Below are positions 1 through 64,000 of a stretch of 64,000 nucleotides of DNA, piece after piece. Below the pieces are notes generated by a model. The model was not told where the DNA came from. It ran no database searches and saw only the letters and a list, made by a program, of their open reading frames with translations. Every line of letters starts with the position of its first letter. Position 1 is the first letter of the stretch. The stretch is from Cognatishimia activa (GTDB lineage: Bacteria > Pseudomonadota > Alphaproteobacteria > Rhodobacterales > Rhodobacteraceae): contig NZ_CP096147.1 in NCBI RefSeq assembly GCF_026016445.1, positions 2,454,501 through 2,518,500 on the forward strand. The letters are read 5' to 3'. The position numbers were made by a program, and so were the translations under genes.

Positions 1-404
1 CGTTCCACAAGAACTTCCGGATGACCAATATCTGCCGCGAGAGCCTTGAAATCATCCGTGGCTTGAAATGTCAGCGTCGCAAGATCCGCTGCTATTGCCC
101 GCATTTTGTGAGGGAACGAATTCAACGTAAAACGTGTGAACCAAGGTAGCAATCCGAGAAAAGACGTTGGACGCACGGCCAGCGGTGCTTCGGGATCCAT
201 CAGCCAACCAGGCACCTGCATCAGCATTTTGGGTTGCGACAGAGGCACGATTTCTCCTACGGCCAGACACCCGCAAGACGCCCAGCTGGCCCCTTCCCCA
301 ATAGGTCCGGGCTCCAGCACCGTGACCTCATGCCTATCACTCTGCAAAGCGAGCGCGCAGGAAATCCCGACGATGCCGCCGCCTATGACTGCAATATGTT
401 TCAC
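1..404 (-). CDS. FAD-dependent oxidoreductase, D-amino-acid dehydrogenase type (N-terminal part)
   Basis: Only the first ~134 codons are inside the window; the gene runs off the left edge. It begins with a GTG codon whose bases overlap the TGA of the upstream Ldh-family gene (4-base GTGA overlap), so the two are translationally coupled. The N-terminus has a Rossmann dinucleotide-binding motif (GGGIVG, residues 8-13), followed by an acidic residue at the end of the second strand (E31) and a GEGASWASCG stretch typical of DAO-family flavoproteins. Family knowledge: such enzymes oxidise D-amino acids or cyclic or N-methylated amino acids to imines or keto acids. Next to an imine-reductase-type gene, a role in proline, hydroxyproline or N-methyl amino acid catabolism is plausible, but the substrate cannot be read from this fragment. 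Confidence 0.8.
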   Translation of the reverse strand, partial: MKHIAVIGGGIVGISCALALQSDRHEVTVLEPGPIGEGASWASCGCLAVGEIVPLSQPKMLMQVPGWLMDPEAPLAVRPTSFLGLLPWFTRFTLNSFPHKMRAIAADLATLTFQATDDFKALAADIGHPEVLVE

Positions 405-1426
405 TCAGAAGTTCCTGATGTATAGCCAAGTTCGGCCAGAAGTTCAGAACTGACTTCGACACCTTCAGCTTCCGCTTTGGTGCGTTTGCCCAACCGACCA
501 TCACCCGGAATGCGCGCCGTACCATTGCCATCAATCGCACCGCATATCTGTGCCACCGCGGCATCAAACCCTGCGTTTCCGAAGCGGCTTGGATCAAGTG
601 CGATCAGAGTTGCACCGCCTTTCACGTTCAACGCCCCATGTGCCAACCGATTTTCATTGTCGATCGCCAGAGTTCCGCCCGCCAAAGCCGCGCCCAGAAC
701 TTCAACCATAAATGCAATCGCTGCGCCTTTGTGCTCCCCAAACGGCAGGAAGCTCCGCGTGGTCATAATCTCATTCGGATCTGTGCTTGGGTTCCCATCG
801 GTGTCGAGACCAGCTGGAACGGGCAGCTCATGCCCCTCGGCGGCAGCCATCTTGATGTCCATCATGGCGGCCATGGATGATGCTTGATCCCAGACGATAG
901 GCGGTTGGCCAGGACGTGGGCAGGCAAAAGACATCGGGTTGGTGCCAAAGACGGGGCGGACACCACCTTGAGGCACGACCATGGAAAGCGAATTCACAAC
1001 GCCTATGGCGACAAGACCTGCCGCTGCCAAAGGCTCTGTGTCAAATCGAAGACCGCCCAAGTGATGGCAGTTGGCACAAGTGAATGAGGCAATGCCTTGT
1101 TCACGGGCAATAGCAATCAATTCATCGCGCGCGGCAGCGGCTGCAAGCTGATAATAACCATTGTCGCCATCGCCGCGCAGAACACCGGGAGCGATCTTCT
1201 CGATTTTTGGAGAAGCCGAAGGGTTGGCATAACCAGACGTGAAACTCTGAACGTACACAGGCAGCATTCGAAGGCCATGGCTGCGTGGCCCGTCCCTTTC
1301 GGAGCTCGAAACAATTTCAGCTATTAGGTCGCTGCCCGCTGCATCCATACCTGCCCTAACAAGCACGGATTTTGCCAACTTGCGGATCTCGTCCAACGAC
1401 AGAATTTGTGTAGACGGGTTTGTCAT
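401..1426 (-). CDS. Ldh/malate dehydrogenase-family NAD(P)H-dependent oxidoreductase
   Basis: 341 residues, the usual length of the type-2 malate/L-lactate dehydrogenase family, which includes ureidoglycolate dehydrogenase, sulfolactate dehydrogenase and delta1-piperideine/pyrroline-2-carboxylate reductase (DpkA). These use an NAD(P) fold unrelated to classical LDH. Visible family landmarks are the N-terminal regulatory-like helix region (SLDEIRKLAKSVLVRAG), a conserved NCHHLGGLRFDTEPLA stretch holding the presumed catalytic His, and GTNPMSFACPRPG. The ATG has an AGAGGA Shine-Dalgarno sequence. It lies in the same direction as the mttB-type gene upstream (69-bp gap) and overlaps the downstream D-amino-acid-oxidase-type gene by 4 bases. 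That pairing favours a cyclic-imine reductase over a lactate enzyme, but this is inference. Confidence 0.8.
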   Translation of the reverse strand: MTNPSTQILSLDEIRKLAKSVLVRAGMDAAGSDLIAEIVSSSERDGPRSHGLRMLPVYVQSFTSGYANPSASPKIEKIAPGVLRGDGDNGYYQLAAAAARDELIAIAREQGIASFTCANCHHLGGLRFDTEPLAAAGLVAIGVVNSLSMVVPQGGVRPVFGTNPMSFACPRPGQPPIVWDQASSMAAMMDIKMAAAEGHELPVPAGLDTDGNPSTDPNEIMTTRSFLPFGEHKGAAIAFMVEVLGAALAGGTLAIDNENRLAHGALNVKGGATLIALDPSRFGNAGFDAAVAQICGAIDGNGTARIPGDGRLGKRTKAEAEGVEVSSELLAELGYTSGTSE

Positions 1427-1495
1427 TCTCTAAGTCCTCTTACGCATTTACTCAGGCAGCGCTGGCAATTGCCCGCGCGCCCTTTGATCAGTGGC

Positions 1496-3013
1496 TTAGC
1501 TATACTCGGCCCGTTTTTTCGCAACAAACTCATTGAGTTCGCCACGTTTGTCCGGCGGCATGTAGGGCTCAACGTAAGTGTCCAACATGCGCTGAGCCTC
1601 TAAAAGACCGACAGTTTCGGCATCTTTAGCGCCCTCTGCTTCCCACTGCTCAAAGCTGTCGTTGTTTTGCAGAGGGTTCATGTGCATTGGATTTTCGCGC
1701 GTATGATCGGTGCCGAGGAAGTGCCCGCCAGGGCCGATTTCGGCGATGTCATCCAAAATCGCGTCGAGGTTTTCTTCGGCAAGGCCGCTGAAGAAACGGT
1801 GGAAATTCTCAAGTTGGCGCGCGTCCTGCACCCATTTTGAATAGCTCACACCAAGCGCACCTTCGAGGAAGCCAGCGGAGTGAACAATGTAATTGCAACC
1901 ACCAAGCAACACCGGCCACATGGTGTTGGCAGTGTCAAAAGCCGCCTGCATGTCAGGCGATTTGGATCCCGTCCACATGGTGCATGTTCGCCATGGCACC
2001 CGATAGAAACGCGCCATCTGACCAACTAGAAGGTTCATCAAACCCGGTTCTGGAGACCCCATCATGGGTGCACCGGTTTTCATGGAAACACCCATGATCG
2101 CTACACCAAGTACCATTGGCGCTCCGCGCCGGATGATCTGGCTATAGGCCATACCCGCCAAAGATTCCGCGATCAGCAGAGCCACACCGCCTTGTGGGCT
2201 TGCAGGTGTTGAAGCGCCCGCAAGAACAAAGGGAGAAAGCAAGCAAGGTTGGTTCGCTGCTGCATAAACACGCAAGCTTTCCAACATGGTTTCATCCCAA
2301 ACCAGAGGTGTATTGCAATTCAAAAGCGCGGCCATCACCACGTTATTGTCGACAAACTCCTCACCAAAGACGATGCGTGTCATGTCAACGGAATCCCGTG
2401 CGGCCTGTTCAGACAGCACAGATCCCTTGATCGGTTTGTCAGTTAGGGTCAGGGCGGCGTGAACAAGCTCCAGATGTCGCTGTGGCACCGGCACATCCTG
2501 CGGCTCAACCGGAAGAATGCCAGGGACCATCATGGACTGGCTCATCTGGCTCAACTTGAAGAAGTTGTGTGCATCTTCCAGCACTGAGGGGCGGCGTACA
2601 CCGTCTAAGCCGTAGACAAAGGGAGCGCCGTAAGCATTGGCGAAAACAGAGTTGCGTTTGCCCACTTTCAACGAACGCTCAGGATTACGTGCTGCATAGT
2701 CCCATTCTTCTGGCACTGTGGAAATCAGATCCATAAGCATGTCACGACCAATGCGGACACGCTCCCCGTCAACTTTCGCGCCGTATTTCTTCCAGTCAGC
2801 CAATGCGACCGGATCACGGAACTCGATACCCGTGGTTTCTAGGATCGTCATAGCCGCGTTGTGGATTTTCTCCACACCTTCGGGACCCAACAGATCTATC
2901 GGACCGACTTTTCGATTCAATGTAGACAAGTAGACTGGCGGCGGATTGGTGCGGGCAGCCACCCGTGCAGCGCGTCCACCACGGGCTGATCGTTCTCTTG
3001 TTTGAGTGTTCAT
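1496..3013 (-). CDS. MttB-family (trimethylamine methyltransferase-like) protein, paralogue 1
   Basis: 505 residues. It belongs to the MttB superfamily of TIM-barrel methyltransferases that demethylate trimethylamine or other quaternary amines such as glycine betaine (MtgB). No in-frame amber codon occurs, so it is of the non-pyrrolysine type. Family-typical stretches include KIHNAAMTILETTGIEFRDP near residue 50, PLVWDETMLESLRVYA, LLVGQMARFYRVPWRT and the C-terminal GPGGHFLGTDHTRENP. Residues 1-25 form a basic Arg/Gly/Ala-rich tail (RSARGGRAARVAART) shared in kind with the two other paralogues here. The gene follows the dimethylglycine-dehydrogenase-like gene by 15 bp with a GGAG Shine-Dalgarno, so they form one operon. 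A methyl-accepting corrinoid protein is not encoded nearby. Confidence 0.88.
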   Translation of the reverse strand: MNTQTRERSARGGRAARVAARTNPPPVYLSTLNRKVGPIDLLGPEGVEKIHNAAMTILETTGIEFRDPVALADWKKYGAKVDGERVRIGRDMLMDLISTVPEEWDYAARNPERSLKVGKRNSVFANAYGAPFVYGLDGVRRPSVLEDAHNFFKLSQMSQSMMVPGILPVEPQDVPVPQRHLELVHAALTLTDKPIKGSVLSEQAARDSVDMTRIVFGEEFVDNNVVMAALLNCNTPLVWDETMLESLRVYAAANQPCLLSPFVLAGASTPASPQGGVALLIAESLAGMAYSQIIRRGAPMVLGVAIMGVSMKTGAPMMGSPEPGLMNLLVGQMARFYRVPWRTCTMWTGSKSPDMQAAFDTANTMWPVLLGGCNYIVHSAGFLEGALGVSYSKWVQDARQLENFHRFFSGLAEENLDAILDDIAEIGPGGHFLGTDHTRENPMHMNPLQNNDSFEQWEAEGAKDAETVGLLEAQRMLDTYVEPYMPPDKRGELNEFVAKKRAEYS

Positions 3014-3028
3014 CGCTATAACTCCGGA

Positions 3029-5482
3029 CTATGCACGCGCGCGAGCGCTGGTTGGGTCAACGGCACAGGTGTCGATCACTTCGGCATCGCGCAGCTCTCC
3101 ATGAATTTTCACCTGCATTTGAGTGCCGGGAGCCGTCAGCTCCTGCGGAACAAGCGCCATGGCTATGTCGTGCTGGCAGTAATAGGAGAAACCGCCTGAG
3201 GTCACTCGACCGACGATTTCGCCGTCTTGGTAGACCGCTTCATATGCAATCACCGAAGTATCGCAGAATGGCAGTTTAAGAGTGACAAGTGTATTGTACC
3301 CGCCCTCTTCTTTCTGCTTCAGCAAGGCCTCTTTACCGATGAAATTGCGTTCACGAACGACGCCCTGCACCTTTTCTGTCATCGCCACGAAACGACCCAG
3401 ATCGGCCTCATATGGCGTCATATCTTTGCAAATCTCACGGTTGATCGCGCGATAGGACTTCTCCAGTCGCATGGATTCCAGCGCCAGTGCCCCGAATGGC
3501 CGCACGCCTGCCTTAAGAAGCTGTTCCACGATATGGCGGTTGTAGTTCACAGGGTGGTGAAGCTCCCAGCCGAGTTCACCTGTGTAGCTCACGCGCAGCA
3601 GGTGAACGCCTTTGGCAAAGCCAAACTCACCCTTTTGCGCCGACAGCCACGGGAAAGCTTCGTTGGACAGATCATTGTCGGTGAACTGCTGCAGGATTTC
3701 GCGGGACTTCGGCCCAGCCAAAGCAACAACACCCATCTGTTCGGAAATGTCTTCCATCACAACAGAGCCATCTTTTGGCATCAGCTTGGACAGTTGATCC
3801 CAGTTGTAGACCTGACCGTTGGGCGTCGAGACAAGATAAAAATCATTCTCGGCATAGCGCACGATGGTGTATTCGCCATCCATGCCGCCACGTTCATTAA
3901 GCAGCAAAGACAGAGTCATACGCCCGACCTTAGGCAGCTTGTTGGCCATGATGCTGTCAAGCCATGTCGCCGCGCCGGATCCACGCACTGTGAATTTGGT
4001 CATCGGTGACATCTCGATGAAGCCTGCTTCATCACGCGTCGTCTGAACCTCGGCTTCCACATGGTCCCAGGCGTAGGTGCGGCGGAAACTATGCGCGGGG
4101 ATTGCTTCTTCTGGGGATGGCGCAAACCATTTTGGGAATTCGTAACCGTTGTAAAGTGTCCAAACGGCTCCCTTCTCGGTCAGCAGATCATAAGATCCCA
4201 CAGTGCGCATCGGGCGGGCAGAGTAAAAATCTTCGCCTGGGAAATGCGCATGCATATGCGTTCCCCAAGTTTCACGCACTTTTTTCATTGTCCAACGTTT
4301 GGACGCGAAGTCACCAAATCGACGCGGATCCAGCTCAGACATGTCGATGCCCGGCGCGCCTTTCAGGATCCATTGCGCCAATTGGTTGCCAACAGTGCCG
4401 CCCCAAAGGATGCCGCCCGGCATACCTTCTGCGAGCCAGAGATTGTCATGGCCTGGCGCCGGTCCGGCCAATGGCAATTCGTCCGGCGTCATCTGGAAAG
4501 GGCCACGGGTGTTGGCTTTGATACCAACTTCACCCAGCATCGGAACGCGTTCAATGGCGCGTTCCCATTGCGTTTCCACGGCTTCGAAATCTTCTGGCAG
4601 CAGGTCCGCGCCAAAGGTTGGGGGAACGCGATCCTCGGCGAAGAGCTTCAGGTCTTTTTCGAACTCATACGGGCCAAACTGAATGCCGCCGGTGTCTTCA
4701 CGCAGATATGCGCCATAGTCTTCATCGCGCAGGATCGGGAATTCTGGCAGACCCTGTTTTTTGCGGTCGACCAGCATAGGCACAGTTTCCGTGGTCCAGT
4801 ACTGGTGCAAAATTGGGATGCAAGGCAGATCAATGCCGACACGGCGCGCGTTTTCGCGTGCGTAGTTTCCTGTGGCGAAAATCAGATGTTCACAGGTGAT
4901 TTCGCCTTGGTTGGTGGTTACCTTCCAGTGACCGTTTTCCAGTTTTTCGTAAGATTGCGCTTCGGTGTTTTGATAAATCGTGGCACCCGCATCGCGCGCA
5001 AGTTTTGCCATTGCCTGTGTAATGTCGGCCGGGTTCACATAGCCATCTTCTGTATGCAGAATACCGCCTTGAATGCTGTCGCTCTGGTTCAGGAGGGGAT
5101 GTAGTTCCGCAATTTCTTCCGGCGTTACAAGACGGCATGGAACATCAGCTGCCTCAGCAACCGACAGGTAGCTTTGAAACTCGTCCCAGCGTTCCGGCGT
5201 GTTGGCCACGCGTAGTTGGCCAACTTTGCGCAAGCCAACGGAGGCACCCAGTTTCTCTTCAACTTCAGAATAAATGCGAATGGTTTCCAAAGTCATTTTG
5301 GAGACGTTGTGAGACCGCACGAAGGTCACCAGCAATCCTGCTGCGTGCCAGGTTGAACCGGATGTCAGTGTTGTCCGTTCCAGCATGACGGCGTCGTTGC
5401 AGCCGTGTTCTGTCAGGCCATAGAGAATCGAAGCGCCAACACAGCCTCCTCCGACAACAACTACCTTTGCATGTGATTTCAT
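3029..5482 (-). CDS. Dimethylglycine/sarcosine dehydrogenase-like FAD-GcvT protein
   Basis: 817 residues, the length of dimethylglycine and sarcosine dehydrogenases. The N-terminal half is a DAO-type FAD domain (VVVVGGGCVGASI at residues 7-19) with STWHAAGL; His46 in this motif is the residue that covalently binds FAD in characterised dimethylglycine dehydrogenases. A FAO-type linker follows near residues 395-430, then a C-terminal aminomethyltransferase (GcvT) domain that binds tetrahydrofolate and captures the oxidised methyl group as methylene-THF. There is no signal peptide, so it should act in the cytoplasm. A GGAGATC ribosome site precedes the ATG. It starts the operon that continues into mttB-1, the Ldh-family gene and the D-amino-acid-dehydrogenase-type gene. 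Substrate could be dimethylglycine, sarcosine or another N-methyl amino acid. Confidence 0.85.
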   Translation of the reverse strand: MKSHAKVVVVGGGCVGASILYGLTEHGCNDAVMLERTTLTSGSTWHAAGLLVTFVRSHNVSKMTLETIRIYSEVEEKLGASVGLRKVGQLRVANTPERWDEFQSYLSVAEAADVPCRLVTPEEIAELHPLLNQSDSIQGGILHTEDGYVNPADITQAMAKLARDAGATIYQNTEAQSYEKLENGHWKVTTNQGEITCEHLIFATGNYARENARRVGIDLPCIPILHQYWTTETVPMLVDRKKQGLPEFPILRDEDYGAYLREDTGGIQFGPYEFEKDLKLFAEDRVPPTFGADLLPEDFEAVETQWERAIERVPMLGEVGIKANTRGPFQMTPDELPLAGPAPGHDNLWLAEGMPGGILWGGTVGNQLAQWILKGAPGIDMSELDPRRFGDFASKRWTMKKVRETWGTHMHAHFPGEDFYSARPMRTVGSYDLLTEKGAVWTLYNGYEFPKWFAPSPEEAIPAHSFRRTYAWDHVEAEVQTTRDEAGFIEMSPMTKFTVRGSGAATWLDSIMANKLPKVGRMTLSLLLNERGGMDGEYTIVRYAENDFYLVSTPNGQVYNWDQLSKLMPKDGSVVMEDISEQMGVVALAGPKSREILQQFTDNDLSNEAFPWLSAQKGEFGFAKGVHLLRVSYTGELGWELHHPVNYNRHIVEQLLKAGVRPFGALALESMRLEKSYRAINREICKDMTPYEADLGRFVAMTEKVQGVVRERNFIGKEALLKQKEEGGYNTLVTLKLPFCDTSVIAYEAVYQDGEIVGRVTSGGFSYYCQHDIAMALVPQELTAPGTQMQVKIHGELRDAEVIDTCAVDPTSARARA

Positions 5483-5597
5483 AGGGATCTCCGTTGCACA
5501 CGCCCTTCTGCAAGGGGCGCTACCATCAGCAAAATTTGAGCATATTTTTTGCCTTCACCGCTGGCCTTGCAACTGCAAAAAAAGTAAGCTTGAGATA

Positions 5598-5613
5598 CTT
5601 GAACTAATTCAAG
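5598..5613. promoter_or_regulatory. Inverted repeat in the divergent promoter region, possible LysR operator
   Basis: A 6-bp perfect inverted repeat, CTTGAA and TTCAAG separated by CTAA, sits about 57 bp before the LysR-type gene and 116 bp before the oppositely oriented dehydrogenase gene. LysR regulators commonly bind dyads in such divergent regions. Regulation of the left operon by this LysR protein is inferred from position only. Confidence 0.4.
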
Positions 5614-5669
5614 ATTCACCCACAGCGTCGTGTTTTAGGGCGAACCATTCAACACAAGGAATACTGACC

Positions 5670-6554
5670 TTGCCCAATCGCCCCTATGATCTGCCCTCAT
5701 CAAAATGGCTGGTGTCATTTGAGGCCGCAGCGCGAAATGCCAGTTTCAAACTGGCGGCTGAGGAACTTGGTGTGACACCGGCAGCGATCAGTCATCAGGT
5801 GAAAGCCTTGGAAAGTGACCTGAACTGCGAGCTCTTTCACCGTTTTCACCGCGGCGTGGAACTGACCGAAAGCGGAGCATATCTTCTGGTTTCCCTGCAA
5901 CGCGCTTTTGAGGGCATCAACGAGTCACTGTCGCAACTGCGGGCGCAGCACCGGCGGTCTTCTGTAGCCATCGGGTCGACACCTGCGGTCAGCTCCCTCT
6001 GGCTTACCCCGCGCCTCGCAGAATTCTGGAAAAGCCACGGGCATATCTCTGTCGCTCAGATCGTCAGTGACATGCCTCTTGATACGCCGGCCTGTGATAT
6101 CAGCGTTAACTACGGTGATATGACACGCGAAACCCTGCCCTGCCGCCACCTTTTTCACGGCAATATCTCGATCCTAGCCAGTCCCCGTTTTGCCAAAAAA
6201 CACAATGTCGAGGACATTCAAGATATGTCAGGCGTGCCACTGATCCAGCTTGCCGATGGACTGGCTGAATGGATGAACTGGCAACAATGGAGCAAAGCCA
6301 AAAATTTCAAAGGCACGCTCAATATTGAGCACAGAGTCAACAACTACTCCATCGCCTTGCAGGCGGCTCAAGACGATATGGGCGCTGTGCTGGGTTGGCA
6401 CAGCTTGACAGCGGAGTTGCTTGAATCAGGTAAATTGGTGCGCCTTTTGCCTGACTCCGTGAATACAAATCTGGGGTTTTATCTGAAGCTACACAACGAA
6501 AACTCAAGCCGCGCCAGACGCGTGTTTGAATGGCTTTCTGAATCGGCCATATAG
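5670..6554 (+). CDS. LysR-family transcriptional regulator, GcvA-like
   Basis: 294 residues with an N-terminal winged helix-turn-helix (LVSFEAAARNASFKLAAEELGVTPAAISHQ runs across residues 14-43; its core is given as LGVTPAAISHQVKALE) and a C-terminal periplasmic-binding-like effector domain. The HTH resembles GcvA, the activator of the glycine cleavage genes. The start is a TTG codon with AAGGA nine bases upstream; no better in-frame ATG precedes the HTH. It diverges from the dimethylglycine-dehydrogenase-like operon, with a small palindrome between them, so it probably controls that operon, perhaps in response to a methylated glycine. The downstream mttB-2 gene converges on it and is separated by a terminator-like hairpin. 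Confidence 0.88.
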   Translation: MPNRPYDLPSSKWLVSFEAAARNASFKLAAEELGVTPAAISHQVKALESDLNCELFHRFHRGVELTESGAYLLVSLQRAFEGINESLSQLRAQHRRSSVAIGSTPAVSSLWLTPRLAEFWKSHGHISVAQIVSDMPLDTPACDISVNYGDMTRETLPCRHLFHGNISILASPRFAKKHNVEDIQDMSGVPLIQLADGLAEWMNWQQWSKAKNFKGTLNIEHRVNNYSIALQAAQDDMGAVLGWHSLTAELLESGKLVRLLPDSVNTNLGFYLKLHNENSSRARRVFEWLSESAI

Positions 6555-6680
6555 TACACAACCAATTCTATTTGCGGGGCTGAAATATCATTTGCATCGC
6601 TATTCTATCGAACCGATGGTTCTTAATATCTACCAACTGTGTCCCAGCAAAGACTTGGGCAAGCCCAAATGGCACATTCC

Positions 6681-6725
6681 GAAAGCCCATCCAAACGGAA
6701 TTAATTATGTATCAGATGGGCTTTC
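6681..6725. terminator. Terminator-like hairpin between convergent genes
   Basis: An 11-bp perfect stem, GAAAGCCCATC paired with GATGGGCTTTC, closes a 23-base loop between the stop codons of the LysR gene and mttB-2. It lacks a long T-run. A second small dyad, TTGGGC-AA-GCCCAA, lies just before it (6655-6668). It could stop transcripts from either side. Confidence 0.5.
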
Positions 6726-6760
6726 TTGATGTGAAAGCGACTTCGAGCTAGCGATGTACG

Positions 6761-8314
6761 TTAGTATTCCTGATTGAGTTCAGCAGCAGCCGGAATTTCT
6801 CTTTCACGGCGCGCAATATACTCCAGCAGCTCCTCATTCTTGGCAATATCCAGTGTCGGTTCCTGGTATTCACCAAGCAGTTGCCGCGCATACTTGAGAG
6901 CTCGTTCAGTGATCTCCACTTCGCCTTCCGCAGTCCATTGCTCAATTGAATTGTTGTCAAAAAGCTCCGGCATGAAGAAAGCTGTCTGAAAGTTTTCTTG
7001 CGTGTGCTCATGGCCAAGGTAGTGACCACCCGGACCAACGTCAGACACAGCTGCAACGGCTTGATCAAAGTCGTGCCATTTCGGACCCTCCGCCATGCGA
7101 TACGCCATAGCGCATTGTTCTGCGTCGACAACAAACTTTGCGATTGAGCAGTGCATGCCAGCTTCGTTCCAGCCCGCTGAGTGCCAAATGTAGTTGGCAC
7201 CTGCGTGCATAACGGCGGAAAGCGTTGTACTGCTTTCATAACCAGCTTGAGCATCGAAGGTCTTTGCGCCGCCCAAGGTGTTGGATGTACGCCAAGGCAC
7301 TTCGTAAAAACGGGCCATCTGACCGATCATGAAGTTCATCAAGCTGATTTCCGGGGTGCCAGCCATAGGAGCACCAGATTTCATACTGACGGTGGACAGG
7401 TAATGGCCATAGATGGCAGGGGCGCCTTTGCGGATAACCTGAGTGTAAGCCAATGCGCTCAGGGCTTCTGCATTCAGCTGAGCGACCGTAGCTGGCACAC
7501 TGGCTGGAGTGTTTGCGCCACCCAAAACGAATGGGGAGCACAGCACTGGCTGTTTGCGTTTACAGAAGGCCCGCATCGCACCCAGCATGGTCTCGTCCCA
7601 AACCAGCGGCGAGTTGCCGTTGCAGTTGCCAGTTGTGACGGGGTTTTCTTCCATGAATTCCTCGCCAAAGAGGATGGCGCACATGTCCATGACGTCTTCG
7701 GCGTTCTTTGGGCTTGTGGTCATGCCCATGAACATCTTGTCGGAATACTTCATCGACGAATAAGTAATGCGCAGGTGACGCTGGCTGATCGGATGGTCGT
7801 AAGGTTCGACAATATGGTGCGCTGAGCTATTGAGCGCTGGCATCATGTGGCTCAATTTGTGGAAGGTCGCCAAATCTTCCATCATTGGGTTGCGGCGAAC
7901 ATTATCGAGGTCACGAATGAAAGGCGCGCCTGTCATTGGCACGAACACAGAGTTCCGGCCACCGAGTTTAACGTTATTCTTGGGATTCCGCGCATGGTAG
8001 GTGAATTCGGACGGAATCGTCGCGATCAGATCCATCACCAAGTTGCGATCCAGATACACCATCTCATCGACAACCTTGGCACCAGCCTTTTTCCAATCTT
8101 CCAAGGCAATTGGGTCACGGAATTGCACGCCGACATTTTCCAGAATGTCCATCGATGCGTTGTGAATGCGCTCAACCTGCGCACCGTCCATTACTTCGCA
8201 AAGCGGCAGTGTGTTGGTCAGGCCGGGAAGCATGTCAAAATTCGTGGCGGTACGGACGGCTCGGCGAGCGGAGCGGCCACCGGCACGAGTGCGCGTAGCT
8301 GATTTCTGGGTCAT
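6761..8314 (-). CDS. MttB-family (trimethylamine methyltransferase-like) protein, paralogue 2
   Basis: 517 residues, collinear with the other two MttB-family proteins in the window. Shared landmarks: RIHNASMDILENVGVQFRDP near residue 50, NSPLVWDETMLGAM, FMIGQMARFYEVPWRT, a HSAGWNEAG stretch and GPGGHYLGHEHTQENF near the C-terminus. No amber codon is present, so it is a non-pyrrolysine member. The N-terminus again has a basic Arg/Gly-rich tail (TRTRAGGRSARRAVRTA). An AAGGAG ribosome site precedes the ATG. It lies downstream of, and in the same direction as, a GlxA/AraC regulator and the ProXWV transporter genes. Likely role: first demethylation of a quaternary ammonium compound brought in by that transporter; substrate and methyl acceptor are unknown. 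Confidence 0.87.
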   Translation of the reverse strand: MTQKSATRTRAGGRSARRAVRTATNFDMLPGLTNTLPLCEVMDGAQVERIHNASMDILENVGVQFRDPIALEDWKKAGAKVVDEMVYLDRNLVMDLIATIPSEFTYHARNPKNNVKLGGRNSVFVPMTGAPFIRDLDNVRRNPMMEDLATFHKLSHMMPALNSSAHHIVEPYDHPISQRHLRITYSSMKYSDKMFMGMTTSPKNAEDVMDMCAILFGEEFMEENPVTTGNCNGNSPLVWDETMLGAMRAFCKRKQPVLCSPFVLGGANTPASVPATVAQLNAEALSALAYTQVIRKGAPAIYGHYLSTVSMKSGAPMAGTPEISLMNFMIGQMARFYEVPWRTSNTLGGAKTFDAQAGYESSTTLSAVMHAGANYIWHSAGWNEAGMHCSIAKFVVDAEQCAMAYRMAEGPKWHDFDQAVAAVSDVGPGGHYLGHEHTQENFQTAFFMPELFDNNSIEQWTAEGEVEITERALKYARQLLGEYQEPTLDIAKNEELLEYIARREREIPAAAELNQEY

Positions 8315-8415
8315 TCATGGTCTCCTTTAGACAGAGACTCGCGGATTCTTTGACCCGCCTCGTGCTGATGGGCGAAGAGTCCTTGCAGAAACCGACATTT
8401 ATCCGGGAAGCAGCT

Positions 8416-9354
8416 TTATTTGTATCGCTGCATAGATGGGCTAACGCCGTAGGCCGTGCGATAAACTCGGGAGAAATGTCCTGTGGTTTCGAAGCCACAG
8501 GCAATGGCCACATCGATTACGGATGCTTCGGTTTGCATCAGCAAATGCCGAGCGCGCTCTAACCGCATTTCCAGGTGGTATCGTTTGGGAGAGGAATTCA
8601 GGTAACGACCGAAGAGACGCTCTAGCTGACGGGAAGAAATGCCAATATCCTTGGCAATATCTGCGGGTGAAATGGGGTTTTCTAACGTGTCCTGCATGAT
8701 TTGCAGGGCTTTCGCGAGATGTCGATTACGCATGCCGTTGCGCGCTTGAAGCGAGACACGCTGTTCTGCTGAAGCATTGCGCGCACCAGAATAAACCATC
8801 TGGTCCGCCACATCCATCGCGAGGCTGCTGCCATGGTCCATTTCCACCCGATGCAACATCAGATCAGCCGTGGCCGTCCCACCCGAAGCGGTGACATATT
8901 TCTCGTCTGATACAAAGACGTTGCGCACTAGATTCACTTCGGGAAATTCCTCCATGAATGCGTCATGAAAATCCCAGTGAATGGCGGCCTGCATACCGTC
9001 CAGAAACCCAGCCTTTGCGAGGATCCATGCGCCGGAGCATAGCGCTCCGATCGGATTTCCCATGGCGCGTTGTTTGCGCAGTGTGCTGATCAAATGGGCC
9101 GACGCATGCTTCTGCATATTCGACCCAGAAAGCACAAAAAGCTGATCGCATTTAGGAACTTCGTCAAAGTCGCCATCGACCTGCATTACGATACCACCGG
9201 AACAGGTAACCGTCTTTCCGTTATCAGAGAGGAGCGTCCATTTATACAATTCCTCTCCACTGATCATGTTCGCGATGCGGAGCGGTTCCACAGCGCATGA
9301 GAATGCCAGATTGGCAAACTCTTCGACCATTAAGAAGACAATATGTTTCGTCAT
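8416..9354 (-). CDS. GlxA-type AraC-family transcriptional regulator
   Basis: 312 residues from the ATG at 9354. A longer reading from 9390 would begin inside the perfect palindrome after the transporter operon and is less likely. The N-terminal DJ-1/PfpI-like domain (VFLMVEEFANLAFSC to about residue 170) has the nucleophile-elbow sequence GALCSGAWIL. The C-terminal ~100 residues are an AraC double HTH (PADIAKDIGISSRQLERLFG, then VAIACGFETTGHFSRVYR). Regulators of this type (GbdR, CdhR, ArgR) sense glycine betaine, carnitine or arginine metabolism in proteobacteria. It sits between the betaine-type transporter and mttB-2, all on the same strand, so control of one or both is likely. A related regulator is at 58281-59312. 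Confidence 0.88.
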   Translation of the reverse strand: MTKHIVFLMVEEFANLAFSCAVEPLRIANMISGEELYKWTLLSDNGKTVTCSGGIVMQVDGDFDEVPKCDQLFVLSGSNMQKHASAHLISTLRKQRAMGNPIGALCSGAWILAKAGFLDGMQAAIHWDFHDAFMEEFPEVNLVRNVFVSDEKYVTASGGTATADLMLHRVEMDHGSSLAMDVADQMVYSGARNASAEQRVSLQARNGMRNRHLAKALQIMQDTLENPISPADIAKDIGISSRQLERLFGRYLNSSPKRYHLEMRLERARHLLMQTEASVIDVAIACGFETTGHFSRVYRTAYGVSPSMQRYK

Positions 9355-9374
9355 CGTAGTTTGTCCGCAAATAA

Positions 9375-9406
9375 AAGGGCGAAGTGGCACGTGCCACTTC
9401 GCCCTT
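9375..9406. terminator. Perfect 32-bp palindrome after the transporter operon
   Basis: The two 16-base halves (AAGGGCGAAGTGGCAC and its exact complement) meet with no spacer, 15 bp beyond the stop of the substrate-binding-protein gene. On the minus strand the stem is followed by TTTTATTTG, a short T-rich tract, so it most simply acts as the intrinsic terminator of the transporter operon. Its position just before the regulator gene also allows a role as a protein-binding site. Confidence 0.65.
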
Positions 9407-9421
9407 CAGATGTAGCAAAGT

Positions 9422-10411
9422 TTATTGTGCCGCTGCGCGTGCTGCCGCTAGCCAGGAATCATACTCTGCTTGATTGTCAGAAATCCACTGGCTTACATGC
9501 CGGTCGATATCGTCGGAACCATCCTGACCGTCAGAGATTAGCTTATTCTGCGCGGAGATATCATTGATGGAAATCTTCGCCAATTCAAACAATTTCGCTG
9601 CTGCTGGGTTTGCACCCAGAAAGTCGTCAGTTGCAACTACGCGAATGCTGTCGACTGCAAAGCCAAGGTCTTTGCCCTCAAATTCGGTGTTTGCTGTCGC
9701 GCCATCTGGCAGGGAGCTGTATGGCACCGCCAGCCATTCAACGTCCTCACCTGGCACCAATGCACCGGATACCCAGTAAGGTGTCCAGGTGTAATAAAGG
9801 ATGTTTTCGCCAGCGCTGCTGCGGGCAATGGTGTCAGCGATGATGGCGTTATATGCGCCTTGGTTATGTGAAACGGTGTCACGCAGGCCGAATTCCGTCA
9901 GCTGGTGCTCAATGACGCGTTCACAACCCCAGCCCGGCACACAGCCCGCGAGGTCGGCAGTGCCGTCGCCATCAGCGTCGAACATTTTGGCGACTTCCGG
10001 ATCCTTCAGATCACCAAGGTTTTGAACACCCGCGTCATATGCCGACTTGTTGATCAGATAGCCTTGCAAAGCACCGTCAACCAGGGTGCCGACTTTCTCA
10101 AGAACTGCATCTCCGCCAGATTCTTCAAAGAAGTTGTTGTGCAGCGCATTCCAGTGAACGGCAGTAAAGTCGCCATCACCAGTGCCCAGTGCAAGGTGAA
10201 TGGTCTGATATTCAACCTCTTGTGGTTCAGCCACAGTGTAACCAAGGTCTTCAAGCGCGCGGAACAAAACGCGGTGCTGGAAGGTTTCTTCCAGAGATGG
10301 CGCCATAATCGGACGTACGTCGACGCCTTTTCCTGGCATGCTGTCCGCAATTGCTGCGCCGCCCATCAGGGTCGTTGCAAGCAATGTTGCGATTGCTGTT
10401 GTTTTTTTCAT
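9422..10411 (-). CDS. proX: Glycine betaine/choline-type ABC transporter substrate-binding protein (ProX-like)
   Basis: 329 residues with a Sec signal peptide ending near GGAAIADS (about residue 23), so it is periplasmic. The mature protein has the ProX/OpuAC fold and Trp/Tyr-rich segments (AVHWNALHNNFFEE, YYTWTPYWV) of the type that form the aromatic box holding the trimethylammonium head group in betaine-binding proteins. It is the last gene of a proV-proW-proX operon, 19 bp after proW, with AGAGGAG before its ATG and a strong palindrome after its stop. Ligand could be glycine betaine, proline betaine, choline or carnitine; the sequence does not settle this. Confidence 0.85.
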   Translation of the reverse strand: MKKTTAIATLLATTLMGGAAIADSMPGKGVDVRPIMAPSLEETFQHRVLFRALEDLGYTVAEPQEVEYQTIHLALGTGDGDFTAVHWNALHNNFFEESGGDAVLEKVGTLVDGALQGYLINKSAYDAGVQNLGDLKDPEVAKMFDADGDGTADLAGCVPGWGCERVIEHQLTEFGLRDTVSHNQGAYNAIIADTIARSSAGENILYYTWTPYWVSGALVPGEDVEWLAVPYSSLPDGATANTEFEGKDLGFAVDSIRVVATDDFLGANPAAAKLFELAKISINDISAQNKLISDGQDGSDDIDRHVSQWISDNQAEYDSWLAAARAAAQ

Positions 10412-10430
10412 AGAGTCGCTCCTCTGTTGG

Positions 10431-11369
10431 TTATTTTATTTTTCCTGTGGTGCGCAGGATCAGCCCGACCGGACCGCCCTGCCACCAGTGGCGATGCCCG
10501 CGCTCGCGGCCCGATTGCCCCATGCCCTGGGTGATCCGGTCCAAAACGATCGCGAGAATGACGATGCCAAGGCCACCGACGAGGGCCTTGCCCGCATCCA
10601 ACCGCCCCATGGCGCGTAGAACTTCGTTGCCGAGACCCTTCACCGAGATCATCGAGGCAATCACAACCATCGAAAGCGAGAGCATGATGGTTTGGTTCAC
10701 ACCAGCCAGTATGGTCGGGGTGGCGAGCGGTAGTTCAACTTTCAACAAGATTTGCCTTGGGTTGGCGCCAAAGGCCTTTGCTGCTTCGACAACAGATGGG
10801 TTCACGCCGCGGATGCCCAATGAGGTCAGGCGTACAAGCGGCGGTAGGGCGAAGATGATTGTGACAATCACACCGGACACGTTGCCAATGCCGATCAGCA
10901 TGACCACCGGAACCAGATACACAAAGGCTGGGATGGTCTGCATCGTGTCCAAAACAGGTCGAATGGTGGCTTCAAACCGATCGTTTTTTCCCGCCAGAAC
11001 ACCGAGCGGCAGCCCGATCAGGAAACACAGGAGGACTGAACTGACCACAATCGCCAATGTCGTCATCGCGAGGCCCCAGGCGTTTGGCGCAAGGAAGCCC
11101 AGGCAGAACATGCTAACTCCAACTAAGATAGCCACCCGGCGACCCGCCGCTTGCCAGGCAACTAAGACCAGCAAGATCAGCATGATCGTCGGCGGCACTG
11201 CATTCAGAGCTGTGTCGATGCCCACGATCATTTCGTTGAAGATGTTTTTAATGGGCTGGATTATGCCGCGATTGGCAATCGCCCATTGTTTTACGCCATC
11301 AGCGGATTCCGCGATGCCCAGATCAACTGAGGAAAACGGATCAAGGATGCTGAAACTATTCTCTTCCAT
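10431..11369 (-). CDS. proW: Betaine/proline ABC transporter permease (ProW-like)
   Basis: 312 residues with several hydrophobic segments and the binding-protein-dependent permease signature with the EAA loop (VVEAAKAFGANPRQILLKVELP near residues 195-216; core EAAKAFGA). The N-terminal ~50 residues are polar before the first membrane helix, as in ProW. It is in the middle of the operon, 10 bp after the ATPase gene, with GAGGAG upstream of its ATG. It forms the membrane channel for the ligand delivered by the ProX-like protein. Confidence 0.88.
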   Translation of the reverse strand: MEENSFSILDPFSSVDLGIAESADGVKQWAIANRGIIQPIKNIFNEMIVGIDTALNAVPPTIMLILLVLVAWQAAGRRVAILVGVSMFCLGFLAPNAWGLAMTTLAIVVSSVLLCFLIGLPLGVLAGKNDRFEATIRPVLDTMQTIPAFVYLVPVVMLIGIGNVSGVIVTIIFALPPLVRLTSLGIRGVNPSVVEAAKAFGANPRQILLKVELPLATPTILAGVNQTIMLSLSMVVIASMISVKGLGNEVLRAMGRLDAGKALVGGLGIVILAIVLDRITQGMGQSGRERGHRHWWQGGPVGLILRTTGKIK

Positions 11370-11379
11370 GATGGGCTCC

Positions 11380-12465
11380 TCAGTGCTTTACGGCGCTCTG
11401 GTCGTCGACATCACCTTGGATGCCGCGCAGCAGAGCGTTCTTGGTCACAACGCCAATCGGGCGGCCATCGACTTTGACCATGATTGGGTTCTGGGTTGAG
11501 ATTGAGAGATTGACGAGATCATCCAGAGATTGGTCGGGATGCGCCTCGGGCCAGGCATTTACATCATCGATCGGACCCCGGCGCCCTTCGTAGGCTTCCA
11601 CAGATTCCATGATTTTCCCGGCCGAAACGAGATCAAGCTTGGAAATGCCCGCGACAAAGTCCGCCACATAGTCGTCCACCGGATTGGTCACGATGTCCTC
11701 CGGCGTGCCTACTTGGACCAATGCACCGTCTTTCATGATCGCGATGCGGTCTCCGATGCGGATCGCCTCGTCCAGATCGTGGGTGATGAACAGTGTGGTT
11801 TTGTTCATGTCCGCCGAAAGCGACATAAACTTATCCTGCAGCTGACGGCGAATAAGTGGGTCCAGCGCCGAGAAGGGTTCATCCATCAAAAGAATTGAAG
11901 GATCGGCCGCAATGGCGCGGGCCAGACCAACGCGCTGCTGCATGCCGCCAGAAAGTTCGTCTGGGTATTTCTGATCCCAACCATTCAAATCCACAGCATC
12001 AATAGCGCGCATGGCGTTTTCTTTGCGGCTTTCCAGATCGTATCCGCGCACCTCTTGGCTGAAAGCGACGTTGTCGATGACAGTCCGGTGCGGCATCAGC
12101 GCCATGTTTTGGAAAACCATGCCAATTTTTTCAGCGCGCAACTCGCGCAAGTCGCGTGGAGAGAGCGCGTTAACGTCTTCACCTTCAATAAATAGCTGGC
12201 CTGTTGTGGGTTCGATCAGGCGGTTTACGTGACGAATCAAAGTGGACTTGCCCGATCCCGACAGGCCCATGATGCAAAAAATTTCGCCGCGCCCGACTGT
12301 AAATGACGCGTCTTGAACACCAACGACGCAGTCAAACTGATCACGCACCTCCAGCTTGCCAAGTCCTTGTTCTTGAACGGCCTTCATCGCGGCGTCGGCG
12401 CGCTTTCCGAAAATCTTCCAAAGATTTCGGCAATCAATCACCGGGTCTGCCAAAGCATCTGTCAC
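11380..12465 (-). CDS. proV: Betaine/proline ABC transporter ATP-binding protein (ProV-like)
   Basis: 361 residues from a GTG at 12465, chosen because GGGAG lies 7 bases upstream; ATG codons further up lack a ribosome site and would read through the promoter. It has Walker [10 protein letters not shown], signature [10 protein letters not shown] and Walker [15 protein letters not shown]-terminal extension with CBS-type sequence ([16 protein letters not shown]) matches ProV/OpuAA, where CBS domains couple transport to ionic strength. The long N-terminal lead before the ABC domain ([17 protein letters not shown]) is also ProV-like. It is the first gene of the transporter operon and diverges from the GntR regulator gene. 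Confidence 0.9.
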
Positions 12466-12504
12466 TTCAATCTCCCTGAATTTTTTTCTTGTATGCTGCA
12501 TGTT

Positions 12505-12520
12505 TTTATATTGTACACAA
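12505..12520 (-). promoter_or_regulatory. Putative proV promoter -10 with abutting GntR-type operator
   Basis: TTGTACACAA (12511-12520) is a TTGT/ACAA inverted repeat with a 2-bp centre, the shape of operators bound by FCD-type GntR regulators. On the minus strand it directly abuts TATAAA (12510 to 12505), a good -10 box for proV; a weak -35 (TTCAAA) lies 18 bp further up. A regulator bound here would block the promoter. The neighbouring divergent GntR gene is the obvious candidate. Inferred from sequence only. Confidence 0.45.
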
Positions 12521-12619
12521 GTTGTATTTTTGAAAAGGTGATTGAGAAAACCCCGTAGGACGGCCAATAGTTGTTCCCACTGAAGGTGAAAAAAACCGAG
12601 TAAAAACAGAGGAAATGGG

Positions 12620-13330
12620 ATGAAAGAAGAGGCACGTCGACGCAAAGAAGAGTTGTTCGATCACTTGAAGGTATCGATTCTCACTCAGCGTCTGCGTCCA
12701 GGTTCCGACCTGGATGAAGCGGAACTGTCTGCCGCTTTTGGTCTTTCCCGTACACCTCTACGGGAGGTCTTCCGCGAGATGAGCGGAGCAGGCTACCTGG
12801 ATCTGCGTGCAAACAAAGGCGCGCGCGTTTCAGATTTGTCCTACCGAACCCTCCGTGACTTTTTCCTCGCTGCTCCCATGATTTACGGAGCAATCCTTCG
12901 GTTAGCCGCGTTGAACGCATCCAATAGCCAGATTGAACGGCTTAAGGATGCCCAGCAGGAGTTCAAGGCAGCCCTTCGCAACGGTTCCGCAGGGGACCGG
13001 GCTTTGGCGAACAACCATTTCCATGAAGTGACCGGGGATATGGCGGGCAACATTTACTTGCAGCCCTCTTTCCAACGTTTGCTGATCGACCATGCGCGTA
13101 TCGGCACGACGTTCTACCAACCACAGAATTCCGAAATGGTCGGCAATCTCACCAAGGCCAGCGAACAGCACGATCAGATCATTTCGGCAATTGAAACAAG
13201 AGATGAACAACTTGCCGGAACATTGGCAGACGATCACTGGAATCTGTCCCGCGGACAGATCGAAATCTATGTGATGCCCGATGCTCTGGACGTGCCCTTG
13301 GGGACGCTTTCGAAATCAACTTCTGCATGA
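12620..13330 (+). CDS. GntR-family transcriptional regulator (FCD/FadR subfamily)
   Basis: 236 residues. Residues ~8-75 form the GntR winged HTH (LRPGSDLDEAELSAAFGLS then RTPLREVFREM), and the rest is an all-helical FCD ligand-binding domain with FHEVTGDMAGN. The ATG follows GAGGAAATGGG. Seven bases after its stop begins the DapA-family gene, so it heads the operon 12620-17091. It also diverges from the proVWX operon and has a candidate operator between them, so it may coordinate uptake with catabolism. Effector unknown; FCD domains usually bind carboxylic acids. Confidence 0.9.
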   Translation: MKEEARRRKEELFDHLKVSILTQRLRPGSDLDEAELSAAFGLSRTPLREVFREMSGAGYLDLRANKGARVSDLSYRTLRDFFLAAPMIYGAILRLAALNASNSQIERLKDAQQEFKAALRNGSAGDRALANNHFHEVTGDMAGNIYLQPSFQRLLIDHARIGTTFYQPQNSEMVGNLTKASEQHDQIISAIETRDEQLAGTLADDHWNLSRGQIEIYVMPDALDVPLGTLSKSTSA

Positions 13331-13337
13331 GGAATGA

Positions 13338-14261
13338 ATGACGCCGATATTTAACTTCGACGGGATATATACACCTGTCGTGACGCCGTTTCATGAAGAC
13401 GGCGCCTTCAACTGGGACGCGTTGGCCGACGTGATTGAATACCTGATCGAGAAAGGTGTTCATGGGCTGATTTCTGGTGGCTCAACGGGCGAAAACTACG
13501 CACAGACCATCGAAGAACGCATCGAGATCGCAAAATTCACCAAGGAGCGCATCAACGGGCGTATTCCACTGGTGGTTGGCACTGGTGCGATGATGACAGC
13601 GGATTCCATTGCCTTGGCGAAAGGCGCCAAGGATATTGGCGCCGAGGCCCTGCTTTTGGCGTCTCCAGCTTATTCCGTGCCAACTGACCGTGAAAACGCA
13701 CTCAACGCGCTTGCGATAGATAAGGCTGCCGACCTGCCGATCATGCTATACAACTACCCGCATCGCACGGGCACGATGATGGGCGAAGAGTTCCTTGATC
13801 GTGTGGGCCGCAGCCGAAACTTCTGTGGCATCAAGGAAAGCTCCGGAGACATCAACCGCGTGCATCTTCTGGCGCGGGACTACCCGCACATTCAAATGGG
13901 CTGCGGTATGGACGATCAGGCGCTGGAGTTCTTTGCCTGGGGGTCTCCGTTTTGGGTTTGTGGCGGATCAAACTTCCTGCCCGAAGAACATGTCGCGCTT
14001 TACAATGCCTGTGTGATTGAGGGCGACTTTGTGAAGGGTCGCAAAATCATGTCGGCCATGCTGCCACTGATGCGCGTGCTCGAACAGGGTGGCAAGTTCA
14101 TCCAGACCATCAAACATGGCGTCGCGATGAACGGCTTTGAAACCGGAGGCATGCGGCCGCCGCTCAAAGGGCTGAACAAAGACGACAAGCGCGCTTTGGA
14201 ACAAGTGGTGCGCGTACTCAAAGCGACCATTGCAGAAATCACATCGGAGGGCGCGAAATGA
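13338..14261 (+). CDS. DapA-family (DHDPS/NAL superfamily) lyase or aldolase
   Basis: 307 residues, a class I TIM-barrel lyase. The Schiff-base lysine is K166 in GIKESSG, the catalytic tyrosine Y138 in LYNYPHRTG, and the substrate carboxylate loop is SGGSTGEN. True dihydrodipicolinate synthase is unlikely because the gene sits in a catabolic operon between a GntR regulator and an aldehyde dehydrogenase. Relatives of this family act as pyrroline-4-hydroxy-2-carboxylate deaminase (HypD), keto-deoxy-sugar-acid aldolases or dehydratases. The downstream aldehyde dehydrogenase would suit a semialdehyde product. Its stop overlaps the next ATG by 4 bases. Substrate not assignable. Confidence 0.85.
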   Translation: MTPIFNFDGIYTPVVTPFHEDGAFNWDALADVIEYLIEKGVHGLISGGSTGENYAQTIEERIEIAKFTKERINGRIPLVVGTGAMMTADSIALAKGAKDIGAEALLLASPAYSVPTDRENALNALAIDKAADLPIMLYNYPHRTGTMMGEEFLDRVGRSRNFCGIKESSGDINRVHLLARDYPHIQMGCGMDDQALEFFAWGSPFWVCGGSNFLPEEHVALYNACVIEGDFVKGRKIMSAMLPLMRVLEQGGKFIQTIKHGVAMNGFETGGMRPPLKGLNKDDKRALEQVVRVLKATIAEITSEGAK

Positions 14262-15754
14262 GCCTGCTGACTCAAGACGAATACCGTGCAATCGCTGCTG
14301 GTCTGACCCTGCCAACCAGTGCGTTCATTGACGGCGGATACCGCCCGGCGATCTCTGGCAAAACCTTCACATCGGTGAACCCAGCAACAGGGGAAACCCT
14401 TGCTGAGATAGCGGCCTGTGGCCAGGAAGATGTTGATTTTGCCGTGCAAAAAGCGCGCGAAGCGTTTGACGACGGTCGCTGGAGCAAGATGCACCCGAGC
14501 GAACGAAAAGATGTGCTGATCCGGTTTTGCAAACTGCTGACCCGCAATGAACGTGAACTCGCAGTCATGGAGAGCCTCGACAGCGGCAAGACCATTTATG
14601 ACTGCGAAACTGTAGATGTGCCGGAAACCATTCACTGCCTTAAATGGCATGCTGAAGCCATCGACAAAATCTACGATCAGGTGTCACCGGCATCTGACGA
14701 TCACATCGCTATGGTCGTGCGCGAGCCCATCGGCGTGGTCGGATTGGTTCTCCCCTGGAACTTCCCGCTTTTGATGCTGGCCTGGAAAATCGGTCCGGCA
14801 TTGGCTGCGGGTTGTTCTGTGGTGGTGAAACCCGCTGCAGAGACAACTCTGACAGCACTGCGGGTGGCTGAGCTGGCATCAGAAGCAGGCCTCCCCAAAG
14901 GGGTTTTAAACATCGTACCTGGCGGCGGCGCTGAGGTAGGTGAACCCATAGGTCGCCATATGGATATCGACATGGTGTCCTTCACCGGCTCGACGGTGAC
15001 CGGCAAACGTTTTCTGACCTATTCTGCGGAAAGCAACGCCAAAGAAGTCGTTCTTGAAATGGGTGGTAAGAACCCGGCCGTTGTCATGGATGACGCTGAG
15101 AACCTAGATCGCGTTGCGCAGCATATCGTGAATGGCGCTTTCTGGAATATGGGTGAAAACTGCTCTGCCAGTTCTCGCCTGATCGTTCATAAGGACGTCA
15201 AAGATCAGCTGCTGGAACGCGTCGCATTGCATGCAAAGGAATGGAACGTCGGAGATCCGCTTGATCCAGAAACCCGGTTGGGTGCACTTGTGTCCCAAGC
15301 GCATTTCGACAAAGTCGCTAGCTATGTTTCACAGGCCAAAGACGTTGTTATCGGCGGCAATGCCAAAGATGGTTTTGTGGATGCAACAGTCGTGAACGTG
15401 CCGGGAAATGACGACACATTGGCGCGCGAGGAAATCTTCGGCCCGGTTTTGTCGGTGATTGAAGTCACAGGCTTTGACGAAGCGATCCAGATTGCGAATG
15501 ACACCGAATATGGGTTGTGTGCATCTATCTTCACAGCAAACACCAAACGCGCAATCCGAGGAGCACGTGCCCTGCGCGCTGGTACCGTGACGGTGAACAG
15601 CTTTGGAGAAGGGGATATCTCGACTCCATTTGGTGGCTATAAGCAGTCTGGATTTGGAGGCCGTGACAATTCTCTGCATGCGCATGATCAATACACACAA
15701 CTGAAAACCATTTGGATTGATCTTGCAGATGATGCGGATGAGGCCGTCGATTGA
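14258..15754 (+). CDS. NAD(P)-dependent aldehyde dehydrogenase (PuuC-like)
   Basis: 498 residues, full length for the ALDH superfamily. The catalytic cysteine is C302 in GENCSASS and the general-base glutamate E267 in LEMGGKNPA. The cofactor motif VLPWNFPLLMLAWK and the FTGSTVTGK turn are intact. By overall pattern (WSKMHPSERKDVL, GYKQSGFGGRD) it resembles gamma-glutamyl-aminobutyraldehyde dehydrogenase and related aminoaldehyde enzymes. It overlaps the DapA-family gene (ATGA) and the FAD oxidoreductase gene (TTGA), so the three products are co-translated. It would oxidise an aldehyde released by one of its neighbours to the acid. Confidence 0.88.
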   Translation: MSLLTQDEYRAIAAGLTLPTSAFIDGGYRPAISGKTFTSVNPATGETLAEIAACGQEDVDFAVQKAREAFDDGRWSKMHPSERKDVLIRFCKLLTRNERELAVMESLDSGKTIYDCETVDVPETIHCLKWHAEAIDKIYDQVSPASDDHIAMVVREPIGVVGLVLPWNFPLLMLAWKIGPALAAGCSVVVKPAAETTLTALRVAELASEAGLPKGVLNIVPGGGAEVGEPIGRHMDIDMVSFTGSTVTGKRFLTYSAESNAKEVVLEMGGKNPAVVMDDAENLDRVAQHIVNGAFWNMGENCSASSRLIVHKDVKDQLLERVALHAKEWNVGDPLDPETRLGALVSQAHFDKVASYVSQAKDVVIGGNAKDGFVDATVVNVPGNDDTLAREEIFGPVLSVIEVTGFDEAIQIANDTEYGLCASIFTANTKRAIRGARALRAGTVTVNSFGEGDISTPFGGYKQSGFGGRDNSLHAHDQYTQLKTIWIDLADDADEAVD

Positions 15755-17091
15755 CAGGTTTTAAGGCAAAACGTCAGCCGGTGCATCGCGGGCCCGCAGG
15801 ATGGAATACCATTCTGGGCCCACAAGATGCGCCGGCGGAATTGACGCAAGACACAACGGCGGACTTTGTTGTCATTGGCGCGGGTTTTGCGGGAATGGCG
15901 GCGGCTCGGCGTCTGGTGGAACTGACACCAGACAGCCGCGTTATCGTGCTAGATGCGGGCCGCGTAGCCGAAGGGGCATCGGGCCGCAATTCTGGCTTTA
16001 TGATCGATCTGCCACACGAATTGACATCAGAAGACTATGCTGGAGCGGGCGACGACAAAAAGATGATCGCTTTGAACCGCGAAGCAATCAAATTCATAGG
16101 CAATGCTGTCGAGCGATACCACATTGATCCGAATTACTTTGACCCCACGGGCAAGGTGAACGGAGCAGCAAGCGATGCAGCCCTTCGACACAACGCAAGC
16201 TATGCTGAACACTTGCGATTGCTGGGCGAGGAATGCGAATTGCTGGACGCAAAGCAAATGCATGAGGTGACCGGCAGTCCTCACTATTTGGGAGGACTCT
16301 TCACGCCGGGCACTGTGATGCTGCAACCGGCTGGCATCATGCGGGGCATGGCCAAGGGTCTGGCGCGAGACGGTGTTGCGTTATTTGAAAACAGCCCGGT
16401 AACCGAGATCACCAAAAATGGCGCGGGGTGGCACGTCAAAACCGCCAAAGCCAAGATATCAGCGGCCAAAGTGATCCTGACAGTTAACGGCCATCTTGAA
16501 AGCTTTGGCGTGGAACGCGGAAAGCTGATGCAACTCTTCCTGTTTGCCACCATGACACCGGAACTTGATGTCGACACATTGAAGAATCTGGGTGGGCAAA
16601 GCCGTTGGGGCATTACACCGTCCGATCCTATGGGCACCACGATGCGCCGCATTGATGCCGGACAAGGTGGCAATCGCATTGTAACCCGAACCTGCGCAGT
16701 AGTTCGCCCCAACATGCAAACACGCGAGAATGATCTGAAGCGCGCGAAAACGGTGATGCAGCAAAAATTTGATCAGCGCTTTCCGCAGCTTGCTGGCATG
16801 AAAATGGAGCACAGTTGGGCGGGGCATCTGTGCCTCAGTCTGAATGGCGTCTCTGTTGCTCGTGAGATCGATACAGGCGTGTATTCCGGCTGTGTTCAAA
16901 ATGGTTTGGGCACTGCGAGGGGAACACTGACCGGCATTACTGCAGCAGAATTAGCCGTGGGGGTCCAATCGGATATTTCGGATCATTTCAGTGCCGAAAT
17001 TCCACTCAAGCCTCTCCTTCCCGAACCACTATTTTCATTAGGAGCCAACGCTGTCATCAGGCACCGCGAATGGAAGGCCCGCAGCGAATAG
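15751..17091 (+). CDS. FAD-dependent amine oxidoreductase (PuuB/DAO-like)
   Basis: 446 residues starting at a TTG that overlaps the preceding TGA. The N-terminal FAD-binding motif is VVIGAGFAGMAAARRL, followed by GASGRNSGFMIDLPHE, a pattern seen in gamma-glutamylputrescine oxidase and related DAO-family enzymes. Near the C-terminus GCVQNGLGTARGTLTG contacts the flavin in this family. With the aldehyde dehydrogenase it looks like an amine-to-aldehyde-to-acid pair, as in putrescine or other polyamine breakdown, but a DapA-type lyase is not part of the Puu pathway. Oxidation of a methylated or cyclic amino acid is an alternative. Confidence 0.83.
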   Translation: MTGFKAKRQPVHRGPAGWNTILGPQDAPAELTQDTTADFVVIGAGFAGMAAARRLVELTPDSRVIVLDAGRVAEGASGRNSGFMIDLPHELTSEDYAGAGDDKKMIALNREAIKFIGNAVERYHIDPNYFDPTGKVNGAASDAALRHNASYAEHLRLLGEECELLDAKQMHEVTGSPHYLGGLFTPGTVMLQPAGIMRGMAKGLARDGVALFENSPVTEITKNGAGWHVKTAKAKISAAKVILTVNGHLESFGVERGKLMQLFLFATMTPELDVDTLKNLGGQSRWGITPSDPMGTTMRRIDAGQGGNRIVTRTCAVVRPNMQTRENDLKRAKTVMQQKFDQRFPQLAGMKMEHSWAGHLCLSLNGVSVAREIDTGVYSGCVQNGLGTARGTLTGITAAELAVGVQSDISDHFSAEIPLKPLLPEPLFSLGANAVIRHREWKARSE

Positions 17092-17475
17092 TCACTGATA
17101 TATTAGGACCTTCACACCGACTTCCAGGTAACTTGAAACGCAAAAGCTGCAAACGCCCTCAGTGGCGATGAAACTCCCGTAACTTTAGCGCAAAGGATAC
17201 CTCCCGTGCGGTGGCCTCTTCACTGGTCGTCGTTTTGGGAAGGATTGCACATGTCGATTGGTCTGGCCATCTCGGTCACTCCGCCTCTGCTGAGTGCCGC
17301 AATCTTATTTGCCAATTCACGCAAACGGCCGATCGCGCTGAAAGCGAAACAGCTTCTTTTATACAATGGGCCACTGGCGGTTTTACCGCCAATGACCTCC
17401 TTTATTTGACTTGATCCGATGAATTATTGCGGTTCATCGAATGAGGCTAGATCTACTGGGAGGGTATTTGATCTA
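17092..17475. other. Intergenic region between convergent operons, no recognised gene
   Basis: About 380 bp. It holds two dyads, TGGCGGT-TTT-ACCGCCA (about 17369-17385) and CGATGAA with TTCATCG (17417-17439), neither followed by a T-run; they may weakly terminate the converging transcripts. Short open frames of 60-70 codons exist at 17206-17414 in two overlapping frames but show no family resemblance or good ribosome site, so I do not call a gene. A decayed gene cannot be excluded. Confidence 0.5.
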
Positions 17476-18537
17476 TCAAGCCAGGCCTCTTAGTTTTTGA
17501 AATTCATGCAACATTTCACCAACACGGCCGCTGAATTTCGGATCTTTGGCCGAGAACTCATCGACGACCTCCATCGAGTAGCGACGCAGGTTAGCAATCG
17601 CAGCGTCGTCCAGGCGGGTCAATTCACCACCCATTTCTTCAACGAACTGCTTCTTAAACAACATATCGCGATAGACGAAATGGGCACTTGCATCAGCAGA
17701 GGTTGCACGAACGACTTCGCTCACCGTTGCTTTCAGATCGTCGCCAAGACCTTCCCAAGCCTTAAGGCCTGCGAAGACTTCTCCATTCATGTGGCCAAGC
17801 AGATCAGGCTCCGCGATAAACTTGTTCACCTCCTGAAGATTCATTCCCCAGCCGGTCGCCGTGGAACCCCAATGCGCCCCCTCAGCTACTCCAGTCTGAA
17901 GGGCTTGGTAAAGCTCGCCTCCTGGAATGGAAACCGGAGCCGCACCCATTTTTGTAAATACGAGAGCTGCAGGGCCTGTCGAGCGAACGCGCCAACCTGA
18001 GAAATCTTCTGTCGTACGCAGAGGTCGGTTGGAGTAAAGTGTCAAACCAGAGTAGGAAACCGGACCGATTTGGAAGACGCCCTGCTCTGCATAGGCCTCT
18101 CGGATGACATCCAAGGCACCCATTTCATACATAAAGGCCGCCATTTCCTCATGTTTGGACCAGGCACCGATGTGTCCGTTGAGGTGGCCGGCGACTGGAA
18201 TACGACCAATCCAATAGGCTGGATAAATGAAAGCACTTTCCAGAAGACCGCGACGTACCGCATTCAACACTTCGCCGGTCGGAACAATCCCGTTGCTTTG
18301 CACAGGTGTGATGGTCAATTCGCCATTCGTCGCTTCAGTAATGCGGTCGCAGAACTTTACAAAGACGTCCTCGTAATACCAGTTGCCTGTCGGCCAGTGG
18401 GTTTGCATACGCCAGGTGATTTTACCTGCCGCGATTGCCGGTGGCGCTGCAAGCATGCTGCCGGTCGCAGCTGCCGCTGCTGTAGAAGCGGTTGCCGTCA
18501 AGAAACCACGGCGTGAAGTTTTGGTAGTGTCGGTCAT
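17476..18537 (-). CDS. dctP: TRAP transporter substrate-binding protein (DctP family)
   Basis: 353 residues. The N-terminus carries a twin-arginine signal (TSRRGFLTA, then an Ala-rich hydrophobic stretch to about residue 37), predicting Tat export to the periplasm. The mature protein has the DctP/TAXI-unlike fold with the conserved YSNRPLRTTEDFSGWRVRS region, whose Arg contacts ligand carboxylates in the family. It is the last gene of the seven-gene operon starting with the SDR gene, and 27 bp after dctM. The context of CoA-ligase and acyl-CoA enzymes suggests that the cargo is an organic acid that is then thioesterified. Confidence 0.9.
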   Translation of the reverse strand: MTDTTKTSRRGFLTATASTAAAAATGSMLAAPPAIAAGKITWRMQTHWPTGNWYYEDVFVKFCDRITEATNGELTITPVQSNGIVPTGEVLNAVRRGLLESAFIYPAYWIGRIPVAGHLNGHIGAWSKHEEMAAFMYEMGALDVIREAYAEQGVFQIGPVSYSGLTLYSNRPLRTTEDFSGWRVRSTGPAALVFTKMGAAPVSIPGGELYQALQTGVAEGAHWGSTATGWGMNLQEVNKFIAEPDLLGHMNGEVFAGLKAWEGLGDDLKATVSEVVRATSADASAHFVYRDMLFKKQFVEEMGGELTRLDDAAIANLRRYSMEVVDEFSAKDPKFSGRVGEMLHEFQKLRGLA

Positions 18538-18564
18538 TTTTTTCCTCCAAGTTGACAGACGAAT

Positions 18565-19860
18565 TTAGTCGTTCGTGAAATTTGTGATGATTTCTGGGAA
18601 CAAGAAAATCAGCGCACCGGTGGACAGCATCAGCACCAAATAGGGTAGTACTGCATTGTAAATTTGAGTGATTGGTGTCTCGGGGCTTAGGGTCTTGAGA
18701 TAGAACAGGTTGTAGCCGAATGGGGGTGAAATATAACCGATGCAGAGGTTCAACTGAAACAGCACACAGAACCAGATCGGGTCCACACCAAGACCGGCAA
18801 CTATCGGATAAAAAATGGGCAATACCAAAAGGATAATGCCGATTGGGTCAAGGAACATGCCTAGGACCAGCGTGACCGCTTGCATCAACAAAATCATGAC
18901 CCAAGGCTCGATATCCATGCCACGCAGTGCATTTTGCAAGAAGGCTGTTCCACCGCCACTTCCATAGATCGCAGTGAAGGCTGACGCACCAAATACAATC
19001 CAGAGCACCATACCTGTGACCGTGGCTGACCCATGGCTGACTTCCTTGATGTAGGTCCAAGTAAGTTCGCCTCGAATGGCGACCGAAAAGGTTACCGCTG
19101 CCGCGCCGACGGCTGCAGCCTCGGTCGGTGTGGCGATCCCGGCGAAGATCGACACAAGAACGGATAAGATAACCACGAGCGGCAGGATCACGGATTTCAA
19201 GGAAGACAGGCGCTCGGCCCACGGCGTGCGTTCAGAGGCTGGCGGCGCAAGCTTGTTGTTGCTGAGTGCGCGAAACAGCACATATATCAGGAAGACGGCA
19301 AGTAGGATTAAGCCTGCAGCCATACCGCCCACAAACAACTTGCCGACAGACTGACCAGTCTGCATGCCAATCAATATGAGCGTGATGGACGGTGGGATGA
19401 TGATACCCAATGTGCCCGAGGCGCCGATTGTACCAAGCACGAAGTTGCGGTCATATCCTCTCTGGTCCATTGCCGGAATGCCGACCATGCCCGTGGTGAT
19501 GGTTGATGCTGCGCAGCTACCAGTCATCGCGGAAAGAGTAGCGGCAAAGCCCGAAGTTCCTACAAGCAGACCGCCCGGCATTCGGCCCGACCACAGATAG
19601 AAGGCGTGGTACAGGTCTTCTGCAATGCGCGAGCGCGCAAGAGCAACACCTATGAAGACGAAAAAGGGGATCGACGAAAGAAGGATCGACCACATGCCGC
19701 CAAACATTGTTGAGACGATGGAATACATGCCGTTTGAACCGAACATGATGTAGCCAAAGACAACAGCGGTTCCACCCATCGCAAATGAAAGGGATACACC
19801 ACAAATGATGGCCAGCAGTACCATGCCGAACATGCCGAATGTGAGGAGCTCAGGAGACAT
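18565..19860 (-). CDS. dctM: TRAP transporter large permease (DctM family)
   Basis: 431 residues, the standard length, with about 12 hydrophobic segments. Conserved family stretches include PFFVFIGVALARSRIAEDL, TSGFAATLSAMTGSCAASTITTG (core MTGSCAASTITTG) and GIIIPPSITLILIG. Its ATG shares one base with the dctQ stop, so the pair is translationally coupled. It catalyses Na+-coupled import of the ligand presented by DctP. Confidence 0.93.
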   Translation of the reverse strand: MSPELLTFGMFGMVLLAIICGVSLSFAMGGTAVVFGYIMFGSNGMYSIVSTMFGGMWSILLSSIPFFVFIGVALARSRIAEDLYHAFYLWSGRMPGGLLVGTSGFAATLSAMTGSCAASTITTGMVGIPAMDQRGYDRNFVLGTIGASGTLGIIIPPSITLILIGMQTGQSVGKLFVGGMAAGLILLAVFLIYVLFRALSNNKLAPPASERTPWAERLSSLKSVILPLVVILSVLVSIFAGIATPTEAAAVGAAAVTFSVAIRGELTWTYIKEVSHGSATVTGMVLWIVFGASAFTAIYGSGGGTAFLQNALRGMDIEPWVMILLMQAVTLVLGMFLDPIGIILLVLPIFYPIVAGLGVDPIWFCVLFQLNLCIGYISPPFGYNLFYLKTLSPETPITQIYNAVLPYLVLMLSTGALIFLFPEIITNFTND

Positions 19861-20372
19861 CAGGTAACATCCTCCGTGTTAGAATTCGGATTGAAGAACG
19901 TCCAGATGGCTTCGATCGCAGATACAATGCCCTGTACGGTGATGAGCAAGCTGCCCAGAAAAAGCGCCAATTTTGGAGGCCACATAGGGTGAGCGAGCGC
20001 GCTGTCGTCCAATTCATTGAACTGCCACGCGTCCAGAAAGAACAACCAGCCTTCCTTGGTGAGGATCACACCCCATAGGATCAGGAACAGGTAGTTCAAC
20101 AAATCCAGAAGCGCGCGCCCCCGCGGACCAGCCGTGTTCAGAAGAATATCTACCCGAACGTGGTCTTTGCGAATAAGGGTATAGGCCCCAATAAGCACAA
20201 AGTAAGAGCCGAAAATTCGCTGAGTGTACCCATGTGCCCAAAGCGTCGGCTGCCCAAATCCGTATCGCGCGATGACTTCAAAGCACAACACAACAATGCC
20301 AGCCCAGATGAGCAAGCTCACGAGTTGGCCAATCAAGATATTGAACCCAGTTATGACTTTGAGGGCGTTCAT
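19860..20372 (-). CDS. dctQ: TRAP transporter small permease (DctQ family)
   Basis: 170 residues from the ATG at 20372, which overlaps the TGA of the kinase gene (ATGA); an upstream ATG in frame lies inside that gene and is less likely. Four hydrophobic segments and the RYGFGQPTLWAHGYTQRIFG region, with a KDHVRVDIL stretch after helix 2, are typical of DctQ. It forms the membrane complex with DctM. The tight coupling to the APH-like kinase gene ties the transporter to the acyl-CoA enzymes upstream. Confidence 0.9.
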   Translation of the reverse strand: MNALKVITGFNILIGQLVSLLIWAGIVVLCFEVIARYGFGQPTLWAHGYTQRIFGSYFVLIGAYTLIRKDHVRVDILLNTAGPRGRALLDLLNYLFLILWGVILTKEGWLFFLDAWQFNELDDSALAHPMWPPKLALFLGSLLITVQGIVSAIEAIWTFFNPNSNTEDVT

Positions 20373-21400
20373 CGGGTTCCGCCCCAAAGGTGGTCACCTT
20401 TTTCGATGATCTCTTGAGCGCGCCGTGCAAAACGCTCTGCAAGAGGAGCCAATTCTGCGGCTTCTTGGGACGATGCGTTCCCCGCCCGCGCGCGGTCAGC
20501 AATCCCAACAAAGATGACTGCGAAGCGAAACAGAGCAAAAACCATATGAAAACTGCGCAATGGGCTTGTTGGAAGAGCGAGCGAAAAATACTCAGCAACA
20601 AATTCCTCTAGCGTCGGAATGCCACTTTCTTGCCAGGGCGTCCCGTCAATTCCGCCATATTCGTCAGGTGCTGTATGCCAAGGCATCACGCAAAATCCAA
20701 GATCCGCCAGGGGATGTCCCAGAGTCGAAAGCTCCCAATCCAGTACGGCAATAACCCGCGGCTCTGTCGGGTGAAACATCATGTTGCCGAGCCGGAAGTC
20801 CCCGTGTGCGATGGATGTAGCGCCATCGTCTCCGGGCATATTTTCAGGCAACCAATCTACCAAAAAATCCAGCGCGGGGATGCGCGGCCCATCTGATTCC
20901 AGATATTGCTTTGACCAACGCCTGATCTGACGCTCAAAATAGTTTCCCGGTCGACCATAGTCCCCCAGCCCTACTTCATTGGGGCGAACCGCGTGCATTC
21001 GCGCCATGGTCCGCGCCATATCCAGATACATTTCGCGCCGGTCTTGTGGAGAAACATCCGGCAAGGTGCAGTCGGACATAACGCGACCTTCCAGACGGTC
21101 CATCACGTAAAAGGGTGTGCCAATAATGCTCTCGTCTTCTTCCAGCCACAGGGCTGTCGGGACAGGCACATCGGTCGCTTCCAGCGCTTTCAAAACGCGA
21201 AACTCCCGTTCGACAGCATGAGCACCGGGTAGGATCTGACCTTCGGGTTTTTTGCGTAGCACCAGCTGGCGCTGCCCCCAGGTGACAAACCAAGTCGGAT
21301 TGGATTGACCACCGGTGATTGGTTCTGCGGTCAGCCCGGTTTGCCCCGGCAATTTTTGCGCAAGCCAGTTCTCAAGCGCAGAGAGGTCAAGATTACTCAT
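20369..21400 (-). CDS. APH-like phosphotransferase of the ACAD10/LvaA type
   Basis: 343 residues from the ATG at 21400 (AAGGAG ten bases upstream; overlaps the ligase stop by 8 bases). It has the aminoglycoside-phosphotransferase kinase fold: P-loop-like GGQSNPTWFV, catalytic HGDFRLGN (D201, with N206) and the metal-binding DWE (D221). This subgroup is not an antibiotic-resistance enzyme. The homologous domain of mammalian ACAD10/11 and P. putida LvaA phosphorylates the 4-hydroxyl of 4-hydroxyacyl-CoA. It sits between a CoA ligase and a TRAP transporter and shares the operon with an ACAD10/11-like dehydrogenase, exactly the expected partners. Substrate is inferred. Confidence 0.85.
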   Translation of the reverse strand: MSNLDLSALENWLAQKLPGQTGLTAEPITGGQSNPTWFVTWGQRQLVLRKKPEGQILPGAHAVEREFRVLKALEATDVPVPTALWLEEDESIIGTPFYVMDRLEGRVMSDCTLPDVSPQDRREMYLDMARTMARMHAVRPNEVGLGDYGRPGNYFERQIRRWSKQYLESDGPRIPALDFLVDWLPENMPGDDGATSIAHGDFRLGNMMFHPTEPRVIAVLDWELSTLGHPLADLGFCVMPWHTAPDEYGGIDGTPWQESGIPTLEEFVAEYFSLALPTSPLRSFHMVFALFRFAVIFVGIADRARAGNASSQEAAELAPLAERFARRAQEIIEKGDHLWGGTR

Positions 21401-22970
21401 TGTTTGCCATCTCCTTGGCTTGTTCACGAAGTAAGAATTTTTGGATTTTTCCAGTCGCTGTCTTGGGCAACGGTCCGATTATAAAGCGGCGCGGACGCTT
21501 GAACCCGGCGAGGCGTTCACGGCAGAAAGCGTCAAGTGCATGGATATCTATCGCTTGCCCCTTGCGGGTCTCGATAAAGGCCCAACCGGTTTCCCCCCAT
21601 TTCTCGTGAGGAGCCGCCACCACCGCTGCGATCAGGATGTCAGGATGTTGGTGTAAAGTCGTTTCCACTTCGAGGCTCGAAAAATTCTCCCCCCCAGAAA
21701 TGATGATGTCTTTGGAGCGGTCCCTGATTTCGATCTGTCCGTCACTGTGCATCACCGCAAGGTCGCCGGTATGGAACACCCCACCCGCAAAAGCCTTTTC
21801 GGTCGCATCGGGATCTCGAAAATAGCCTGCCATGACGGTATTGCCGCGAAGAACAATCTCGCCCATGGTTTCTCCGTCAGCAGGAACGCTGTCTCCACTT
21901 TCGTCAACGACCAATACACCGCCGGTGTTGACATGGCGGCGCCCCTGGCGCGCCAGGGCAAGAGCGCGCTGCTGAACGTCATCTGACCCTTCCGATCCCG
22001 GGTCATTAATCGTCGCCGGGCCGTAGCTTTCTGTCAGTCCGTAGAGATGGGTCAGGTCAAATCCGAGCGCATTAAGCCCTGCCAGAAGCGTCGGCGTTGG
22101 GGCCGCGCCGCCGGTTCCAACCCGAACGCGGGAGGGCGCTGGCATCTCCATCTGATCCATCAGCATGTAGAGCACGACCGGCGCACAGCACATATGAGTG
22201 ATGTTGTGTTCAGCAATGGTCTTAACGATCAGTGCGGGATCAACCTTATCCAAACAAACATGCAAACCACCGGCTGCGGTTAATGCCCAAGTATGGGTCC
22301 AGCCATTGCAATGGAACATCGGAAGCGTCCAGAGATAGCGGGTCTCTGGTGTGAACTGCATCATCGTAACATTGCTTATTGCGTTCAACTGGGCTCCGCG
22401 GTGCGTATAGACCACACCCTTCGGCTTGCCGGTCGTTCCAGATGTATAGTTCAGGGCGATCGGCTGATTTTCATCTGTCACCGCCGTGAGCAGATCAAGC
22501 GCCGGAGCGTCTCCGCTGAAGAAGGTGAGCCCGTCTGTCTGATCAGCGCTGCTGCACAGGGTATGTACAGGAACGCAAAGGTTGCTGAAATCGAGCGATA
22601 CCGATCTGTCTGTCAGCAACAGCTTTGTACCAGCGTGATCCAGAATGTAATTCACTTCGCTGATATCGAGCCGGGTGTTGACAGTGTTCAGTACCGCGCC
22701 AAGCGCCGGAACTGCATAATGCGCTGCCAATAGCTCAGGGCGGTTTGTCAGCATCAGGGAGACGACATCCCCAGCGACAATCCCCTGCTGTCGCAGCCAA
22801 TGTGCCATTCGCGCGACAATGGAATCAAAATCGGCATAGCTCCAAGTTTTTTCGCGCCAGGCGACAGCCGGGCGCTCAGCGTAAACTGCGCGCGCGCGCT
22901 CTAGGAAATTCAGCGGCGTCAAAGGCTGAAAATTCACTGTACGCGGTGCCAAATGTGGCTCACCAAACAT
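21393..22970 (-). CDS. AMP-forming acyl-CoA synthetase
   Basis: 525 residues from the ATG at 22970, with GGGGAG eight bases upstream (a TTG one codon earlier is possible). ANL-superfamily motifs: P-loop LNYTSGTTGKPKGVVY, HLYGLTESYGPATI, HTGDLAVMHSDGQIEIRDR, SGGENFSSLEVE and the catalytic lysine in PKTATGKIQKF near the C-terminus. It activates a carboxylic acid to its CoA thioester with ATP. Overall it resembles medium-chain or LvaE-like ligases; chain length cannot be read. It is the third gene of the operon that ends with the TRAP transporter, so imported acid is probably its substrate. Confidence 0.9.
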   Translation of the reverse strand: MFGEPHLAPRTVNFQPLTPLNFLERARAVYAERPAVAWREKTWSYADFDSIVARMAHWLRQQGIVAGDVVSLMLTNRPELLAAHYAVPALGAVLNTVNTRLDISEVNYILDHAGTKLLLTDRSVSLDFSNLCVPVHTLCSSADQTDGLTFFSGDAPALDLLTAVTDENQPIALNYTSGTTGKPKGVVYTHRGAQLNAISNVTMMQFTPETRYLWTLPMFHCNGWTHTWALTAAGGLHVCLDKVDPALIVKTIAEHNITHMCCAPVVLYMLMDQMEMPAPSRVRVGTGGAAPTPTLLAGLNALGFDLTHLYGLTESYGPATINDPGSEGSDDVQQRALALARQGRRHVNTGGVLVVDESGDSVPADGETMGEIVLRGNTVMAGYFRDPDATEKAFAGGVFHTGDLAVMHSDGQIEIRDRSKDIIISGGENFSSLEVETTLHQHPDILIAAVVAAPHEKWGETGWAFIETRKGQAIDIHALDAFCRERLAGFKRPRRFIIGPLPKTATGKIQKFLLREQAKEMANNE

Positions 22971-22994
22971 CAAGGCTACTCCCCGGACCGTTTC

Positions 22995-24203
22995 TCAGTT
23001 TGAATGGGTTTCCCATTTCCAGAAATCTCGCTTCTGATCCGCTAGATGGCGGTTTAGAACCATTTGATGCACCTCATCAGCCCCGTCTACGAGACGGGCC
23101 TGGCGGGCGTAGCGATAAATCCATTCAAGGACTGTGTCACAGCTGTAGCCACGAGCGCCATTGATCTGAATGGCAACATCGGCCGCCTTGTGTAGCAGGT
23201 TAGCCACGTGGATTTTCGCCATCGAGACTTCCTTGCGTGCAAAGCTACCTTGATCAATTGCCCATGCGGCTTTCATCACCAGCAGGCGACCCATTTCGAT
23301 CCCCATTGCCAGATCACCTAGTTTGATCTGAATGCTCTCACGGTCCGCCAGTCGGACACCAAACCCATGCCGGTTATTGGCGTATTCGGTAGCAATTTCA
23401 GTGCATCTCTTGGCCAGACCCAGCCAACGCATACAATGGGTCAAGCGAGCCGGGCCGAGCCGCATCTGGGTGACTTTAAGTCCCAAGCCCTCCCCTAGCA
23501 GGACTCGATCCGCCGGCAGTTCCATGTCCTCATAGACAATCTCGCAATGCCCGCCATGTTCTTCTGGCCCCATTATGGGAATGCGGCGGTCAATGTGCCA
23601 GCCAGGCTCATCGCGGTGATGCAGGAAGGCCGTCAGTCCGCGGCGCGGATCATCCGAGGTGCGTGCCATGGTGATAAAGTGGCTCGCATCCGCTGCTCCA
23701 GTAATGAACCATTTGCGCCCTCTCAGAACATAGCTGTTCCCTAATTTGGTCGCAGTGGTCAACATCATCCCCGGGTCGGACCCACCACCCGGATGAGGCT
23801 CTGTCATTGCAAAAGACGAGCTAACCTCGCCCGACACTATCGGAGCCAGCCAACGCGCTTTCTGTTCTTCAGTTGCGGCTTTTTCCAGCACCATCATATT
23901 GCCATCGTCAGGCGCTGCGGAGTTGAACACGACTGGTCCAAAAATGGATCGGTTCATTTCTTCATAGCAGACCGACATCCCTACTTTATCCAACCCTTGA
24001 CCTCCGGTTTCGGGTTGAAGTTGCAGGCACCAGAGCCCTTCAGACTTCGCTTTTTCGCGAAGGGCTAACAACCAATCTTTGGCTATATTGCCGTGCTCAT
24101 CCCAGCTGTCGCGATTTTCTTCAACAGGCAGGATTTCATCTTCAACGAAGCGCGCAATACGCGCTCGGAAGTCTTCAACTTTTGGCGAAATGGTAAAGTC
24201 CAT
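22995..24203 (-). CDS. Acyl-CoA dehydrogenase, ACAD10/11-like subgroup
   Basis: 402 residues with the ACAD fold: helical N-domain, FAD contact AMTEPHPGGGSDP and WFITGAADASHF, and a C-domain ending LVDGADEVHQMVLNRHLA. The stretch GGHCEIVYEDMELPADRVLLG followed by RLGPARLTHCMRWLG (cores GGHCEI and GPARLTHCMR) is the mark of the ACAD10/11 subgroup and of LvaC-like proteins. These can remove a 4-phosphate from 4-phosphoacyl-CoA and lead to 3-hydroxyacyl-CoA, instead of plain dehydrogenation. The APH-like kinase two genes downstream in the operon supports that role. AAAGGA precedes the ATG. Confidence 0.87.
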   Translation of the reverse strand: MDFTISPKVEDFRARIARFVEDEILPVEENRDSWDEHGNIAKDWLLALREKAKSEGLWCLQLQPETGGQGLDKVGMSVCYEEMNRSIFGPVVFNSAAPDDGNMMVLEKAATEEQKARWLAPIVSGEVSSSFAMTEPHPGGGSDPGMMLTTATKLGNSYVLRGRKWFITGAADASHFITMARTSDDPRRGLTAFLHHRDEPGWHIDRRIPIMGPEEHGGHCEIVYEDMELPADRVLLGEGLGLKVTQMRLGPARLTHCMRWLGLAKRCTEIATEYANNRHGFGVRLADRESIQIKLGDLAMGIEMGRLLVMKAAWAIDQGSFARKEVSMAKIHVANLLHKAADVAIQINGARGYSCDTVLEWIYRYARQARLVDGADEVHQMVLNRHLADQKRDFWKWETHSN

Positions 24204-24214
24204 TTTCTTTTCCT

Positions 24215-24988
24215 TTAAAGAGATGAAATTAGGTGGCCACCATCAACAGCAATGTCGGCGCCGGTCATGAAACTGCCAAAGTCAGAAGCCAATAAGAGCA
24301 CGGCTCCGTCCAGATCAGACGCCTGGCCCAAACGGCGCTGAGGAACGCGTCTGATCAACGCTTTACCAGGCTCGGATGCGAAGAAGTCGCGGTTCAGTTC
24401 AGTCTCGATGTAGCCTGGACACACGGCATTTACGCGTATGCCATGACGCGCCCACTCAAGGGCCAATGACTTCGTTAGCTGCATTACGCCGCCTTTTGAG
24501 GCCGCATAGGCTGATACATGCCCCGCAACGCGCTTTCCGAGGATTGAGGCGATGTTTACGATGCTGCCACCCTTGGCATTGGCCTTCATTGCTTCGGCGG
24601 CGACCTGAGCAACGTAGAAAACACCTTTCAGGTTGGTATCAATGATCCGGTCAATGTCCTCAGGGCTATGATCCAGCGCAGCTGCAGACACCGTCGTTCC
24701 AGCATTGTTAATCACAATTTCAAAGTCACAGCTCTGCATCGCTGACCTGACTGAAGATGGGTCCGAAACATCCATTTGGAGCCCAGAAGCACTGCGCCCT
24801 GCGGCGTTAAGTTCTGCGCACAGAGCGTCGACTTTCTCCAAACGCCGGGCAGCAACTGTGACATGCGCCCCCTGCTCGGCAAAAAGTTTGGCAAAATGCA
24901 CACCCAATCCCGAAGATGCTCCGGTCACGAGTACGCTCTTATTTGAAAGGCCTGGAAACCTTGGAACAAAGTTATCTTTAGGGTCCAC
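24215..24988 (-). CDS. SDR-family NAD(P)-dependent oxidoreductase
   Basis: 257 residues from a GTG at 24988, chosen because GGAGGAG lies seven bases upstream; an ORF extension to 25033 would run through the promoter. It has the classical SDR pattern: TGASSGLGVHFAKLF (cofactor), NNAG, catalytic Ser in NIASILGKRV, YAASKGG (Tyr/Lys) and CPGYIETELN. R-L-E after the AARR turn suggests NADP(H). It is the first gene of the operon to the TRAP transporter, with operator A at its transcription start. In an Lva-like route it would reduce a 4-oxoacyl-CoA to the 4-hydroxy form; 3-hydroxyacyl oxidation is an alternative. Confidence 0.87.
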   Translation of the reverse strand: MDPKDNFVPRFPGLSNKSVLVTGASSGLGVHFAKLFAEQGAHVTVAARRLEKVDALCAELNAAGRSASGLQMDVSDPSSVRSAMQSCDFEIVINNAGTTVSAAALDHSPEDIDRIIDTNLKGVFYVAQVAAEAMKANAKGGSIVNIASILGKRVAGHVSAYAASKGGVMQLTKSLALEWARHGIRVNAVCPGYIETELNRDFFASEPGKALIRRVPQRRLGQASDLDGAVLLLASDFGSFMTGADIAVDGGHLISSL

Positions 24989-25007
24989 GTCGAATCTCCT
25001 CCAAAAT

Positions 25008-25071
25008 CGAACGCTCGCTCTTTTTAGGCGCAATTTAATCAGTTGTCAATCGAGCGCTCGTTCTATATTTA
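25008..25071. promoter_or_regulatory. Divergent promoters with two TetR-type operators
   Basis: Minus-strand promoter for the SDR operon: -35 TTGACA (25049 to 25044), 17-bp spacer, -10 TAAAAA (25026 to 25021). Plus-strand promoter for the 3-hydroxyacyl-CoA dehydrogenase: -35 TTGTCA (25043-25048), -10 TATTTA (25066-25071) or TATATT. Two copies of GAGCG-NN-CGTTC lie where a repressor would act: site A (25008-25020, minus orientation) just past the left -10, site B (25051-25063) between the right -35 and -10. The same motif recurs before the TetR gene at 26226-26237. Confidence 0.6.
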
Positions 25072-25097
25072 GGTCGCAAGAAATTGGGGAGACCGTC

Positions 25098-26213
25098 ATG
25101 GCAATACGTTCAGTCGCAATTATAGGCGCAGGTACAATGGGCGGTGGCATAGCCATTGGGTGTATGGCCGCGGGTCTAAAAACACTTGTGATCGACACTC
25201 AACAGGAGAGCCTAGACAGACTTAAGAACCGTGGGCAGCGATATTTCGACCGGCTGATCGAAAAAGAAAAGATCACTCTTGCCGAACGTGAATCTGCGCT
25301 TGGGAGCCTGACAGTCTCAACGAAACTCTTGGAAGTTCAATCAGCCGACTTGATCATTGAAGCAGTTTTTGAAGACCTTGACGTCAAACAAAGCCTGCTA
25401 AGATCCATCGCTGAATTTATTTCTGCAGACTCTATCGTGGCAACGAACACCAGTGCGCTGAAAGTTTCGGATATGTCAGATAGCCTTCCTTATCCCGAAC
25501 GCTTTCTTGGCCTGCACTACTTTAGCCCAGCAGAGCACAATCCACTTGTTGAACTTGTCGCAGGTTCCGAAACAGATGATGATGTGCTGCGTATTGCACA
25601 AGAATTTCTAGTATCTACTGGCAAGACTGTTCTCCCATGCAAGGATTCCAATGGCTTTGCCGTTAACAGGTTTTTTTGCCCCTATACCAACGAAGCAGTT
25701 CGTATATTGGATGACGGGTTAGCAACCACGGGTCAAATCGACCAGATAGCTCAAGAGGTTTTTGATCTCGCGGTTGGCCCGTTTGCTGTGATGAACATCG
25801 TTAAGCCAAGTATCAATCTCAATGCTGTCTCCAACCTTTCTAGCCTCGGAGCATTCTACTCTCCGGCGGTTGGACTTCGCGAGATTGGCGAAGCGGGCAA
25901 TTCATGGCAGATCGAAGACGACGCTGCTCCTCTGCCCCAAAAGACAGCTGACAAAATAGCCCAGCGCTTAATGGCGGCTGTGTTTCTCCCAGTTCTCGAC
26001 GCAATTTCCGAAGATGTTGCTGCGCCAATTGCTTTTGATCTCGGTGCCACCAACGCACTACGCTTCGGCAACCCTCCAATTGCGCTAATGCGTTCGCTGG
26101 GTCGCAGCGAAGTCACGGATATATTGGCACCGTTGCTCGAAAAACACGACCATCCCCTTCCCAATTCGGCATTGGCGAGGGTGTTTGACGAAATGCCGTT
26201 AGGCTCAGAATAG
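25098..26213 (+). CDS. 3-hydroxyacyl-CoA dehydrogenase, single-function
   Basis: 371 residues from the ATG at 25098, preceded by GGGGAGA; an open frame extends far upstream but runs through the promoter and is not used. It has an NAD-binding Rossmann domain (IIGAGTMGGGIAIGC at residues 8-22), NTSALKVSDM, and the catalytic LHYFSPAEHNPLVELV with its His, then a helical C-terminal domain. It oxidises 3-hydroxyacyl-CoA to 3-oxoacyl-CoA. There is no fused enoyl-CoA hydratase domain, unlike FadB, and no separate hydratase in the neighbourhood. It is divergent from the CoA-ligase operon and followed by TetR and thiolase genes. By eye its base composition is a little more AT-rich than the left flank. 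Confidence 0.9.
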   Translation: MAIRSVAIIGAGTMGGGIAIGCMAAGLKTLVIDTQQESLDRLKNRGQRYFDRLIEKEKITLAERESALGSLTVSTKLLEVQSADLIIEAVFEDLDVKQSLLRSIAEFISADSIVATNTSALKVSDMSDSLPYPERFLGLHYFSPAEHNPLVELVAGSETDDDVLRIAQEFLVSTGKTVLPCKDSNGFAVNRFFCPYTNEAVRILDDGLATTGQIDQIAQEVFDLAVGPFAVMNIVKPSINLNAVSNLSSLGAFYSPAVGLREIGEAGNSWQIEDDAAPLPQKTADKIAQRLMAAVFLPVLDAISEDVAAPIAFDLGATNALRFGNPPIALMRSLGRSEVTDILAPLLEKHDHPLPNSALARVFDEMPLGSE

Positions 26214-26225
26214 CCAACTGAGATC

Positions 26226-26237
26226 GATCGCTCGTTA
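26226..26237. promoter_or_regulatory. Third copy of the TetR-type operator motif
   Basis: GATCG-CT-CGTTA matches the GAGCG-NN-CGTTC motif of the divergent promoter at 10 of the defined positions. It lies just after the dehydrogenase stop codon and about 80 bp before the TetR gene, consistent with autoregulation. Confidence 0.45.
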
Positions 26238-26317
26238 GAAAATAGCAAGGTAGATCACTTGATTGGATATAGAGTTGCTGCAAAGTTAGACTTTGTCCGC
26301 ACAAAAAGGAGGCCACC

Positions 26318-27019
26318 GTGCTCGTCTCGTTAGACCACTCTCCAGAAGCGCTATGCCGATCCATGTTGGAGCGCAACAGCGATACAATTTCTATTCGCAA
26401 GCCCGAAGTTGCAATCAAGAAGTTGGTTGTGATCATCGAGACAGCTCTCGCAATATCAAACCGCAAGGGCTTTCACGCAATGTCGCTACGTGAGCTTTCC
26501 AAGGAAGCTGGCATTTCGATGGGCGGCCTCTATGCCTACTTCGATAGTAAAACCACACTGCTCAATATGATCCTCTCTCAGGTCGCGACCTCGGTGGAAG
26601 ACGTTTTGCAGCACCCGCCTGAAGAAGCTACGAAAGATCCAATCAGCCATCTGCGTTGGCTAATCGCGGCACATATTCACCTGACAGAAGAAATGCTATC
26701 CTGGTTCGCCTTCTGTTTCATGGAAGCCAAAAGCTTTCCTGAAAAAGAACGCCAAATGGCTATCGAGAGCTCTATGTTTACTGAGCAGGTCTTCGCTGAC
26801 GTGATTAAGCGCGCCGTCGCGCAGAACATGTTGCGCGAGGACGTATCGCCCTTTCTTCCTTCACTTATCAAACCGCTTCTACAGGACTGGTATGTGAAAC
26901 GCGCGAAATACCGTAAACGCAACATTTCCGTCGAAACCTACGTCCAGACGATTCAGGATTTCGTACTCGCAGCTGTCTTACCAGTCTCTGAGAGCTCTAA
27001 CTCCCCAAAACCCAACTAG
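26318..27019 (+). CDS. TetR-family transcriptional regulator of the acyl-CoA module
   Basis: 233 residues starting at a GTG with AGGAGG just upstream. The first ~35 residues are a lead; the HTH follows (AISNRKGFHAMSLRELSKEAGISMGGLYAYF; core LRELSKEAGISMGGLYAYF). The helical C-terminal half is a ligand-binding/dimer domain, probably sensing an acyl-CoA. Its gene lies between the dehydrogenase and thiolase genes, and a motif shared by its own upstream region and the divergent promoter makes it the likely repressor of the whole module. Confidence 0.9.
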   Translation: MLVSLDHSPEALCRSMLERNSDTISIRKPEVAIKKLVVIIETALAISNRKGFHAMSLRELSKEAGISMGGLYAYFDSKTTLLNMILSQVATSVEDVLQHPPEEATKDPISHLRWLIAAHIHLTEEMLSWFAFCFMEAKSFPEKERQMAIESSMFTEQVFADVIKRAVAQNMLREDVSPFLPSLIKPLLQDWYVKRAKYRKRNISVETYVQTIQDFVLAAVLPVSESSNSPKPN

Positions 27020-27069
27020 CTCTGGAGCCATAATCAACTGGTGACAAAGCGCATTAAAAGGAACAACCT

Positions 27070-28254
27070 ATGACCAAATCCGTTGTAATCGCATCCGGTG
27101 TCAGAACCGCCATCGGAACGTTTGGCGGCGCACTCTCAGGATTGTCGCCTTGTGATCTGGGTACAGCCGTCGCGGAAGAAGCGATCAAACGTGCGGGCAT
27201 CGATGCAGCTGACGTTGAACAAACCGTACTTGGGAATGTAATCCATACGCAGCCAGAAGATATGTATATCAGTCGCGTTGTTGCCATGCGCGCGGGGGTG
27301 CCAGAGACATCTCCGGCACTAACGCTAAATCGCCTTTGTGGTTCTGGTCTTCAATCGGTTGTGACAGCTGCTGAGCAGATCATGCTTGGCAATGCAAGCA
27401 TCGCGCTTGCCGGTGGAGCCGAATGCATGAGTCGCGCTGGCCACCTTCTGACGCAAGCACGCCATGGGCAAAAGATGGGTGACACTAAGGCCATCGATAT
27501 GATGGTCGGAGCCCTAACTGACCCTTTTGGAAACGGCCATATGGGGGTAACCGCTGAAAACATCGCTGATCAAGACAATATATCGCGTGAATTTCAGGAT
27601 GCATTTGCGCTCGAAAGCCATCGCCGCGCATCAAAGGCCATCGAGGCCGGGTATTTCAAGGACCAGATTTTGCCCATAACGGCAAAAAAGGGTCGCAAAG
27701 AAATAGTTTTCGATACTGACGAGCATGTACGGCATGACGTGGCAATCGAAAACCTTGAAAAACTGCGCCCCGCTTTTCGCAAGGAAGGTACAGTAACTGC
27801 AGGCAATGCATCCGGCATCAATGATGGCGCAGCTGCGCTCATTCTTGCAGAAGAGGAAGCGGCACTAGCGAAGGGCATTACTCCTGTCGCGAGAATTGTG
27901 AGCTATGGCCTGGGAGGTGTTGCTCCAAATGTCATGGGAATGGGACCAGTTCCTGCGACAAAGCAAGCGCTAGAACGTGCCCAGCTGACTATAGATGATC
28001 TGGATGTGATCGAGAGCAATGAAGCTTTCGCCGCCCAAGCTTGCGCTGTTTCCAAGGCGCTAAATTTTAACGCCGATAAAGTGAACCCGAATGGTGGCGC
28101 CATTGCGCTTGGGCATCCGATCGGAGCATCGGGCGCAATCATCCTGGTCAAGCTCTTACACGAGCTGCAACGCACATCCGGTCGATATGGGCTTGCCACA
28201 ATGTGCATAGGTGGTGGGCAAGGTATTGCAGTTGTGGTTGAATCACTTATCTAG
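27070..28254 (+). CDS. Acetyl-CoA C-acyltransferase (thiolase)
   Basis: 394 residues, full length for thiolase. Active-site residues are all present: C90 in NRLCGSGLQS, the His in GGAIALGHPIGASGA and the second Cys in CIGGGQGIAV, plus NEAFAAQACA. It cleaves 3-oxoacyl-CoA to acetyl-CoA and the shortened acyl-CoA, the last step of the pathway suggested by its neighbours. AGGAACAACCT precedes the ATG. It ends the rightward transcription unit; an 11-bp hairpin separates it from the convergent TetR gene. Degradative specificity is inferred from context, since biosynthetic thiolases share these motifs. Confidence 0.92.
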   Translation: MTKSVVIASGVRTAIGTFGGALSGLSPCDLGTAVAEEAIKRAGIDAADVEQTVLGNVIHTQPEDMYISRVVAMRAGVPETSPALTLNRLCGSGLQSVVTAAEQIMLGNASIALAGGAECMSRAGHLLTQARHGQKMGDTKAIDMMVGALTDPFGNGHMGVTAENIADQDNISREFQDAFALESHRRASKAIEAGYFKDQILPITAKKGRKEIVFDTDEHVRHDVAIENLEKLRPAFRKEGTVTAGNASGINDGAAALILAEEEAALAKGITPVARIVSYGLGGVAPNVMGMGPVPATKQALERAQLTIDDLDVIESNEAFAAQACAVSKALNFNADKVNPNGGAIALGHPIGASGAIILVKLLHELQRTSGRYGLATMCIGGGQGIAVVVESLI

Positions 28255-28264
28255 CTGAAACTTT

Positions 28265-28292
28265 TTCCACGTTCGGACCGTCGAACGTGGAA
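28265..28292. terminator. Terminator-like hairpin between convergent genes
   Basis: TTCCACGTTCG and CGAACGTGGAA form an 11-bp perfect stem around a 6-base loop (GACCGT), 10 bp after the thiolase stop. No T-run follows on either strand, so termination efficiency is uncertain. Confidence 0.5.
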
Positions 28293-28344
28293 CGCTTCAC
28301 TGGATTGCATCAACGGCAAAAAGCACAACGTTTGCCAATCGGGG

Positions 28345-28923
28345 TTAGACCAATTGATCGAGCTCTCCAGCGATTTCTTGGGCCAGCGCTTCTACATCCA
28401 CGCTTTTGCGTTCCAGTGAAGCACGCAATCCTATGAGGTCCGACTGATAGCGCCGGGCGAGACTGGCCGGGTCATAATGCGCTGCAATCTCATTAGCGTC
28501 TTGAGCAGCAACAAAAAGCGCCTCAAATTGCTTTTCCATCTGATCAAGAAGACTATGTGCCTTGTCCGAAAGAGCCTCTTGAAGCCCTTGGACTTCGAGC
28601 AGTGTTTTCACCAGCATACAGGCTTTCGCTCGATCACTGTTTTCGCGATCGGCAAAGCCAAGAACATAAGCTTTCAGTGCTCCGATTGGTCCCAAATCAT
28701 CCGCAAGTGCCCGGAGGCGAGCGGTGCCGCGTTCCGCATATAAATCGAGCGTCTCGGCATAGAGTGCCTCTTTGGAACCAAAGGCAGCGTAGAAACTGCC
28801 CGGCCGGATGCCCAGCACTCTCTCGATATCCTTCATCGAGGTCCCCGCCCAGCCGCGCTGCCAAAAGAGGCTCTGAGCACGAGATACAATGTCATTTCGA
28901 TCAAATTGGGCGGTTCTGGGCAT
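28345..28923 (-). CDS. TetR-family transcriptional regulator
   Basis: 192 residues. The HTH is at residues ~10-55 (IVSRAQSLFWQRGWAGTSMKD then IERVLGIRPGSFYAAFGSKEAL), a form seen in AcuR/NemR-like regulators that often respond to electrophiles or acrylate-like compounds. The C-terminal domain is helical with a Cys in KACMLVKTLLE. Two 18-bp palindromes lie immediately upstream, between this gene and the divergent AhpD-like gene, so it probably represses both. Its own ribosome site is weak. Confidence 0.88.
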   Translation of the reverse strand: MPRTAQFDRNDIVSRAQSLFWQRGWAGTSMKDIERVLGIRPGSFYAAFGSKEALYAETLDLYAERGTARLRALADDLGPIGALKAYVLGFADRENSDRAKACMLVKTLLEVQGLQEALSDKAHSLLDQMEKQFEALFVAAQDANEIAAHYDPASLARRYQSDLIGLRASLERKSVDVEALAQEIAGELDQLV

Positions 28924-28937
28924 GGGGCTGGCTCAAT

Positions 28938-28979
28938 ATTGAGTGATTGCTCAATTATATACTTGAGCGATCATTCAAG
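28938..28979. promoter_or_regulatory. Two tandem palindromic operators for the divergent TetR/AhpD-like pair
   Basis: ATTGAGTGATTGCTCAAT (28938-28955) and CTTGAGCGATCATTCAAG (28962-28979) are 18-bp inverted repeats of related sequence, with centres 24 bp apart. A further 12-bp palindrome, CTCAATATTGAG (28932-28943), overlaps the first. They occupy the short region between the TetR start and the AhpD-like gene, as expected for repressor dimers. Confidence 0.6.
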
Positions 28980-29021
28980 AAAGACTTAAGTAGAGGCTCC
29001 ACTGTTGATAAAGGAATGCTC

Positions 29022-29588
29022 ATGACCACCTTCCCATCTCATGACCTAGAAACTGCGCCGGAAGCCTCCAAACCCCTGCTGGAGAATTCTCAGAAAGCCT
29101 TTGGCCGCCTGCCTGGTCTGCACAAAGTGATGTCCGAAAGCCCTCAAGTTTTTGAAGGTTACCAAGTTCTACACAAACTCTTTACCGAGACAGCTTTTGA
29201 TGCGGATGAAATGACCGTCGTCTGGCAAACCATCAACGTTGAACATGAATGCCATTATTGTGTTCCCGCGCACACTGGCATCGCCAAAATGATGAAAGTG
29301 TCTGATGACATTATCAACGCCCTTCGAGATGAAACGCCTTTGCCATCTGCTAAACTCGAAGCCCTTCGTACGTTCACGCTTGCTATGTTGCGCAGCCGTG
29401 GCAACGTAACCGATGCAGAAATGGCAGCCTTCTTTGATGCCGGTTATAGCCACCGCGCTGTTCTGGATGTCATTCTTGGCCTCGCTCAGAAAGTGATGTC
29501 AAACTACATCAACCACGTCGCGGAAACGCCGCTTGATGAGCCTGTCAAACCATTCGCCTGGACGCGGAAACAGATCGCAGCGGAATAA
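29022..29588 (+). CDS. AhpD/carboxymuconolactone decarboxylase-family protein
   Basis: 188 residues from the ATG at 29022 (AAGGA six bases before; an ATG two codons upstream is possible). The fold is the all-helical AhpD-like type with the redox motif CHYC in NVEHECHYCVPAHTGIAK, including the upstream Glu and downstream His of the AhpD proton-relay site. Such proteins act as alkylhydroperoxide-reducing or general thiol-peroxidase partners. The operator-rich region shared with the divergent TetR gene suggests that it is induced by a reactive compound. The exact substrate is unknown. Confidence 0.85.
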   Translation: MTTFPSHDLETAPEASKPLLENSQKAFGRLPGLHKVMSESPQVFEGYQVLHKLFTETAFDADEMTVVWQTINVEHECHYCVPAHTGIAKMMKVSDDIINALRDETPLPSAKLEALRTFTLAMLRSRGNVTDAEMAAFFDAGYSHRAVLDVILGLAQKVMSNYINHVAETPLDEPVKPFAWTRKQIAAE

Positions 29589-29685
29589 AGCAAATGGCGA
29601 GTTCGCTAGATGCGACTCGCCCTCACCTATGTTCTCAATCGTTTCAGTTAACGAGTGTTATTTCTTACTCAAGTAAGTGAGAAGA

Positions 29686-29728
29686 AGCCCAATTGCTTAA
29701 CAGGGCATGGCCGGCAAGCAATCGGGCT
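29686..29728. repeat. Inverted repeat in the gap before the dehalogenase gene
   Basis: Two 13-base arms (AGCCCAATTGCTT and AAGCAATCGGGCT, one mismatch) enclose 17 bases. It may be a hairpin in the RNA or the scar of a mobile element end; no transposase is nearby. The rest of the 29589-29945 gap holds a smaller dyad at 29596-29621 and the gene remnant described next. Confidence 0.4.
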
Positions 29729-29761
29729 AAATTCACCAGTAAATCTGGACTTGAGAGTTCA

Positions 29762-29854
29762 ATGATCACTCACAAGCTTTCATTCGATGACATCAACACA
29801 GCTTTACATCTGATGCTCGGAGGCAAATCGTTGAGTCCTGAGGTTGAGTTCTAG
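29762..29854 (+). pseudogene. C-terminal remnant of a class III (glutathione-formaldehyde type) alcohol dehydrogenase
   Basis: Thirty codons and a stop read MITHKLSFDDIN, then TALHLMLGGKSLSPEVEF. This matches in order and spacing the usual C-terminus of class III alcohol dehydrogenases (ITH-x-L-x-x-x-x-IN-x-A-x-x-LM-x-x-GKS). Upstream the frame continues for 27 codons without similarity to the family and then meets a stop, so the rest of the gene is gone. There is no ribosome site. It lies in the ~340-bp gap directly before the reductive dehalogenase gene. Confidence 0.6.
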
Positions 29855-29945
29855 AACTCCCCGCTGTTAATTACCGATAAGGCTGCTCCCATATCTTGGG
29901 AACACAATCACCAACCAAACTCTTTAAATGGAGGCCACCCTGGGA

Positions 29946-32900
29946 ATGACGTTTCGTTCGGCCAAAGATCGACCGGTTCACCTTGGACGCCTCAAACTAG
30001 AAACTCTGAAGCGTCGGACTGAGACTGATCTGTCGGAGGTGCCAGAGTTCGAGCCACTGCGCTTTCACCAGCCAGATGTTCCCGCGTCCATCGTGAATGC
30101 AATGGGGGATCATCAGGCGATGCTGGATGCGATCCGGGATGGTTTGGTGAACAAAGCCGTCGCAGATGCGCCATCGGAACCACAAGAACGGGCAGACCAC
30201 CTAAAGGCCTTTGGCTATTTTGCAGACGCGACAATTGTTGGCACTTGCGCTCTGCCAGCAGCCGCGGTCTTGCCAGAACCTGTGTACAACCCCGATATTG
30301 ATCGCTTAGCCGAAGATCTGCGCACCAAACAGGTTAAAACCTTCGCCTCTGGTGTCGATATGATCATGGCGGATCTCAAGGAATCCATGGACGCTCCGCC
30401 CACGTCGATCAACAGCCACACCCATGCGATTGTTTTTCTTTACGCGCATCCACGTGATCCGCGTGAAGATGAAGTAGGCACCACCTGGATCCAAGGTGCA
30501 GCCGCGCATCGGTCTGCCATTTTGGCATCAGAAACTGCAGTGGTCATCGCGAACTACCTGCGCCTCCTGGGCCATGAGGCGCGCGGCCACACCCTATCTT
30601 GCAGTGATGTTGATCTGGGCCGCGTTGCCGTGGCCGCGGGTGTAGCGAAGGTGGAAAACGGTGTCTTGTTAGCACCTTACGTCGGCGAAGGCTTCAGCTT
30701 AGCTGTGGTTACAACCAATTTTGAGATCGCGGCTGATCTGCCACTTGCAGAGCTGCCTTCTTTGCAGGAACCAATCTTTGCGACGCGTGACTTCAAAGAC
30801 GGGGCGCATCCCTTTGAGAAGCTGAAACGCGTAGATAACCCGACAACTTACATCGATGAAGCGCGTATCCCACGGGTGCCAAAACGGACCGATATGTTTA
30901 GCCGTGCTCTTTTCGGGGACATGGGGAAACACGTTCAAGACGCCTCCAAAGGCGGGCACTACGTGCGCAAGTCCGCCCCCTCGATGGCACAACGTCGGGC
31001 ACTTGGCGCCTTTACGTTGTTGCAGGACGGAGAAACTGCGACAGAGCAGGTGAAGCTAAACCCGCAAGAGGCTCATGATCTAATCAAAGCGACCAGCTAT
31101 TATCTGGGCATCGATGCGGTCGGTATATCCCGATGTCCGGATTGGTCCTGGTATTCCCATGACGCTGCAGGTCAGCCGATCGATCCGCCTCATGATCAAG
31201 CCATCAGCATGATTGTGGATCAGGGCTATGACACGATGGAGGGGTCATCAGGCGATGACTGGATTGCGGTCGCAATGTCGATGCGGGCCTACCTTCGGTT
31301 TTCCCTATTGGGGGGTGTGATTGCGCGCCAGCTGCGTAATCTTGGATACAAAGCCAAGGCACATACGGTGATGGATGGTGAGGTGTTGCAACCTCCGCTT
31401 TTGTTGCTCTCGGGCATGGGTGAAGTCAGCCGCATTGGTGAGGTCATTCTAAACCCCTATCTGGGGCCGCGCCTGAAATCGGGTGTGGTGACAACCGACC
31501 TGCCGATGACTCATGACAAGCCCATTGATTTTGGCCTGCAAAAGTTCTGTGAGGCTTGTAAGAAATGCGCGCGGGAGTGTCCGTCTGGCGCGATTACAGC
31601 AGGGCCGAAGCTGATGTTCAACGGCTATGAGATTTGGAAATCTGATAGCCAGAAATGCACCACTTACCGGATCACAACACCGGGCGGCGCGATGTGCGGG
31701 CGCTGCATGAAGACATGTCCTTGGAACCTTGAAGGCATTTTGGCTGACAGCGCCTTTCGCTGGGCGGCGATGAAAATCCCGGGCACAGCCCCTGCCTTGG
31801 CAAAACTAGATGATATGTTGGATCGCGGCTCGCTGAACTCTGTCAAGAAATGGTGGTGGGATTTAGAGATCCAGGAAGATGGAGGCTATCGCCCAACCGA
31901 CAAGCCCATAAATGCGCGGACGCTGCAGAAGGATCTTAATCTGCAATACGAAGATCAAACTTTGGCGGTTTATCCCGCCAACCTTGCCCCACCGCCCTAC
32001 GCCTATCCGCACCCAATGGATCGCGAAGCGGGCATCGAAGCCTATCAGGCGATGATCACGGCAGAGGAATACAAAAAGCGCATCGCTCATGGAGACAACA
32101 GCGGTGCCCATATGCGGCCTGACTTCTCAGATAGTCCAGTGCTGCAGGTCAAGATCACTGAAGCCGCCAAACAAGCCGAGGGTATCACCAAGTACGTGAT
32201 GCAAAGCCTTGATGGCAGCGACCTGCCAGTATGGACCGCCGGGGCACATCTGGACATCGTGGTCGCGCCAGAATTTTTGCGTCAATATTCCATGTGCGGT
32301 GATCCAGCCGATCGCTCGACCTATCAGATTGGTGTCTTGCGCGAAGACGCGGGTCGCGGCGGGTCTGCGCTGTTGCACCGCATATTTAATGAAGGTCGCA
32401 AGATATTTGTCTCCAAACCGATCAACCACTTCCCACTGCAGGAAGAAGGCGCAAAGTCTTATCTGATGGGCGGTGGCATCGGCATCACGCCAATGATCGC
32501 AATGGCGCATCGGTTGCACGCGTTGGGCAAGGATTTTGAGCTGCATTATTCGGGCCGCTCGCGCCAGACCATGGGGTTCTTGGACGACCTGGCGACTTTC
32601 CCCTGGGCGGACAGAGTGCGGCTGCATATTTCTTCAGAAGGCACACGTGCAAAGCTGGATGAGATCCTCACATTTTCTGAAGGGGCTCATGTTTATACCT
32701 GCGGCGCAGAGCCTTATATGCAGGCCATTTTGGACTGCGCCGAACAAGGCGGATTTCCCGAAGAAAACCGCCATCTGGAATATTTTAGCGTGCCCGAAGC
32801 GCCAGACTATGAGAACCACCCGTTTCAGATCAAACTGGCAAAATCCGGTCAGCTTCTGGATGTACCGGCAGACAAAACTGCGGCTGATATTCTGGTGGAA

Positions 32901-33083
32901 AACGGAATTCATATCGACATCAAATGCGCAGATGGAATTTGCGGAGTTTGCAAGTGTGGGCTCGTCACTGGTGAGGTGGAACACCGAGACTACGTTCTAT
33001 CCAGAAGCCAGCAGAAAACTGCAATCATAACCTGCCAATCAAGGGCGGCGGAGCCTAATGGCGTAATCGAACTTGATCTATAA
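29946..33083 (+). CDS. Self-sufficient (catabolic) reductive dehalogenase fused to flavin/2Fe-2S reductase
   Basis: 1045 residues from the ATG at 29946; an in-frame ATG at 29928 is less likely because GGAGG lies between the two. Residues to ~500 form a cobalamin-binding region. Two 4Fe-4S motifs follow: C535/538/541/545 (FCEACKKCARECP) and C571 with C584/587/591 (CGRCMKTCPW). From ~700 a phthalate-dioxygenase-reductase-like module has RQYS (R779, flavin) and GGGIGITP (842-849, NAD(P)H), ending in a plant-type 2Fe-2S ferredoxin (C994, C999, C1002, C1030). There is no Tat signal and no RdhB anchor gene, so it is cytoplasmic. The layout matches BhbA and NpRdhA, oxygen-tolerant enzymes removing bromine or chlorine from hydroxybenzoates. 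The substrate here is unproven. Confidence 0.9.
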   Translation: MTFRSAKDRPVHLGRLKLETLKRRTETDLSEVPEFEPLRFHQPDVPASIVNAMGDHQAMLDAIRDGLVNKAVADAPSEPQERADHLKAFGYFADATIVGTCALPAAAVLPEPVYNPDIDRLAEDLRTKQVKTFASGVDMIMADLKESMDAPPTSINSHTHAIVFLYAHPRDPREDEVGTTWIQGAAAHRSAILASETAVVIANYLRLLGHEARGHTLSCSDVDLGRVAVAAGVAKVENGVLLAPYVGEGFSLAVVTTNFEIAADLPLAELPSLQEPIFATRDFKDGAHPFEKLKRVDNPTTYIDEARIPRVPKRTDMFSRALFGDMGKHVQDASKGGHYVRKSAPSMAQRRALGAFTLLQDGETATEQVKLNPQEAHDLIKATSYYLGIDAVGISRCPDWSWYSHDAAGQPIDPPHDQAISMIVDQGYDTMEGSSGDDWIAVAMSMRAYLRFSLLGGVIARQLRNLGYKAKAHTVMDGEVLQPPLLLLSGMGEVSRIGEVILNPYLGPRLKSGVVTTDLPMTHDKPIDFGLQKFCEACKKCARECPSGAITAGPKLMFNGYEIWKSDSQKCTTYRITTPGGAMCGRCMKTCPWNLEGILADSAFRWAAMKIPGTAPALAKLDDMLDRGSLNSVKKWWWDLEIQEDGGYRPTDKPINARTLQKDLNLQYEDQTLAVYPANLAPPPYAYPHPMDREAGIEAYQAMITAEEYKKRIAHGDNSGAHMRPDFSDSPVLQVKITEAAKQAEGITKYVMQSLDGSDLPVWTAGAHLDIVVAPEFLRQYSMCGDPADRSTYQIGVLREDAGRGGSALLHRIFNEGRKIFVSKPINHFPLQEEGAKSYLMGGGIGITPMIAMAHRLHALGKDFELHYSGRSRQTMGFLDDLATFPWADRVRLHISSEGTRAKLDEILTFSEGAHVYTCGAEPYMQAILDCAEQGGFPEENRHLEYFSVPEAPDYENHPFQIKLAKSGQLLDVPADKTAADILVENGIHIDIKCADGICGVCKCGLVTGEVEHRDYVLSRSQQKTAIITCQSRAAEPNGVIELDL

Positions 33084-33173
33084 GATCAATATCGGGGCGA
33101 GTGTATCGAGCTAGATCTACGAAGTACCAATGGTCATCTACCTGTTTTTACTTCGCAATCAACACTCTGCCCA

Positions 33174-34436
33174 TCAGGATTCAGATTTTGGAAAAATGAG
33201 AATTGCCCTAAAGTCATTCACATTTGTCAGCGTCGGCCCACAGATGATTTGCCCACCCAATTTCGAAAAGAAGCTATGTGCATCGTTGTTCCCAAGAGAG
33301 GCTTCGGCGATGGCATAGTGCTCCTCTGATTGCAGGGTCTCGGGCCCAAAATAAGCTCCTGCTACTTCTGCTGCCCCATCCACGCCATCAGTGTCACAAG
33401 CGATCAAATGAATGCCGTCAGCCTCTGTCAGAGCCAGACCTGCAGCCAAAGCATACTCTGCGTTCGGCCCGCCTATTCCATTGCCGATACGCGTGACCGT
33501 ACACTCACCTCCAGACAACAACAGATGCGGTGCTGATCCCGCAGTCATTTGAGATTGTACTTTGAGTGCAAGCTCTGCGTGACTTCGGCCTAGATCCCGC
33601 GCCTCTCCTTCCAGCGCATCACCCAACAGTGTCACCTCACAGCCTTGGGATTTTGCGAGATCGGCAGCGGCGGCCAAAGACTGCGACGGGGCCGCGACTA
33701 TAACGGAGGTGCCCGCAGTCGCTTTGCCAGACAACTTCTCCTGCGGAGCTGACAATAGCCTGATGACCTTTTCATCGACAGGAATTTCATGCCGATCAAT
33801 CACCGCCAACGCCTCTTCATTGGTTGAAGAGCCAGGTACCGTAGGACCAGATGCGATTTCGGCAGGATCATCGCCGGGTACATCTGATATTATCAAACTC
33901 AGCAATTGAGCGGGTGAACATGCTGTAGCCAAACGCCCGCCCTTTACCTTGGAAAGCCGCGCACGGACTGTATTCATCTCGCTAATGGGGGCTCCTGACG
34001 CCAATAAGGCGGCATTAACAGCTTGCTTATCTGACAGGGTTAACCCTTCGATAGGCGAGCAAAGCAGGGCTGATCCGCCACCAGAAATTAAAGCCAGCAC
34101 AGTGTCTTCGGGCTGCAATTCTGAGACCAGATCTAGCATTCGAGCCGTAGCATCCACACCCGATTGATCCGGAACAGGGTGCGCCGCTTCAACAATTTCG
34201 ATACCTTTGCAGGGCCTCGCGTAGCCGTAGCGAGTGATGACCAGCCCTTCGCACGGTCCATATACGCTCTCGACAGCTTCAGCCATGCGTGCGCTCGCCT
34301 TCCCCGCACCAATGACAAGCAAACGACCCTTCGGGCGTGGCGGCAAATGTTTGGGAATGACCTGCATCGGATCCGCGGTTTTAACCGCAAGTTCAAAGAG
34401 CTCAGAGAGGAAGCGTTCAGGTTGATCAATTCGCAT
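33174..34436 (-). CDS. gckA: Glycerate 2-kinase (GckA/MOFRL family)
   Basis: 420 residues from the ATG at 34436 (a GTG at 34496 would add 20 residues). The N-terminal DUF4147 Rossmann-like domain has LLVIGAGKASARMAEAVE and the nucleotide-binding ALISGGGSALLCSPI; the C-terminal MOFRL domain has LLSGGECTVTRIGNGIGGPNAEYAL and LIACDTDGVDGAAEVAG. The enzyme phosphorylates D-glycerate to 2-phosphoglycerate, which enters lower glycolysis. It is the last gene of the LacI-controlled operon, 90 bp after the isomerase gene. Glycerate is one of the two expected products of the hydrolase encoded two genes upstream. It converges on the dehalogenase gene. Confidence 0.88.
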   Translation of the reverse strand: MRIDQPERFLSELFELAVKTADPMQVIPKHLPPRPKGRLLVIGAGKASARMAEAVESVYGPCEGLVITRYGYARPCKGIEIVEAAHPVPDQSGVDATARMLDLVSELQPEDTVLALISGGGSALLCSPIEGLTLSDKQAVNAALLASGAPISEMNTVRARLSKVKGGRLATACSPAQLLSLIISDVPGDDPAEIASGPTVPGSSTNEEALAVIDRHEIPVDEKVIRLLSAPQEKLSGKATAGTSVIVAAPSQSLAAAADLAKSQGCEVTLLGDALEGEARDLGRSHAELALKVQSQMTAGSAPHLLLSGGECTVTRIGNGIGGPNAEYALAAGLALTEADGIHLIACDTDGVDGAAEVAGAYFGPETLQSEEHYAIAEASLGNNDAHSFFSKLGGQIICGPTLTNVNDFRAILIFPKSES

Positions 34437-34526
34437 TTGCGTCGCCAGTTCAACTTGTGATGGGCATAATTCCAAGAGGCAATCCAAATGGATCACCCTT
34501 CAGACGCTACGGTTTTAACGCAGTCG

Positions 34527-35219
34527 TTAGTCTGCACCAAGCCAGGATCTGTAGTCGCTAACGAGTAGATGGGTTGGCGCCTCATCCTCTACGATGTCAG
34601 CAAATCGCCCGATCGGTTCACGGAACACATTGTCGGTTTCATCGTCATTGACGGTCGAAACCTCACCAATCAAAACATCCCCGCCTTCGCCCCAGAAGGC
34701 GTGCCAATCGCCAGGCTGCAGGGTGATGCTCTCACCGGGAGCCAGCTTGATCTTTTCGCCGGCCGAATAGTCGCGACGTATCCCGTCACACCAAACAGTG
34801 CCGCCCTCGTCACCTGCAAAGTTCCCCTGATCATCGGAACCGAAGAGTTCGATGACCAAAGTTGCCCCACCGCGGTTGATAATATCTTCTGCTTTGATCA
34901 CATGGGTATGCATCGGTGACAATTGATCCTGACGCGAGATCAACAGTTTCTCCGCGTAACACATGCCACCACCGCGTTGCAGATCAGCAAGGCGCCCATT
35001 GCGCAACGTGAACAGAAACAGACCCATCTCGTCAAATCGCCCGTCACCGTAGTCGGTGATATCCCAACCACAACGCGCCTCAACCAGATGCTGCGCATCT
35101 CCAGTGCGTGCCTTGAACTCTTCCGGGGTCCAATAGGCAAAAGGCGGCAAGGTGAAGCCATAATGGCGGATCATCTCATCGGCTTCAGCCATAATTTGAT
35201 TGATGCGGGAACGCTTCAT
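34527..35219 (-). CDS. D-lyxose/D-mannose ketol-isomerase (cupin type)
   Basis: 230 residues from the ATG at 35219, which overlaps the hydrolase stop by 4 bases, with GGAGAGG upstream. It is a cupin-fold sugar isomerase of the D-lyxose isomerase (YdaE) family. Likely metal ligands are visible: H104 and H106 in SPMHTHVIK, E111 or the Glu a few residues on, and H173 in PGDWHAFW. Characterised relatives convert lyxose to xylulose and also mannose to fructose. In an operon with a mannosylglycerate-type hydrolase, the mannose-to-fructose reaction is the better fit. If the natural substrate is glucosylglycerate the role is less obvious. Confidence 0.85.
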   Translation of the reverse strand: MKRSRINQIMAEADEMIRHYGFTLPPFAYWTPEEFKARTGDAQHLVEARCGWDITDYGDGRFDEMGLFLFTLRNGRLADLQRGGGMCYAEKLLISRQDQLSPMHTHVIKAEDIINRGGATLVIELFGSDDQGNFAGDEGGTVWCDGIRRDYSAGEKIKLAPGESITLQPGDWHAFWGEGGDVLIGEVSTVNDDETDNVFREPIGRFADIVEDEAPTHLLVSDYRSWLGAD

Positions 35220-36493
35220 GCGACCTCTCCGGTAAGTTTTAAAAACTCGATCACCATAGCCGCGGTCCAAGTAAAGTGAAGACCCCCACATGGTTCACCG
35301 GTCATCGGATCAAAGTATTCGGCGAAACCGCCGGTTTCGATCAGCTTGACGCTATCACTGATGATGCGGGCCGCGGTGTCATGATGACCTTCCCGCTTTA
35401 GACCGTCAGAAATCATATAGTTCACGATCAGCCAAGCCGGACCACGCCAGTAACGAGCGCCGTCATAGTTTTCGTCATCGGGATGATGGCTAGGCACCAG
35501 ATACTTCACGCGCTTCCCTAGCTCGTCGATGTGCCGTGCGATGGCTGTGGAATGTTCCTTATCGATGTGGGCAAAAACCGGCAGAAGACCACCAATAGAT
35601 GGGCTGTCGATCACATCACCTATCACACGATCATAGCACAGATACTGCTGCCTCTTCTCGCTCCAAAGGTCGTTGAGTGCTCGAAGTCCCTTATCTGATC
35701 GGGTTCGTTCTTTTGCTGCCAGTTCGGTTTCGCCCAAACTCTCCGCCATAGCAGCAAGATCTTGGCTAGACCGCAGTAGGATCGCGTTAAAGCCTGGATC
35801 AACAACCTGAAACGGGGAAGCATCGTGCAGTTTGGTGTAGTCCCAGTTTAGGCCACGGAAGAGTTGAACAAGCCAAATGTACCTTTTGTACTGCTCTTGC
35901 GTTGGACGATGCGCTGGATTGGTGTGATTTAGATCACGGCGCTGAAACTCACCAACCCCCTCGGTTGGAACACGTTCAAAAGCCGCATCCCAGTCAACAG
36001 AGTTATCTCGGCCAGACTCCCAAGGGTGCAAAATCGCGACCAAACCAGTATTTTCAGGGTCACGTGCCTTGTAGAACCAATCATGCCAAGCAGCAATCTT
36101 AGGCAAAAGCGCGGCGGCGCGACGGCGCGCCATTTCCGTGTCTTTGGCCCTTTCGAGCAACCGACGTACAGCAAAACCAGCGACCGGAGGCTGGGTGATA
36201 CCCGTGGTTGGAACCGGTCGATTGGTTTGCCAGACCTCTGGGCCTGGATAGTAGCCGTCATCATCTTTGTGGAAGATGATATGGGGTACCATTCCATCAT
36301 CCCATTGATGCGCAAACAGCGTTTCGATTTCCGTCCATGCCCTTGATTCATCTACGTAATACTGGCCAAGAGAAGACAGGGCGCTATCCCAATTCCACTG
36401 AAAAGGGTAAAGCCCATGCGTTGGCACTGTGTAGTGCCCTTGGTCGTTACGCGCGAGGATCTCGACGGCTTGGTTGAAAATATTGGTACTCAT
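35216..36493 (-). CDS. GH63-family hydrolase, mannosylglycerate/glucosylglycerate hydrolase-like
   Basis: 425 residues from the ATG at 36493. It is an (alpha/alpha)6-barrel enzyme of the MGH1-like GH63 group, whose characterised short members hydrolyse mannosylglycerate or glucosylglycerate. Hallmarks are QWNWDSALSS near the N-terminus, WESGRDNS with presumed acid D163, YWRGPAWLIVNYM, and GFAEYFDPMTGEPCGG with presumed base E392. No signal peptide is seen, so the disaccharide must be imported first, consistent with the ABC transporter genes in the same operon. Products would be a hexose and D-glycerate, matching the isomerase and glycerate kinase genes downstream. Trehalase-like or glucosidase activity is the main alternative. 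Confidence 0.85.
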   Translation of the reverse strand: MSTNIFNQAVEILARNDQGHYTVPTHGLYPFQWNWDSALSSLGQYYVDESRAWTEIETLFAHQWDDGMVPHIIFHKDDDGYYPGPEVWQTNRPVPTTGITQPPVAGFAVRRLLERAKDTEMARRRAAALLPKIAAWHDWFYKARDPENTGLVAILHPWESGRDNSVDWDAAFERVPTEGVGEFQRRDLNHTNPAHRPTQEQYKRYIWLVQLFRGLNWDYTKLHDASPFQVVDPGFNAILLRSSQDLAAMAESLGETELAAKERTRSDKGLRALNDLWSEKRQQYLCYDRVIGDVIDSPSIGGLLPVFAHIDKEHSTAIARHIDELGKRVKYLVPSHHPDDENYDGARYWRGPAWLIVNYMISDGLKREGHHDTAARIISDSVKLIETGGFAEYFDPMTGEPCGGLHFTWTAAMVIEFLKLTGEVA

Positions 36494-36509
36494 GGTTCTA
36501 CCTGATGGG

Positions 36510-37553
36510 TTACGCGACAGCGAGGTTGGTTTGCGTGTCGAACCAGCGGATGCGGTCCGGCTGAGGAGCAAGGTTCAACATGTCGCCAGATTTAAGCTTC
36601 AGATCGCTTTCCAATATCGCACGGAACATAGTGCCATTGACGTCACAGGTGACAAGCAAATGGGCACCAAGGGGTTCAACCAAACGAACTTTGGCCGGCA
36701 GGCCATTTTCAGATGGCACGATATCCTCAGGGCGAATAGCGAATTCTATAGGGCCATTTCCGCCTGATGGACCAGAGTAGGTTTGACCAGCGACTTGCCA
36801 GTTTCCACCATCGGCCTCGGTTGCAGGCAGGAAGTTCATCGGCGGGTTACCGATAAAGCCAGCTACAAAACGTTCGGCAGGATTGCGATAAACCTCAACC
36901 GGAGTGGCGGCTTGAACGATGCGCCCCTCGTGCATGACCGAAATCCGGTCCGCGAGACTCATCGCCTCGACCTGATCGTGGGTCACGTAGATCGCTGTCG
37001 TATTGCTTTCTGCCAGAACGCCTTTCAGTTCTGCGCGCATTTCAAGACGCAGAAGCGCGTCCAAGTTGGAAAGCGGTTCATCCATCAGGATAACATCTGG
37101 CTCCATCGCAAGCGCGCGAGCCACCGCCACACGTTGGCGCTGACCACCTGAAAGCTCACCAGAGTAGCGCCCAAGCAGTTGATCGATGTGCATCAGACCC
37201 GCTGTCCGTTCGACGCGCTTTTTGACTTCAGCATCCGGCAATTTCTGCATACGCAGGCCAAAGCCGATGTTTTCAAACACGGTGAGGTGCGGGAAAACGG
37301 CATAGTTTTGGAATACCATCGCGATGCCGCGATCCTTAGGCGCAAGGTGGTCAACCCGGCGCCCGCCGATCCAGACTTCGCCTTCTGTCGCCGTCTCCAG
37401 GCCACAGATAATGCGCAGAAGCGTGGACTTGCCGCAACCCGAGGCTCCGAGCAGGACCATGAATTCCTGATCCGAAATGTTGAGGTTGATGTCGCGCAGC
37501 GCCTGATACTCTCCGAAGCGTTTGGCGACGTTCTTGATCTGAATCTCAGCCAT
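36510..37553 (-). CDS. Sugar ABC transporter ATP-binding protein (MalK/UgpC family)
   Basis: 347 residues. Walker A GASGCGKST, Q-loop VFQNYAVFPHLTV, signature LSGGQRQRVAVA and Walker B VILMDEPLSNLD form the ABC domain; residues ~240-347 are the OB-fold TOBE regulatory domain (FAIRPEDI, GAHLLVTCDVNG). This architecture is that of CUT1 carbohydrate importers. AAGGAG precedes the ATG. It lies between the permease genes and the hydrolase gene. Confidence 0.92.
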   Translation of the reverse strand: MAEIQIKNVAKRFGEYQALRDINLNISDQEFMVLLGASGCGKSTLLRIICGLETATEGEVWIGGRRVDHLAPKDRGIAMVFQNYAVFPHLTVFENIGFGLRMQKLPDAEVKKRVERTAGLMHIDQLLGRYSGELSGGQRQRVAVARALAMEPDVILMDEPLSNLDALLRLEMRAELKGVLAESNTTAIYVTHDQVEAMSLADRISVMHEGRIVQAATPVEVYRNPAERFVAGFIGNPPMNFLPATEADGGNWQVAGQTYSGPSGGNGPIEFAIRPEDIVPSENGLPAKVRLVEPLGAHLLVTCDVNGTMFRAILESDLKLKSGDMLNLAPQPDRIRWFDTQTNLAVA

Positions 37554-37580
37554 TGTTTGGCTCCTTAAACTTGCAACCGC

Positions 37581-38420
37581 TTAGCGGTTGGCGATGCCCC
37601 ACATCGCAAAGAGGTATTTGCGCACAGCGAAGATGAAGATCAGCGCTGGCACGACGAGGATGAACCCACCGGCGAACTTCAAGTGAAGCGGTGATGTGTC
37701 GAGGTTTTGCAGAAGGAACGCGGTCAGCGTCCGGTTTTCGATGGTCAAAACCGCAGCTGCAAACACCTCGTTCCAGGAAATCACGAATGCGAAAATCGCC
37801 GATGCTGTGATACCTGGAAGGATCAGAGGCAGGATCACCTTGGTGAAGGCGGTCAATCGTGTGCAGCCCAAAGTCCAAGCCGCTTCTTCCAGTTCCATTG
37901 GAATACCCGAAAAGAGCGAGAACGTGATCAGAACCGCGAACGGTATGGCCAGCGTTGTGTGAACCAGCGCCAATCCAAAAATCGTATCGTCAATCCCTGC
38001 GCGAATGAACATGACTGCCAGTGGCAGCGCCAGAAGCGGCAGTGGGAAGGCACGGGTCAGCAGGATCAGCAACCGGAACAGCTCTTTACCTGGGAAATCA
38101 AACCGAGAAAGAGCGTAACCCGCAGGTGCCCCGATAGAGATCGACATAACCATGGTCAGTGCCGCGACCAGAATCGAGTTTTTCAGCGCCGTCAGAATAC
38201 CCGCAAAGTTGGCAAAGAAAGTTAGACTGCCGAGATCAAACTCAGGAACGAACGATTTCGGGAATGCGTTCACCGCCTCCGGTGAGCTGAGCGTATTGAT
38301 CAACAGGAAGTAGATCGGGACGAGCACCCAAGCGCAGAGCATGGCCACGGCAGCGCCGTAGACAAAGCGGCCCGCTCTACGAGTATCCGCCGGAGCGGCT
38401 GCAACAGTTGCATCACTCAT
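37581..38420 (-). CDS. Sugar ABC transporter permease (MalG type)
   Basis: 279 residues with about six membrane segments and the EAA loop MELEEAAWTLGCTRLTAFTK facing the ATPase. It starts with ATGA overlapping the stop of the first permease gene, so both halves of the membrane complex are co-translated. The N-terminal cytoplasmic lead is Ala-rich. It belongs to the CUT1 importer of the mannosylglycerate-type operon. Confidence 0.92.
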   Translation of the reverse strand: MSDATVAAAPADTRRAGRFVYGAAVAMLCAWVLVPIYFLLINTLSSPEAVNAFPKSFVPEFDLGSLTFFANFAGILTALKNSILVAALTMVMSISIGAPAGYALSRFDFPGKELFRLLILLTRAFPLPLLALPLAVMFIRAGIDDTIFGLALVHTTLAIPFAVLITFSLFSGIPMELEEAAWTLGCTRLTAFTKVILPLILPGITASAIFAFVISWNEVFAAAVLTIENRTLTAFLLQNLDTSPLHLKFAGGFILVVPALIFIFAVRKYLFAMWGIANR

Positions 38421-39262
38421 ATCGAAGCTCCTTTCGGTACGCGCAGTGCACGCAGGATCACAAGTGTCGAAGCGATTGAGATCGCAAGGATGATCAGGGC
38501 AATCGCGGCCGCTGCTCCACCATTCAGCAGTTCAAACTGGTAGGTGTAGACCTCGCCCATCAGGACTGGGAACAACGTGCCCCCCAGCGCCGAAACAACA
38601 GCGAATATTTCAAAGGCCAAGATGACTCGCAGCACCAGCGCGGTTTGCAGAGATGGACGCAGAAGCGGTAGCGTGACCTTCAGGAACCGCTTCCATGGCG
38701 AGGCACCAAAGACTTCAGCAGCTTCGTAATATTCCTTGGGGATCAGGCCGATGCCAGCCACCAGGATCACCAGCATGATCGCGGTTGCACGCCAGATTTC
38801 TGCTCGGGCAATCGCTAGGAAGACGACACCCGGAGTTTGGTAAGACAGAAGGTTAAACGGCTTGTCCGTTGCCCCAACTGCGTTCAGCATGGAGTTCAGG
38901 AAACCTGACTGGTCAAAGATCGCCAACCAGATGATCCCTGCGGCTAGGTCCGAAATGCCCAACGGAATGGTCCAGATGTAAAGGACAATGTCACGCCCTT
39001 TTTTCATCTTGTTGACCATCGTGGCCATCAACAGAGCCAGCGCGAGCTGTACGGGGACAACGGCGGCAGCCAAAATCAGAGTGTTTTGCAGCGAAATTGG
39101 GAACTTCCAGTGACTACTTACGTCTCGGAAATTATCCAGAGTGAAACCTGCTCCGGTGCTGAAGGCTTGCTGTGCGACCAGTACAAACGGGTACAGGAAG
39201 AACAAGCATAGAAACAGCGTAACCGGGAGGATCAGCAAATACGGTAGGAACCGTGCGTTCAT
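38417..39262 (-). CDS. Sugar ABC transporter permease (MalF type)
   Basis: 281 residues, about six membrane segments, with the EAA-type loop YEAAEVFGASPWKRFLKVTL. No long MalF periplasmic loop is present, as usual for CUT1 permeases outside enterobacteria. CCGGAG precedes the ATG. Two hairpins separate it from the binding-protein gene upstream, which would favour higher expression of the binding protein. Confidence 0.92.
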   Translation of the reverse strand: MNARFLPYLLILPVTLFLCLFFLYPFVLVAQQAFSTGAGFTLDNFRDVSSHWKFPISLQNTLILAAAVVPVQLALALLMATMVNKMKKGRDIVLYIWTIPLGISDLAAGIIWLAIFDQSGFLNSMLNAVGATDKPFNLLSYQTPGVVFLAIARAEIWRATAIMLVILVAGIGLIPKEYYEAAEVFGASPWKRFLKVTLPLLRPSLQTALVLRVILAFEIFAVVSALGGTLFPVLMGEVYTYQFELLNGGAAAAIALIILAISIASTLVILRALRVPKGASI

Positions 39263-39307
39263 GGGATCGCTCCGGGGTTTTGGTCAAATTTGGTGTTTGG
39301 TTCGGGT

Positions 39308-39355
39308 GTCCGGGCCATTCAAGGCCCGGACAGGGTTGCAGGTAGAAAACCTGCA
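39308..39355 (-). terminator. Two tandem hairpins between binding-protein and permease genes
   Basis: TGCAGGT/ACCTGCA (39337-39355, 5-base loop) and GTCCGGGCC/GGCCCGGAC (39308-39331, 6-base loop, 9 perfect pairs) follow each other after the binding-protein stop. Such intercistronic stems usually protect the upstream mRNA or partly terminate, giving excess binding protein over permease. No T-run follows. Confidence 0.55.
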
Positions 39356-39366
39356 GTGGGAGAGCA

Positions 39367-40629
39367 TTACTCTACCGGGCAGGCTCCTTCGGATGGGGCA
39401 TCTGGTGCCCAGCAAGGTGCGCCTGTTTCGTTCATGATCTTCGCAAGAGTTTTCTTCTGATCATCCAGAACCGCACGGATTGGCTGACCGGCCAGAACGA
39501 TACGCTCAAAGCTGTCTACGAAGACACGGTTGAAGTCACCGCCTTTGTCACCAAGACCTGCTGGCAACAGACCAGGGTTGGCATCCGCAGAAGCACTCAT
39601 GATAGCAACCGCATTCCCTGCAGCTTGAACTGATGGAGGCAGGTCACCAGGCAGTTCAACATCTACAACCGGGAAGAAGTTGGTCGCGCGAAGGGTTGCG
39701 ATCTGAGTTTCAGGCTTAAGCATATGCGCAACAATCGCCTTTGCCGCATCCATGTCAGGAGCTGTACGTGGAATTGCAACGCCAGCGATCACAGGCATGA
39801 AGCCCCGGCCTGTTGGACCAGCTGGTGCTGGGAATGCCACGAAATCATCTGGGCGTTCATTGAATGCTGCCGCCAGACGAGATGTGTGGTCAAATGCAAT
39901 CCAAACATCTTCAGAGAGCAATTGCTCCTGCAAGAATGAGAAGTTGGTTGAAGCCGGGTTGGTCACAGCCCAGAGTTCGCGCATCTTTTCCCAAGCCGTT
40001 ACAGCTTCGTCAGAGGCAAATGTGCGCACAACACCGTCGGTGTAGGACGGGTAGAGATATCCTTGGAAGAAGCGATGCTTCAGACCCTTTGGCCCGGCTG
40101 GAAAACCAAATTTAGCTTCGCCAGTCGCCTCTTTGACGTTTGTAGACCACTCAATCAGTTGGTCATAAGTCAATGCGTTGATATCCGCGCCCGCTGGCAA
40201 ATGCTCCAACGCTTTTTTGTTGGCGGCCATGATGTAGCTCGCCTGCATCCAAGGAATGTATTGCGTGTCTGATGTGCCAAGCTTCGCCAGTTCGTTGAAA
40301 GTCGCACTTGCAGCGCCCAGGCCCAGATCGCCCAGATCGAGAAGATCATCTGGGTTCATCGCCGAAAAATCGCCGTGCAATGCGCCAAGGACACCGATGG
40401 AACCGGAGCCTGCTTGAAGCTCAGCGTTCAGACGGGTCAGCCAAGGGCCACCATCGTTTGGTTGATAGTCAACGTCCTGTCCGCCCAGAACTTGTTCACG
40501 CATCGCCTGTGCTTCTTCGACAGGTTTGGCCTGTGTAGACCAAAACAATACGTCTGCTTGTGCGATGGTGGCAGAGACCAGAATGGCCACGCCTGAAGCT
40601 GCACTTGCCAATTTGGCTTGGAATTTCAT
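39367..40629 (-). CDS. Extracellular sugar-binding protein of CUT1 ABC transporter
   Basis: 420 residues with a Sec signal peptide cut near TIAQA-D (residue ~25). The mature protein has the periplasmic-binding-protein fold of family 1, with PVIAGVAIPRTAPDMDAAK as a typical second-lobe stretch and several Trp residues (FWSTQAK, GPWLTRL, IPWMQAS) that could stack on sugar rings. GGGAGG precedes the ATG. It is the first gene of the seven-gene LacI-controlled operon and should determine its ligand, predicted to be mannosylglycerate or glucosylglycerate from the enzymes encoded downstream. Confidence 0.9.
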   Translation of the reverse strand: MKFQAKLASAASGVAILVSATIAQADVLFWSTQAKPVEEAQAMREQVLGGQDVDYQPNDGGPWLTRLNAELQAGSGSIGVLGALHGDFSAMNPDDLLDLGDLGLGAASATFNELAKLGTSDTQYIPWMQASYIMAANKKALEHLPAGADINALTYDQLIEWSTNVKEATGEAKFGFPAGPKGLKHRFFQGYLYPSYTDGVVRTFASDEAVTAWEKMRELWAVTNPASTNFSFLQEQLLSEDVWIAFDHTSRLAAAFNERPDDFVAFPAPAGPTGRGFMPVIAGVAIPRTAPDMDAAKAIVAHMLKPETQIATLRATNFFPVVDVELPGDLPPSVQAAGNAVAIMSASADANPGLLPAGLGDKGGDFNRVFVDSFERIVLAGQPIRAVLDDQKKTLAKIMNETGAPCWAPDAPSEGACPVE

Positions 40630-40772
40630 GATTTCCTCCCAATTGAATCACGAAGCTCTCTTCTTATTGAGGCTTCCGTTTGTAGTTGCGATCCACTCCT
40701 CCCCTGGAGCACGACACCGAATTCCACTGCTACTGAAGGCAATTAGGAATCGGCGCTGATCTGCCAATAGCA

Positions 40773-40897
40773 TGGTATAACGTTATACCAATCGTCAATG
40801 ATTTTTATGTGGTTTTGTGAATACGGTCGAAAATACAATCAATACCTCCTTGTAACTATAGGGTATCAGGGGGTAAAACTGCCAAAACGTTAAACCA
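40773..40897. promoter_or_regulatory. LacI-type operators between the transporter operon and its regulator
   Basis: TGGTATAACGTTATACCA (40773-40790) is a perfect 18-bp palindrome with a central CG, the classic LacI-family operator form. A second site at 40880-40897 (TGCCAAAACGTTAAACCA) matches it at 14 of 18 positions and lies just before the regulator ATG. The first would control the transporter operon (ATG at 40629) and the second would allow autoregulation or looping. Confidence 0.7.
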
Positions 40898-40909
40898 AAA
40901 CTGGAAAGA

Positions 40910-41938
40910 ATGGCCCGAAAACCGAAATTAGAAACGGTCGCAAAGGAAGCAGGCGTATCAGTCGCGACAGCGAGCCAAGTGATACGCGGCACCGGTCGAA
41001 TTTCGGAAAAAACGCGCAAAAAGGTACTCGAAGCAGCCCAAAAGCTACACTACGTGCCAGACTCTCGGGCAGCATCAATGCGCTCAGGTGACAATCGCGA
41101 AATTGGATTTACGATTCATCAGATCGCCAACCCGTTTAATGCTGAAGTCATCAGTGGTGTCAGTGATCTGCTAGAAAACGAAGGCTATCTGGTATCCGTC
41201 TTGGACTCGCAAGATGACCCGGAGCGCCAGAGGCGTCAATTGGAAGCATTCATCCGAAGCTCTCGTGGTGGGCTATTGTGGGTTCCAGCACATGATACTC
41301 CTCAAAGCAGCATCGATTTGCTGCGCAACCACCAGATGCCGACCGTTACCTTTTTGCGACGAGAGGGCACATCTGATTTCGATCACGTGGGTATCCTGAA
41401 CACGGAAGCGACAAAGACCGCCACGACCTATCTGGCGGACCTTGGGCATCACAACATCGCGTTTTTGGGCGGTAAAGCGGACGTAGACGTCAGGAACCAG
41501 CGTATCGCCGGCTACAAGTCCGTCATTGCTGAACGAAATCTCGGCCCTGAAATTATCTGGGATTCCGCAGACGACAAATTGGCGGGGCTAAACGCGATGA
41601 TGGATTTGCGGCTCGCACATCCTGAAGTCACCGCGATTGTGTGCAACGGCGATCAAATTGCGCTTGGCGCTTGTCTGGCTCTTGCGCGAAATGGTGAAGA
41701 ACCTGGGAAAGACGTTTCGATTGTCGGTTTCGATGACATTCAAGATGCCGCCGCCGCCACGCCTCCCCTAACTACGATGGCGACCTCGCCGTATCAGCTC
41801 GGCAGACGGCTGGCACGTGCGCTGCTGGAACGCATCCGAAATCCGGATTCTCCTATCGCGATATCTGAGATTTCAGCAAAACTCGTCGAACGCGAGACAA
41901 CTGGTGCAAGATCAGAACGAGTGAAAAAGCCACGATAG
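40910..41938 (+). CDS. LacI-family transcriptional regulator
   Basis: 342 residues. The N-terminal HTH is ETVAKEAGVSVATASQVIRG followed by the hinge (KKVLEAAQKLHYVPDSRAASMRS; core LHYVPDSRAA), then a sugar-binding periplasmic-like domain with IGFTIHQIANPFNAEVISGV and DVSIVGFDDIQDA. One unusual point is SQVIRG in place of the common SRVLNG/SRALSG. It diverges from the transporter operon with a perfect operator between them, so it is the likely repressor, relieved by the imported glycoside or a breakdown product. Confidence 0.93.
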   Translation: MARKPKLETVAKEAGVSVATASQVIRGTGRISEKTRKKVLEAAQKLHYVPDSRAASMRSGDNREIGFTIHQIANPFNAEVISGVSDLLENEGYLVSVLDSQDDPERQRRQLEAFIRSSRGGLLWVPAHDTPQSSIDLLRNHQMPTVTFLRREGTSDFDHVGILNTEATKTATTYLADLGHHNIAFLGGKADVDVRNQRIAGYKSVIAERNLGPEIIWDSADDKLAGLNAMMDLRLAHPEVTAIVCNGDQIALGACLALARNGEEPGKDVSIVGFDDIQDAAAATPPLTTMATSPYQLGRRLARALLERIRNPDSPIAISEISAKLVERETTGARSERVKKPR

Positions 41939-41956
41939 TCAGTCCTATGACATGCG

Positions 41957-44059
41957 TTAGCTACAGGCGGCCATCAACTTAGTCAGGTGTTTCCTGTAAT
42001 GCTCCCACTTGGCGACTGAGCTTGTGTAGATTGGCTCGCGAACCTGCGTGATACTGGCTGTGCGCACACGACGCTTAGATTTATGAGAGTGCAAGCAAGC
42101 CTCTTCCCAGTCCAAACCACAATATGTCAGCAAAGCCTTCACCTGCGTTTCTTGGTCGGACACCAACTCTTCATATTGAAGTGTGTGAAACGCATCTGAA
42201 GGCAGCATCGCTTCCCAATGTAGCATAAGGCGCTCATAACCTTTGAAATAGCGGCCCATTTCAACCTGATCGTAGCTGTGAAACTGGCTGCGCTCAAAAA
42301 GACGCGTGAAGCCAGAGAAGCAGCTGTCCATGCCACTGCGTTTGACATGCACAATCTTAGCGTTGGGCAGAAGCGCATGGATCAGACCAATCAGATCGAA
42401 GTTGGAAGGCATTTTATCGGTGACGAAAGCAGCACCATCCGAAATGTCAGTCAGAATTGCTAGATAGCGATCAACCAGTGCGCGGATTTTATCACCTGCG
42501 ATCCGAGCAAAGGCATTCGGGAATTCTGCGCGGGTTGTCTCATCGAGCTGTTCAAACAAATTGCGCAAATCATTCAGCTCGCCCGCCCCATAAACCTTCG
42601 AGTGGCTCGCGAGAATGGTTTCGGTCAATGTGGTGCCGGAGCGCGGCATGCCGAGTACAAAGATCGGTGTGGCAGAGGGGTTGGCAAAGGCGCGCAGTTG
42701 ATCGATGAAATCAAGAGTGAAGGTTTGAATAATCGCATCCACCTGAGCGTCGCGCGCATCCGCATCGTATTGGATGGTCGACCGTTTCAAAGCAGCCCCG
42801 CGTTCATATTGTTCCCACGCCTTATCGTAATTGCCCAAAGCGTCGTAACAATCAGCCAAGCCAAAGCGGAACGAAATCTGCTTTGAGATAGGCATGTTGT
42901 TCACCTGTGACAGCTCCTGCTCCAAGGCCATAAAAACCGGGTCCGTTGGAGATTTAGGCTTTAAAACACGGCTCAGAGCCACGAGGGCGGACGTATCAGA
43001 AGGTTGTAGCTGCAATGCTGCCTCAAAGGTTTCCATCGCTTTTGTTTTGTCACCCATCTCCAGATAGATGTGCCCCTTCCCCATCAGGCTGGGCGCGAAA
43101 GTTGGATCCTGCGCAAGTGCCTCATCATAGTGGCGCAGAACCGAGTCACTATCGGCTAGACCACTTTTGACCAAACCCAACTGGTGAAGACAGCTGGCAT
43201 TTTGAGGCTCAAGCTCAAAAGCTCGCTCTGCCGCATTGAGAGCAAGTTCAGGATGGTTCTTTTCCAGATAGACCTGTGATAGCCCAATATGGGCGGATGT
43301 CTGTTTTGGATCAGACACCAACGCGCGGCGGAACAACCGCTCTGCTGCATCCAGTTCCAAACGCATTAAAAAGATACGACCCTGATTGCGCAGCGCCTCG
43401 GCATTATTCGGATCTTTGGCCTGAATGTGAGAAATTTCCAAAAGCGCCTCATCCAGGCGATCCAAATCAATCAGCACGGTAGACAGGTTATTGCGGCTTT
43501 CATGGTGATCGGGGTGGATGGCCAGCACTTGGCGATAATACTCAATCGCAGCATCGATCTCCTTTTCATCCCGCGCGATGGACCCAAGATTGTTCAGAGA
43601 CGCGATGTGTTTGGGATCAAGAGACAGGGCTTTTTGATGAAGCGCTTTTGCTTTCTCAATCTCACCGAGGTCGTAATAAGCCAAAGCGAGGTTCGCAAAT
43701 ATCGGCGCTGATTTGGCCCCACCGGCAACGGCGCGCTCGCCGTATGATACCGCCTCAGGAAGACGATCGGCAGAACGGAAAACCTCGACCATATTTGACA
43801 GCAGCATCAGATTCTTTGGATCAATCGCAAGCGCCGACTGAAGACGCTCGGTAGCCGTTTGCAGATCCCCCTTTTGATAAGCGGCCAACCCGATCAGCTG
43901 TTGCGCCATCGCATTTTTTGCCTCTGCCTGCAGCACGCGATCACACAGATATATACAAGCGTCCAACTCACCCTTTTGGAAGTTGTTCAAAGCCATTTGA
44001 ATGGCTTGGGCAACGCTTAAAGTTTGAACGGTTTCTTGCGAGTTTGAGGCCGTGGTCAT
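41957..44059 (-). CDS. TPR-repeat sulfotransferase
   Basis: 700 residues from the ATG at 44059, with AAAGGA upstream; an ATG at 44128 would add 23 residues. Residues ~10-430 are a run of about eleven tetratricopeptide repeats (for example LNNLGSIARDEKEIDAAIEYYRQ truncated as NNLGSIARDEKEIDAAIEYY). The C-terminal third is a sulfotransferase domain: PAPS-binding loop GMPRSGTTLTE (M471-T477 region) and the 3'-phosphate region HVKRSGMDSCFSGF. It would transfer sulfate from PAPS to an unknown acceptor, perhaps a glycan, lipid or protein bound by the TPR scaffold. No signal peptide. It is convergent with the LacI gene and unlinked to obvious pathway genes. Confidence 0.88.
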   Translation of the reverse strand: MTTASNSQETVQTLSVAQAIQMALNNFQKGELDACIYLCDRVLQAEAKNAMAQQLIGLAAYQKGDLQTATERLQSALAIDPKNLMLLSNMVEVFRSADRLPEAVSYGERAVAGGAKSAPIFANLALAYYDLGEIEKAKALHQKALSLDPKHIASLNNLGSIARDEKEIDAAIEYYRQVLAIHPDHHESRNNLSTVLIDLDRLDEALLEISHIQAKDPNNAEALRNQGRIFLMRLELDAAERLFRRALVSDPKQTSAHIGLSQVYLEKNHPELALNAAERAFELEPQNASCLHQLGLVKSGLADSDSVLRHYDEALAQDPTFAPSLMGKGHIYLEMGDKTKAMETFEAALQLQPSDTSALVALSRVLKPKSPTDPVFMALEQELSQVNNMPISKQISFRFGLADCYDALGNYDKAWEQYERGAALKRSTIQYDADARDAQVDAIIQTFTLDFIDQLRAFANPSATPIFVLGMPRSGTTLTETILASHSKVYGAGELNDLRNLFEQLDETTRAEFPNAFARIAGDKIRALVDRYLAILTDISDGAAFVTDKMPSNFDLIGLIHALLPNAKIVHVKRSGMDSCFSGFTRLFERSQFHSYDQVEMGRYFKGYERLMLHWEAMLPSDAFHTLQYEELVSDQETQVKALLTYCGLDWEEACLHSHKSKRRVRTASITQVREPIYTSSVAKWEHYRKHLTKLMAACS

Positions 44060-44302
44060 CTGTATCAGTCCTTTGTTCCCCTCTGCTTTATCTAACCAGA
44101 AATCGACCGGCAATCGCGTGCTCGTCAAAAAGCGCGCAGGCTACCGCTTAAGCCTCAAATCGACATAAACTTTGGTTATAAACCTGTTTTTTAAGGGTTT
44201 TCCGAAGCGCGATCCCCATTAAGGGAATTTCAAGGAATACGGCGCGCACCTCAAGCCTAGAGGTCGCCACATCATTGCGATGAGAATATTGGGGACAAAA
44301 AT

Positions 44303-47300
44303 ATGAGCAACGCAGGCAGACAAACGATCGCCTCACAGGCAGGCGGACGCATGATCAAATGGAAGGGGCGTGTCGCGAGCTTGGCACCCTCTTTGCTGTT
44401 GGGAACTGTCTCTGTCACTGCACTAGTTGTGGCAGGCGCACAGGCAGAAACGGTCAACACTGCCCAGGCAACCGCGCTGGTCAGCGCCGTGGATGAGGAT
44501 CACACAATCACCCAGGATGGGTCGATCACTTTGAACCCAATGACCGACCGCGCACTCGTTGAAATCAATGTCACGCAGTATAATCAAACGCTCAGCAACC
44601 AAGGCGCCTTGAGCGGCACAAATGCAAACAATCGCACCCACGTTGGCATGGGCGTGAATGGGTTGCTCGCCGGGACAGTATCAAACAGCGGATCGGTCAC
44701 TTTGTCTTCGACAGGTGTCACCTCAGCAGACCACCGCGGCATCGACCTGAGCGACATTCAGGGGACGGTCACAAACTCCGGATCTGTTGACGTCATTGTT
44801 GATGGATCCACTTGGGTTCAAGCGACGGGTATCTACGGTGGAGCCACCTCTGGAACAGTGAGCAACTCTGGTGACATCAGCATTCTCGCGGACGGCAGCT
44901 CTGCCAGAGCTTACGGCATCAATTTGCGCGCAACATCAGGAACCGTGGACAATTCTGGGACGATTTCCGTAACTGCAAATGGGACGGGATCCTCAGCAAC
45001 GGCTTACGGCGTGCGCATGGTCGGTCTTTCAGGGACGTTTCGAAACAGCGGTACCATTGACGTGGTGGCCAACGCGGGCAGTGAAGGTTCAGCCTACGGA
45101 ATTACCGCCTATGACGTGAGCGGTAACCTCGAAAACACAGGTACCGCAACGGTGGCCGCAACTGGTAACACCAATCCGGTTGCCCTTGGCATTGATTACG
45201 GTGATCTGGCGGCGACCGGCAGTATTACCAACGCAGGCACCATCGATGTTCAGGCGACAGGGACAAACGTGAGCACCGCCACTGCAGAGGGTATCTCTGG
45301 TTTGGCTCTTGATGGCACGCTTACAAACAGCGGTACGATCCGAGTATTGGCTGCAGCGAATTCAGCGTCCAGCGTGGATGCCATTGGGATCTACAACCAC
45401 AACATTTCTGGTACTTTGACCAATAGTGGCACTCTGGAAGTTCAGGCTCTTGGATTAAGCGCGAGTAACGTCAGTGCAGTCGGTATCGAGGGCCGCACTA
45501 TGTCTGGCACTGTAAGTAACTCAGGCTCTATCCTAGTTAATGCTGTTGGCGGTAGCTGGGCCAGCGCAGAAGGCCTCTCTATGGATTCCATCACCGGGGA
45601 CCTGACAAACACAGGAAATATCGTGGCCCTGGCTGAGGGCACAAGCTCGGCTTATGCAGGTGGGATTTATTCGCGCACAGTTTCAGGGGATGTGAACAAC
45701 TCAGGCACTATTGTTGCTGCTGCACTCGCTTCAAGCTACGCATATGCAACAGGTCTTTACGCCAGCATGCTAAATACTGGCGGGACACTGCAAAACAGCG
45801 GGACAGTTCTGGTTATAGCTGCGGCAGGTTCAAGCAGCGCGGCAGCAACTGGGATGGGCAGCGGGTTCGCTCGCGGTACCATGTCAAACAGCGGGACCTT
45901 GCAAGTTGGCGCGATCGGAGACGGTGTGGCCTACTCAGAGGGTATGAGCGCTTTCTTCACTGACACCGACACCGAGGTTCGAAATTCAGGCCTGCTGCAA
46001 GTCGGAGCCCTTTCTCTGAATTCTTCGGCCACTGCTGTTGGCATCCAGTCCGTACGCATGGCAGGCACACTTGAGAATTCCGGGACCATTGAAGTCATTG
46101 CTGGGGGCACTTCAGCACGGGCCTATGGGGTCAATCTCGGCTCCATGGAGGGTGGACCATTCCTGTCGGTCACCGGACAGGTCAATAACACTGGCACAAT
46201 TTCGGTCCTCGCAGCCGGTTCGTCTGAAGCTGTCGCCTATGGCATTCGCGCAGGCGCTGTTGAGGGAACAATCACCAACTCCGGCGATATTAATGTAGCA
46301 GCCTTTGCTGCAAATGGTGGCCTTGTAACTGGTCTAGACTTCAGCAGCGTCGCCTCAACGGGCACAGTGACAAACTCCGGCGATATCACGGTCTTGGCGG
46401 ATTACACCAATGCAACCCGCTACTACGCGGCGGGCATTGGTGGCGGCCAGATGGACGGCACGATGATCAATACCGGAAACATCGTAGTGACATCGACCAC
46501 GGTCGCGCCCGGCGTTGCTGATGCCGCTTTCATCACTGGGATCGCGGCCTTTGACATAGCAGGGACGCTGACGCATGACGGCACAATCGACCTGACAAAT
46601 GCAGGCGGCGCGGGCAGCCAAGCTTACGGTATCTTCGCCAATAATTTAACAGGCACGCTGAATGTGAACGGTGACATCGCAGCGCGTGGAGCCGACTCCA
46701 ATTACGCTATTTACGCAGGCGGCGGGGCTGGCACGCTGAACATCAATACCAGCGCGACTGTGGACGGAATGATCCGCGTTGAGGACCACAATGTAAACCT
46801 GACCCATTCCGGCGGCGCACGCGTTTATCAGTTCGAAGACGCCAACACTGCGGGCGGCGCGTTTGCGACCAATGTTACCATCGACAACGGCGTCTGGTTT
46901 GTTTCCGATGCCGGCGGCTCTGCACCTGTCTACGCATCCGCCATTGGTGAAGACTTTGCGGTTAACACACTCCTCCCTTTCCAGATGGGCGCTTTGGCGG
47001 ATGGTCTGTCCTTCGAACTTGCGCAGTCACCAACAAATGTTGTGAGCCGCAATTCGATGGAAGATGCCAGTGGAACAGCCATTGAAACCTTCGCACGCAT
47101 CAGCCTTAGCACCGCGGACGGCTCTAGCATGGCAGGTGCAGAGCAGTCTGACCTTGGCACGCTTACCGCGGGCTTGAAGGCTTCAGTTGGGGACACGCAC
47201 TACGGGCTTGGCCTGTCTATGGCATCGGGCAACTCATCGCAGGCGACAAACGCCACTGAAACAGATGGTGCCTTCCTGAGTGCTGAAGTCGCTCACGACT

Positions 47301-47866
47301 TAGGATTTGCAGAGCTTAATTTTGGTCTGGGCTATGGTCAGTTTGACCACACCAACACCCGGACCATTGGTGGCAGCCCTGACGCCATTGGAGAATTTGG
47401 CAGCACCGTCAAAACAGCCCATATTGGTATCCGGCGCGACTTCCAGCTATCGGATGGATCAACGCTGACACCGCGCGCCTCCTTCCGAAAAGGTGTTCAG
47501 GACATCGAGGGATACACTGAGACCGGTTCTTTGGCGAATGCCACATTGGCGGATCGGAAAGTTGAGTTTCAGGAAGCTAAGCTTGGCGCGCGTTTCGCGA
47601 AAGCGGCTGGCGCGGGCACCTTCAGCATCTCCTTTGATGCGGTGCACCGTAGCGTGAGCAGTCCAACCTTGATTGATGTCTCAACCTTTGGCTCTTCCAG
47701 CGCACTTACGGCAGGCGGTTCCCAAGACGAAACTTTTGGTCTGGTCGCTCTCGAGTTCGCAACGCCTCTGGGTAAAAACGATCTTTTCACTATTGGGGCC
47801 AGCAGCCAGATCGGCTCCAAGTCCCAAGCACAAACTTTCTCAGCTGAATATGCTTTGAAGTTCTAA
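44303..47866 (+). CDS. Large repetitive autotransporter (type Va secretion)
   Basis: 1187 residues. An extended N-terminal lead precedes a hydrophobic signal core ending in AGAQAE (residue ~49); GGGGA precedes the ATG, while an ATG at 44351 is a possible shorter start. Residues ~124-822 are about 21 imperfect repeats that should form a beta-solenoid passenger. Residues ~950-1187 are the autotransporter beta-barrel domain, with alternating strands and a terminal phenylalanine (EYALKF), which signals insertion by the BAM complex. Almost no cysteine occurs, as usual for surface passengers. Likely an adhesin or surface-layer factor; no catalytic motif is seen. A LuxR-type regulator gene follows. 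Confidence 0.92.
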   Translation: MSNAGRQTIASQAGGRMIKWKGRVASLAPSLLLGTVSVTALVVAGAQAETVNTAQATALVSAVDEDHTITQDGSITLNPMTDRALVEINVTQYNQTLSNQGALSGTNANNRTHVGMGVNGLLAGTVSNSGSVTLSSTGVTSADHRGIDLSDIQGTVTNSGSVDVIVDGSTWVQATGIYGGATSGTVSNSGDISILADGSSARAYGINLRATSGTVDNSGTISVTANGTGSSATAYGVRMVGLSGTFRNSGTIDVVANAGSEGSAYGITAYDVSGNLENTGTATVAATGNTNPVALGIDYGDLAATGSITNAGTIDVQATGTNVSTATAEGISGLALDGTLTNSGTIRVLAAANSASSVDAIGIYNHNISGTLTNSGTLEVQALGLSASNVSAVGIEGRTMSGTVSNSGSILVNAVGGSWASAEGLSMDSITGDLTNTGNIVALAEGTSSAYAGGIYSRTVSGDVNNSGTIVAAALASSYAYATGLYASMLNTGGTLQNSGTVLVIAAAGSSSAAATGMGSGFARGTMSNSGTLQVGAIGDGVAYSEGMSAFFTDTDTEVRNSGLLQVGALSLNSSATAVGIQSVRMAGTLENSGTIEVIAGGTSARAYGVNLGSMEGGPFLSVTGQVNNTGTISVLAAGSSEAVAYGIRAGAVEGTITNSGDINVAAFAANGGLVTGLDFSSVASTGTVTNSGDITVLADYTNATRYYAAGIGGGQMDGTMINTGNIVVTSTTVAPGVADAAFITGIAAFDIAGTLTHDGTIDLTNAGGAGSQAYGIFANNLTGTLNVNGDIAARGADSNYAIYAGGGAGTLNINTSATVDGMIRVEDHNVNLTHSGGARVYQFEDANTAGGAFATNVTIDNGVWFVSDAGGSAPVYASAIGEDFAVNTLLPFQMGALADGLSFELAQSPTNVVSRNSMEDASGTAIETFARISLSTADGSSMAGAEQSDLGTLTAGLKASVGDTHYGLGLSMASGNSSQATNATETDGAFLSAEVAHDLGFAELNFGLGYGQFDHTNTRTIGGSPDAIGEFGSTVKTAHIGIRRDFQLSDGSTLTPRASFRKGVQDIEGYTETGSLANATLADRKVEFQEAKLGARFAKAAGAGTFSISFDAVHRSVSSPTLIDVSTFGSSSALTAGGSQDETFGLVALEFATPLGKNDLFTIGASSQIGSKSQAQTFSAEYALKF
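44672..46768 (+). repeat. About 21 in-frame ~30-codon repeats in the autotransporter passenger
   Basis: Each unit begins with a G-T-[VL]-x-N-S-G-[TSD]-[IV]-x-V-x-A core and ends with a variable A-x-G-I segment. Units are 26 to 36 residues and differ at the DNA level, so this is protein-level repetition, not recent tandem duplication. The spacing suits one turn or more of a beta-helix per unit. Confidence 0.85.
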
Positions 47867-47874
47867 AAACGACC

Positions 47875-47892
47875 GCTTTCGCCCTCGAAAGC
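47875..47892 (+). terminator. Hairpin after the autotransporter gene
   Basis: GCTTTCG and CGAAAGC form a 7-bp perfect stem with a CCCT loop, 9 bp after the stop codon. No T-run follows, so it may be a weak terminator or an mRNA 3' stabiliser. Confidence 0.4.
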
Positions 47893-47992
47893 ACAACATA
47901 AACTTTGCAGTTGCGCGCCACCTCGGTGGTGCGCTATTGCGCCTGCGGCTCATCTGAGACACGCGCGCACATCTATGAACAGGACCGATCCG

Positions 47993-48484
47993 ATGCCTTC
48001 AAAATCCAGACTGACATTCGCATTTTTTGCTTCGCTAAGCTGCGCCTTCGTCATGATGTTTGAAGATATTGGCGAGGCCATGGGTGCGGAATGGATCGAA
48101 CGCTGGGATGATCACCATGTTTGGGAAGTCATGATCATGGCGTTCCTCTTTGGTGCGATCGCCGTTCTAGGCCTGGAAGTGCGCAAAATGCGTCGCTACC
48201 AGGAAACGCTGGAAGACAAGGTCAACCGCGCGTCTGATGCGTTTGAGGAAATGCTGACCGCTTACTTCGACCAATGGGCCTTCTCTAGCGCGGAACGCGA
48301 TGTGACACGCCTTTTGCTCAAGGGCTGCTCGGTTGCTGAGATGGCTGAAATCCGCAACGCGAAAGAAGGCACAATCAAAGCGCAGACAAATTCGATCTAC
48401 AAGAAGTCTGGTTACTCCGGTAAGACGCAGCTGCTCAGCGCATTGCTAGAAGACCTGACACACGGCGGCTCCGTATCCGTCTAA
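47993..48484 (+). CDS. Membrane-anchored LuxR-type HTH regulator
   Basis: 163 residues from the ATG at 47993 (AGGA eight bases upstream); the ATG at 47975 has no ribosome site but would add only six residues. Two hydrophobic segments (TFAFFASLSCAFVMMF and VWEVMIMAFLFGAIAVLGL) flank a short acidic loop with a His pair, then a coiled region leads to a C-terminal LuxR/GerE HTH (ERDVTRLLLKGCSVAEMAEI, GTIKAQTNSIYKKSG). There is no receiver or autoinducer domain. A membrane-tethered one-component regulator is implied. It lies 127 bp after the autotransporter gene and may control surface functions; its target is not shown. Confidence 0.8.
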   Translation: MPSKSRLTFAFFASLSCAFVMMFEDIGEAMGAEWIERWDDHHVWEVMIMAFLFGAIAVLGLEVRKMRRYQETLEDKVNRASDAFEEMLTAYFDQWAFSSAERDVTRLLLKGCSVAEMAEIRNAKEGTIKAQTNSIYKKSGYSGKTQLLSALLEDLTHGGSVSV

Positions 48485-48511
48485 AGTCTTGGAAGAACTA
48501 TCGCATGGGCG

Positions 48512-49264
48512 CTATCCGCGCCCTGCTGTCTTGCCTAGATCAAAATCAGGCAGTTTGCCAAAGGCCTCGCGTAAGGCCCCTCCCCAACCATCTGAAATTT
48601 CGTTGTAGTAAGGATCGTCTGCCTCAATGCGGAATTCCTGCGCCGTTGAAAGCGTATCAGCTTGATAGACTCGCACATCTAAAGGCAGATCCACGCCAAG
48701 ATTGGCTTTGATGGTTGAATCGAAAGAAACCAAAAGCAGTTTGACGGCCGCATCAAATGACATGTCAGGATCAAAGGCCCGGACCAAAATCGGCCGCCCG
48801 TATTTGGTTTCGCCAATCTGCAGGAACGGCGTATCTGCGCTGGCTTCGATGAAATTGCCTTCTGGATAGATCAAGAACAGACGGTGATCTCCGCCTTTGA
48901 TCTGCCCCCCAACCAATATCGTGGCATTAAACCCGCTGTCGGCCCGTTGCCCCTCCATCGCATGATCAGAAATCACTTCTTTCAGGGTATCTCCAACCAA
49001 AGTGGCAACCTGAAACATCGTTTCTGCCTGCAGAATAGAAGGATTACGATCCTGTGCAGCCTTACTACGTTCCTCTAACAGGCTGACGACGGCTTGAGTG
49101 GTCGCCAAATTTCCTGCGGTCATGAGCGTGATGGAGCGATCTCCGTCGACGTCCCAAGAGAACATCTTGCGGAAGGTCGAAATATTGTCGACCCCGGCAT
49201 TGGTTCGGGTATCAGACATGAAGACCATGCCTTCGTTCAACATAAGCCCAACGCAATAAGTCAT
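48512..49264 (-). CDS. Anbu, proteasome-type N-terminal nucleophile peptidase
   Basis: 250 residues of the Anbu (ancestral beta subunit) family, related to HslV and proteasome beta subunits. After removal of the initiator Met the N-terminal Thr (MTYCVGLML) is the nucleophile; the supporting Asp (MSDTRTNAG) and Lys (RKMFSWD) are in the expected places. Anbu proteins form large ring assemblies. It is the last gene of the four-gene cluster with transglutaminase-like, alpha-E and ATP-grasp proteins, a conserved arrangement that suggests peptide ligation, modification and hydrolysis of a common target. Its physiological substrate is not known. Confidence 0.92.
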   Translation of the reverse strand: MTYCVGLMLNEGMVFMSDTRTNAGVDNISTFRKMFSWDVDGDRSITLMTAGNLATTQAVVSLLEERSKAAQDRNPSILQAETMFQVATLVGDTLKEVISDHAMEGQRADSGFNATILVGGQIKGGDHRLFLIYPEGNFIEASADTPFLQIGETKYGRPILVRAFDPDMSFDAAVKLLLVSFDSTIKANLGVDLPLDVRVYQADTLSTAQEFRIEADDPYYNEISDGWGGALREAFGKLPDFDLGKTAGRG

Positions 49265-49300
49265 TGTGCCCTCGATTTAGGTTCACGCTTAAGAATTAGG

Positions 49301-50119
49301 CTATTGCTGTACTTGCAAGGCAACTTCAAGTGCTTCTTGCCCCGCACCTTGACGAATTCCGTGAATTGGAGCCGCTTCTCTGTAATCACGTCCGATCGCT
49401 ATCGTGATATATCGACTGTCCGGCGATATTCCATTTGAGACGTCAAATCCCAACCAACCCAAACTTTTAACATGAACTTCGCACCAAGCATGCGTCGCAT
49501 CTTGATCAATGCGATCATCCATCAAAAGATAACCGGAGACATAGCGCGCGGGAAAACCCAATGCGCGCGCGGCAGTGATCATGACATGCGCATGATCCTG
49601 ACAGACGCCGCTTCCATTGCTCATCGCCGCTTCAGCAGTAGTCGCAGAGTCAGTTGCGCCGATCTGATATGTAACGGCTTTAGAAATTTCGGCAGAAAGC
49701 GCGTGTAGCAATGCGATGTCATCGACGTCTTTGCGGTACTTCTGCATCTCTGCGACAAGTGACCTAATCGTCGAACCAGGGCTTGTGAGTGCCGTGGTCT
49801 GCTCAAAGAGCCAGAGCGGCGCGTATCCTTTGGATTGACCGGTCACCCCCGCCATATCCTCAACCTCAACGACACCCTCGGTTAGAATTTTCACCGAAGT
49901 TTGCCCGGTCTCCACCTTCACCAGCTGCGTGCGGTTCTGCAGGTGATCTTCGAATTCCACCTGCTTGGTGCCGCCCGTGATCGCAGTCGTCCATTCGAGA
50001 ACTTGCTGACCCTTTGTGTCACGCGGAGTTAGCCGTAACTGCTGTAACGCATAATGCACCGGGACATCATAAGTGTATGATGTCTCATGGCGCACAGTCA
50101 GTCGTCTTGTCTCAGCCAT
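49301..50119 (-). CDS. Transglutaminase-like cysteine protease family protein
   Basis: 272 residues with an N-terminal beta domain (TVRHETSYTYDVPVHYALQQLRLTPR; core HETSYTYDVPVHYALQ) and a C-terminal papain-like transglutaminase core. The catalytic triad is C173 in GSGVCQDHAHV, H210 in DATHAWCEV and D226 in GFDVSNG. It overlaps the upstream alpha-E gene by 8 bases and is followed by the Anbu gene, as in other Anbu clusters. It may cleave or form isopeptide bonds on the product of the ATP-grasp partner; this is inference. Confidence 0.9.
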   Translation of the reverse strand: MAETRRLTVRHETSYTYDVPVHYALQQLRLTPRDTKGQQVLEWTTAITGGTKQVEFEDHLQNRTQLVKVETGQTSVKILTEGVVEVEDMAGVTGQSKGYAPLWLFEQTTALTSPGSTIRSLVAEMQKYRKDVDDIALLHALSAEISKAVTYQIGATDSATTAEAAMSNGSGVCQDHAHVMITAARALGFPARYVSGYLLMDDRIDQDATHAWCEVHVKSLGWLGFDVSNGISPDSRYITIAIGRDYREAAPIHGIRQGAGQEALEVALQVQQ

Positions 50120-51056
50120 AGAAGCGGAAGTCCTCTTCGATATGCCCGGCTAGCTTAGCATTATTGTCAATGAAACTGCTCAGAAATTCGTGCAGCCCTT
50201 CTTCAAAGATCGAGTCGACAGTGTGAGACTTCACGCGATGGCACATCGCGTCGGCTTGAACATGACATTCTTCGCGAGCATCATATTCGAGTGCGAGGTT
50301 GGCGAGGTTTTCTCCAATCTTTTTCGCGCAAAAGGCCAAAGACCTCGGCATGCGGCTATCTAAGATCAAGAAATTCGCAATGGTTGCAGGGCTGCTTTCA
50401 CCGCCGTAAAGCCATCGGTAGCTCCGCTCCGCGGAAACCGACCTTAAGATCACTTCCCACTGCGCATTGTCCATCGAAGACCCGACAAAGGCCGCAGATG
50501 GCAACAGCACGTAGTACTTCACGTCCAAAATACGCGCAGTATTATCCGCCCGTTCGATAAATGTGCCAAGGCGAGAGAAGGCGAAGATGTCATTGCGCAA
50601 CATGGTGCCATGCAATGCGCCCCGCACGACCGACGTCCGAAAACGGATTTGAGTCAGAATGTCGTGCATCGCCCGTTCGGTCACCGGACGTGCAAGTAGG
50701 TCTTTGAGGACCATCCAGCATTCATTGGTCGCTTCCCAAACCTCAGAACTCAGCGCGGTGCGTACCAGTCGACCGTTGTTTCTGGCATTGGTGATGGCTG
50801 TCATGACAGATGACGGATTGTCTTTGTCACGCAGCATAAAATTGATCACCTGACCAGCTTCAAAGGTGTCGTACTTCGCAAGATACGCCTCGTTCATCCC
50901 AGCGGTGGTGATAATGGATTGCCATTCGTTAGAAGCTCCACCGGATCGTGTCAGCGCGATATGCCAACCGGCTTCTAGCAGGCGAGCCGTATTTTCAGCG
51001 CGTTCAAGGTAACGGAACATCCAGAACAGGCCGCCAGCTGTCTTTCCTAGCATCAT
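50112..51056 (-). CDS. Alpha-E domain-containing protein of the Anbu cluster
   Basis: 314 residues, mostly helical, of the alpha-E (DUF403) family. Recognisable stretches are MLGKTAGGLFWMFRYLERAEN at the start (core GLFWMFRYLERAEN) and a second GTFIERADNTARILDVKYY near the middle, giving an internal pseudo-repeat of [FI]ERA[ED]NTAR. The double ATG start allows 314 or 313 residues. Function is unknown; it always accompanies the ATP-grasp protein in such clusters and may bind its substrate. Confidence 0.9.
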   Translation of the reverse strand: MMLGKTAGGLFWMFRYLERAENTARLLEAGWHIALTRSGGASNEWQSIITTAGMNEAYLAKYDTFEAGQVINFMLRDKDNPSSVMTAITNARNNGRLVRTALSSEVWEATNECWMVLKDLLARPVTERAMHDILTQIRFRTSVVRGALHGTMLRNDIFAFSRLGTFIERADNTARILDVKYYVLLPSAAFVGSSMDNAQWEVILRSVSAERSYRWLYGGESSPATIANFLILDSRMPRSLAFCAKKIGENLANLALEYDAREECHVQADAMCHRVKSHTVDSIFEEGLHEFLSSFIDNNAKLAGHIEEDFRFYG

Positions 51057-51059
51057 GTC

Positions 51060-52490
51060 TTAGTCCCCCAGTACCCAAGTGTCTTTAGTGCCGCCACCCT
51101 GCGAGGAGTTCACCACCAAAGACCCTTTCTTCAATGCCACCCGGGTCAACCCGCCCGGCGTGATCTCAACCCGGTCAGGCGATACCAGAACGAATGGGCG
51201 TAAATCGACGTGCCTTGGGGCAAGGCCCGATTTGGACAGTATGGGGACGGTAGAAAGCGATAGCGTCGGCTGCGCTATGTAGTTGGCAGGTTTGGCGCGC
51301 AGTTTTCGTTCAAAAGCCGCAAGTTCTTTCTTGCTCGCTGCTGGGCCAACCAGCATGCCATAGCCACCGGATCCATGCACCTCTTTCACAACCAGATCAG
51401 ATAGGTTCTCAAGCACGTAGCTCAGGCTGTCTGCTTCGGAACAACGCCATGTAGGCACGTTTTTGAGGATCGCCTGTTCGCCGGTATAGAACTCAACGAT
51501 GTCGGGCATGTAGGAATATAGCGCCTTGTCATCGGCAATCCCGGTACCAGGTGCGTTGGCAATCGTAATGTTGCCTGCGCGGTAGACATCCATGATCCCT
51601 GGTACACCAAGTAGGCTGTCTGGGTTAAAGGTCAGAGGATCAAGGTAGTCATCATCCACTCGACGGTAGAGGACATCGATGGGTTGATAGCCACGCGTTG
51701 TCCGCATGGAGACATAACCGTCCTCCACGCGAAGATCCGTGGACTCAACCAATTCGACGCCCATCTGATCCGCTAGGAACGCATGCTCAAAATACGCAGA
51801 ATTATGGATACCCGGTGTGAGTACAGCGACGACTGGTTTCGCGTTCGGTGAATTCGCCGGACAGCTGCCCGCCAGAGAACGCCGCAGAAGTTGTGGGTAA
51901 GCAGAAACAGGTCGCACTTTCAGCTGGCTGAATAGCTCAGGGAACATCTGCAACATGGTTTCCCGGTTCTCGAGCATGTAGCTCACACCAGAAGGTGTTC
52001 GTGCGTTGTCTTCCAGAACAAAGAACTCATCCTCTCCGGTTCGCACCAGGTCAGTTCCAACGATATGTGTGTAAACGCCACCCGGAGGTTTGACCCCGAC
52101 CATCTCAGGCAAAAACGCCTCGTTGCCGATGATGATCTCTTTTGGAATACGGCCAGCGCGCAGGATTTCTTGGCGGTGATAAATGTCGTGTAGAAAGGCG
52201 TTGATGGCGCGTACGCGTTGCTCAATGCCCCGCTCAAGTGTGCGCCATTCCTTTGCCGAAATAATCCGAGGAACAATATCGAACGGGATCAGCCGCTCAT
52301 CTGCTTCTTCCTGTCCATAGACATTGAAAGTGATACCAATCCGCCGGAAAAAACTTTCAGCTTCCGAAGACTTTCGCCGAAGCGCTTTTACGTCCTCTTT
52401 GCTAAACCAATCGAAGTAAGCCTCATAAGGTTGCCGGGGCTGGTCCGCTCCAAGCAACATTTCATCAAAATGCACATGGTTATCCGTCAT
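51060..52490 (-). CDS. Circularly permuted type 2 ATP-grasp protein
   Basis: 476 residues, DUF404/DUF407 type, in which the ATP-grasp elements occur in permuted order. Visible segments: ERGIEQRVRAINAFLHDIYH, FLPEMVGVKPPGGVYTHIVG, the acidic FFVLEDNARTPSGVSYM, the ELVESTDL/RRVDDDYLDPL region and VVKEVHGSGGYGMLVGPAA (ATP-binding loop). It is expected to form an amide or peptide bond using ATP. It is the first gene of the Anbu cluster, whose four genes are spaced by no more than 36 bp or overlap. Substrate unknown. Confidence 0.9.
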   Translation of the reverse strand: MTDNHVHFDEMLLGADQPRQPYEAYFDWFSKEDVKALRRKSSEAESFFRRIGITFNVYGQEEADERLIPFDIVPRIISAKEWRTLERGIEQRVRAINAFLHDIYHRQEILRAGRIPKEIIIGNEAFLPEMVGVKPPGGVYTHIVGTDLVRTGEDEFFVLEDNARTPSGVSYMLENRETMLQMFPELFSQLKVRPVSAYPQLLRRSLAGSCPANSPNAKPVVAVLTPGIHNSAYFEHAFLADQMGVELVESTDLRVEDGYVSMRTTRGYQPIDVLYRRVDDDYLDPLTFNPDSLLGVPGIMDVYRAGNITIANAPGTGIADDKALYSYMPDIVEFYTGEQAILKNVPTWRCSEADSLSYVLENLSDLVVKEVHGSGGYGMLVGPAASKKELAAFERKLRAKPANYIAQPTLSLSTVPILSKSGLAPRHVDLRPFVLVSPDRVEITPGGLTRVALKKGSLVVNSSQGGGTKDTWVLGD

Positions 52491-52847
52491 AAAATTACGG
52501 TGGCATAATAAAATCTGAGCGCAAGCAGATAATTTGGTTCGGCGAATTAGGCCGTAATTTCAGATAATGAATTGATGAAGAATGCTGCTTTTTTACGCAC
52601 TTTACCTTGGGCAAAATTTTGCACTGCGCGATTGAGCCCCACCACAAAGAGATGAGTTTTAATATTAAAATCAAAGACTTAAAGTCACCTTCGCGTAGAA
52701 AACACGGGCGAAGTTTCGCGGCACTTCCAAACCGTGCACCACTTCAGGTTCTTATAGAGGCTGCCCGACCGAGAGCCCAACAAATCACAACAGGAATTGT
52801 CAAACGTAGACGGGCGAGCAGCTCAATCTCACTTATCGAGGGAAAGA
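52491..52847. other. Intergenic region, no supported gene
   Basis: About 357 bp, noticeably AT-rich for the window, between the start of the ATP-grasp gene and the end of mttB-3. It should hold the Anbu-cluster promoter. A basic 94-codon frame (52607-52891) runs through it and into mttB-3 on the opposite strand, with no family resemblance, so I do not call it. Confidence 0.5.
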
Positions 52848-54407
52848 TCAGGAATCATGCAAACCGATCTCTGATTTTCGGCGTGCAATGAACGCCCGTA
52901 GCTCTTCATTGATAGCTGGATCAAGCATCGGTTCTTGATACTCTTCCAGCTGCGTTTTCCACATCTTGTTGGCCCGTTGTGCGGCGTCCAACTCGCCTTC
53001 TTCCAACCATTGTTCATAGCTGTTGTTATCAGCGGTCGTGGCACTATAGAACGCGCTTTCAAAGTTTTTCAGCGTATGTTCCGTGCCCAGATGGTGATCG
53101 CCCGGGGCATGAGCCAGAAGGCCTTCCAGCGCTTGCCCGTTCTCACTGAGGTCCAAACCTTCAGCGAATTTGGCCATCGCACCCAGCTGGTCACAATCCA
53201 GAATGAACTTTTCATAACCAATAGCGAGACCACCTTCGAGCCATCCTGCGGAGTGCAGAACAAAGTTCACCCCTGCCATCAGAGTTGGGTGAATTGTGGC
53301 GGAAGATTCATAAGCCGCTTGCGCGTCAGGAATTTTGGATGCGGTCAAAGAACCACCAGAGCGGAAAGGAACGCCAAGACGACGCGCCAAAGCAGCAATG
53401 GTGTAAAGCACGATCGCAGGTTCAGGTGTACCAAATGTCGGCGCGCCAGATTTCATCGACATAGAGCTTGCGAATGATCCGAAAATTGCCGGAGCACCGG
53501 GACGCACCAGCTGGGTAAACGCGATACCGACGAGGACTTCCGCCAAAGACTGCGCGGCGACACCCGCGGCAGTCACTGGTGCCATCGCACCTGCCAGAAT
53601 GAACGGCGTAATGATGCAAGCCTGGTTATTCGCAGCGTAGACTTCTGCCGCATCCAACATCGTGTCGTCCCACACCATCGGAGAAGACGCGTTAATGAGG
53701 CTAGTCATAACAGTGCGATCACCGAGATCACCGCCAAAACCGATACGTGCCATATCGATGGAATCCTGTGCACGCGAGCCTGCAGTCACAGAGCCCATGA
53801 ACGGTTTGTCGCTATACCGGAGATGGGCGTAGACCATATCGAGGTGACGAACTGACACCGGGATATCCACCGGTTCACAAACCGTCCCTCCGCTGTGGTG
53901 CATGTGCGGCGCGGTATAGGCCAGTTTGACGAAATTCTCGAAATCATGGAGCGTCGCATAACGACGCCCCTGGTCGATGTCGTGCACGAATGGAGATCCG
54001 TAGTTCGGCGCAAAAACCGTGTTCTTACCACCAATCTGCACATTGCGAGCTGGGTTCCGAGCGTGTTGTGTGTACTCGGAAGGAGCAGAAGCCTGAATGA
54101 TCTCACGGCACATGCCACGCGGGAAACGCACACGTGTCCCATCTACATGAGCGCCTGCCTGACGGAACCGTTCGATGGCGCTTGGCGCGTCACGGATTTC
54201 AATACCAACCTGCTCCAGCAGCGTGTCAGCATTGCGTTCTATCAGTGCAAGTCCATCCTCCGAGACAATCTCGAAAGGATCAAGCTTTCGTGTCACATAA
54301 GCTGGAGCTAAGATATCACTCGCTCCGCGCTGCGCACGGCGCCCCTGACGACCACCTCCACGACGGCCTTTACGGCTCGCCACGTTTGCGTCACTTATAT
54401 CAGCCAT
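52848..54407 (-). CDS. MttB-family (trimethylamine methyltransferase-like) protein, paralogue 3
   Basis: 519 residues, the same fold and landmarks as the two paralogues at the left: LIERNADTLLEQVGIEIRD near residue 60, SPMVWDDTMLDAAEVYA, SAGWLEGGLAIGYEKF and APGDHHLGTEHTLKNF. The His-rich GxxHxLGxxHT element is thus kept in all three, but the Pro-Trp-Arg-Thr segment of the others is replaced by VPFRSGG, hinting at a different substrate. The N-terminal tail is the most basic of the three (SRKGRRGGGRQGRRAQRG). No amber codon. GGAGAG precedes the ATG. An IclR gene lies upstream with two palindromes between them, then a dimethylglycine-dehydrogenase-like gene on the same strand. Confidence 0.87.
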   Translation of the reverse strand: MADISDANVASRKGRRGGGRQGRRAQRGASDILAPAYVTRKLDPFEIVSEDGLALIERNADTLLEQVGIEIRDAPSAIERFRQAGAHVDGTRVRFPRGMCREIIQASAPSEYTQHARNPARNVQIGGKNTVFAPNYGSPFVHDIDQGRRYATLHDFENFVKLAYTAPHMHHSGGTVCEPVDIPVSVRHLDMVYAHLRYSDKPFMGSVTAGSRAQDSIDMARIGFGGDLGDRTVMTSLINASSPMVWDDTMLDAAEVYAANNQACIITPFILAGAMAPVTAAGVAAQSLAEVLVGIAFTQLVRPGAPAIFGSFASSMSMKSGAPTFGTPEPAIVLYTIAALARRLGVPFRSGGSLTASKIPDAQAAYESSATIHPTLMAGVNFVLHSAGWLEGGLAIGYEKFILDCDQLGAMAKFAEGLDLSENGQALEGLLAHAPGDHHLGTEHTLKNFESAFYSATTADNNSYEQWLEEGELDAAQRANKMWKTQLEEYQEPMLDPAINEELRAFIARRKSEIGLHDS

Positions 54408-54599
54408 TTTCGCTCTCCACTAAGCTGATCGAACCCGTTCACATTAGGGCCCGTGTTAAACGTTTTTCTCCCACCGTTTTCCAAGCGCCGAGTGCTTAGG
54501 GGTCGTATAGTCAACCAGAACAATCAGAAGCCTGCGGCTCGCTCATTCAGTTGAATTACATGATCATCCTGGCAGACGGAAAGTGTTGGGAAAGGCATC

Positions 54600-54634
54600 G
54601 TTCCGCATCGTGGAACAATTCCATATTATGGAAT
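54600..54634. promoter_or_regulatory. Twin IclR-type palindromes upstream of mttB-3
   Basis: GTTCC-N7-GGAAC (54600-54616) and ATTCC-N7-GGAAT (54618-54634) are two 17-bp dyads with the same geometry, one base apart. TTCC/GGAA dyads are the usual IclR-family target. They lie in the 305-bp gap between the IclR gene and mttB-3, about 190 bp before the mttB-3 start; the rest of that gap shows nothing else I can name. Confidence 0.6.
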
Positions 54635-54712
54635 GCTAGCATGCGAAAATAAGCTCTGTCACCAAAATTCAATTCGCTGACGGTAGATATTCGGCAGAAA
54701 AATCGGGGAAAG

Positions 54713-55468
54713 TTAAAGATACCGACCCATCAGCCGACTAGACACACGTTGCGCGGTTTTCATGACCGCTTCGGTGATCGAATCTTTTTTGTCGGACCCA
54801 GGAAAACGATAAGAAGGACCGTGAGCATGAATCGCTGCTATCGCTGCGCCTGATGCGTTGAAAATCGGAGCTGCAACAGAGTTCAGCTCATCTGACATTT
54901 CCGCCTCACACCATGCAAACCCGTTGGTTTTTGCGACGTCCAGGCGGCGGCGCAGAAGCTCCGGGTCAATGGTGGAATTCTCTGTCCAGGCCTTCAGGGG
55001 TTGATCCAGAATGCCTGTGACGATGGCGTCATCAGCATGAGCTAACAAAATAATCCCGGATGAAGTCACGTGGGCATCGACTCGCTCTCCGGTCCAGTTT
55101 CGAACCTGAACTTCCTGCTGGCTCGCCACCTGATCATAGTAAAACATACCGCCGTCTTCCAAGACGCCTAACCCAGCTGCTTCCCCAATCTCTTCAACCA
55201 AATCGGTTAGATAGGGGCGGACAATAGGGATCAGATTTTGGCCTATTCTTGGGTTTGGGGAAAGCTCTGCAATCACTTTGCCCAACCCGTAGGTACCCAA
55301 CGCCTCATTCTGCTCAACGGCACCAACTTCAACCAGCGTGGCAAGCAGTCTCGCAACTGTACTTTTTGGGAGCTCAGTGCGAATTGCGATCTCCGACACA
55401 CCTGAAGGACCGGTTGAAAGGCTTTGGAGGATCGAGAATGCTCGACGCACCGATTGAACTGTCGACAT
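54713..55468 (-). CDS. IclR-family transcriptional regulator
   Basis: 251 residues: N-terminal winged HTH (VRRAFSILQSLSTGPSGVSE, then LPKSTVARLLATLVEVGAVE) and a C-terminal GAF-like effector domain (APIFNASGAAIAAIHAHGPS). The ATG has a strong AGGAGG. It is placed between the dimethylglycine-dehydrogenase-like gene and mttB-3 on the same strand. Two matching palindromes downstream of it, before mttB-3, are the likely binding site. Effector unknown. Confidence 0.92.
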   Translation of the reverse strand: MSTVQSVRRAFSILQSLSTGPSGVSEIAIRTELPKSTVARLLATLVEVGAVEQNEALGTYGLGKVIAELSPNPRIGQNLIPIVRPYLTDLVEEIGEAAGLGVLEDGGMFYYDQVASQQEVQVRNWTGERVDAHVTSSGIILLAHADDAIVTGILDQPLKAWTENSTIDPELLRRRLDVAKTNGFAWCEAEMSDELNSVAAPIFNASGAAIAAIHAHGPSYRFPGSDKKDSITEAVMKTAQRVSSRLMGRYL

Positions 55469-55514
55469 AAAGCCACCTCCTATTGAAGGCAGCTTTACAC
55501 CAAGACGCCGCTGG

Positions 55515-55551
55515 ACCCAACCAATTGTCCTATCTCAATAATCAGTTGGGT
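55515..55551 (-). terminator. Hairpin between the dehydrogenase-like and IclR genes
   Basis: ACCCAAC (55515-55521) pairs with GTTGGGT (55545-55551), seven bases after the dehydrogenase stop. The loop is long and contains a further weak AATT/AAT pairing; no T-run follows. Possibly a partial terminator. Confidence 0.35.
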
Positions 55552-55557
55552 TCTTAC

Positions 55558-58119
55558 TTAGCTGCGTGGCTTCAGGTTTTCTGGGTCATAAAGCGGCGCA
55601 TAACCAACACCAGCCACTTCAACCGGGTAGATTTCGTCGAAGTATGACACCGTCAGCTTCTCACCGACCTTGCAGTATTCCCAAGGCAAATAGGCCAAAG
55701 CGATGTTCTTGCCGATAGTCGGGCCAAAGGCGACAGAGGTCGTGTAAGACCGGCGACCCACTGAATCGACCAAGGTTTCCCCTGTCTCAGGATGCATGAC
55801 CGGCATCTGACCAACCGGGTAACGTGCAACGCCATTCCGGTCAGTGTTTTCAGTCATGACCAAAGTACACAGCATGGCTGGCTGATGCTCACGAGCGCGG
55901 TATTCCAGGTGCTTTTCCTTACCCCGGAAGTCAGCTTCCTTGACCTTTGGACGCGCGAGATCGCCTTCGTAGAGGTTGTATTCAGTCTGCAAATCCGCGT
56001 TCTGAAGACGCAGGGATTTTTCCATCCGGCGAGAGTTGGCATAGGTTTCAACACCCATCGCCATGATGCCTTCAGCGCGCAGTGCGTCCCAGACGGCCAA
56101 ACCGTCTTCGTAACGCATGTGCAGCTCCCAACCCTGCTCACCCACATAGGAAATGCGGAATGCAGAAACGGTTTTGCCCGCGATCTCGATGTTTTTGATG
56201 GCGGCGAATGGGAAGTTCTCGATGTCCAGCCCATCAGGATCAGCCACAACCTTTTTCAGGTTCTCACGCGCATTTGGACCCCAGATGCCAATGGTGGTGA
56301 AGTCTGTGGTGACGTCGGTGATGGTGACATCAAAGCCTTTGTCCTGCGCGATGCGGCGCATGTACTGGAAATCCCGAGGACCAGCGTCGGCACCATTCAC
56401 CAGCCGTCCGCGGTCTTCCATGCGGAAGATGGTGAAGTCCGCCCGCACCATGCCTTCGTCATCCAGCATGTGGGTGTAGATACCCTTGCCGATGTTCTTC
56501 TCGCCGCCGATCTTTGCAGCACAGAGCCATTCCAGCATTTCAACGTGATCCGGACCCGCGATATCGGTCATGTGGAAATGCGACAGGTTGATGATCGCGC
56601 AATCCGCACTCATCTCCAGCTGTTCGGCGTTGGAGACGCGCCAAAAGTGGCGGTTGTCCCACTCGTTTTCACGCACTGGTACCTGGTCCGCGTATTTCTC
56701 TAGCAGGTGCTCGTTGGCTGCATATCCATGCGCCCGTTCCCAGCCGCCGAGTTCCATGAAGTAGCCACCCAGTTCAACTTCGCGCTCGTAGAATGGCGAG
56801 CGACGCACGCCGCGTCCCAACGAGAACGGCTCGCGTGTGTGGACAGGCGGGTTGTAGATTTTCTGAGCTGTTTCGTAGCAGCGGTCGTGAATGTACTGCT
56901 TTTCCAACTGGTAGTCGTTGAAGCGTGAGAAATCGATGCCGTTGTGGTCGATGTGGGTGCGTCCGTCGGTCATCCAATCGGCCAGCAATTTCGCCATGCC
57001 CGGCGCATCTTTCACCCAGATCGCAACCGCATACCAAAGGCCACGCAGCTTCTGGCTTTCACCAATCGACGGACCGCCATCTGTTGTGGTTTGCAGCAGG
57101 CCGTTGAAGGAATGGTTCTCACGATACCCCAGCTCACCTAGGATAGGGGTCAGCTCCATCGCACGTTCCAGCGGGTCCATGACCTCTTCCAACTCCAGAT
57201 CGCGCTGTGAAGGGGAAAGACGCGCCTCTTCCTTTGGAAGGATCTCATTTGGATGCACCAGATGCGGGTCTTTTTCGTAGTAGTAACCCCATTCGATCTG
57301 GCCACCCTCGGTGGTGTTTGGATCGCCCGTGTCGCGCAGGTAGGCAGAGTTACCCTGATCACGCAGCAGTGGGTAGCCGATCTCAAGGCCGGTATCTTTG
57401 AATTCATCGTAGCCGCTGAAGAAGGTCAGCGGGTGATCTACCGGCATGACCGGCAGGTCTTCATCTGCCATTTCAGCAATCAGACGACCCCAGAGGCCTG
57501 CACACACGATCACGTGGTTCGCATGAATGTCACCACGGGAGGTCTTCACACCGATAATGCGATTGCCTTCGGTGATCAGATCAAGCGCCGGGGTGTTGGC
57601 GAAGGACTGCAACTTGCCGGTTTTTTCCGCGCCATCGATCAGCTTGCCAGCAACGGTCTGTGACCGTGGCACAACGAGGCCAGCATTTGGATCCCACAAA
57701 GCAGCCTGAATTTGATCTTCTTCCAGAAGAGGAAACTTTGCTTTCGCTTCTGCCGGCGTCATCATCGACAGGTTGGTGCCAAAAATTTTGCCGGTATCGA
57801 TGCGGCGCTTTTCTTCTTCGAGACGCTCGGTATCACCATTGCGCACGACCTCGATGCCGCCGATGCGTGAGTAGTGGCCCATCTTCTCGTAGAAATCCAT
57901 CGAGTACATGGTGGTCCAAGCAGTCAGATAATCATGACCGGTGGAGAAGCAGAAGTCCGACGCGTGGGCCGTCGAACCAACGTCGGTTGGGATACCAGAT
58001 TTGTCGATACCGACGATGTCATCCCACCCGTTTTCGATAAGGTGGTGGGCAACCGAAGCCCCAACGATACCGCCGAGTCCAACGATGACCACGTTTGCTT
58101 TCTGAGGAAATCCGGCCAT
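55558..58119 (-). CDS. Dimethylglycine-dehydrogenase-like FAD-GcvT protein, second paralogue
   Basis: 853 residues: N-terminal DAO-type FAD domain (VVIVGLGGIVGASVAHHL), linker, and C-terminal GcvT/aminomethyltransferase domain (LSHFHMTDIAGPDHVEMLEWL, then YVGEQGWELHMRYEDGLAVW; core SYVGEQGWELHM). At the position where dimethylglycine dehydrogenases have WHAAG the protein reads STAHASDF, keeping the His (H52) that could carry covalent FAD but changing its surroundings. It is clearly divergent from the 817-residue protein at the left end. No signal peptide. It precedes the IclR and mttB-3 genes and diverges from a GlxA regulator. Likely oxidative demethylation of a methylated amino acid with THF as C1 acceptor; substrate unknown. 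Confidence 0.85.
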   Translation of the reverse strand: MAGFPQKANVVIVGLGGIVGASVAHHLIENGWDDIVGIDKSGIPTDVGSTAHASDFCFSTGHDYLTAWTTMYSMDFYEKMGHYSRIGGIEVVRNGDTERLEEEKRRIDTGKIFGTNLSMMTPAEAKAKFPLLEEDQIQAALWDPNAGLVVPRSQTVAGKLIDGAEKTGKLQSFANTPALDLITEGNRIIGVKTSRGDIHANHVIVCAGLWGRLIAEMADEDLPVMPVDHPLTFFSGYDEFKDTGLEIGYPLLRDQGNSAYLRDTGDPNTTEGGQIEWGYYYEKDPHLVHPNEILPKEEARLSPSQRDLELEEVMDPLERAMELTPILGELGYRENHSFNGLLQTTTDGGPSIGESQKLRGLWYAVAIWVKDAPGMAKLLADWMTDGRTHIDHNGIDFSRFNDYQLEKQYIHDRCYETAQKIYNPPVHTREPFSLGRGVRRSPFYEREVELGGYFMELGGWERAHGYAANEHLLEKYADQVPVRENEWDNRHFWRVSNAEQLEMSADCAIINLSHFHMTDIAGPDHVEMLEWLCAAKIGGEKNIGKGIYTHMLDDEGMVRADFTIFRMEDRGRLVNGADAGPRDFQYMRRIAQDKGFDVTITDVTTDFTTIGIWGPNARENLKKVVADPDGLDIENFPFAAIKNIEIAGKTVSAFRISYVGEQGWELHMRYEDGLAVWDALRAEGIMAMGVETYANSRRMEKSLRLQNADLQTEYNLYEGDLARPKVKEADFRGKEKHLEYRAREHQPAMLCTLVMTENTDRNGVARYPVGQMPVMHPETGETLVDSVGRRSYTTSVAFGPTIGKNIALAYLPWEYCKVGEKLTVSYFDEIYPVEVAGVGYAPLYDPENLKPRS

Positions 58120-58185
58120 TCAATTCTTCCTTGTCGCAAAGACGTCCGAGTAAGAGGCGCGGCAAAGACCCCGCCATTTTGAGAA

Positions 58186-58209
58186 TTTTGCCGACTTATT
58201 GCGGCAAAA
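58186..58209. promoter_or_regulatory. Inverted repeat in the divergent GlxA/dehydrogenase promoter region
   Basis: TTTTGCCG and CGGCAAAA (8-bp perfect arms, 8-bp spacer) lie midway between the two divergent start codons. A further GCGGCAAAG half-site occurs near 58159. This arrangement suits an AraC-family dimer or a general repressor; the adjacent GlxA-type regulator is the natural candidate. Confidence 0.5.
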
Positions 58210-58280
58210 AATAGAATGTTTGCGCCAAAAGCGGATTATCGCTACGACATAGCTTACAAAGTCAACGAAGGCAGAAGTTG

Positions 58281-59312
58281 ATGTCCGAGATCCAAAACCG
58301 CTCAACCACCATGAGACCGGGAAAATCGCCAGACAAACCTGAAGCACCTCGTCTTTCGGTGGGGTTTATTCTGACGCAAAAATTCACGCTCTGCGCCTTT
58401 GCGAACTTTGTCGATGTGCTACGTCTTTCAGCGGATGAAGGCGACCGCAGCCGGCCCATTCTCTGCAAATGGACGGTTCTGTCCGATACGATGAACCCGG
58501 TTATGTCGAGCAGTGGCATTTCTGTTCAGCCCAATGAACGGCTCGGTGATCCAAGTCGGTTTGATTATCTGGTCGTTGTTGGAGGGTTGATGGATGAAAC
58601 TCCAACCCTAAGCCCCGCCTATCACAAGTTCCTCCAACGCGCGGCGGATCAGGGCGTCCCACTGATAGGCGTTTGCACAGGCGTCTTTTTCCTGCACAAG
58701 GCAGGTTTATTGAATGGATACAAATGCTGTGTCAGTTGGTTCCATCATCTTGATTTCCTGGAACAATTTGAGGGCTTGAACCCGGTTTCAGATCAGATTT
58801 TCGTCGTAGATCGAGACCGGCTCACATGTTCGGGTGGTGCGAGTTCTGCGCATTTGGCAGCGTTTCTGGTGGATCGCCATGTCGGCCGCGCTCAGGCCAG
58901 TAAAAGCCTGCATGTCATGATGATTGATGAGGCTCTTCAAGCGGAGAAACCTCAACCGGGCACGCCAATTCGCATGAAAACAAAAGATCCGATTGTGCAA
59001 CGGGCATTGCTTCTGATGCAGCAGAATATCGATGTGCCGATATCGATCACTGAGTTGTCCAAACGTCTTGGCAACAGCAAGCGCCAAGTTGAACGCCATT
59101 TCCGGGATACACTCGATACATCACCGCAGGCGGCTTACTTAGAAATCCGCTTGGATATCGCGCGCTATCTCGTGGAGTCGACCAGTAAGCCAGTTGGCCA
59201 AATTGCGATGGATTGCGGCTTTTGCGACTCATCGCACATGAGCCGCATGTTCCGCCGACAATTTGGTGACACACCTAAATCCATCCGCCAAAATCAACCG
59301 CTGGAGGCCTGA
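58281..59312 (+). CDS. GlxA-type AraC-family transcriptional regulator, second copy
   Basis: 343 residues from the ATG at 58281 (a TTG one codon earlier is possible). The N-terminal DJ-1/PfpI-like domain (VGFILTQKFTLCAFANFVDVLRLS; core FILTQKFTLCAFANFVD) has GVCTGVFFLHKAGLL with the elbow Cys. The C-terminal AraC HTH pair is SITELSKRLGNSKRQVERHF and IAMDCGFCDSSHMSRMFR. It resembles GbdR/CdhR-type sensors of betaine or carnitine metabolism. It diverges from the second dimethylglycine-dehydrogenase-like gene and ends three bases from the convergent soxG stop, so it sits between the two demethylating systems and may control both. Confidence 0.9.
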   Translation: MSEIQNRSTTMRPGKSPDKPEAPRLSVGFILTQKFTLCAFANFVDVLRLSADEGDRSRPILCKWTVLSDTMNPVMSSSGISVQPNERLGDPSRFDYLVVVGGLMDETPTLSPAYHKFLQRAADQGVPLIGVCTGVFFLHKAGLLNGYKCCVSWFHHLDFLEQFEGLNPVSDQIFVVDRDRLTCSGGASSAHLAAFLVDRHVGRAQASKSLHVMMIDEALQAEKPQPGTPIRMKTKDPIVQRALLLMQQNIDVPISITELSKRLGNSKRQVERHFRDTLDTSPQAAYLEIRLDIARYLVESTSKPVGQIAMDCGFCDSSHMSRMFRRQFGDTPKSIRQNQPLEA

Positions 59313-59315
59313 GCG

Positions 59316-59870
59316 TTAGGCGATTTCCTGTGCCAACTCTTTGCACCCTGTTGCCAATGTCTGAGCGACATAGGGTGCAAAGCTGTTCCAAACGTCTAAC
59401 CTGAAACGATCCGGCGCGTCCCGCCAGAGGATGACGCTGGCGCCATCAAAAACGGTTCTTCTCGCCGAGCCAATTGGGAACGCTTCGATATTTCTAGGGC
59501 AGCCGATTGTCATCAAATCGGATGCATTGGGTCCAGATATCTCAAATGTGATCTCGCGAGCGCTGATGTCCACCAAGCTAAGAGGCTGATTTTCCGCGGC
59601 TTGTGCGAACCCCGCAGCGAGTTTACCGGCGCGTTTCGCATTTGCCAGGATCAGCCACTCATCCGGGCCTAGACACAAGACCTCCAGACCCTCGGATTGC
59701 ATGCATGAGCCAATCTCTGTGCTCAATGCCATACCGAGGGCGTCGTTTAAGGCACTCAAATCTCCGCGCGCCCGTAGCGAATATCGGACCACTGGTTTGC
59801 CCAAGGTCACTTTGGCCGCAGGGGTATCCGCAATGGTTTGCGGCATTGGGAAAGAAAATGATTTGCCCAT
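59316..59870 (-). CDS. soxG: Sarcosine oxidase gamma subunit
   Basis: 184 residues, the usual size for SoxG, a small GcvT-like subunit of the heterotetrameric sarcosine oxidase. Family stretches are LCLGPDEWLILA, PLSLVDISAREITFEISGPNASDLM (core DISAREITFEISGPNA) and a C-terminal RDAPDRFRLDVWNSFAPYVAQTL region. Its ATG follows the soxA stop by one base, with GGAGG inside the end of soxA. It is the last gene of soxBDAG. Confidence 0.9.
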   Translation of the reverse strand: MGKSFSFPMPQTIADTPAAKVTLGKPVVRYSLRARGDLSALNDALGMALSTEIGSCMQSEGLEVLCLGPDEWLILANAKRAGKLAAGFAQAAENQPLSLVDISAREITFEISGPNASDLMTIGCPRNIEAFPIGSARRTVFDGASVILWRDAPDRFRLDVWNSFAPYVAQTLATGCKELAQEIA

Positions 59871-59871
59871 G

Positions 59872-62800
59872 TCAAACCTCCGACGGGATTTTCAGGCGAG
59901 TGTTTTCCGGGTCGAGGAAAACAGTGCCAGTGATTTTGGCAGCAATTGTGCGATCAGGCATTGGGATATAGACGGTCTCGCCCATTTTCTCCTGCCCACC
60001 TTCTACAAGCGCCATGGCAATTGGACGACCGGTTGTCCCCTGATCATAAGACGAGGTCACATGCCCCACCATTTTCATTGGGATCGGCTGATTTGGGTCC
60101 AGAACGATCTGAGCGCCTTCTTCGAGCTTCGACATGTCATCCGTTAGTAGCCCAACCAAGTGCCGCCGACCGGCAGCTTTCAAGTCTGGACGTTCTAGAC
60201 CACGTTTGCCCACAAAATCAGGCTTCTTACGACCGATGGTCCAGCTCATATCCATATCATGCGGCGTCACGGTTCCATCCGTGTCTTGGCCGACAATGAT
60301 ATAGCCCTTTTCAGCTCGGAGAACGTGCATCGTTTCCGTGCCATAGGCTGTAATGTCATAGGCTTGGCCAGCATCCCAAATCGCTTCCCAAAGCTGGCGT
60401 GCAGAGTGCGACGGTACGTTGATCTCAAATCCGATTTCACCGGTGAAGCTGATACGGAACAAACGCGCTGGCAGCCCCGCGACGATGCACTCGATGCAAG
60501 ACATATGCGGGAATGTCTCTTCAGTCAGATCAACACCCTCAACCAATGGTGCCAGCACCTTGGCCGCATTTGGACCGTTAAGCGCGACAGCCGCCCATTG
60601 TTCTGTTGTCGATGTCAGCCAGACGTTCAGCTCTGGCCATTCCGTCTGCAGATAATCTTCCATGGTGTTCAGCACACGTGCTGCACCCCCGGTCGTGGTG
60701 GTGACATGGAAGCGATCTTCGGCCAGACGCCCGATCACACCGTCGTCTCGAACGAAACCATCATCCCCCAGCAACAGAGCATAGCGGCAGCGACCAATGC
60801 CGAGCTTGGTGAAAGGGTTTGTGTACATGCGGTTCAGGAACTCAGCAGCATCGGGGCCAACAACCTCGATTTTACCAAGCGTAGAAGCATCAAAAACCCC
60901 AACCGAAGATCGTGTAGCTGCACATTCACGTGTAACAGCCGCATCCATGTCTTCGCCCGTTTTGGGGAAGTACCAAGCACGACGCCATTGCCCGACAGGC
61001 TCAAACGCGGCGCCTTGTTCTTCGGCCCAGCTATCGATTTGGGTCTTGCGGACCACTTCGAAATGATCCCCGCGATGGTAGCCCGCGAAGGCCCCAAAGG
61101 AGGTTGGTGTGTATGGCGGACGGAATGTGGTCAAACCAACTTCTGGCTGTCTCTTGCCCAGAGCGTCAGCAGCGATGTTCAGACCGTTGATGTTGGACAT
61201 CTTACCCTGATCGGTCGCCATACCGTTGGTCGTGTAGCGCTTCACATGTTCGATAGAACGCATGCCTTCACGAACCGCGAGACGCAGGTCTTTTGCCGTC
61301 ACATCGTTTTGGTAATCAACAAAGGCCTTCGCCTTGCCTGCATTCTTATCCGTTGGAAGCTCACGATGGGTGACCCCGCTCCCCTGACGGTCATGCTCAA
61401 CGTCATAAGACTTCTCAGCCGCCGCCTGGCCAAGCGCAGCCACGACCTCAGCCCCTTTCGCAGCGCCATCGTTCAGCGCGGCCGAAATACCCCAAAGGCC
61501 ACGGCTCGCCCCAGCGATCACGCAGTCTTCTGGCGTTTCATTTGGCAGGAAGGTTGTTTGATCATCATCCCAGGTCAGCGACCCTTTGGTATGAGAGAAG
61601 AGGTGCAAAGATGGCGTCCAACCACCCGACATCAAAAGCGCGTCACAAGAAATGACCTCCCCGACACCGACTTCACCATTGGCAACCGGATTGAGGCGCA
61701 CGGACTTAACCCGCAGACGGCCACTGGTCTCGGTGATCGTGTAGGACAGCTTAACCAGAATTCCCCGCTCTTGCGCAGCGTTCATCAGCTCGAAGTCGAC
61801 ATTTTCTCGCGTGTCTACAATGGCTTGAACCTTCGCGCCTGCATCGTGCAGGTCAAAGGCCGCATACCATGCGCTGTCATGGCAAGTCGCGATGACCGGA
61901 GATTTCCCGACCAGAACACCATAACGGTTCAAATAGGTCTGCGCTGACCCAGCAAGCATAACACCTGGGCGATCATTGCCGTGAAACACCAGAGGTTTTT
62001 CCAGTGCGCCCTGCGCCAACACCACCTGTTTTGCGCGCACACGCCACATACGTTCGCGCGGGGTTTCGTCGGGCAGAGATTCCATGTGATCTGTCAGCTT
62101 CTGACAGAGACCGATCATGTTCTGGTGATAGTACCCAATCGCAGTGGTACGGGTCATGATCTTGACGCCCAGCGCGGTCAACGCTGCCTTTTCAGCATCA
62201 ATCCAATCCCAGGCTGCGGAACCATCAATGACGGCCTGAGGCTCCGAGAGAAGGCTGCCACCCAGCTCTGAATTTTCATCCACGATGACGACTTTCAAAC
62301 CGTCCACTGCCGCAGCTTTCGCTGCGGCAAGACCTGTCGGTCCAGCCCCCACAATCAACACATCGCAATGCAGATACCGCGAAGCGTAGTGATCTGGGTC
62401 TTCCTCGGTCGGAGACACACCCAATCCAGCCGCCGCGCGAATGAACGGCTCATAAACCTTGTGCCAAAAGTTCTTCGGCCACATGAAGGTCTTGTAATAA
62501 AACCCTGCCGAAAACAGCATGTAGGCCGCGTCATTCACCGCGCCGACATCAAACTTCAAGCTTGGGTATTTGTTTTGAGAGGTGGTTTCGAGCCCCTCCC
62601 AAATCTCCTGCACGGTAGCACGGGTATTCGGTTCAAAACGCCCCGGACCACGCCGCGTCCCGATCAGGGCATTTGGCTCCTCAGAGCCAGCAGCAACCGG
62701 TCCTCGTGGGCGGTGGTACTTAAACGAGCGGCCCATAAGATGCACGCCATTGGCCAAAAGCGCTGAAGCAACGGTATCCCCTTCAAACCCTCTGAAGGTT

Positions 62801-62874
62801 TTGCCGTCAAAGCTGAAGCTTACAGGTTTCGCAGGATTCACCCGGCCTTTGCCGGCCACACGGTAGTTGCTCAT
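59872..62874 (-). CDS. soxA: Sarcosine oxidase alpha subunit
   Basis: 1000 residues. N-terminal 2Fe-2S-like fold without cluster cysteines (FDGKTFRGFEGDTVASALLANG), then an NAD-binding Rossmann domain (VLIVGAGPTGLAAAKAAAVDG; core GAGPTGLAAAKAA), a second dinucleotide region, and a C-terminal GcvT-like folate domain (EFLNRMYTNPFTKLGIGRCRY, then FRISFTGEIGFEINVPS). SoxA holds NAD and the tetrahydrofolate site that captures the methyl carbon of sarcosine as methylene-THF. It overlaps soxD by 4 bases. Cytoplasmic. Confidence 0.95.
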   Translation of the reverse strand: MSNYRVAGKGRVNPAKPVSFSFDGKTFRGFEGDTVASALLANGVHLMGRSFKYHRPRGPVAAGSEEPNALIGTRRGPGRFEPNTRATVQEIWEGLETTSQNKYPSLKFDVGAVNDAAYMLFSAGFYYKTFMWPKNFWHKVYEPFIRAAAGLGVSPTEEDPDHYASRYLHCDVLIVGAGPTGLAAAKAAAVDGLKVVIVDENSELGGSLLSEPQAVIDGSAAWDWIDAEKAALTALGVKIMTRTTAIGYYHQNMIGLCQKLTDHMESLPDETPRERMWRVRAKQVVLAQGALEKPLVFHGNDRPGVMLAGSAQTYLNRYGVLVGKSPVIATCHDSAWYAAFDLHDAGAKVQAIVDTRENVDFELMNAAQERGILVKLSYTITETSGRLRVKSVRLNPVANGEVGVGEVISCDALLMSGGWTPSLHLFSHTKGSLTWDDDQTTFLPNETPEDCVIAGASRGLWGISAALNDGAAKGAEVVAALGQAAAEKSYDVEHDRQGSGVTHRELPTDKNAGKAKAFVDYQNDVTAKDLRLAVREGMRSIEHVKRYTTNGMATDQGKMSNINGLNIAADALGKRQPEVGLTTFRPPYTPTSFGAFAGYHRGDHFEVVRKTQIDSWAEEQGAAFEPVGQWRRAWYFPKTGEDMDAAVTRECAATRSSVGVFDASTLGKIEVVGPDAAEFLNRMYTNPFTKLGIGRCRYALLLGDDGFVRDDGVIGRLAEDRFHVTTTTGGAARVLNTMEDYLQTEWPELNVWLTSTTEQWAAVALNGPNAAKVLAPLVEGVDLTEETFPHMSCIECIVAGLPARLFRISFTGEIGFEINVPSHSARQLWEAIWDAGQAYDITAYGTETMHVLRAEKGYIIVGQDTDGTVTPHDMDMSWTIGRKKPDFVGKRGLERPDLKAAGRRHLVGLLTDDMSKLEEGAQIVLDPNQPIPMKMVGHVTSSYDQGTTGRPIAMALVEGGQEKMGETVYIPMPDRTIAAKITGTVFLDPENTRLKIPSEV

Positions 62875-63176
62875 CGATCCAACTCCGCCATTAGTTTTTC
62901 AAGATCGGGCTTCGGCTCACCTGCTTTGTAGGTGATCAGGAATTTATCCGAGACCGTGTCGCGAACTGCATTGAAGAACCGCCCGCACCCATGAATATGG
63001 CGCCAACGTTCAAAATGCAGACCTTTCACATTTGCACGGATAAAGAGGAATTTCTCCCATTCTTCATCGCTAAGCTCAGAGGGGTTTTCAGGACGCACAA
63101 TATGCGCCTCGCCTGCATAGGCGAATTCAGCCTCTGGCAGGAGTTCATCACAGTAAGGGCAATGGATCAGTAGCAT
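62871..63176 (-). CDS. soxD: Sarcosine oxidase delta subunit
   Basis: 101 residues, the small zinc-binding subunit. Likely zinc ligands are C6 and C9 in HCPYCDE and H60 and C64 in RHIHGCGRFF, the spacing of SoxD proteins. Its ATG lies 29 bases inside the end of soxB in another frame, with GGGAG upstream, so translation is coupled. It helps assemble the tetramer. Confidence 0.95.
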   Translation of the reverse strand: MLLIHCPYCDELLPEAEFAYAGEAHIVRPENPSELSDEEWEKFLFIRANVKGLHFERWRHIHGCGRFFNAVRDTVSDKFLITYKAGEPKPDLEKLMAELDR

Positions 63177-64000
63177 TTTGATCTCCCTTGTGAGCTACGG
63201 CGGCAGCAGCCGCTTCGTCGATTAGGCGCCCGGTGCGGAAACGCTCCATGGTGAATGGTGCGTTGATCGGGTGCGGTTCATTTTTGGCGATGGTCCAAGC
63301 GAAGGTATGGGCAGACCCAGGTGTGGCTTTAAAGCCGCCAGTACCCCAGCCACAGTTGACGTAGAGCCCTTCGACAGGAGTTTTGGAAATGATTGCGGAG
63401 CGGTCAGGTGTCACGTCCACAATCCCACCCCATTTCCGCAGCATGCGCATGCGGTTGAAAATAGGGAAAATCTCAGAGATCGCAGCGACTGTATGCTCGA
63501 TCAAAGGCAGGCCGCCTCGCTGGCTATAGCTGGTGTATTGATCGGTTCCCGATCCGATCACCAATTCGCCTTTGTCGGACTGGCTGATGTAGGCATGCAC
63601 CGCATTAGACATCACCACGCACGGGAAGATCGGTTTCACCGGTTCACTAACCAGCGCCTGCAACGGATAGCTTTCAAGCGGCAACTGGACATCAGCGGTT
63701 TGCATCACCACCGATGTGTGACCCGCAGCGGAAACGCCTACTTTCTTGGCTTTGATAAAGCCCTTCGCCGTTTCCACACCGGCAACTGACCCGTCTGCGT
63801 TGCGCCGAATAGCCGTTACTGGGCAATTCTGGATGATATCCACACCCCGCATCGCCGCGCCGCGCGCATAACCCCACGCAACCGCATCATGCCGAGCTGT
63901 TCCGGCACGTTCCTGAAGCGCTCCACCCATCACCGGGTAACGTGCGTTCTTGGAAATGCTGAGAGGCGGGCAGTATTCTTTACACTCTTCAGGAGTGAGC
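63148..64000 (-). CDS. soxB: Sarcosine oxidase beta subunit (C-terminal part)
   Basis: The reading frame is open to the right edge, giving about 283 residues of the C-terminal part; the N-terminal FAD motif lies outside. The visible part contains TPEECKEYCPPLS, GTARHDAVAWGYARGA with the His that binds FMN covalently in characterised SoxB, and NCGWGTGGFKATPGSAHTF near the end (core GWGTGGFKATPG). SoxB oxidises sarcosine to glycine. It is the first gene of soxBDAG seen here; a glyA gene often precedes soxB in other genomes but cannot be checked. Confidence 0.95.
   Translation of the reverse strand, partial: LTPEECKEYCPPLSISKNARYPVMGGALQERAGTARHDAVAWGYARGAAMRGVDIIQNCPVTAIRRNADGSVAGVETAKGFIKAKKVGVSAAGHTSVVMQTADVQLPLESYPLQALVSEPVKPIFPCVVMSNAVHAYISQSDKGELVIGSGTDQYTSYSQRGGLPLIEHTVAAISEIFPIFNRMRMLRKWGGIVDVTPDRSAIISKTPVEGLYVNCGWGTGGFKATPGSAHTFAWTIAKNEPHPINAPFTMERFRTGRLIDEAAAAAVAHKGDQNATDPLPLL

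Follow-up and report, generated by a model that had tools for sequence, protein, structure and literature searches.

Eight genes of Cognatishimia activa probably form an operon under LacI control for the breakdown of 2-O-alpha-D-mannosyl-D-glycerate (digeneaside), a reading drawn from gene content and sequence comparison to which we assign a probability of about two in three. Glucosylglycerate may be a second substrate. This Roseobacter-type bacterium would most likely take up mannosylglycerate, a solute of red algae, or the corresponding glucose compound, and cleave it for food. To our knowledge, little is known about the marine consumers of these solutes. The analysis covered a stretch of 64,000 nucleotides, referred to here as the window (NZ_CP096147.1, assembly GCF_026016445.1, positions 2,454,501-2,518,500, forward strand). 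An earlier note on this DNA had proposed an uptake and breakdown locus for mannosylglycerate or glucosylglycerate, and the family of the hydrolase, its substrate contacts and the recurrence of the core genes in other bacteria support that proposal.

Organization of the locus

The gene content described in the earlier note was confirmed. All eight genes are found at positions 33174-41938 of the window and domain scores back their family assignments: a divergent LacI-family regulator, a four-gene ABC importer, a GH63 hydrolase, an isomerase and a kinase. The genes on the minus strand are closely spaced, with gaps of 90, -4, 16, 27, -4 and 104 bp from the kinase to the binding-protein gene. A search for promoter- and terminator-like sites was uninformative, as they showed no excess over shuffled sequences.

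The importer, which we take to be of the CUT1 type, consists of an extracellular solute-binding protein (39367..40629, minus strand, 420 aa; PF01547, SBP_bac_1, 71 bits), two permeases (38417..39262, minus strand, 281 aa, and 37581..38420, minus strand, 279 aa; PF00528, BPD_transp_1, 67 and 61 bits, respectively) and an ATPase of the MalK/UgpC type with a TOBE domain (36510..37553, minus strand, 347 aa; PF00005, ABC_tran, 121 bits; PF08402, TOBE_2, 38 bits). The ATPase scored 405 bits against the UgpC model, below its cut-off of 432. The binding protein is 62-89% identical to 32 relatives chosen from the 75 named loci that have the gene, and its profile matches to structures in the PDB are weak (best E 0.0004).

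The regulator (40910..41938, plus strand, 342 aa) has the LacI-family domains PF00356 (58 bits) and PF13377 (98 bits). The operator GGTATAACGTTATACC (40774..40789, no strand) lies between the divergent genes, with 120 bp separating it from the ATG of LacI and 144 bp from that of the binding-protein gene. It is a perfect 16-bp palindrome, as had been claimed, and the only site at up to three mismatches in the whole 3.21 Mb genome; a control pattern made by reading it backwards gave 11 forward and 11 reverse sites. It is also the sole such site within the 64-kb window, where shuffles gave a mean of 0.10. A LacI orthologue of more than 50% identity was found in 47 of 80 named loci, divergently oriented in all 47. 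Among the 46 examinable loci with such a regulator, the consensus GRTATAWCGWTATAYC, drawn up after the sites had been inspected, occurred exactly in 36, with one mismatch in five and with two mismatches in another five, and of 920 controls made by simple shuffling of two-base blocks, none came closer to it than three mismatches. A chance palindrome was ruled out by its uniqueness in the genome, the window shuffles and its conservation in relatives.

The hydrolase is of the mannosyl/glucosylglycerate type

The hydrolase gene (35216..36493, minus strand, 425 aa) is best placed with its start at the ATG at 36493 rather than as a longer TTG open reading frame. The product matches PF22422 (MGH1-like) over residues 29-410 and the whole profile (1-356 of 356) with 371 bits against a cut-off of 27; the Trehalase and Glyco_hydro_63 models gave 36.6 and 26.6 bits. 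Among solved structures the best match was the mannosylglycerate hydrolase (MgH) of Thermus thermophilus (392 bits, 46% or, more exactly, 45.7% identity), followed by the chains of the Mycolicibacterium hassiacum glucosylglycerate hydrolase MhGgH (225-233 bits, 32% identity) and YgjK (28 bits). These domain scores and solved relatives group the enzyme with Thermus MgH, in agreement with the mannosyl/glucosylglycerate type first assigned to it, and they rule out a trehalase or an oligosaccharide glucosidase. In a tree of 45 rows (30 random close relatives, 12 distant ones, the window hydrolase and two references, without a trehalase) Thermus MgH could not be placed with certainty, as the two reference branches are long and join each other. 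Internal stop codons suspected in the hydrolases of G046 and G253 were dismissed: L096 has its stop at the normal end and the alignment of L094 shows none.

The residues proposed as catalytic acid and base, D163 and E392, align with the catalytic Asp182 and Glu419 of MhGgH. The five residues of MhGgH that contact glycerate directly are also present, namely Tyr36 (Y29 in the window hydrolase), Trp40 (W33), Tyr88 (Y81), Arg216 (R196) and Tyr375 (Y348), as the glycerate-binding reading of the enzyme requires. According to the available passages of PMC6608630, Tyr36, Trp40, Trp42, Asp43, Tyr88, Gln115, Gly180, Arg216, Tyr222, Tyr375, Trp376, Asp182 and Glu419 are shared by MhGgH and every characterised MgH. 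All 13 are identical in the window hydrolase, in 97 of 97 close relatives and in 12 of 12 distant relatives examined. The sugar contact Gln434 of MhGgH is replaced by Phe407, and all 109 relatives, like Thermus MgH, also have Phe at this position; we infer that this residue may have a bearing on sugar specificity. A water-mediated contact of MhGgH, Phe89, corresponds to Tyr82.

Enzymes for mannose and glycerate

The isomerase (34527..35219, minus strand, 230 aa) matches PF07385 (Lyx_isomer) with 339 bits and the solved D-lyxose isomerase 3kmh/3mpb with 187 bits. Its residues H104, H106, E111 and H173, presumably the metal ligands, align with the His/His/Glu/His positions of 3kmh. The NCBIfam D-lyxose/D-mannose isomerase model NF051472 gave 235.9 bits, below its cut-off of 350. 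Lyxose isomerase was found in 27 of the 80 named loci, immediately after the hydrolase in 26 of them, and was absent from the stretch examined at the other 53. In two loci that lack it (L075 and L078) the hydrolase is followed by an unrelated AGE-family protein (PF07221) whose best NCBIfam model is D-mannose isomerase, at 211 and 233 bits against a cut-off of 600. At a further locus (L069) the isomerase is followed by a PfkB kinase with fructokinase as its best model (140 bits, cut-off 450).

Within the genome of C. activa, PfkB kinases occur at six places, of which five were scanned (E<=1e-25). One, far from the operon, has fructokinase as its best model, a weak assignment at 125.8 of 450 bits. 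The genome also has two matches to ROK kinases. It has no match to type I phosphomannose isomerase with two models that detect the enzyme in 2 and 7 of 14 control genomes, and none to the synthase family PF09488. Both absences fit a route through fructose and a solute that comes from outside the cell. Recycling of the cell's own mannosylglycerate was rejected on the absence of PF09488, the only synthase family searched.

The kinase (33174..34436, minus strand, 420 aa) can start at the ATG at 34436 or at a GTG at 34496. It carries the DUF4147 (PF13660, 278 bits) and MOFRL (PF05161, 97 bits) domains of a glycerate 2-kinase of the MOFRL type, matches the putative glycerate kinase 2b8n with 261 bits and is the only PF13660 match in the genome. 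Its scores against NF041176 (203 of 550 bits) and NF040791 (168 of 670 bits) are below the NCBIfam cut-offs. It had been proposed that each product of hydrolysis has a dedicated enzyme encoded next door. This holds for the window, where isomerase and kinase are both encoded, but among relatives the kinase is an occasional member of the operon, present in 8 of 80 named loci.

Distribution among relatives

Importer and hydrolase occur together in 75 of the 80 named loci. The core is conserved in other Roseobacters, as the earlier note had suggested might be checked, and beyond them; similar sets are found in many marine and soil relatives. For the proposed route of osmolyte use, 'marine' is too narrow a term because the system is also present in Mesorhizobium and Devosia. 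In two Devosia loci (L041 and L047) a related importer is followed downstream by two hydrolase paralogues in tandem. Near the hydrolase, some relatives have small open reading frames resembling SGNH esterases, as well as PIG-L-like genes; both labels were given by eye. Other downstream genes of relatives (SWIM, peptidase, Usp, pilus ATPases, FAD oxidoreductase and others) gave no hint of a pathway.

Among 292 sampled genomes of the order, 94 have a member of the hydrolase family (E<=1e-60), 18 at 61% identity or more and 76 at 39-49%. PF07385 is present in all 18 genomes with the clade of the window hydrolase; it is common even without the hydrolase, at 84 of the 198 genomes with no relative at that threshold, a comparison uncorrected for kinship. 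The one genome of the same genus in the sample has neither hydrolase nor lyxose isomerase. In the second group (39-49%), all 17 loci examined have a pair of permease-like genes and one ATPase-like gene next to the hydrolase, and in 15 of them a LacI-like gene is in view; one genome (G256) has two second-group hydrolase copies on one contig with an ATPase gene in between. These neighbours, and the 94 genomes with the hydrolase, recommend the hydrolase, importer and LacI-like genes as a marker set for osmolyte turnover.

Proposed pathway and alternative substrates

In the proposed pathway, the binding protein and the ABC importer would take the unmodified solute into the cytoplasm, where the GH63 enzyme would hydrolyse it to mannose and D-glycerate, presumably with inversion like its relatives. 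The lyxose/mannose isomerase would convert mannose to fructose, to be phosphorylated by a fructokinase encoded elsewhere, and the MOFRL kinase would convert D-glycerate to 2-phosphoglycerate. LacI probably represses both promoters from the single operator until an inducer is present.

Glucosylglycerate, for example from picocyanobacteria, could instead be the main substrate, split to glucose and glycerate, in which case the isomerase would act on mannose from elsewhere or from a side substrate of lesser importance. MhGgH is a member of the same family that accepts both solutes, with an almost tenfold preference for glucosylglycerate (PMC6608630, available passages), so the fold alone does not fix the sugar. 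Furthermore, the NCBIfam model nearest to the window hydrolase is a glucosylglycerate hydrolase (NF047898), although at 353.9 of 550 bits it is below its cut-off, the 53 loci without lyxose isomerase would suit this substrate, and in Prochlorococcus NATL2A glucosylglycerate is named as one of the two main compatible solutes (PMC11631117, in the part available). Nonetheless, we consider this alternative unlikely. The enzyme is nearer to Thermus MgH than to MhGgH and has Phe at the Gln434 position, which may affect specificity, and a glucosylglycerate operon would need no mannose isomerase, yet two unrelated isomerase families sit after the hydrolase and all 18 sampled genomes of the clade have lyxose isomerase. 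Gene linkage favours mannosylglycerate over glucosylglycerate.

Even less probable is a broad operon for both glycosyl-glycerates, in which the enzymes rather than the importer would set sugar specificity and tandem hydrolases in some relatives would cover both. The activity of MhGgH on both solutes, the Devosia paralogues and the two copies in G256 are consistent with it, but the window has a single hydrolase and a single isomerase dedicated to mannose. That the family resemblance misleads and the substrate is an unrelated alpha-mannoside or alpha-glucoside, such as a manno-disaccharide or an acylated glycoside, seems very improbable. The binding protein lacks an informative solved relative, and the esterase-like and PIG-L-like neighbours could mean that some substrates carry ester or amide groups; against this, all five residues in direct contact with glycerate are unchanged among the relatives examined, a kinase for glycerate follows both here and in 8 of 80 loci, and glucosylglycerol and glucosylglycolate were not cleaved by MhGgH (PMC6608630, as far as its available passages go).

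On the mannosylglycerate reading, the locus could belong to a non-phosphorylating route that has not been described before and is widespread among Alphaproteobacteria, with some Gammaproteobacteria also sharing it: ABC import, cleavage by the GH63 enzyme, and conversion of mannose to fructose and of glycerate to 2-phosphoglycerate. Such a route would have come together at least twice, each time with another importer, would draw on isomerases of two unrelated families, and would make these bacteria a major sink for digeneaside from red algae and for similar solutes. We regard this wider proposal as an even bet.

Comparison with known systems

The statement that this operon is undescribed agrees with the literature searched (titles, abstract openings and passages, with most subscription papers outside that scope), in which no description of it was recognised. 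The main text of a survey of LacI regulons (PMC4052901) does not mention glycerate, lyxose, GH63 or trehalase, and that of a Ruegeria transporter paper (PMC10130141) has none of the terms sought. The claim of novelty does not extend to the substrate, as digeneaside breakdown genes were already proposed in marine Flavobacteriia such as Zobellia (PMC6298971 and PMC8072126, available parts).

Thermus thermophilus MgH (PDB 2z07, 4wva-4wvc) shares with the window hydrolase the fold family, catalytic acid and base, listed contacts and Phe at the Gln434 position. Unlike it, the window hydrolase sits with a dedicated importer and isomerase, and the PF09488 synthase family, found in the Thermus control genome, is absent here. 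E. coli takes up mannosylglycerate by PTS import with phosphorylation and cleaves it with a GH38 mannosidase (mngR-mngA-mngB); the substrate and purpose are the same, and here ABC import and a GH63 enzyme acting on the free solute would be used instead. MhGgH has the catalytic residues and direct glycerate contacts in common but differs at Gln434, and it serves recovery from nitrogen starvation in its mycobacterium (PMC6608630, in part). The Zobellia-type Flavobacteriia are also marine heterotrophs with the same proposed substrate, in another phylum. Finally, the glucosylglycerate phosphorylase of GH13_18 also yields glycerate from a glycosyl-glycerate, but by phosphorolysis and with an enzyme of another family (PMC11009771 and PMC10608839, parts available).

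Operon Organization and Regulation

Seven minus strand genes run almost head to tail from 40629 down to 33174 and encode, in the 5′ to 3′ direction, a binding protein, two permeases, an ATPase, a GH63 hydrolase, a lyxose isomerase and a glycerate kinase, separated in transcription order by 104, −4, 27, 16, −4 and 90 bp. The gene of a LacI regulator starts at 40910 and is transcribed in the opposite direction. The Pfam assignments of all operon genes were clear and, together with the gene order, they bear out the gene set of the earlier note (LacI, importer, GH63, isomerase and kinase). The 3′-end of the operon, that of the glycerate kinase gene, lies 90 bp from a convergent reductive dehalogenase gene.

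The earlier note had also claimed an operator. The sequence GGTATAACGTTATACC, at 40774–40789, is the sole match at no more than three mismatches in both the window and the whole genome, and the site is conserved beside orthologous divergent LacI genes. Among the matches listed, GRTATAWCGWTATAYC was found exactly in 36 of 46 relatives with such a regulator, with one base different in five and with two in the other five. In a shuffle control, which was crude and used a consensus drawn up once the sites had been viewed, the best of 920 had three mismatches to this consensus (reached by 4 of 920). Across the best 80 loci of the hydrolase scan, LacI was orthologous in 47, different in 27 and not seen in six. 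In 29 inspected loci whose LacI was either different or not detected, the operator had at least five mismatches in 28 and one mismatch in L042, where LacI was not detected and the record starts 245 bp before the binding protein match. The operator thus goes together with the orthologous LacI.

Other genes are found nearby. The 1051-amino acid ORF at 29928–33083 is a reductive dehalogenase fused to a phthalate-dioxygenase-reductase-like module, with structural matches to 6zxu (513 bits) and 4ras, and to 2pia for the reductase-like module (188 bits). PMC13101508 describes bhbA-type reductive dehalogenase homologues as widespread in Roseobacters. A TPR protein carrying a sulfotransferase domain (PF13469, 155 bits) at its C terminus is encoded at 41957–44128, and a repeat-rich ORF of 1187 amino acids, autotransporter-like by eye, at 44303–47866.

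The Hydrolase and Its Substrate

The hydrolase scored 371 bits with the MGH1-like Pfam model, 37 with trehalase and 27 with the GH63 C-terminal domain. Among solved structures, Thermus thermophilus mannosylglycerate hydrolase (MgH) was closest (46% identity, 186/407 positions) and Mycolicibacterium hassiacum glucosylglycerate hydrolase (MhGgH) second (32%, 133/415). Every residue that PMC6608630 lists as common to MhGgH and all characterised MgH enzymes is identical in the window, in 97/97 close relatives and in 12/12 second-group relatives (hydrolases 39–49% identical to that of the window), rows that are not independent since the genome sets overlap in part. The same paper describes Gln434 of MhGgH as a sugar contact and Phe89 as a water-mediated one. 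Phe407 of the window aligns with Gln434, and Phe also occupies this position in Thermus MgH, in all 109 relatives and in the PDB chain 6g3n, which resembles MhGgH in the alignment and on which no literature account was found. At the Phe89 position the window has Tyr, a residue shared by 3 of the 97 close relatives.

The hydrolase family alone cannot settle the sugar because MhGgH cleaves both solutes, favouring glucosylglycerate over mannosylglycerate almost tenfold according to PMC6608630. Gene linkage does better as a guide. A lyxose isomerase is encoded in 27 of the best 80 loci and adjoins the hydrolase in 26; the exception is L032, where a single gene that by eye resembles PIG-L separates the two. 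In L075 and L078, which lack lyxose isomerase, the gene directly 3′ of the hydrolase encodes an AGE-family protein, its top NCBIfam model being D-mannose isomerase at a score below cut-off, and at E ≤ 1e-8 no other locus of the 80 has one. That a protein unrelated to lyxose isomerase, but predicted to have the same activity, takes its place is good evidence that mannose would be the product. Locus L069 additionally carries a PfkB kinase whose top model is fructokinase. Counter-evidence is that neither isomerase was found in the available stretch of 51 of the 80 loci, a stretch extending less than 700 bp beyond the hydrolase in two of the 80. We give a catabolic operon for mannosylglycerate (digeneaside) a probability of about two in three, and consider glucosylglycerate, the chief rival, rather unlikely.

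A search for type I phosphomannose isomerase found none in the genome, which fits a route via fructose. In a search for the PF13660 family of glycerate kinases, that of the operon was the only such protein of the genome, and a PF09488 synthase was not found in the genome. In L060, a kinase 50% identical to the L069 PfkB protein is encoded at about 3433, beyond the LacI gene.

Distribution of the System

The 80 loci are the best matches of the scan and not a census. The four importer genes and the downstream hydrolase are all kept in 75, and the conservation in other Roseobacters raised by the earlier note was observed for this core. As to the five exceptions, the record stops at a contig edge in L045 and L065, L039 gave no match for the binding protein and one of the permeases, L002 has distant importer genes only, situated downstream, and no importer genes were found in L030. 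The hosts among the matches listed include Ruegeria, Phaeobacter, Mesorhizobium, Devosia and Granulosicoccus. The occurrence in Mesorhizobium and Devosia indicates that the system is not restricted to the sea.

In a sample of 292 genomes of the order, a hydrolase relative (E ≤ 1e-60) was present in 94, 18 at ≥61% identity (first group) and 76 at 39–49% (second group). The lyxose isomerase family PF07385 was found in 163 of the 292 genomes: 18/18 with the first group, 61/76 with the second and 84/198 of the remainder (Fisher p against the remainder, kinship ignored, 6e-7 and 2e-8, respectively). By coordinates, the isomerase is adjacent to the first-group hydrolase in 11 of 18 genomes and non-adjacent in six, a count without G291, whose isomerase position was not listed. 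The only genome of the same genus in the sample lacked both the hydrolase and PF07385.

The second group is thus commoner in the sampled order than that of the window (76/292 and 18/292), and 12 of its members formed one clade in the tree. In 17/17 fetched loci (L119–L135) its hydrolase adjoins two permease-like genes and one ATPase-like gene, merely 27–46% identical to those of the window, and a window-like binding protein was not detected in these 17. Lyxose isomerase was present in five, which had been chosen for having it.

Two Devosia loci, L041 (7257–11260) and L047 (8039–11263), carry two tandem hydrolase paralogues, the first without the Gly of ESGRDNS, with a small ORF, SGNH esterase-like by eye, between them. 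The pair possibly represents two sugar specificities under one importer. A gene that by eye resembles PIG-L deacetylases recurs near the hydrolase in L032 (11263–11967), L047, L067, L033 and L080, and is directly 3′ of it in the first three.

Comparison with Known Systems

The use of digeneaside has already been proposed for Flavobacteriia (PMC6298971, PMC8072126). Each enzyme of the operon is of a known kind, and we recognised no literature account of an ABC/GH63/isomerase operon. The mng route of E. coli consists of a PTS and a GH38 enzyme, in contrast to the ABC importer, GH63 hydrolase and isomerase combined in the operon of the window.
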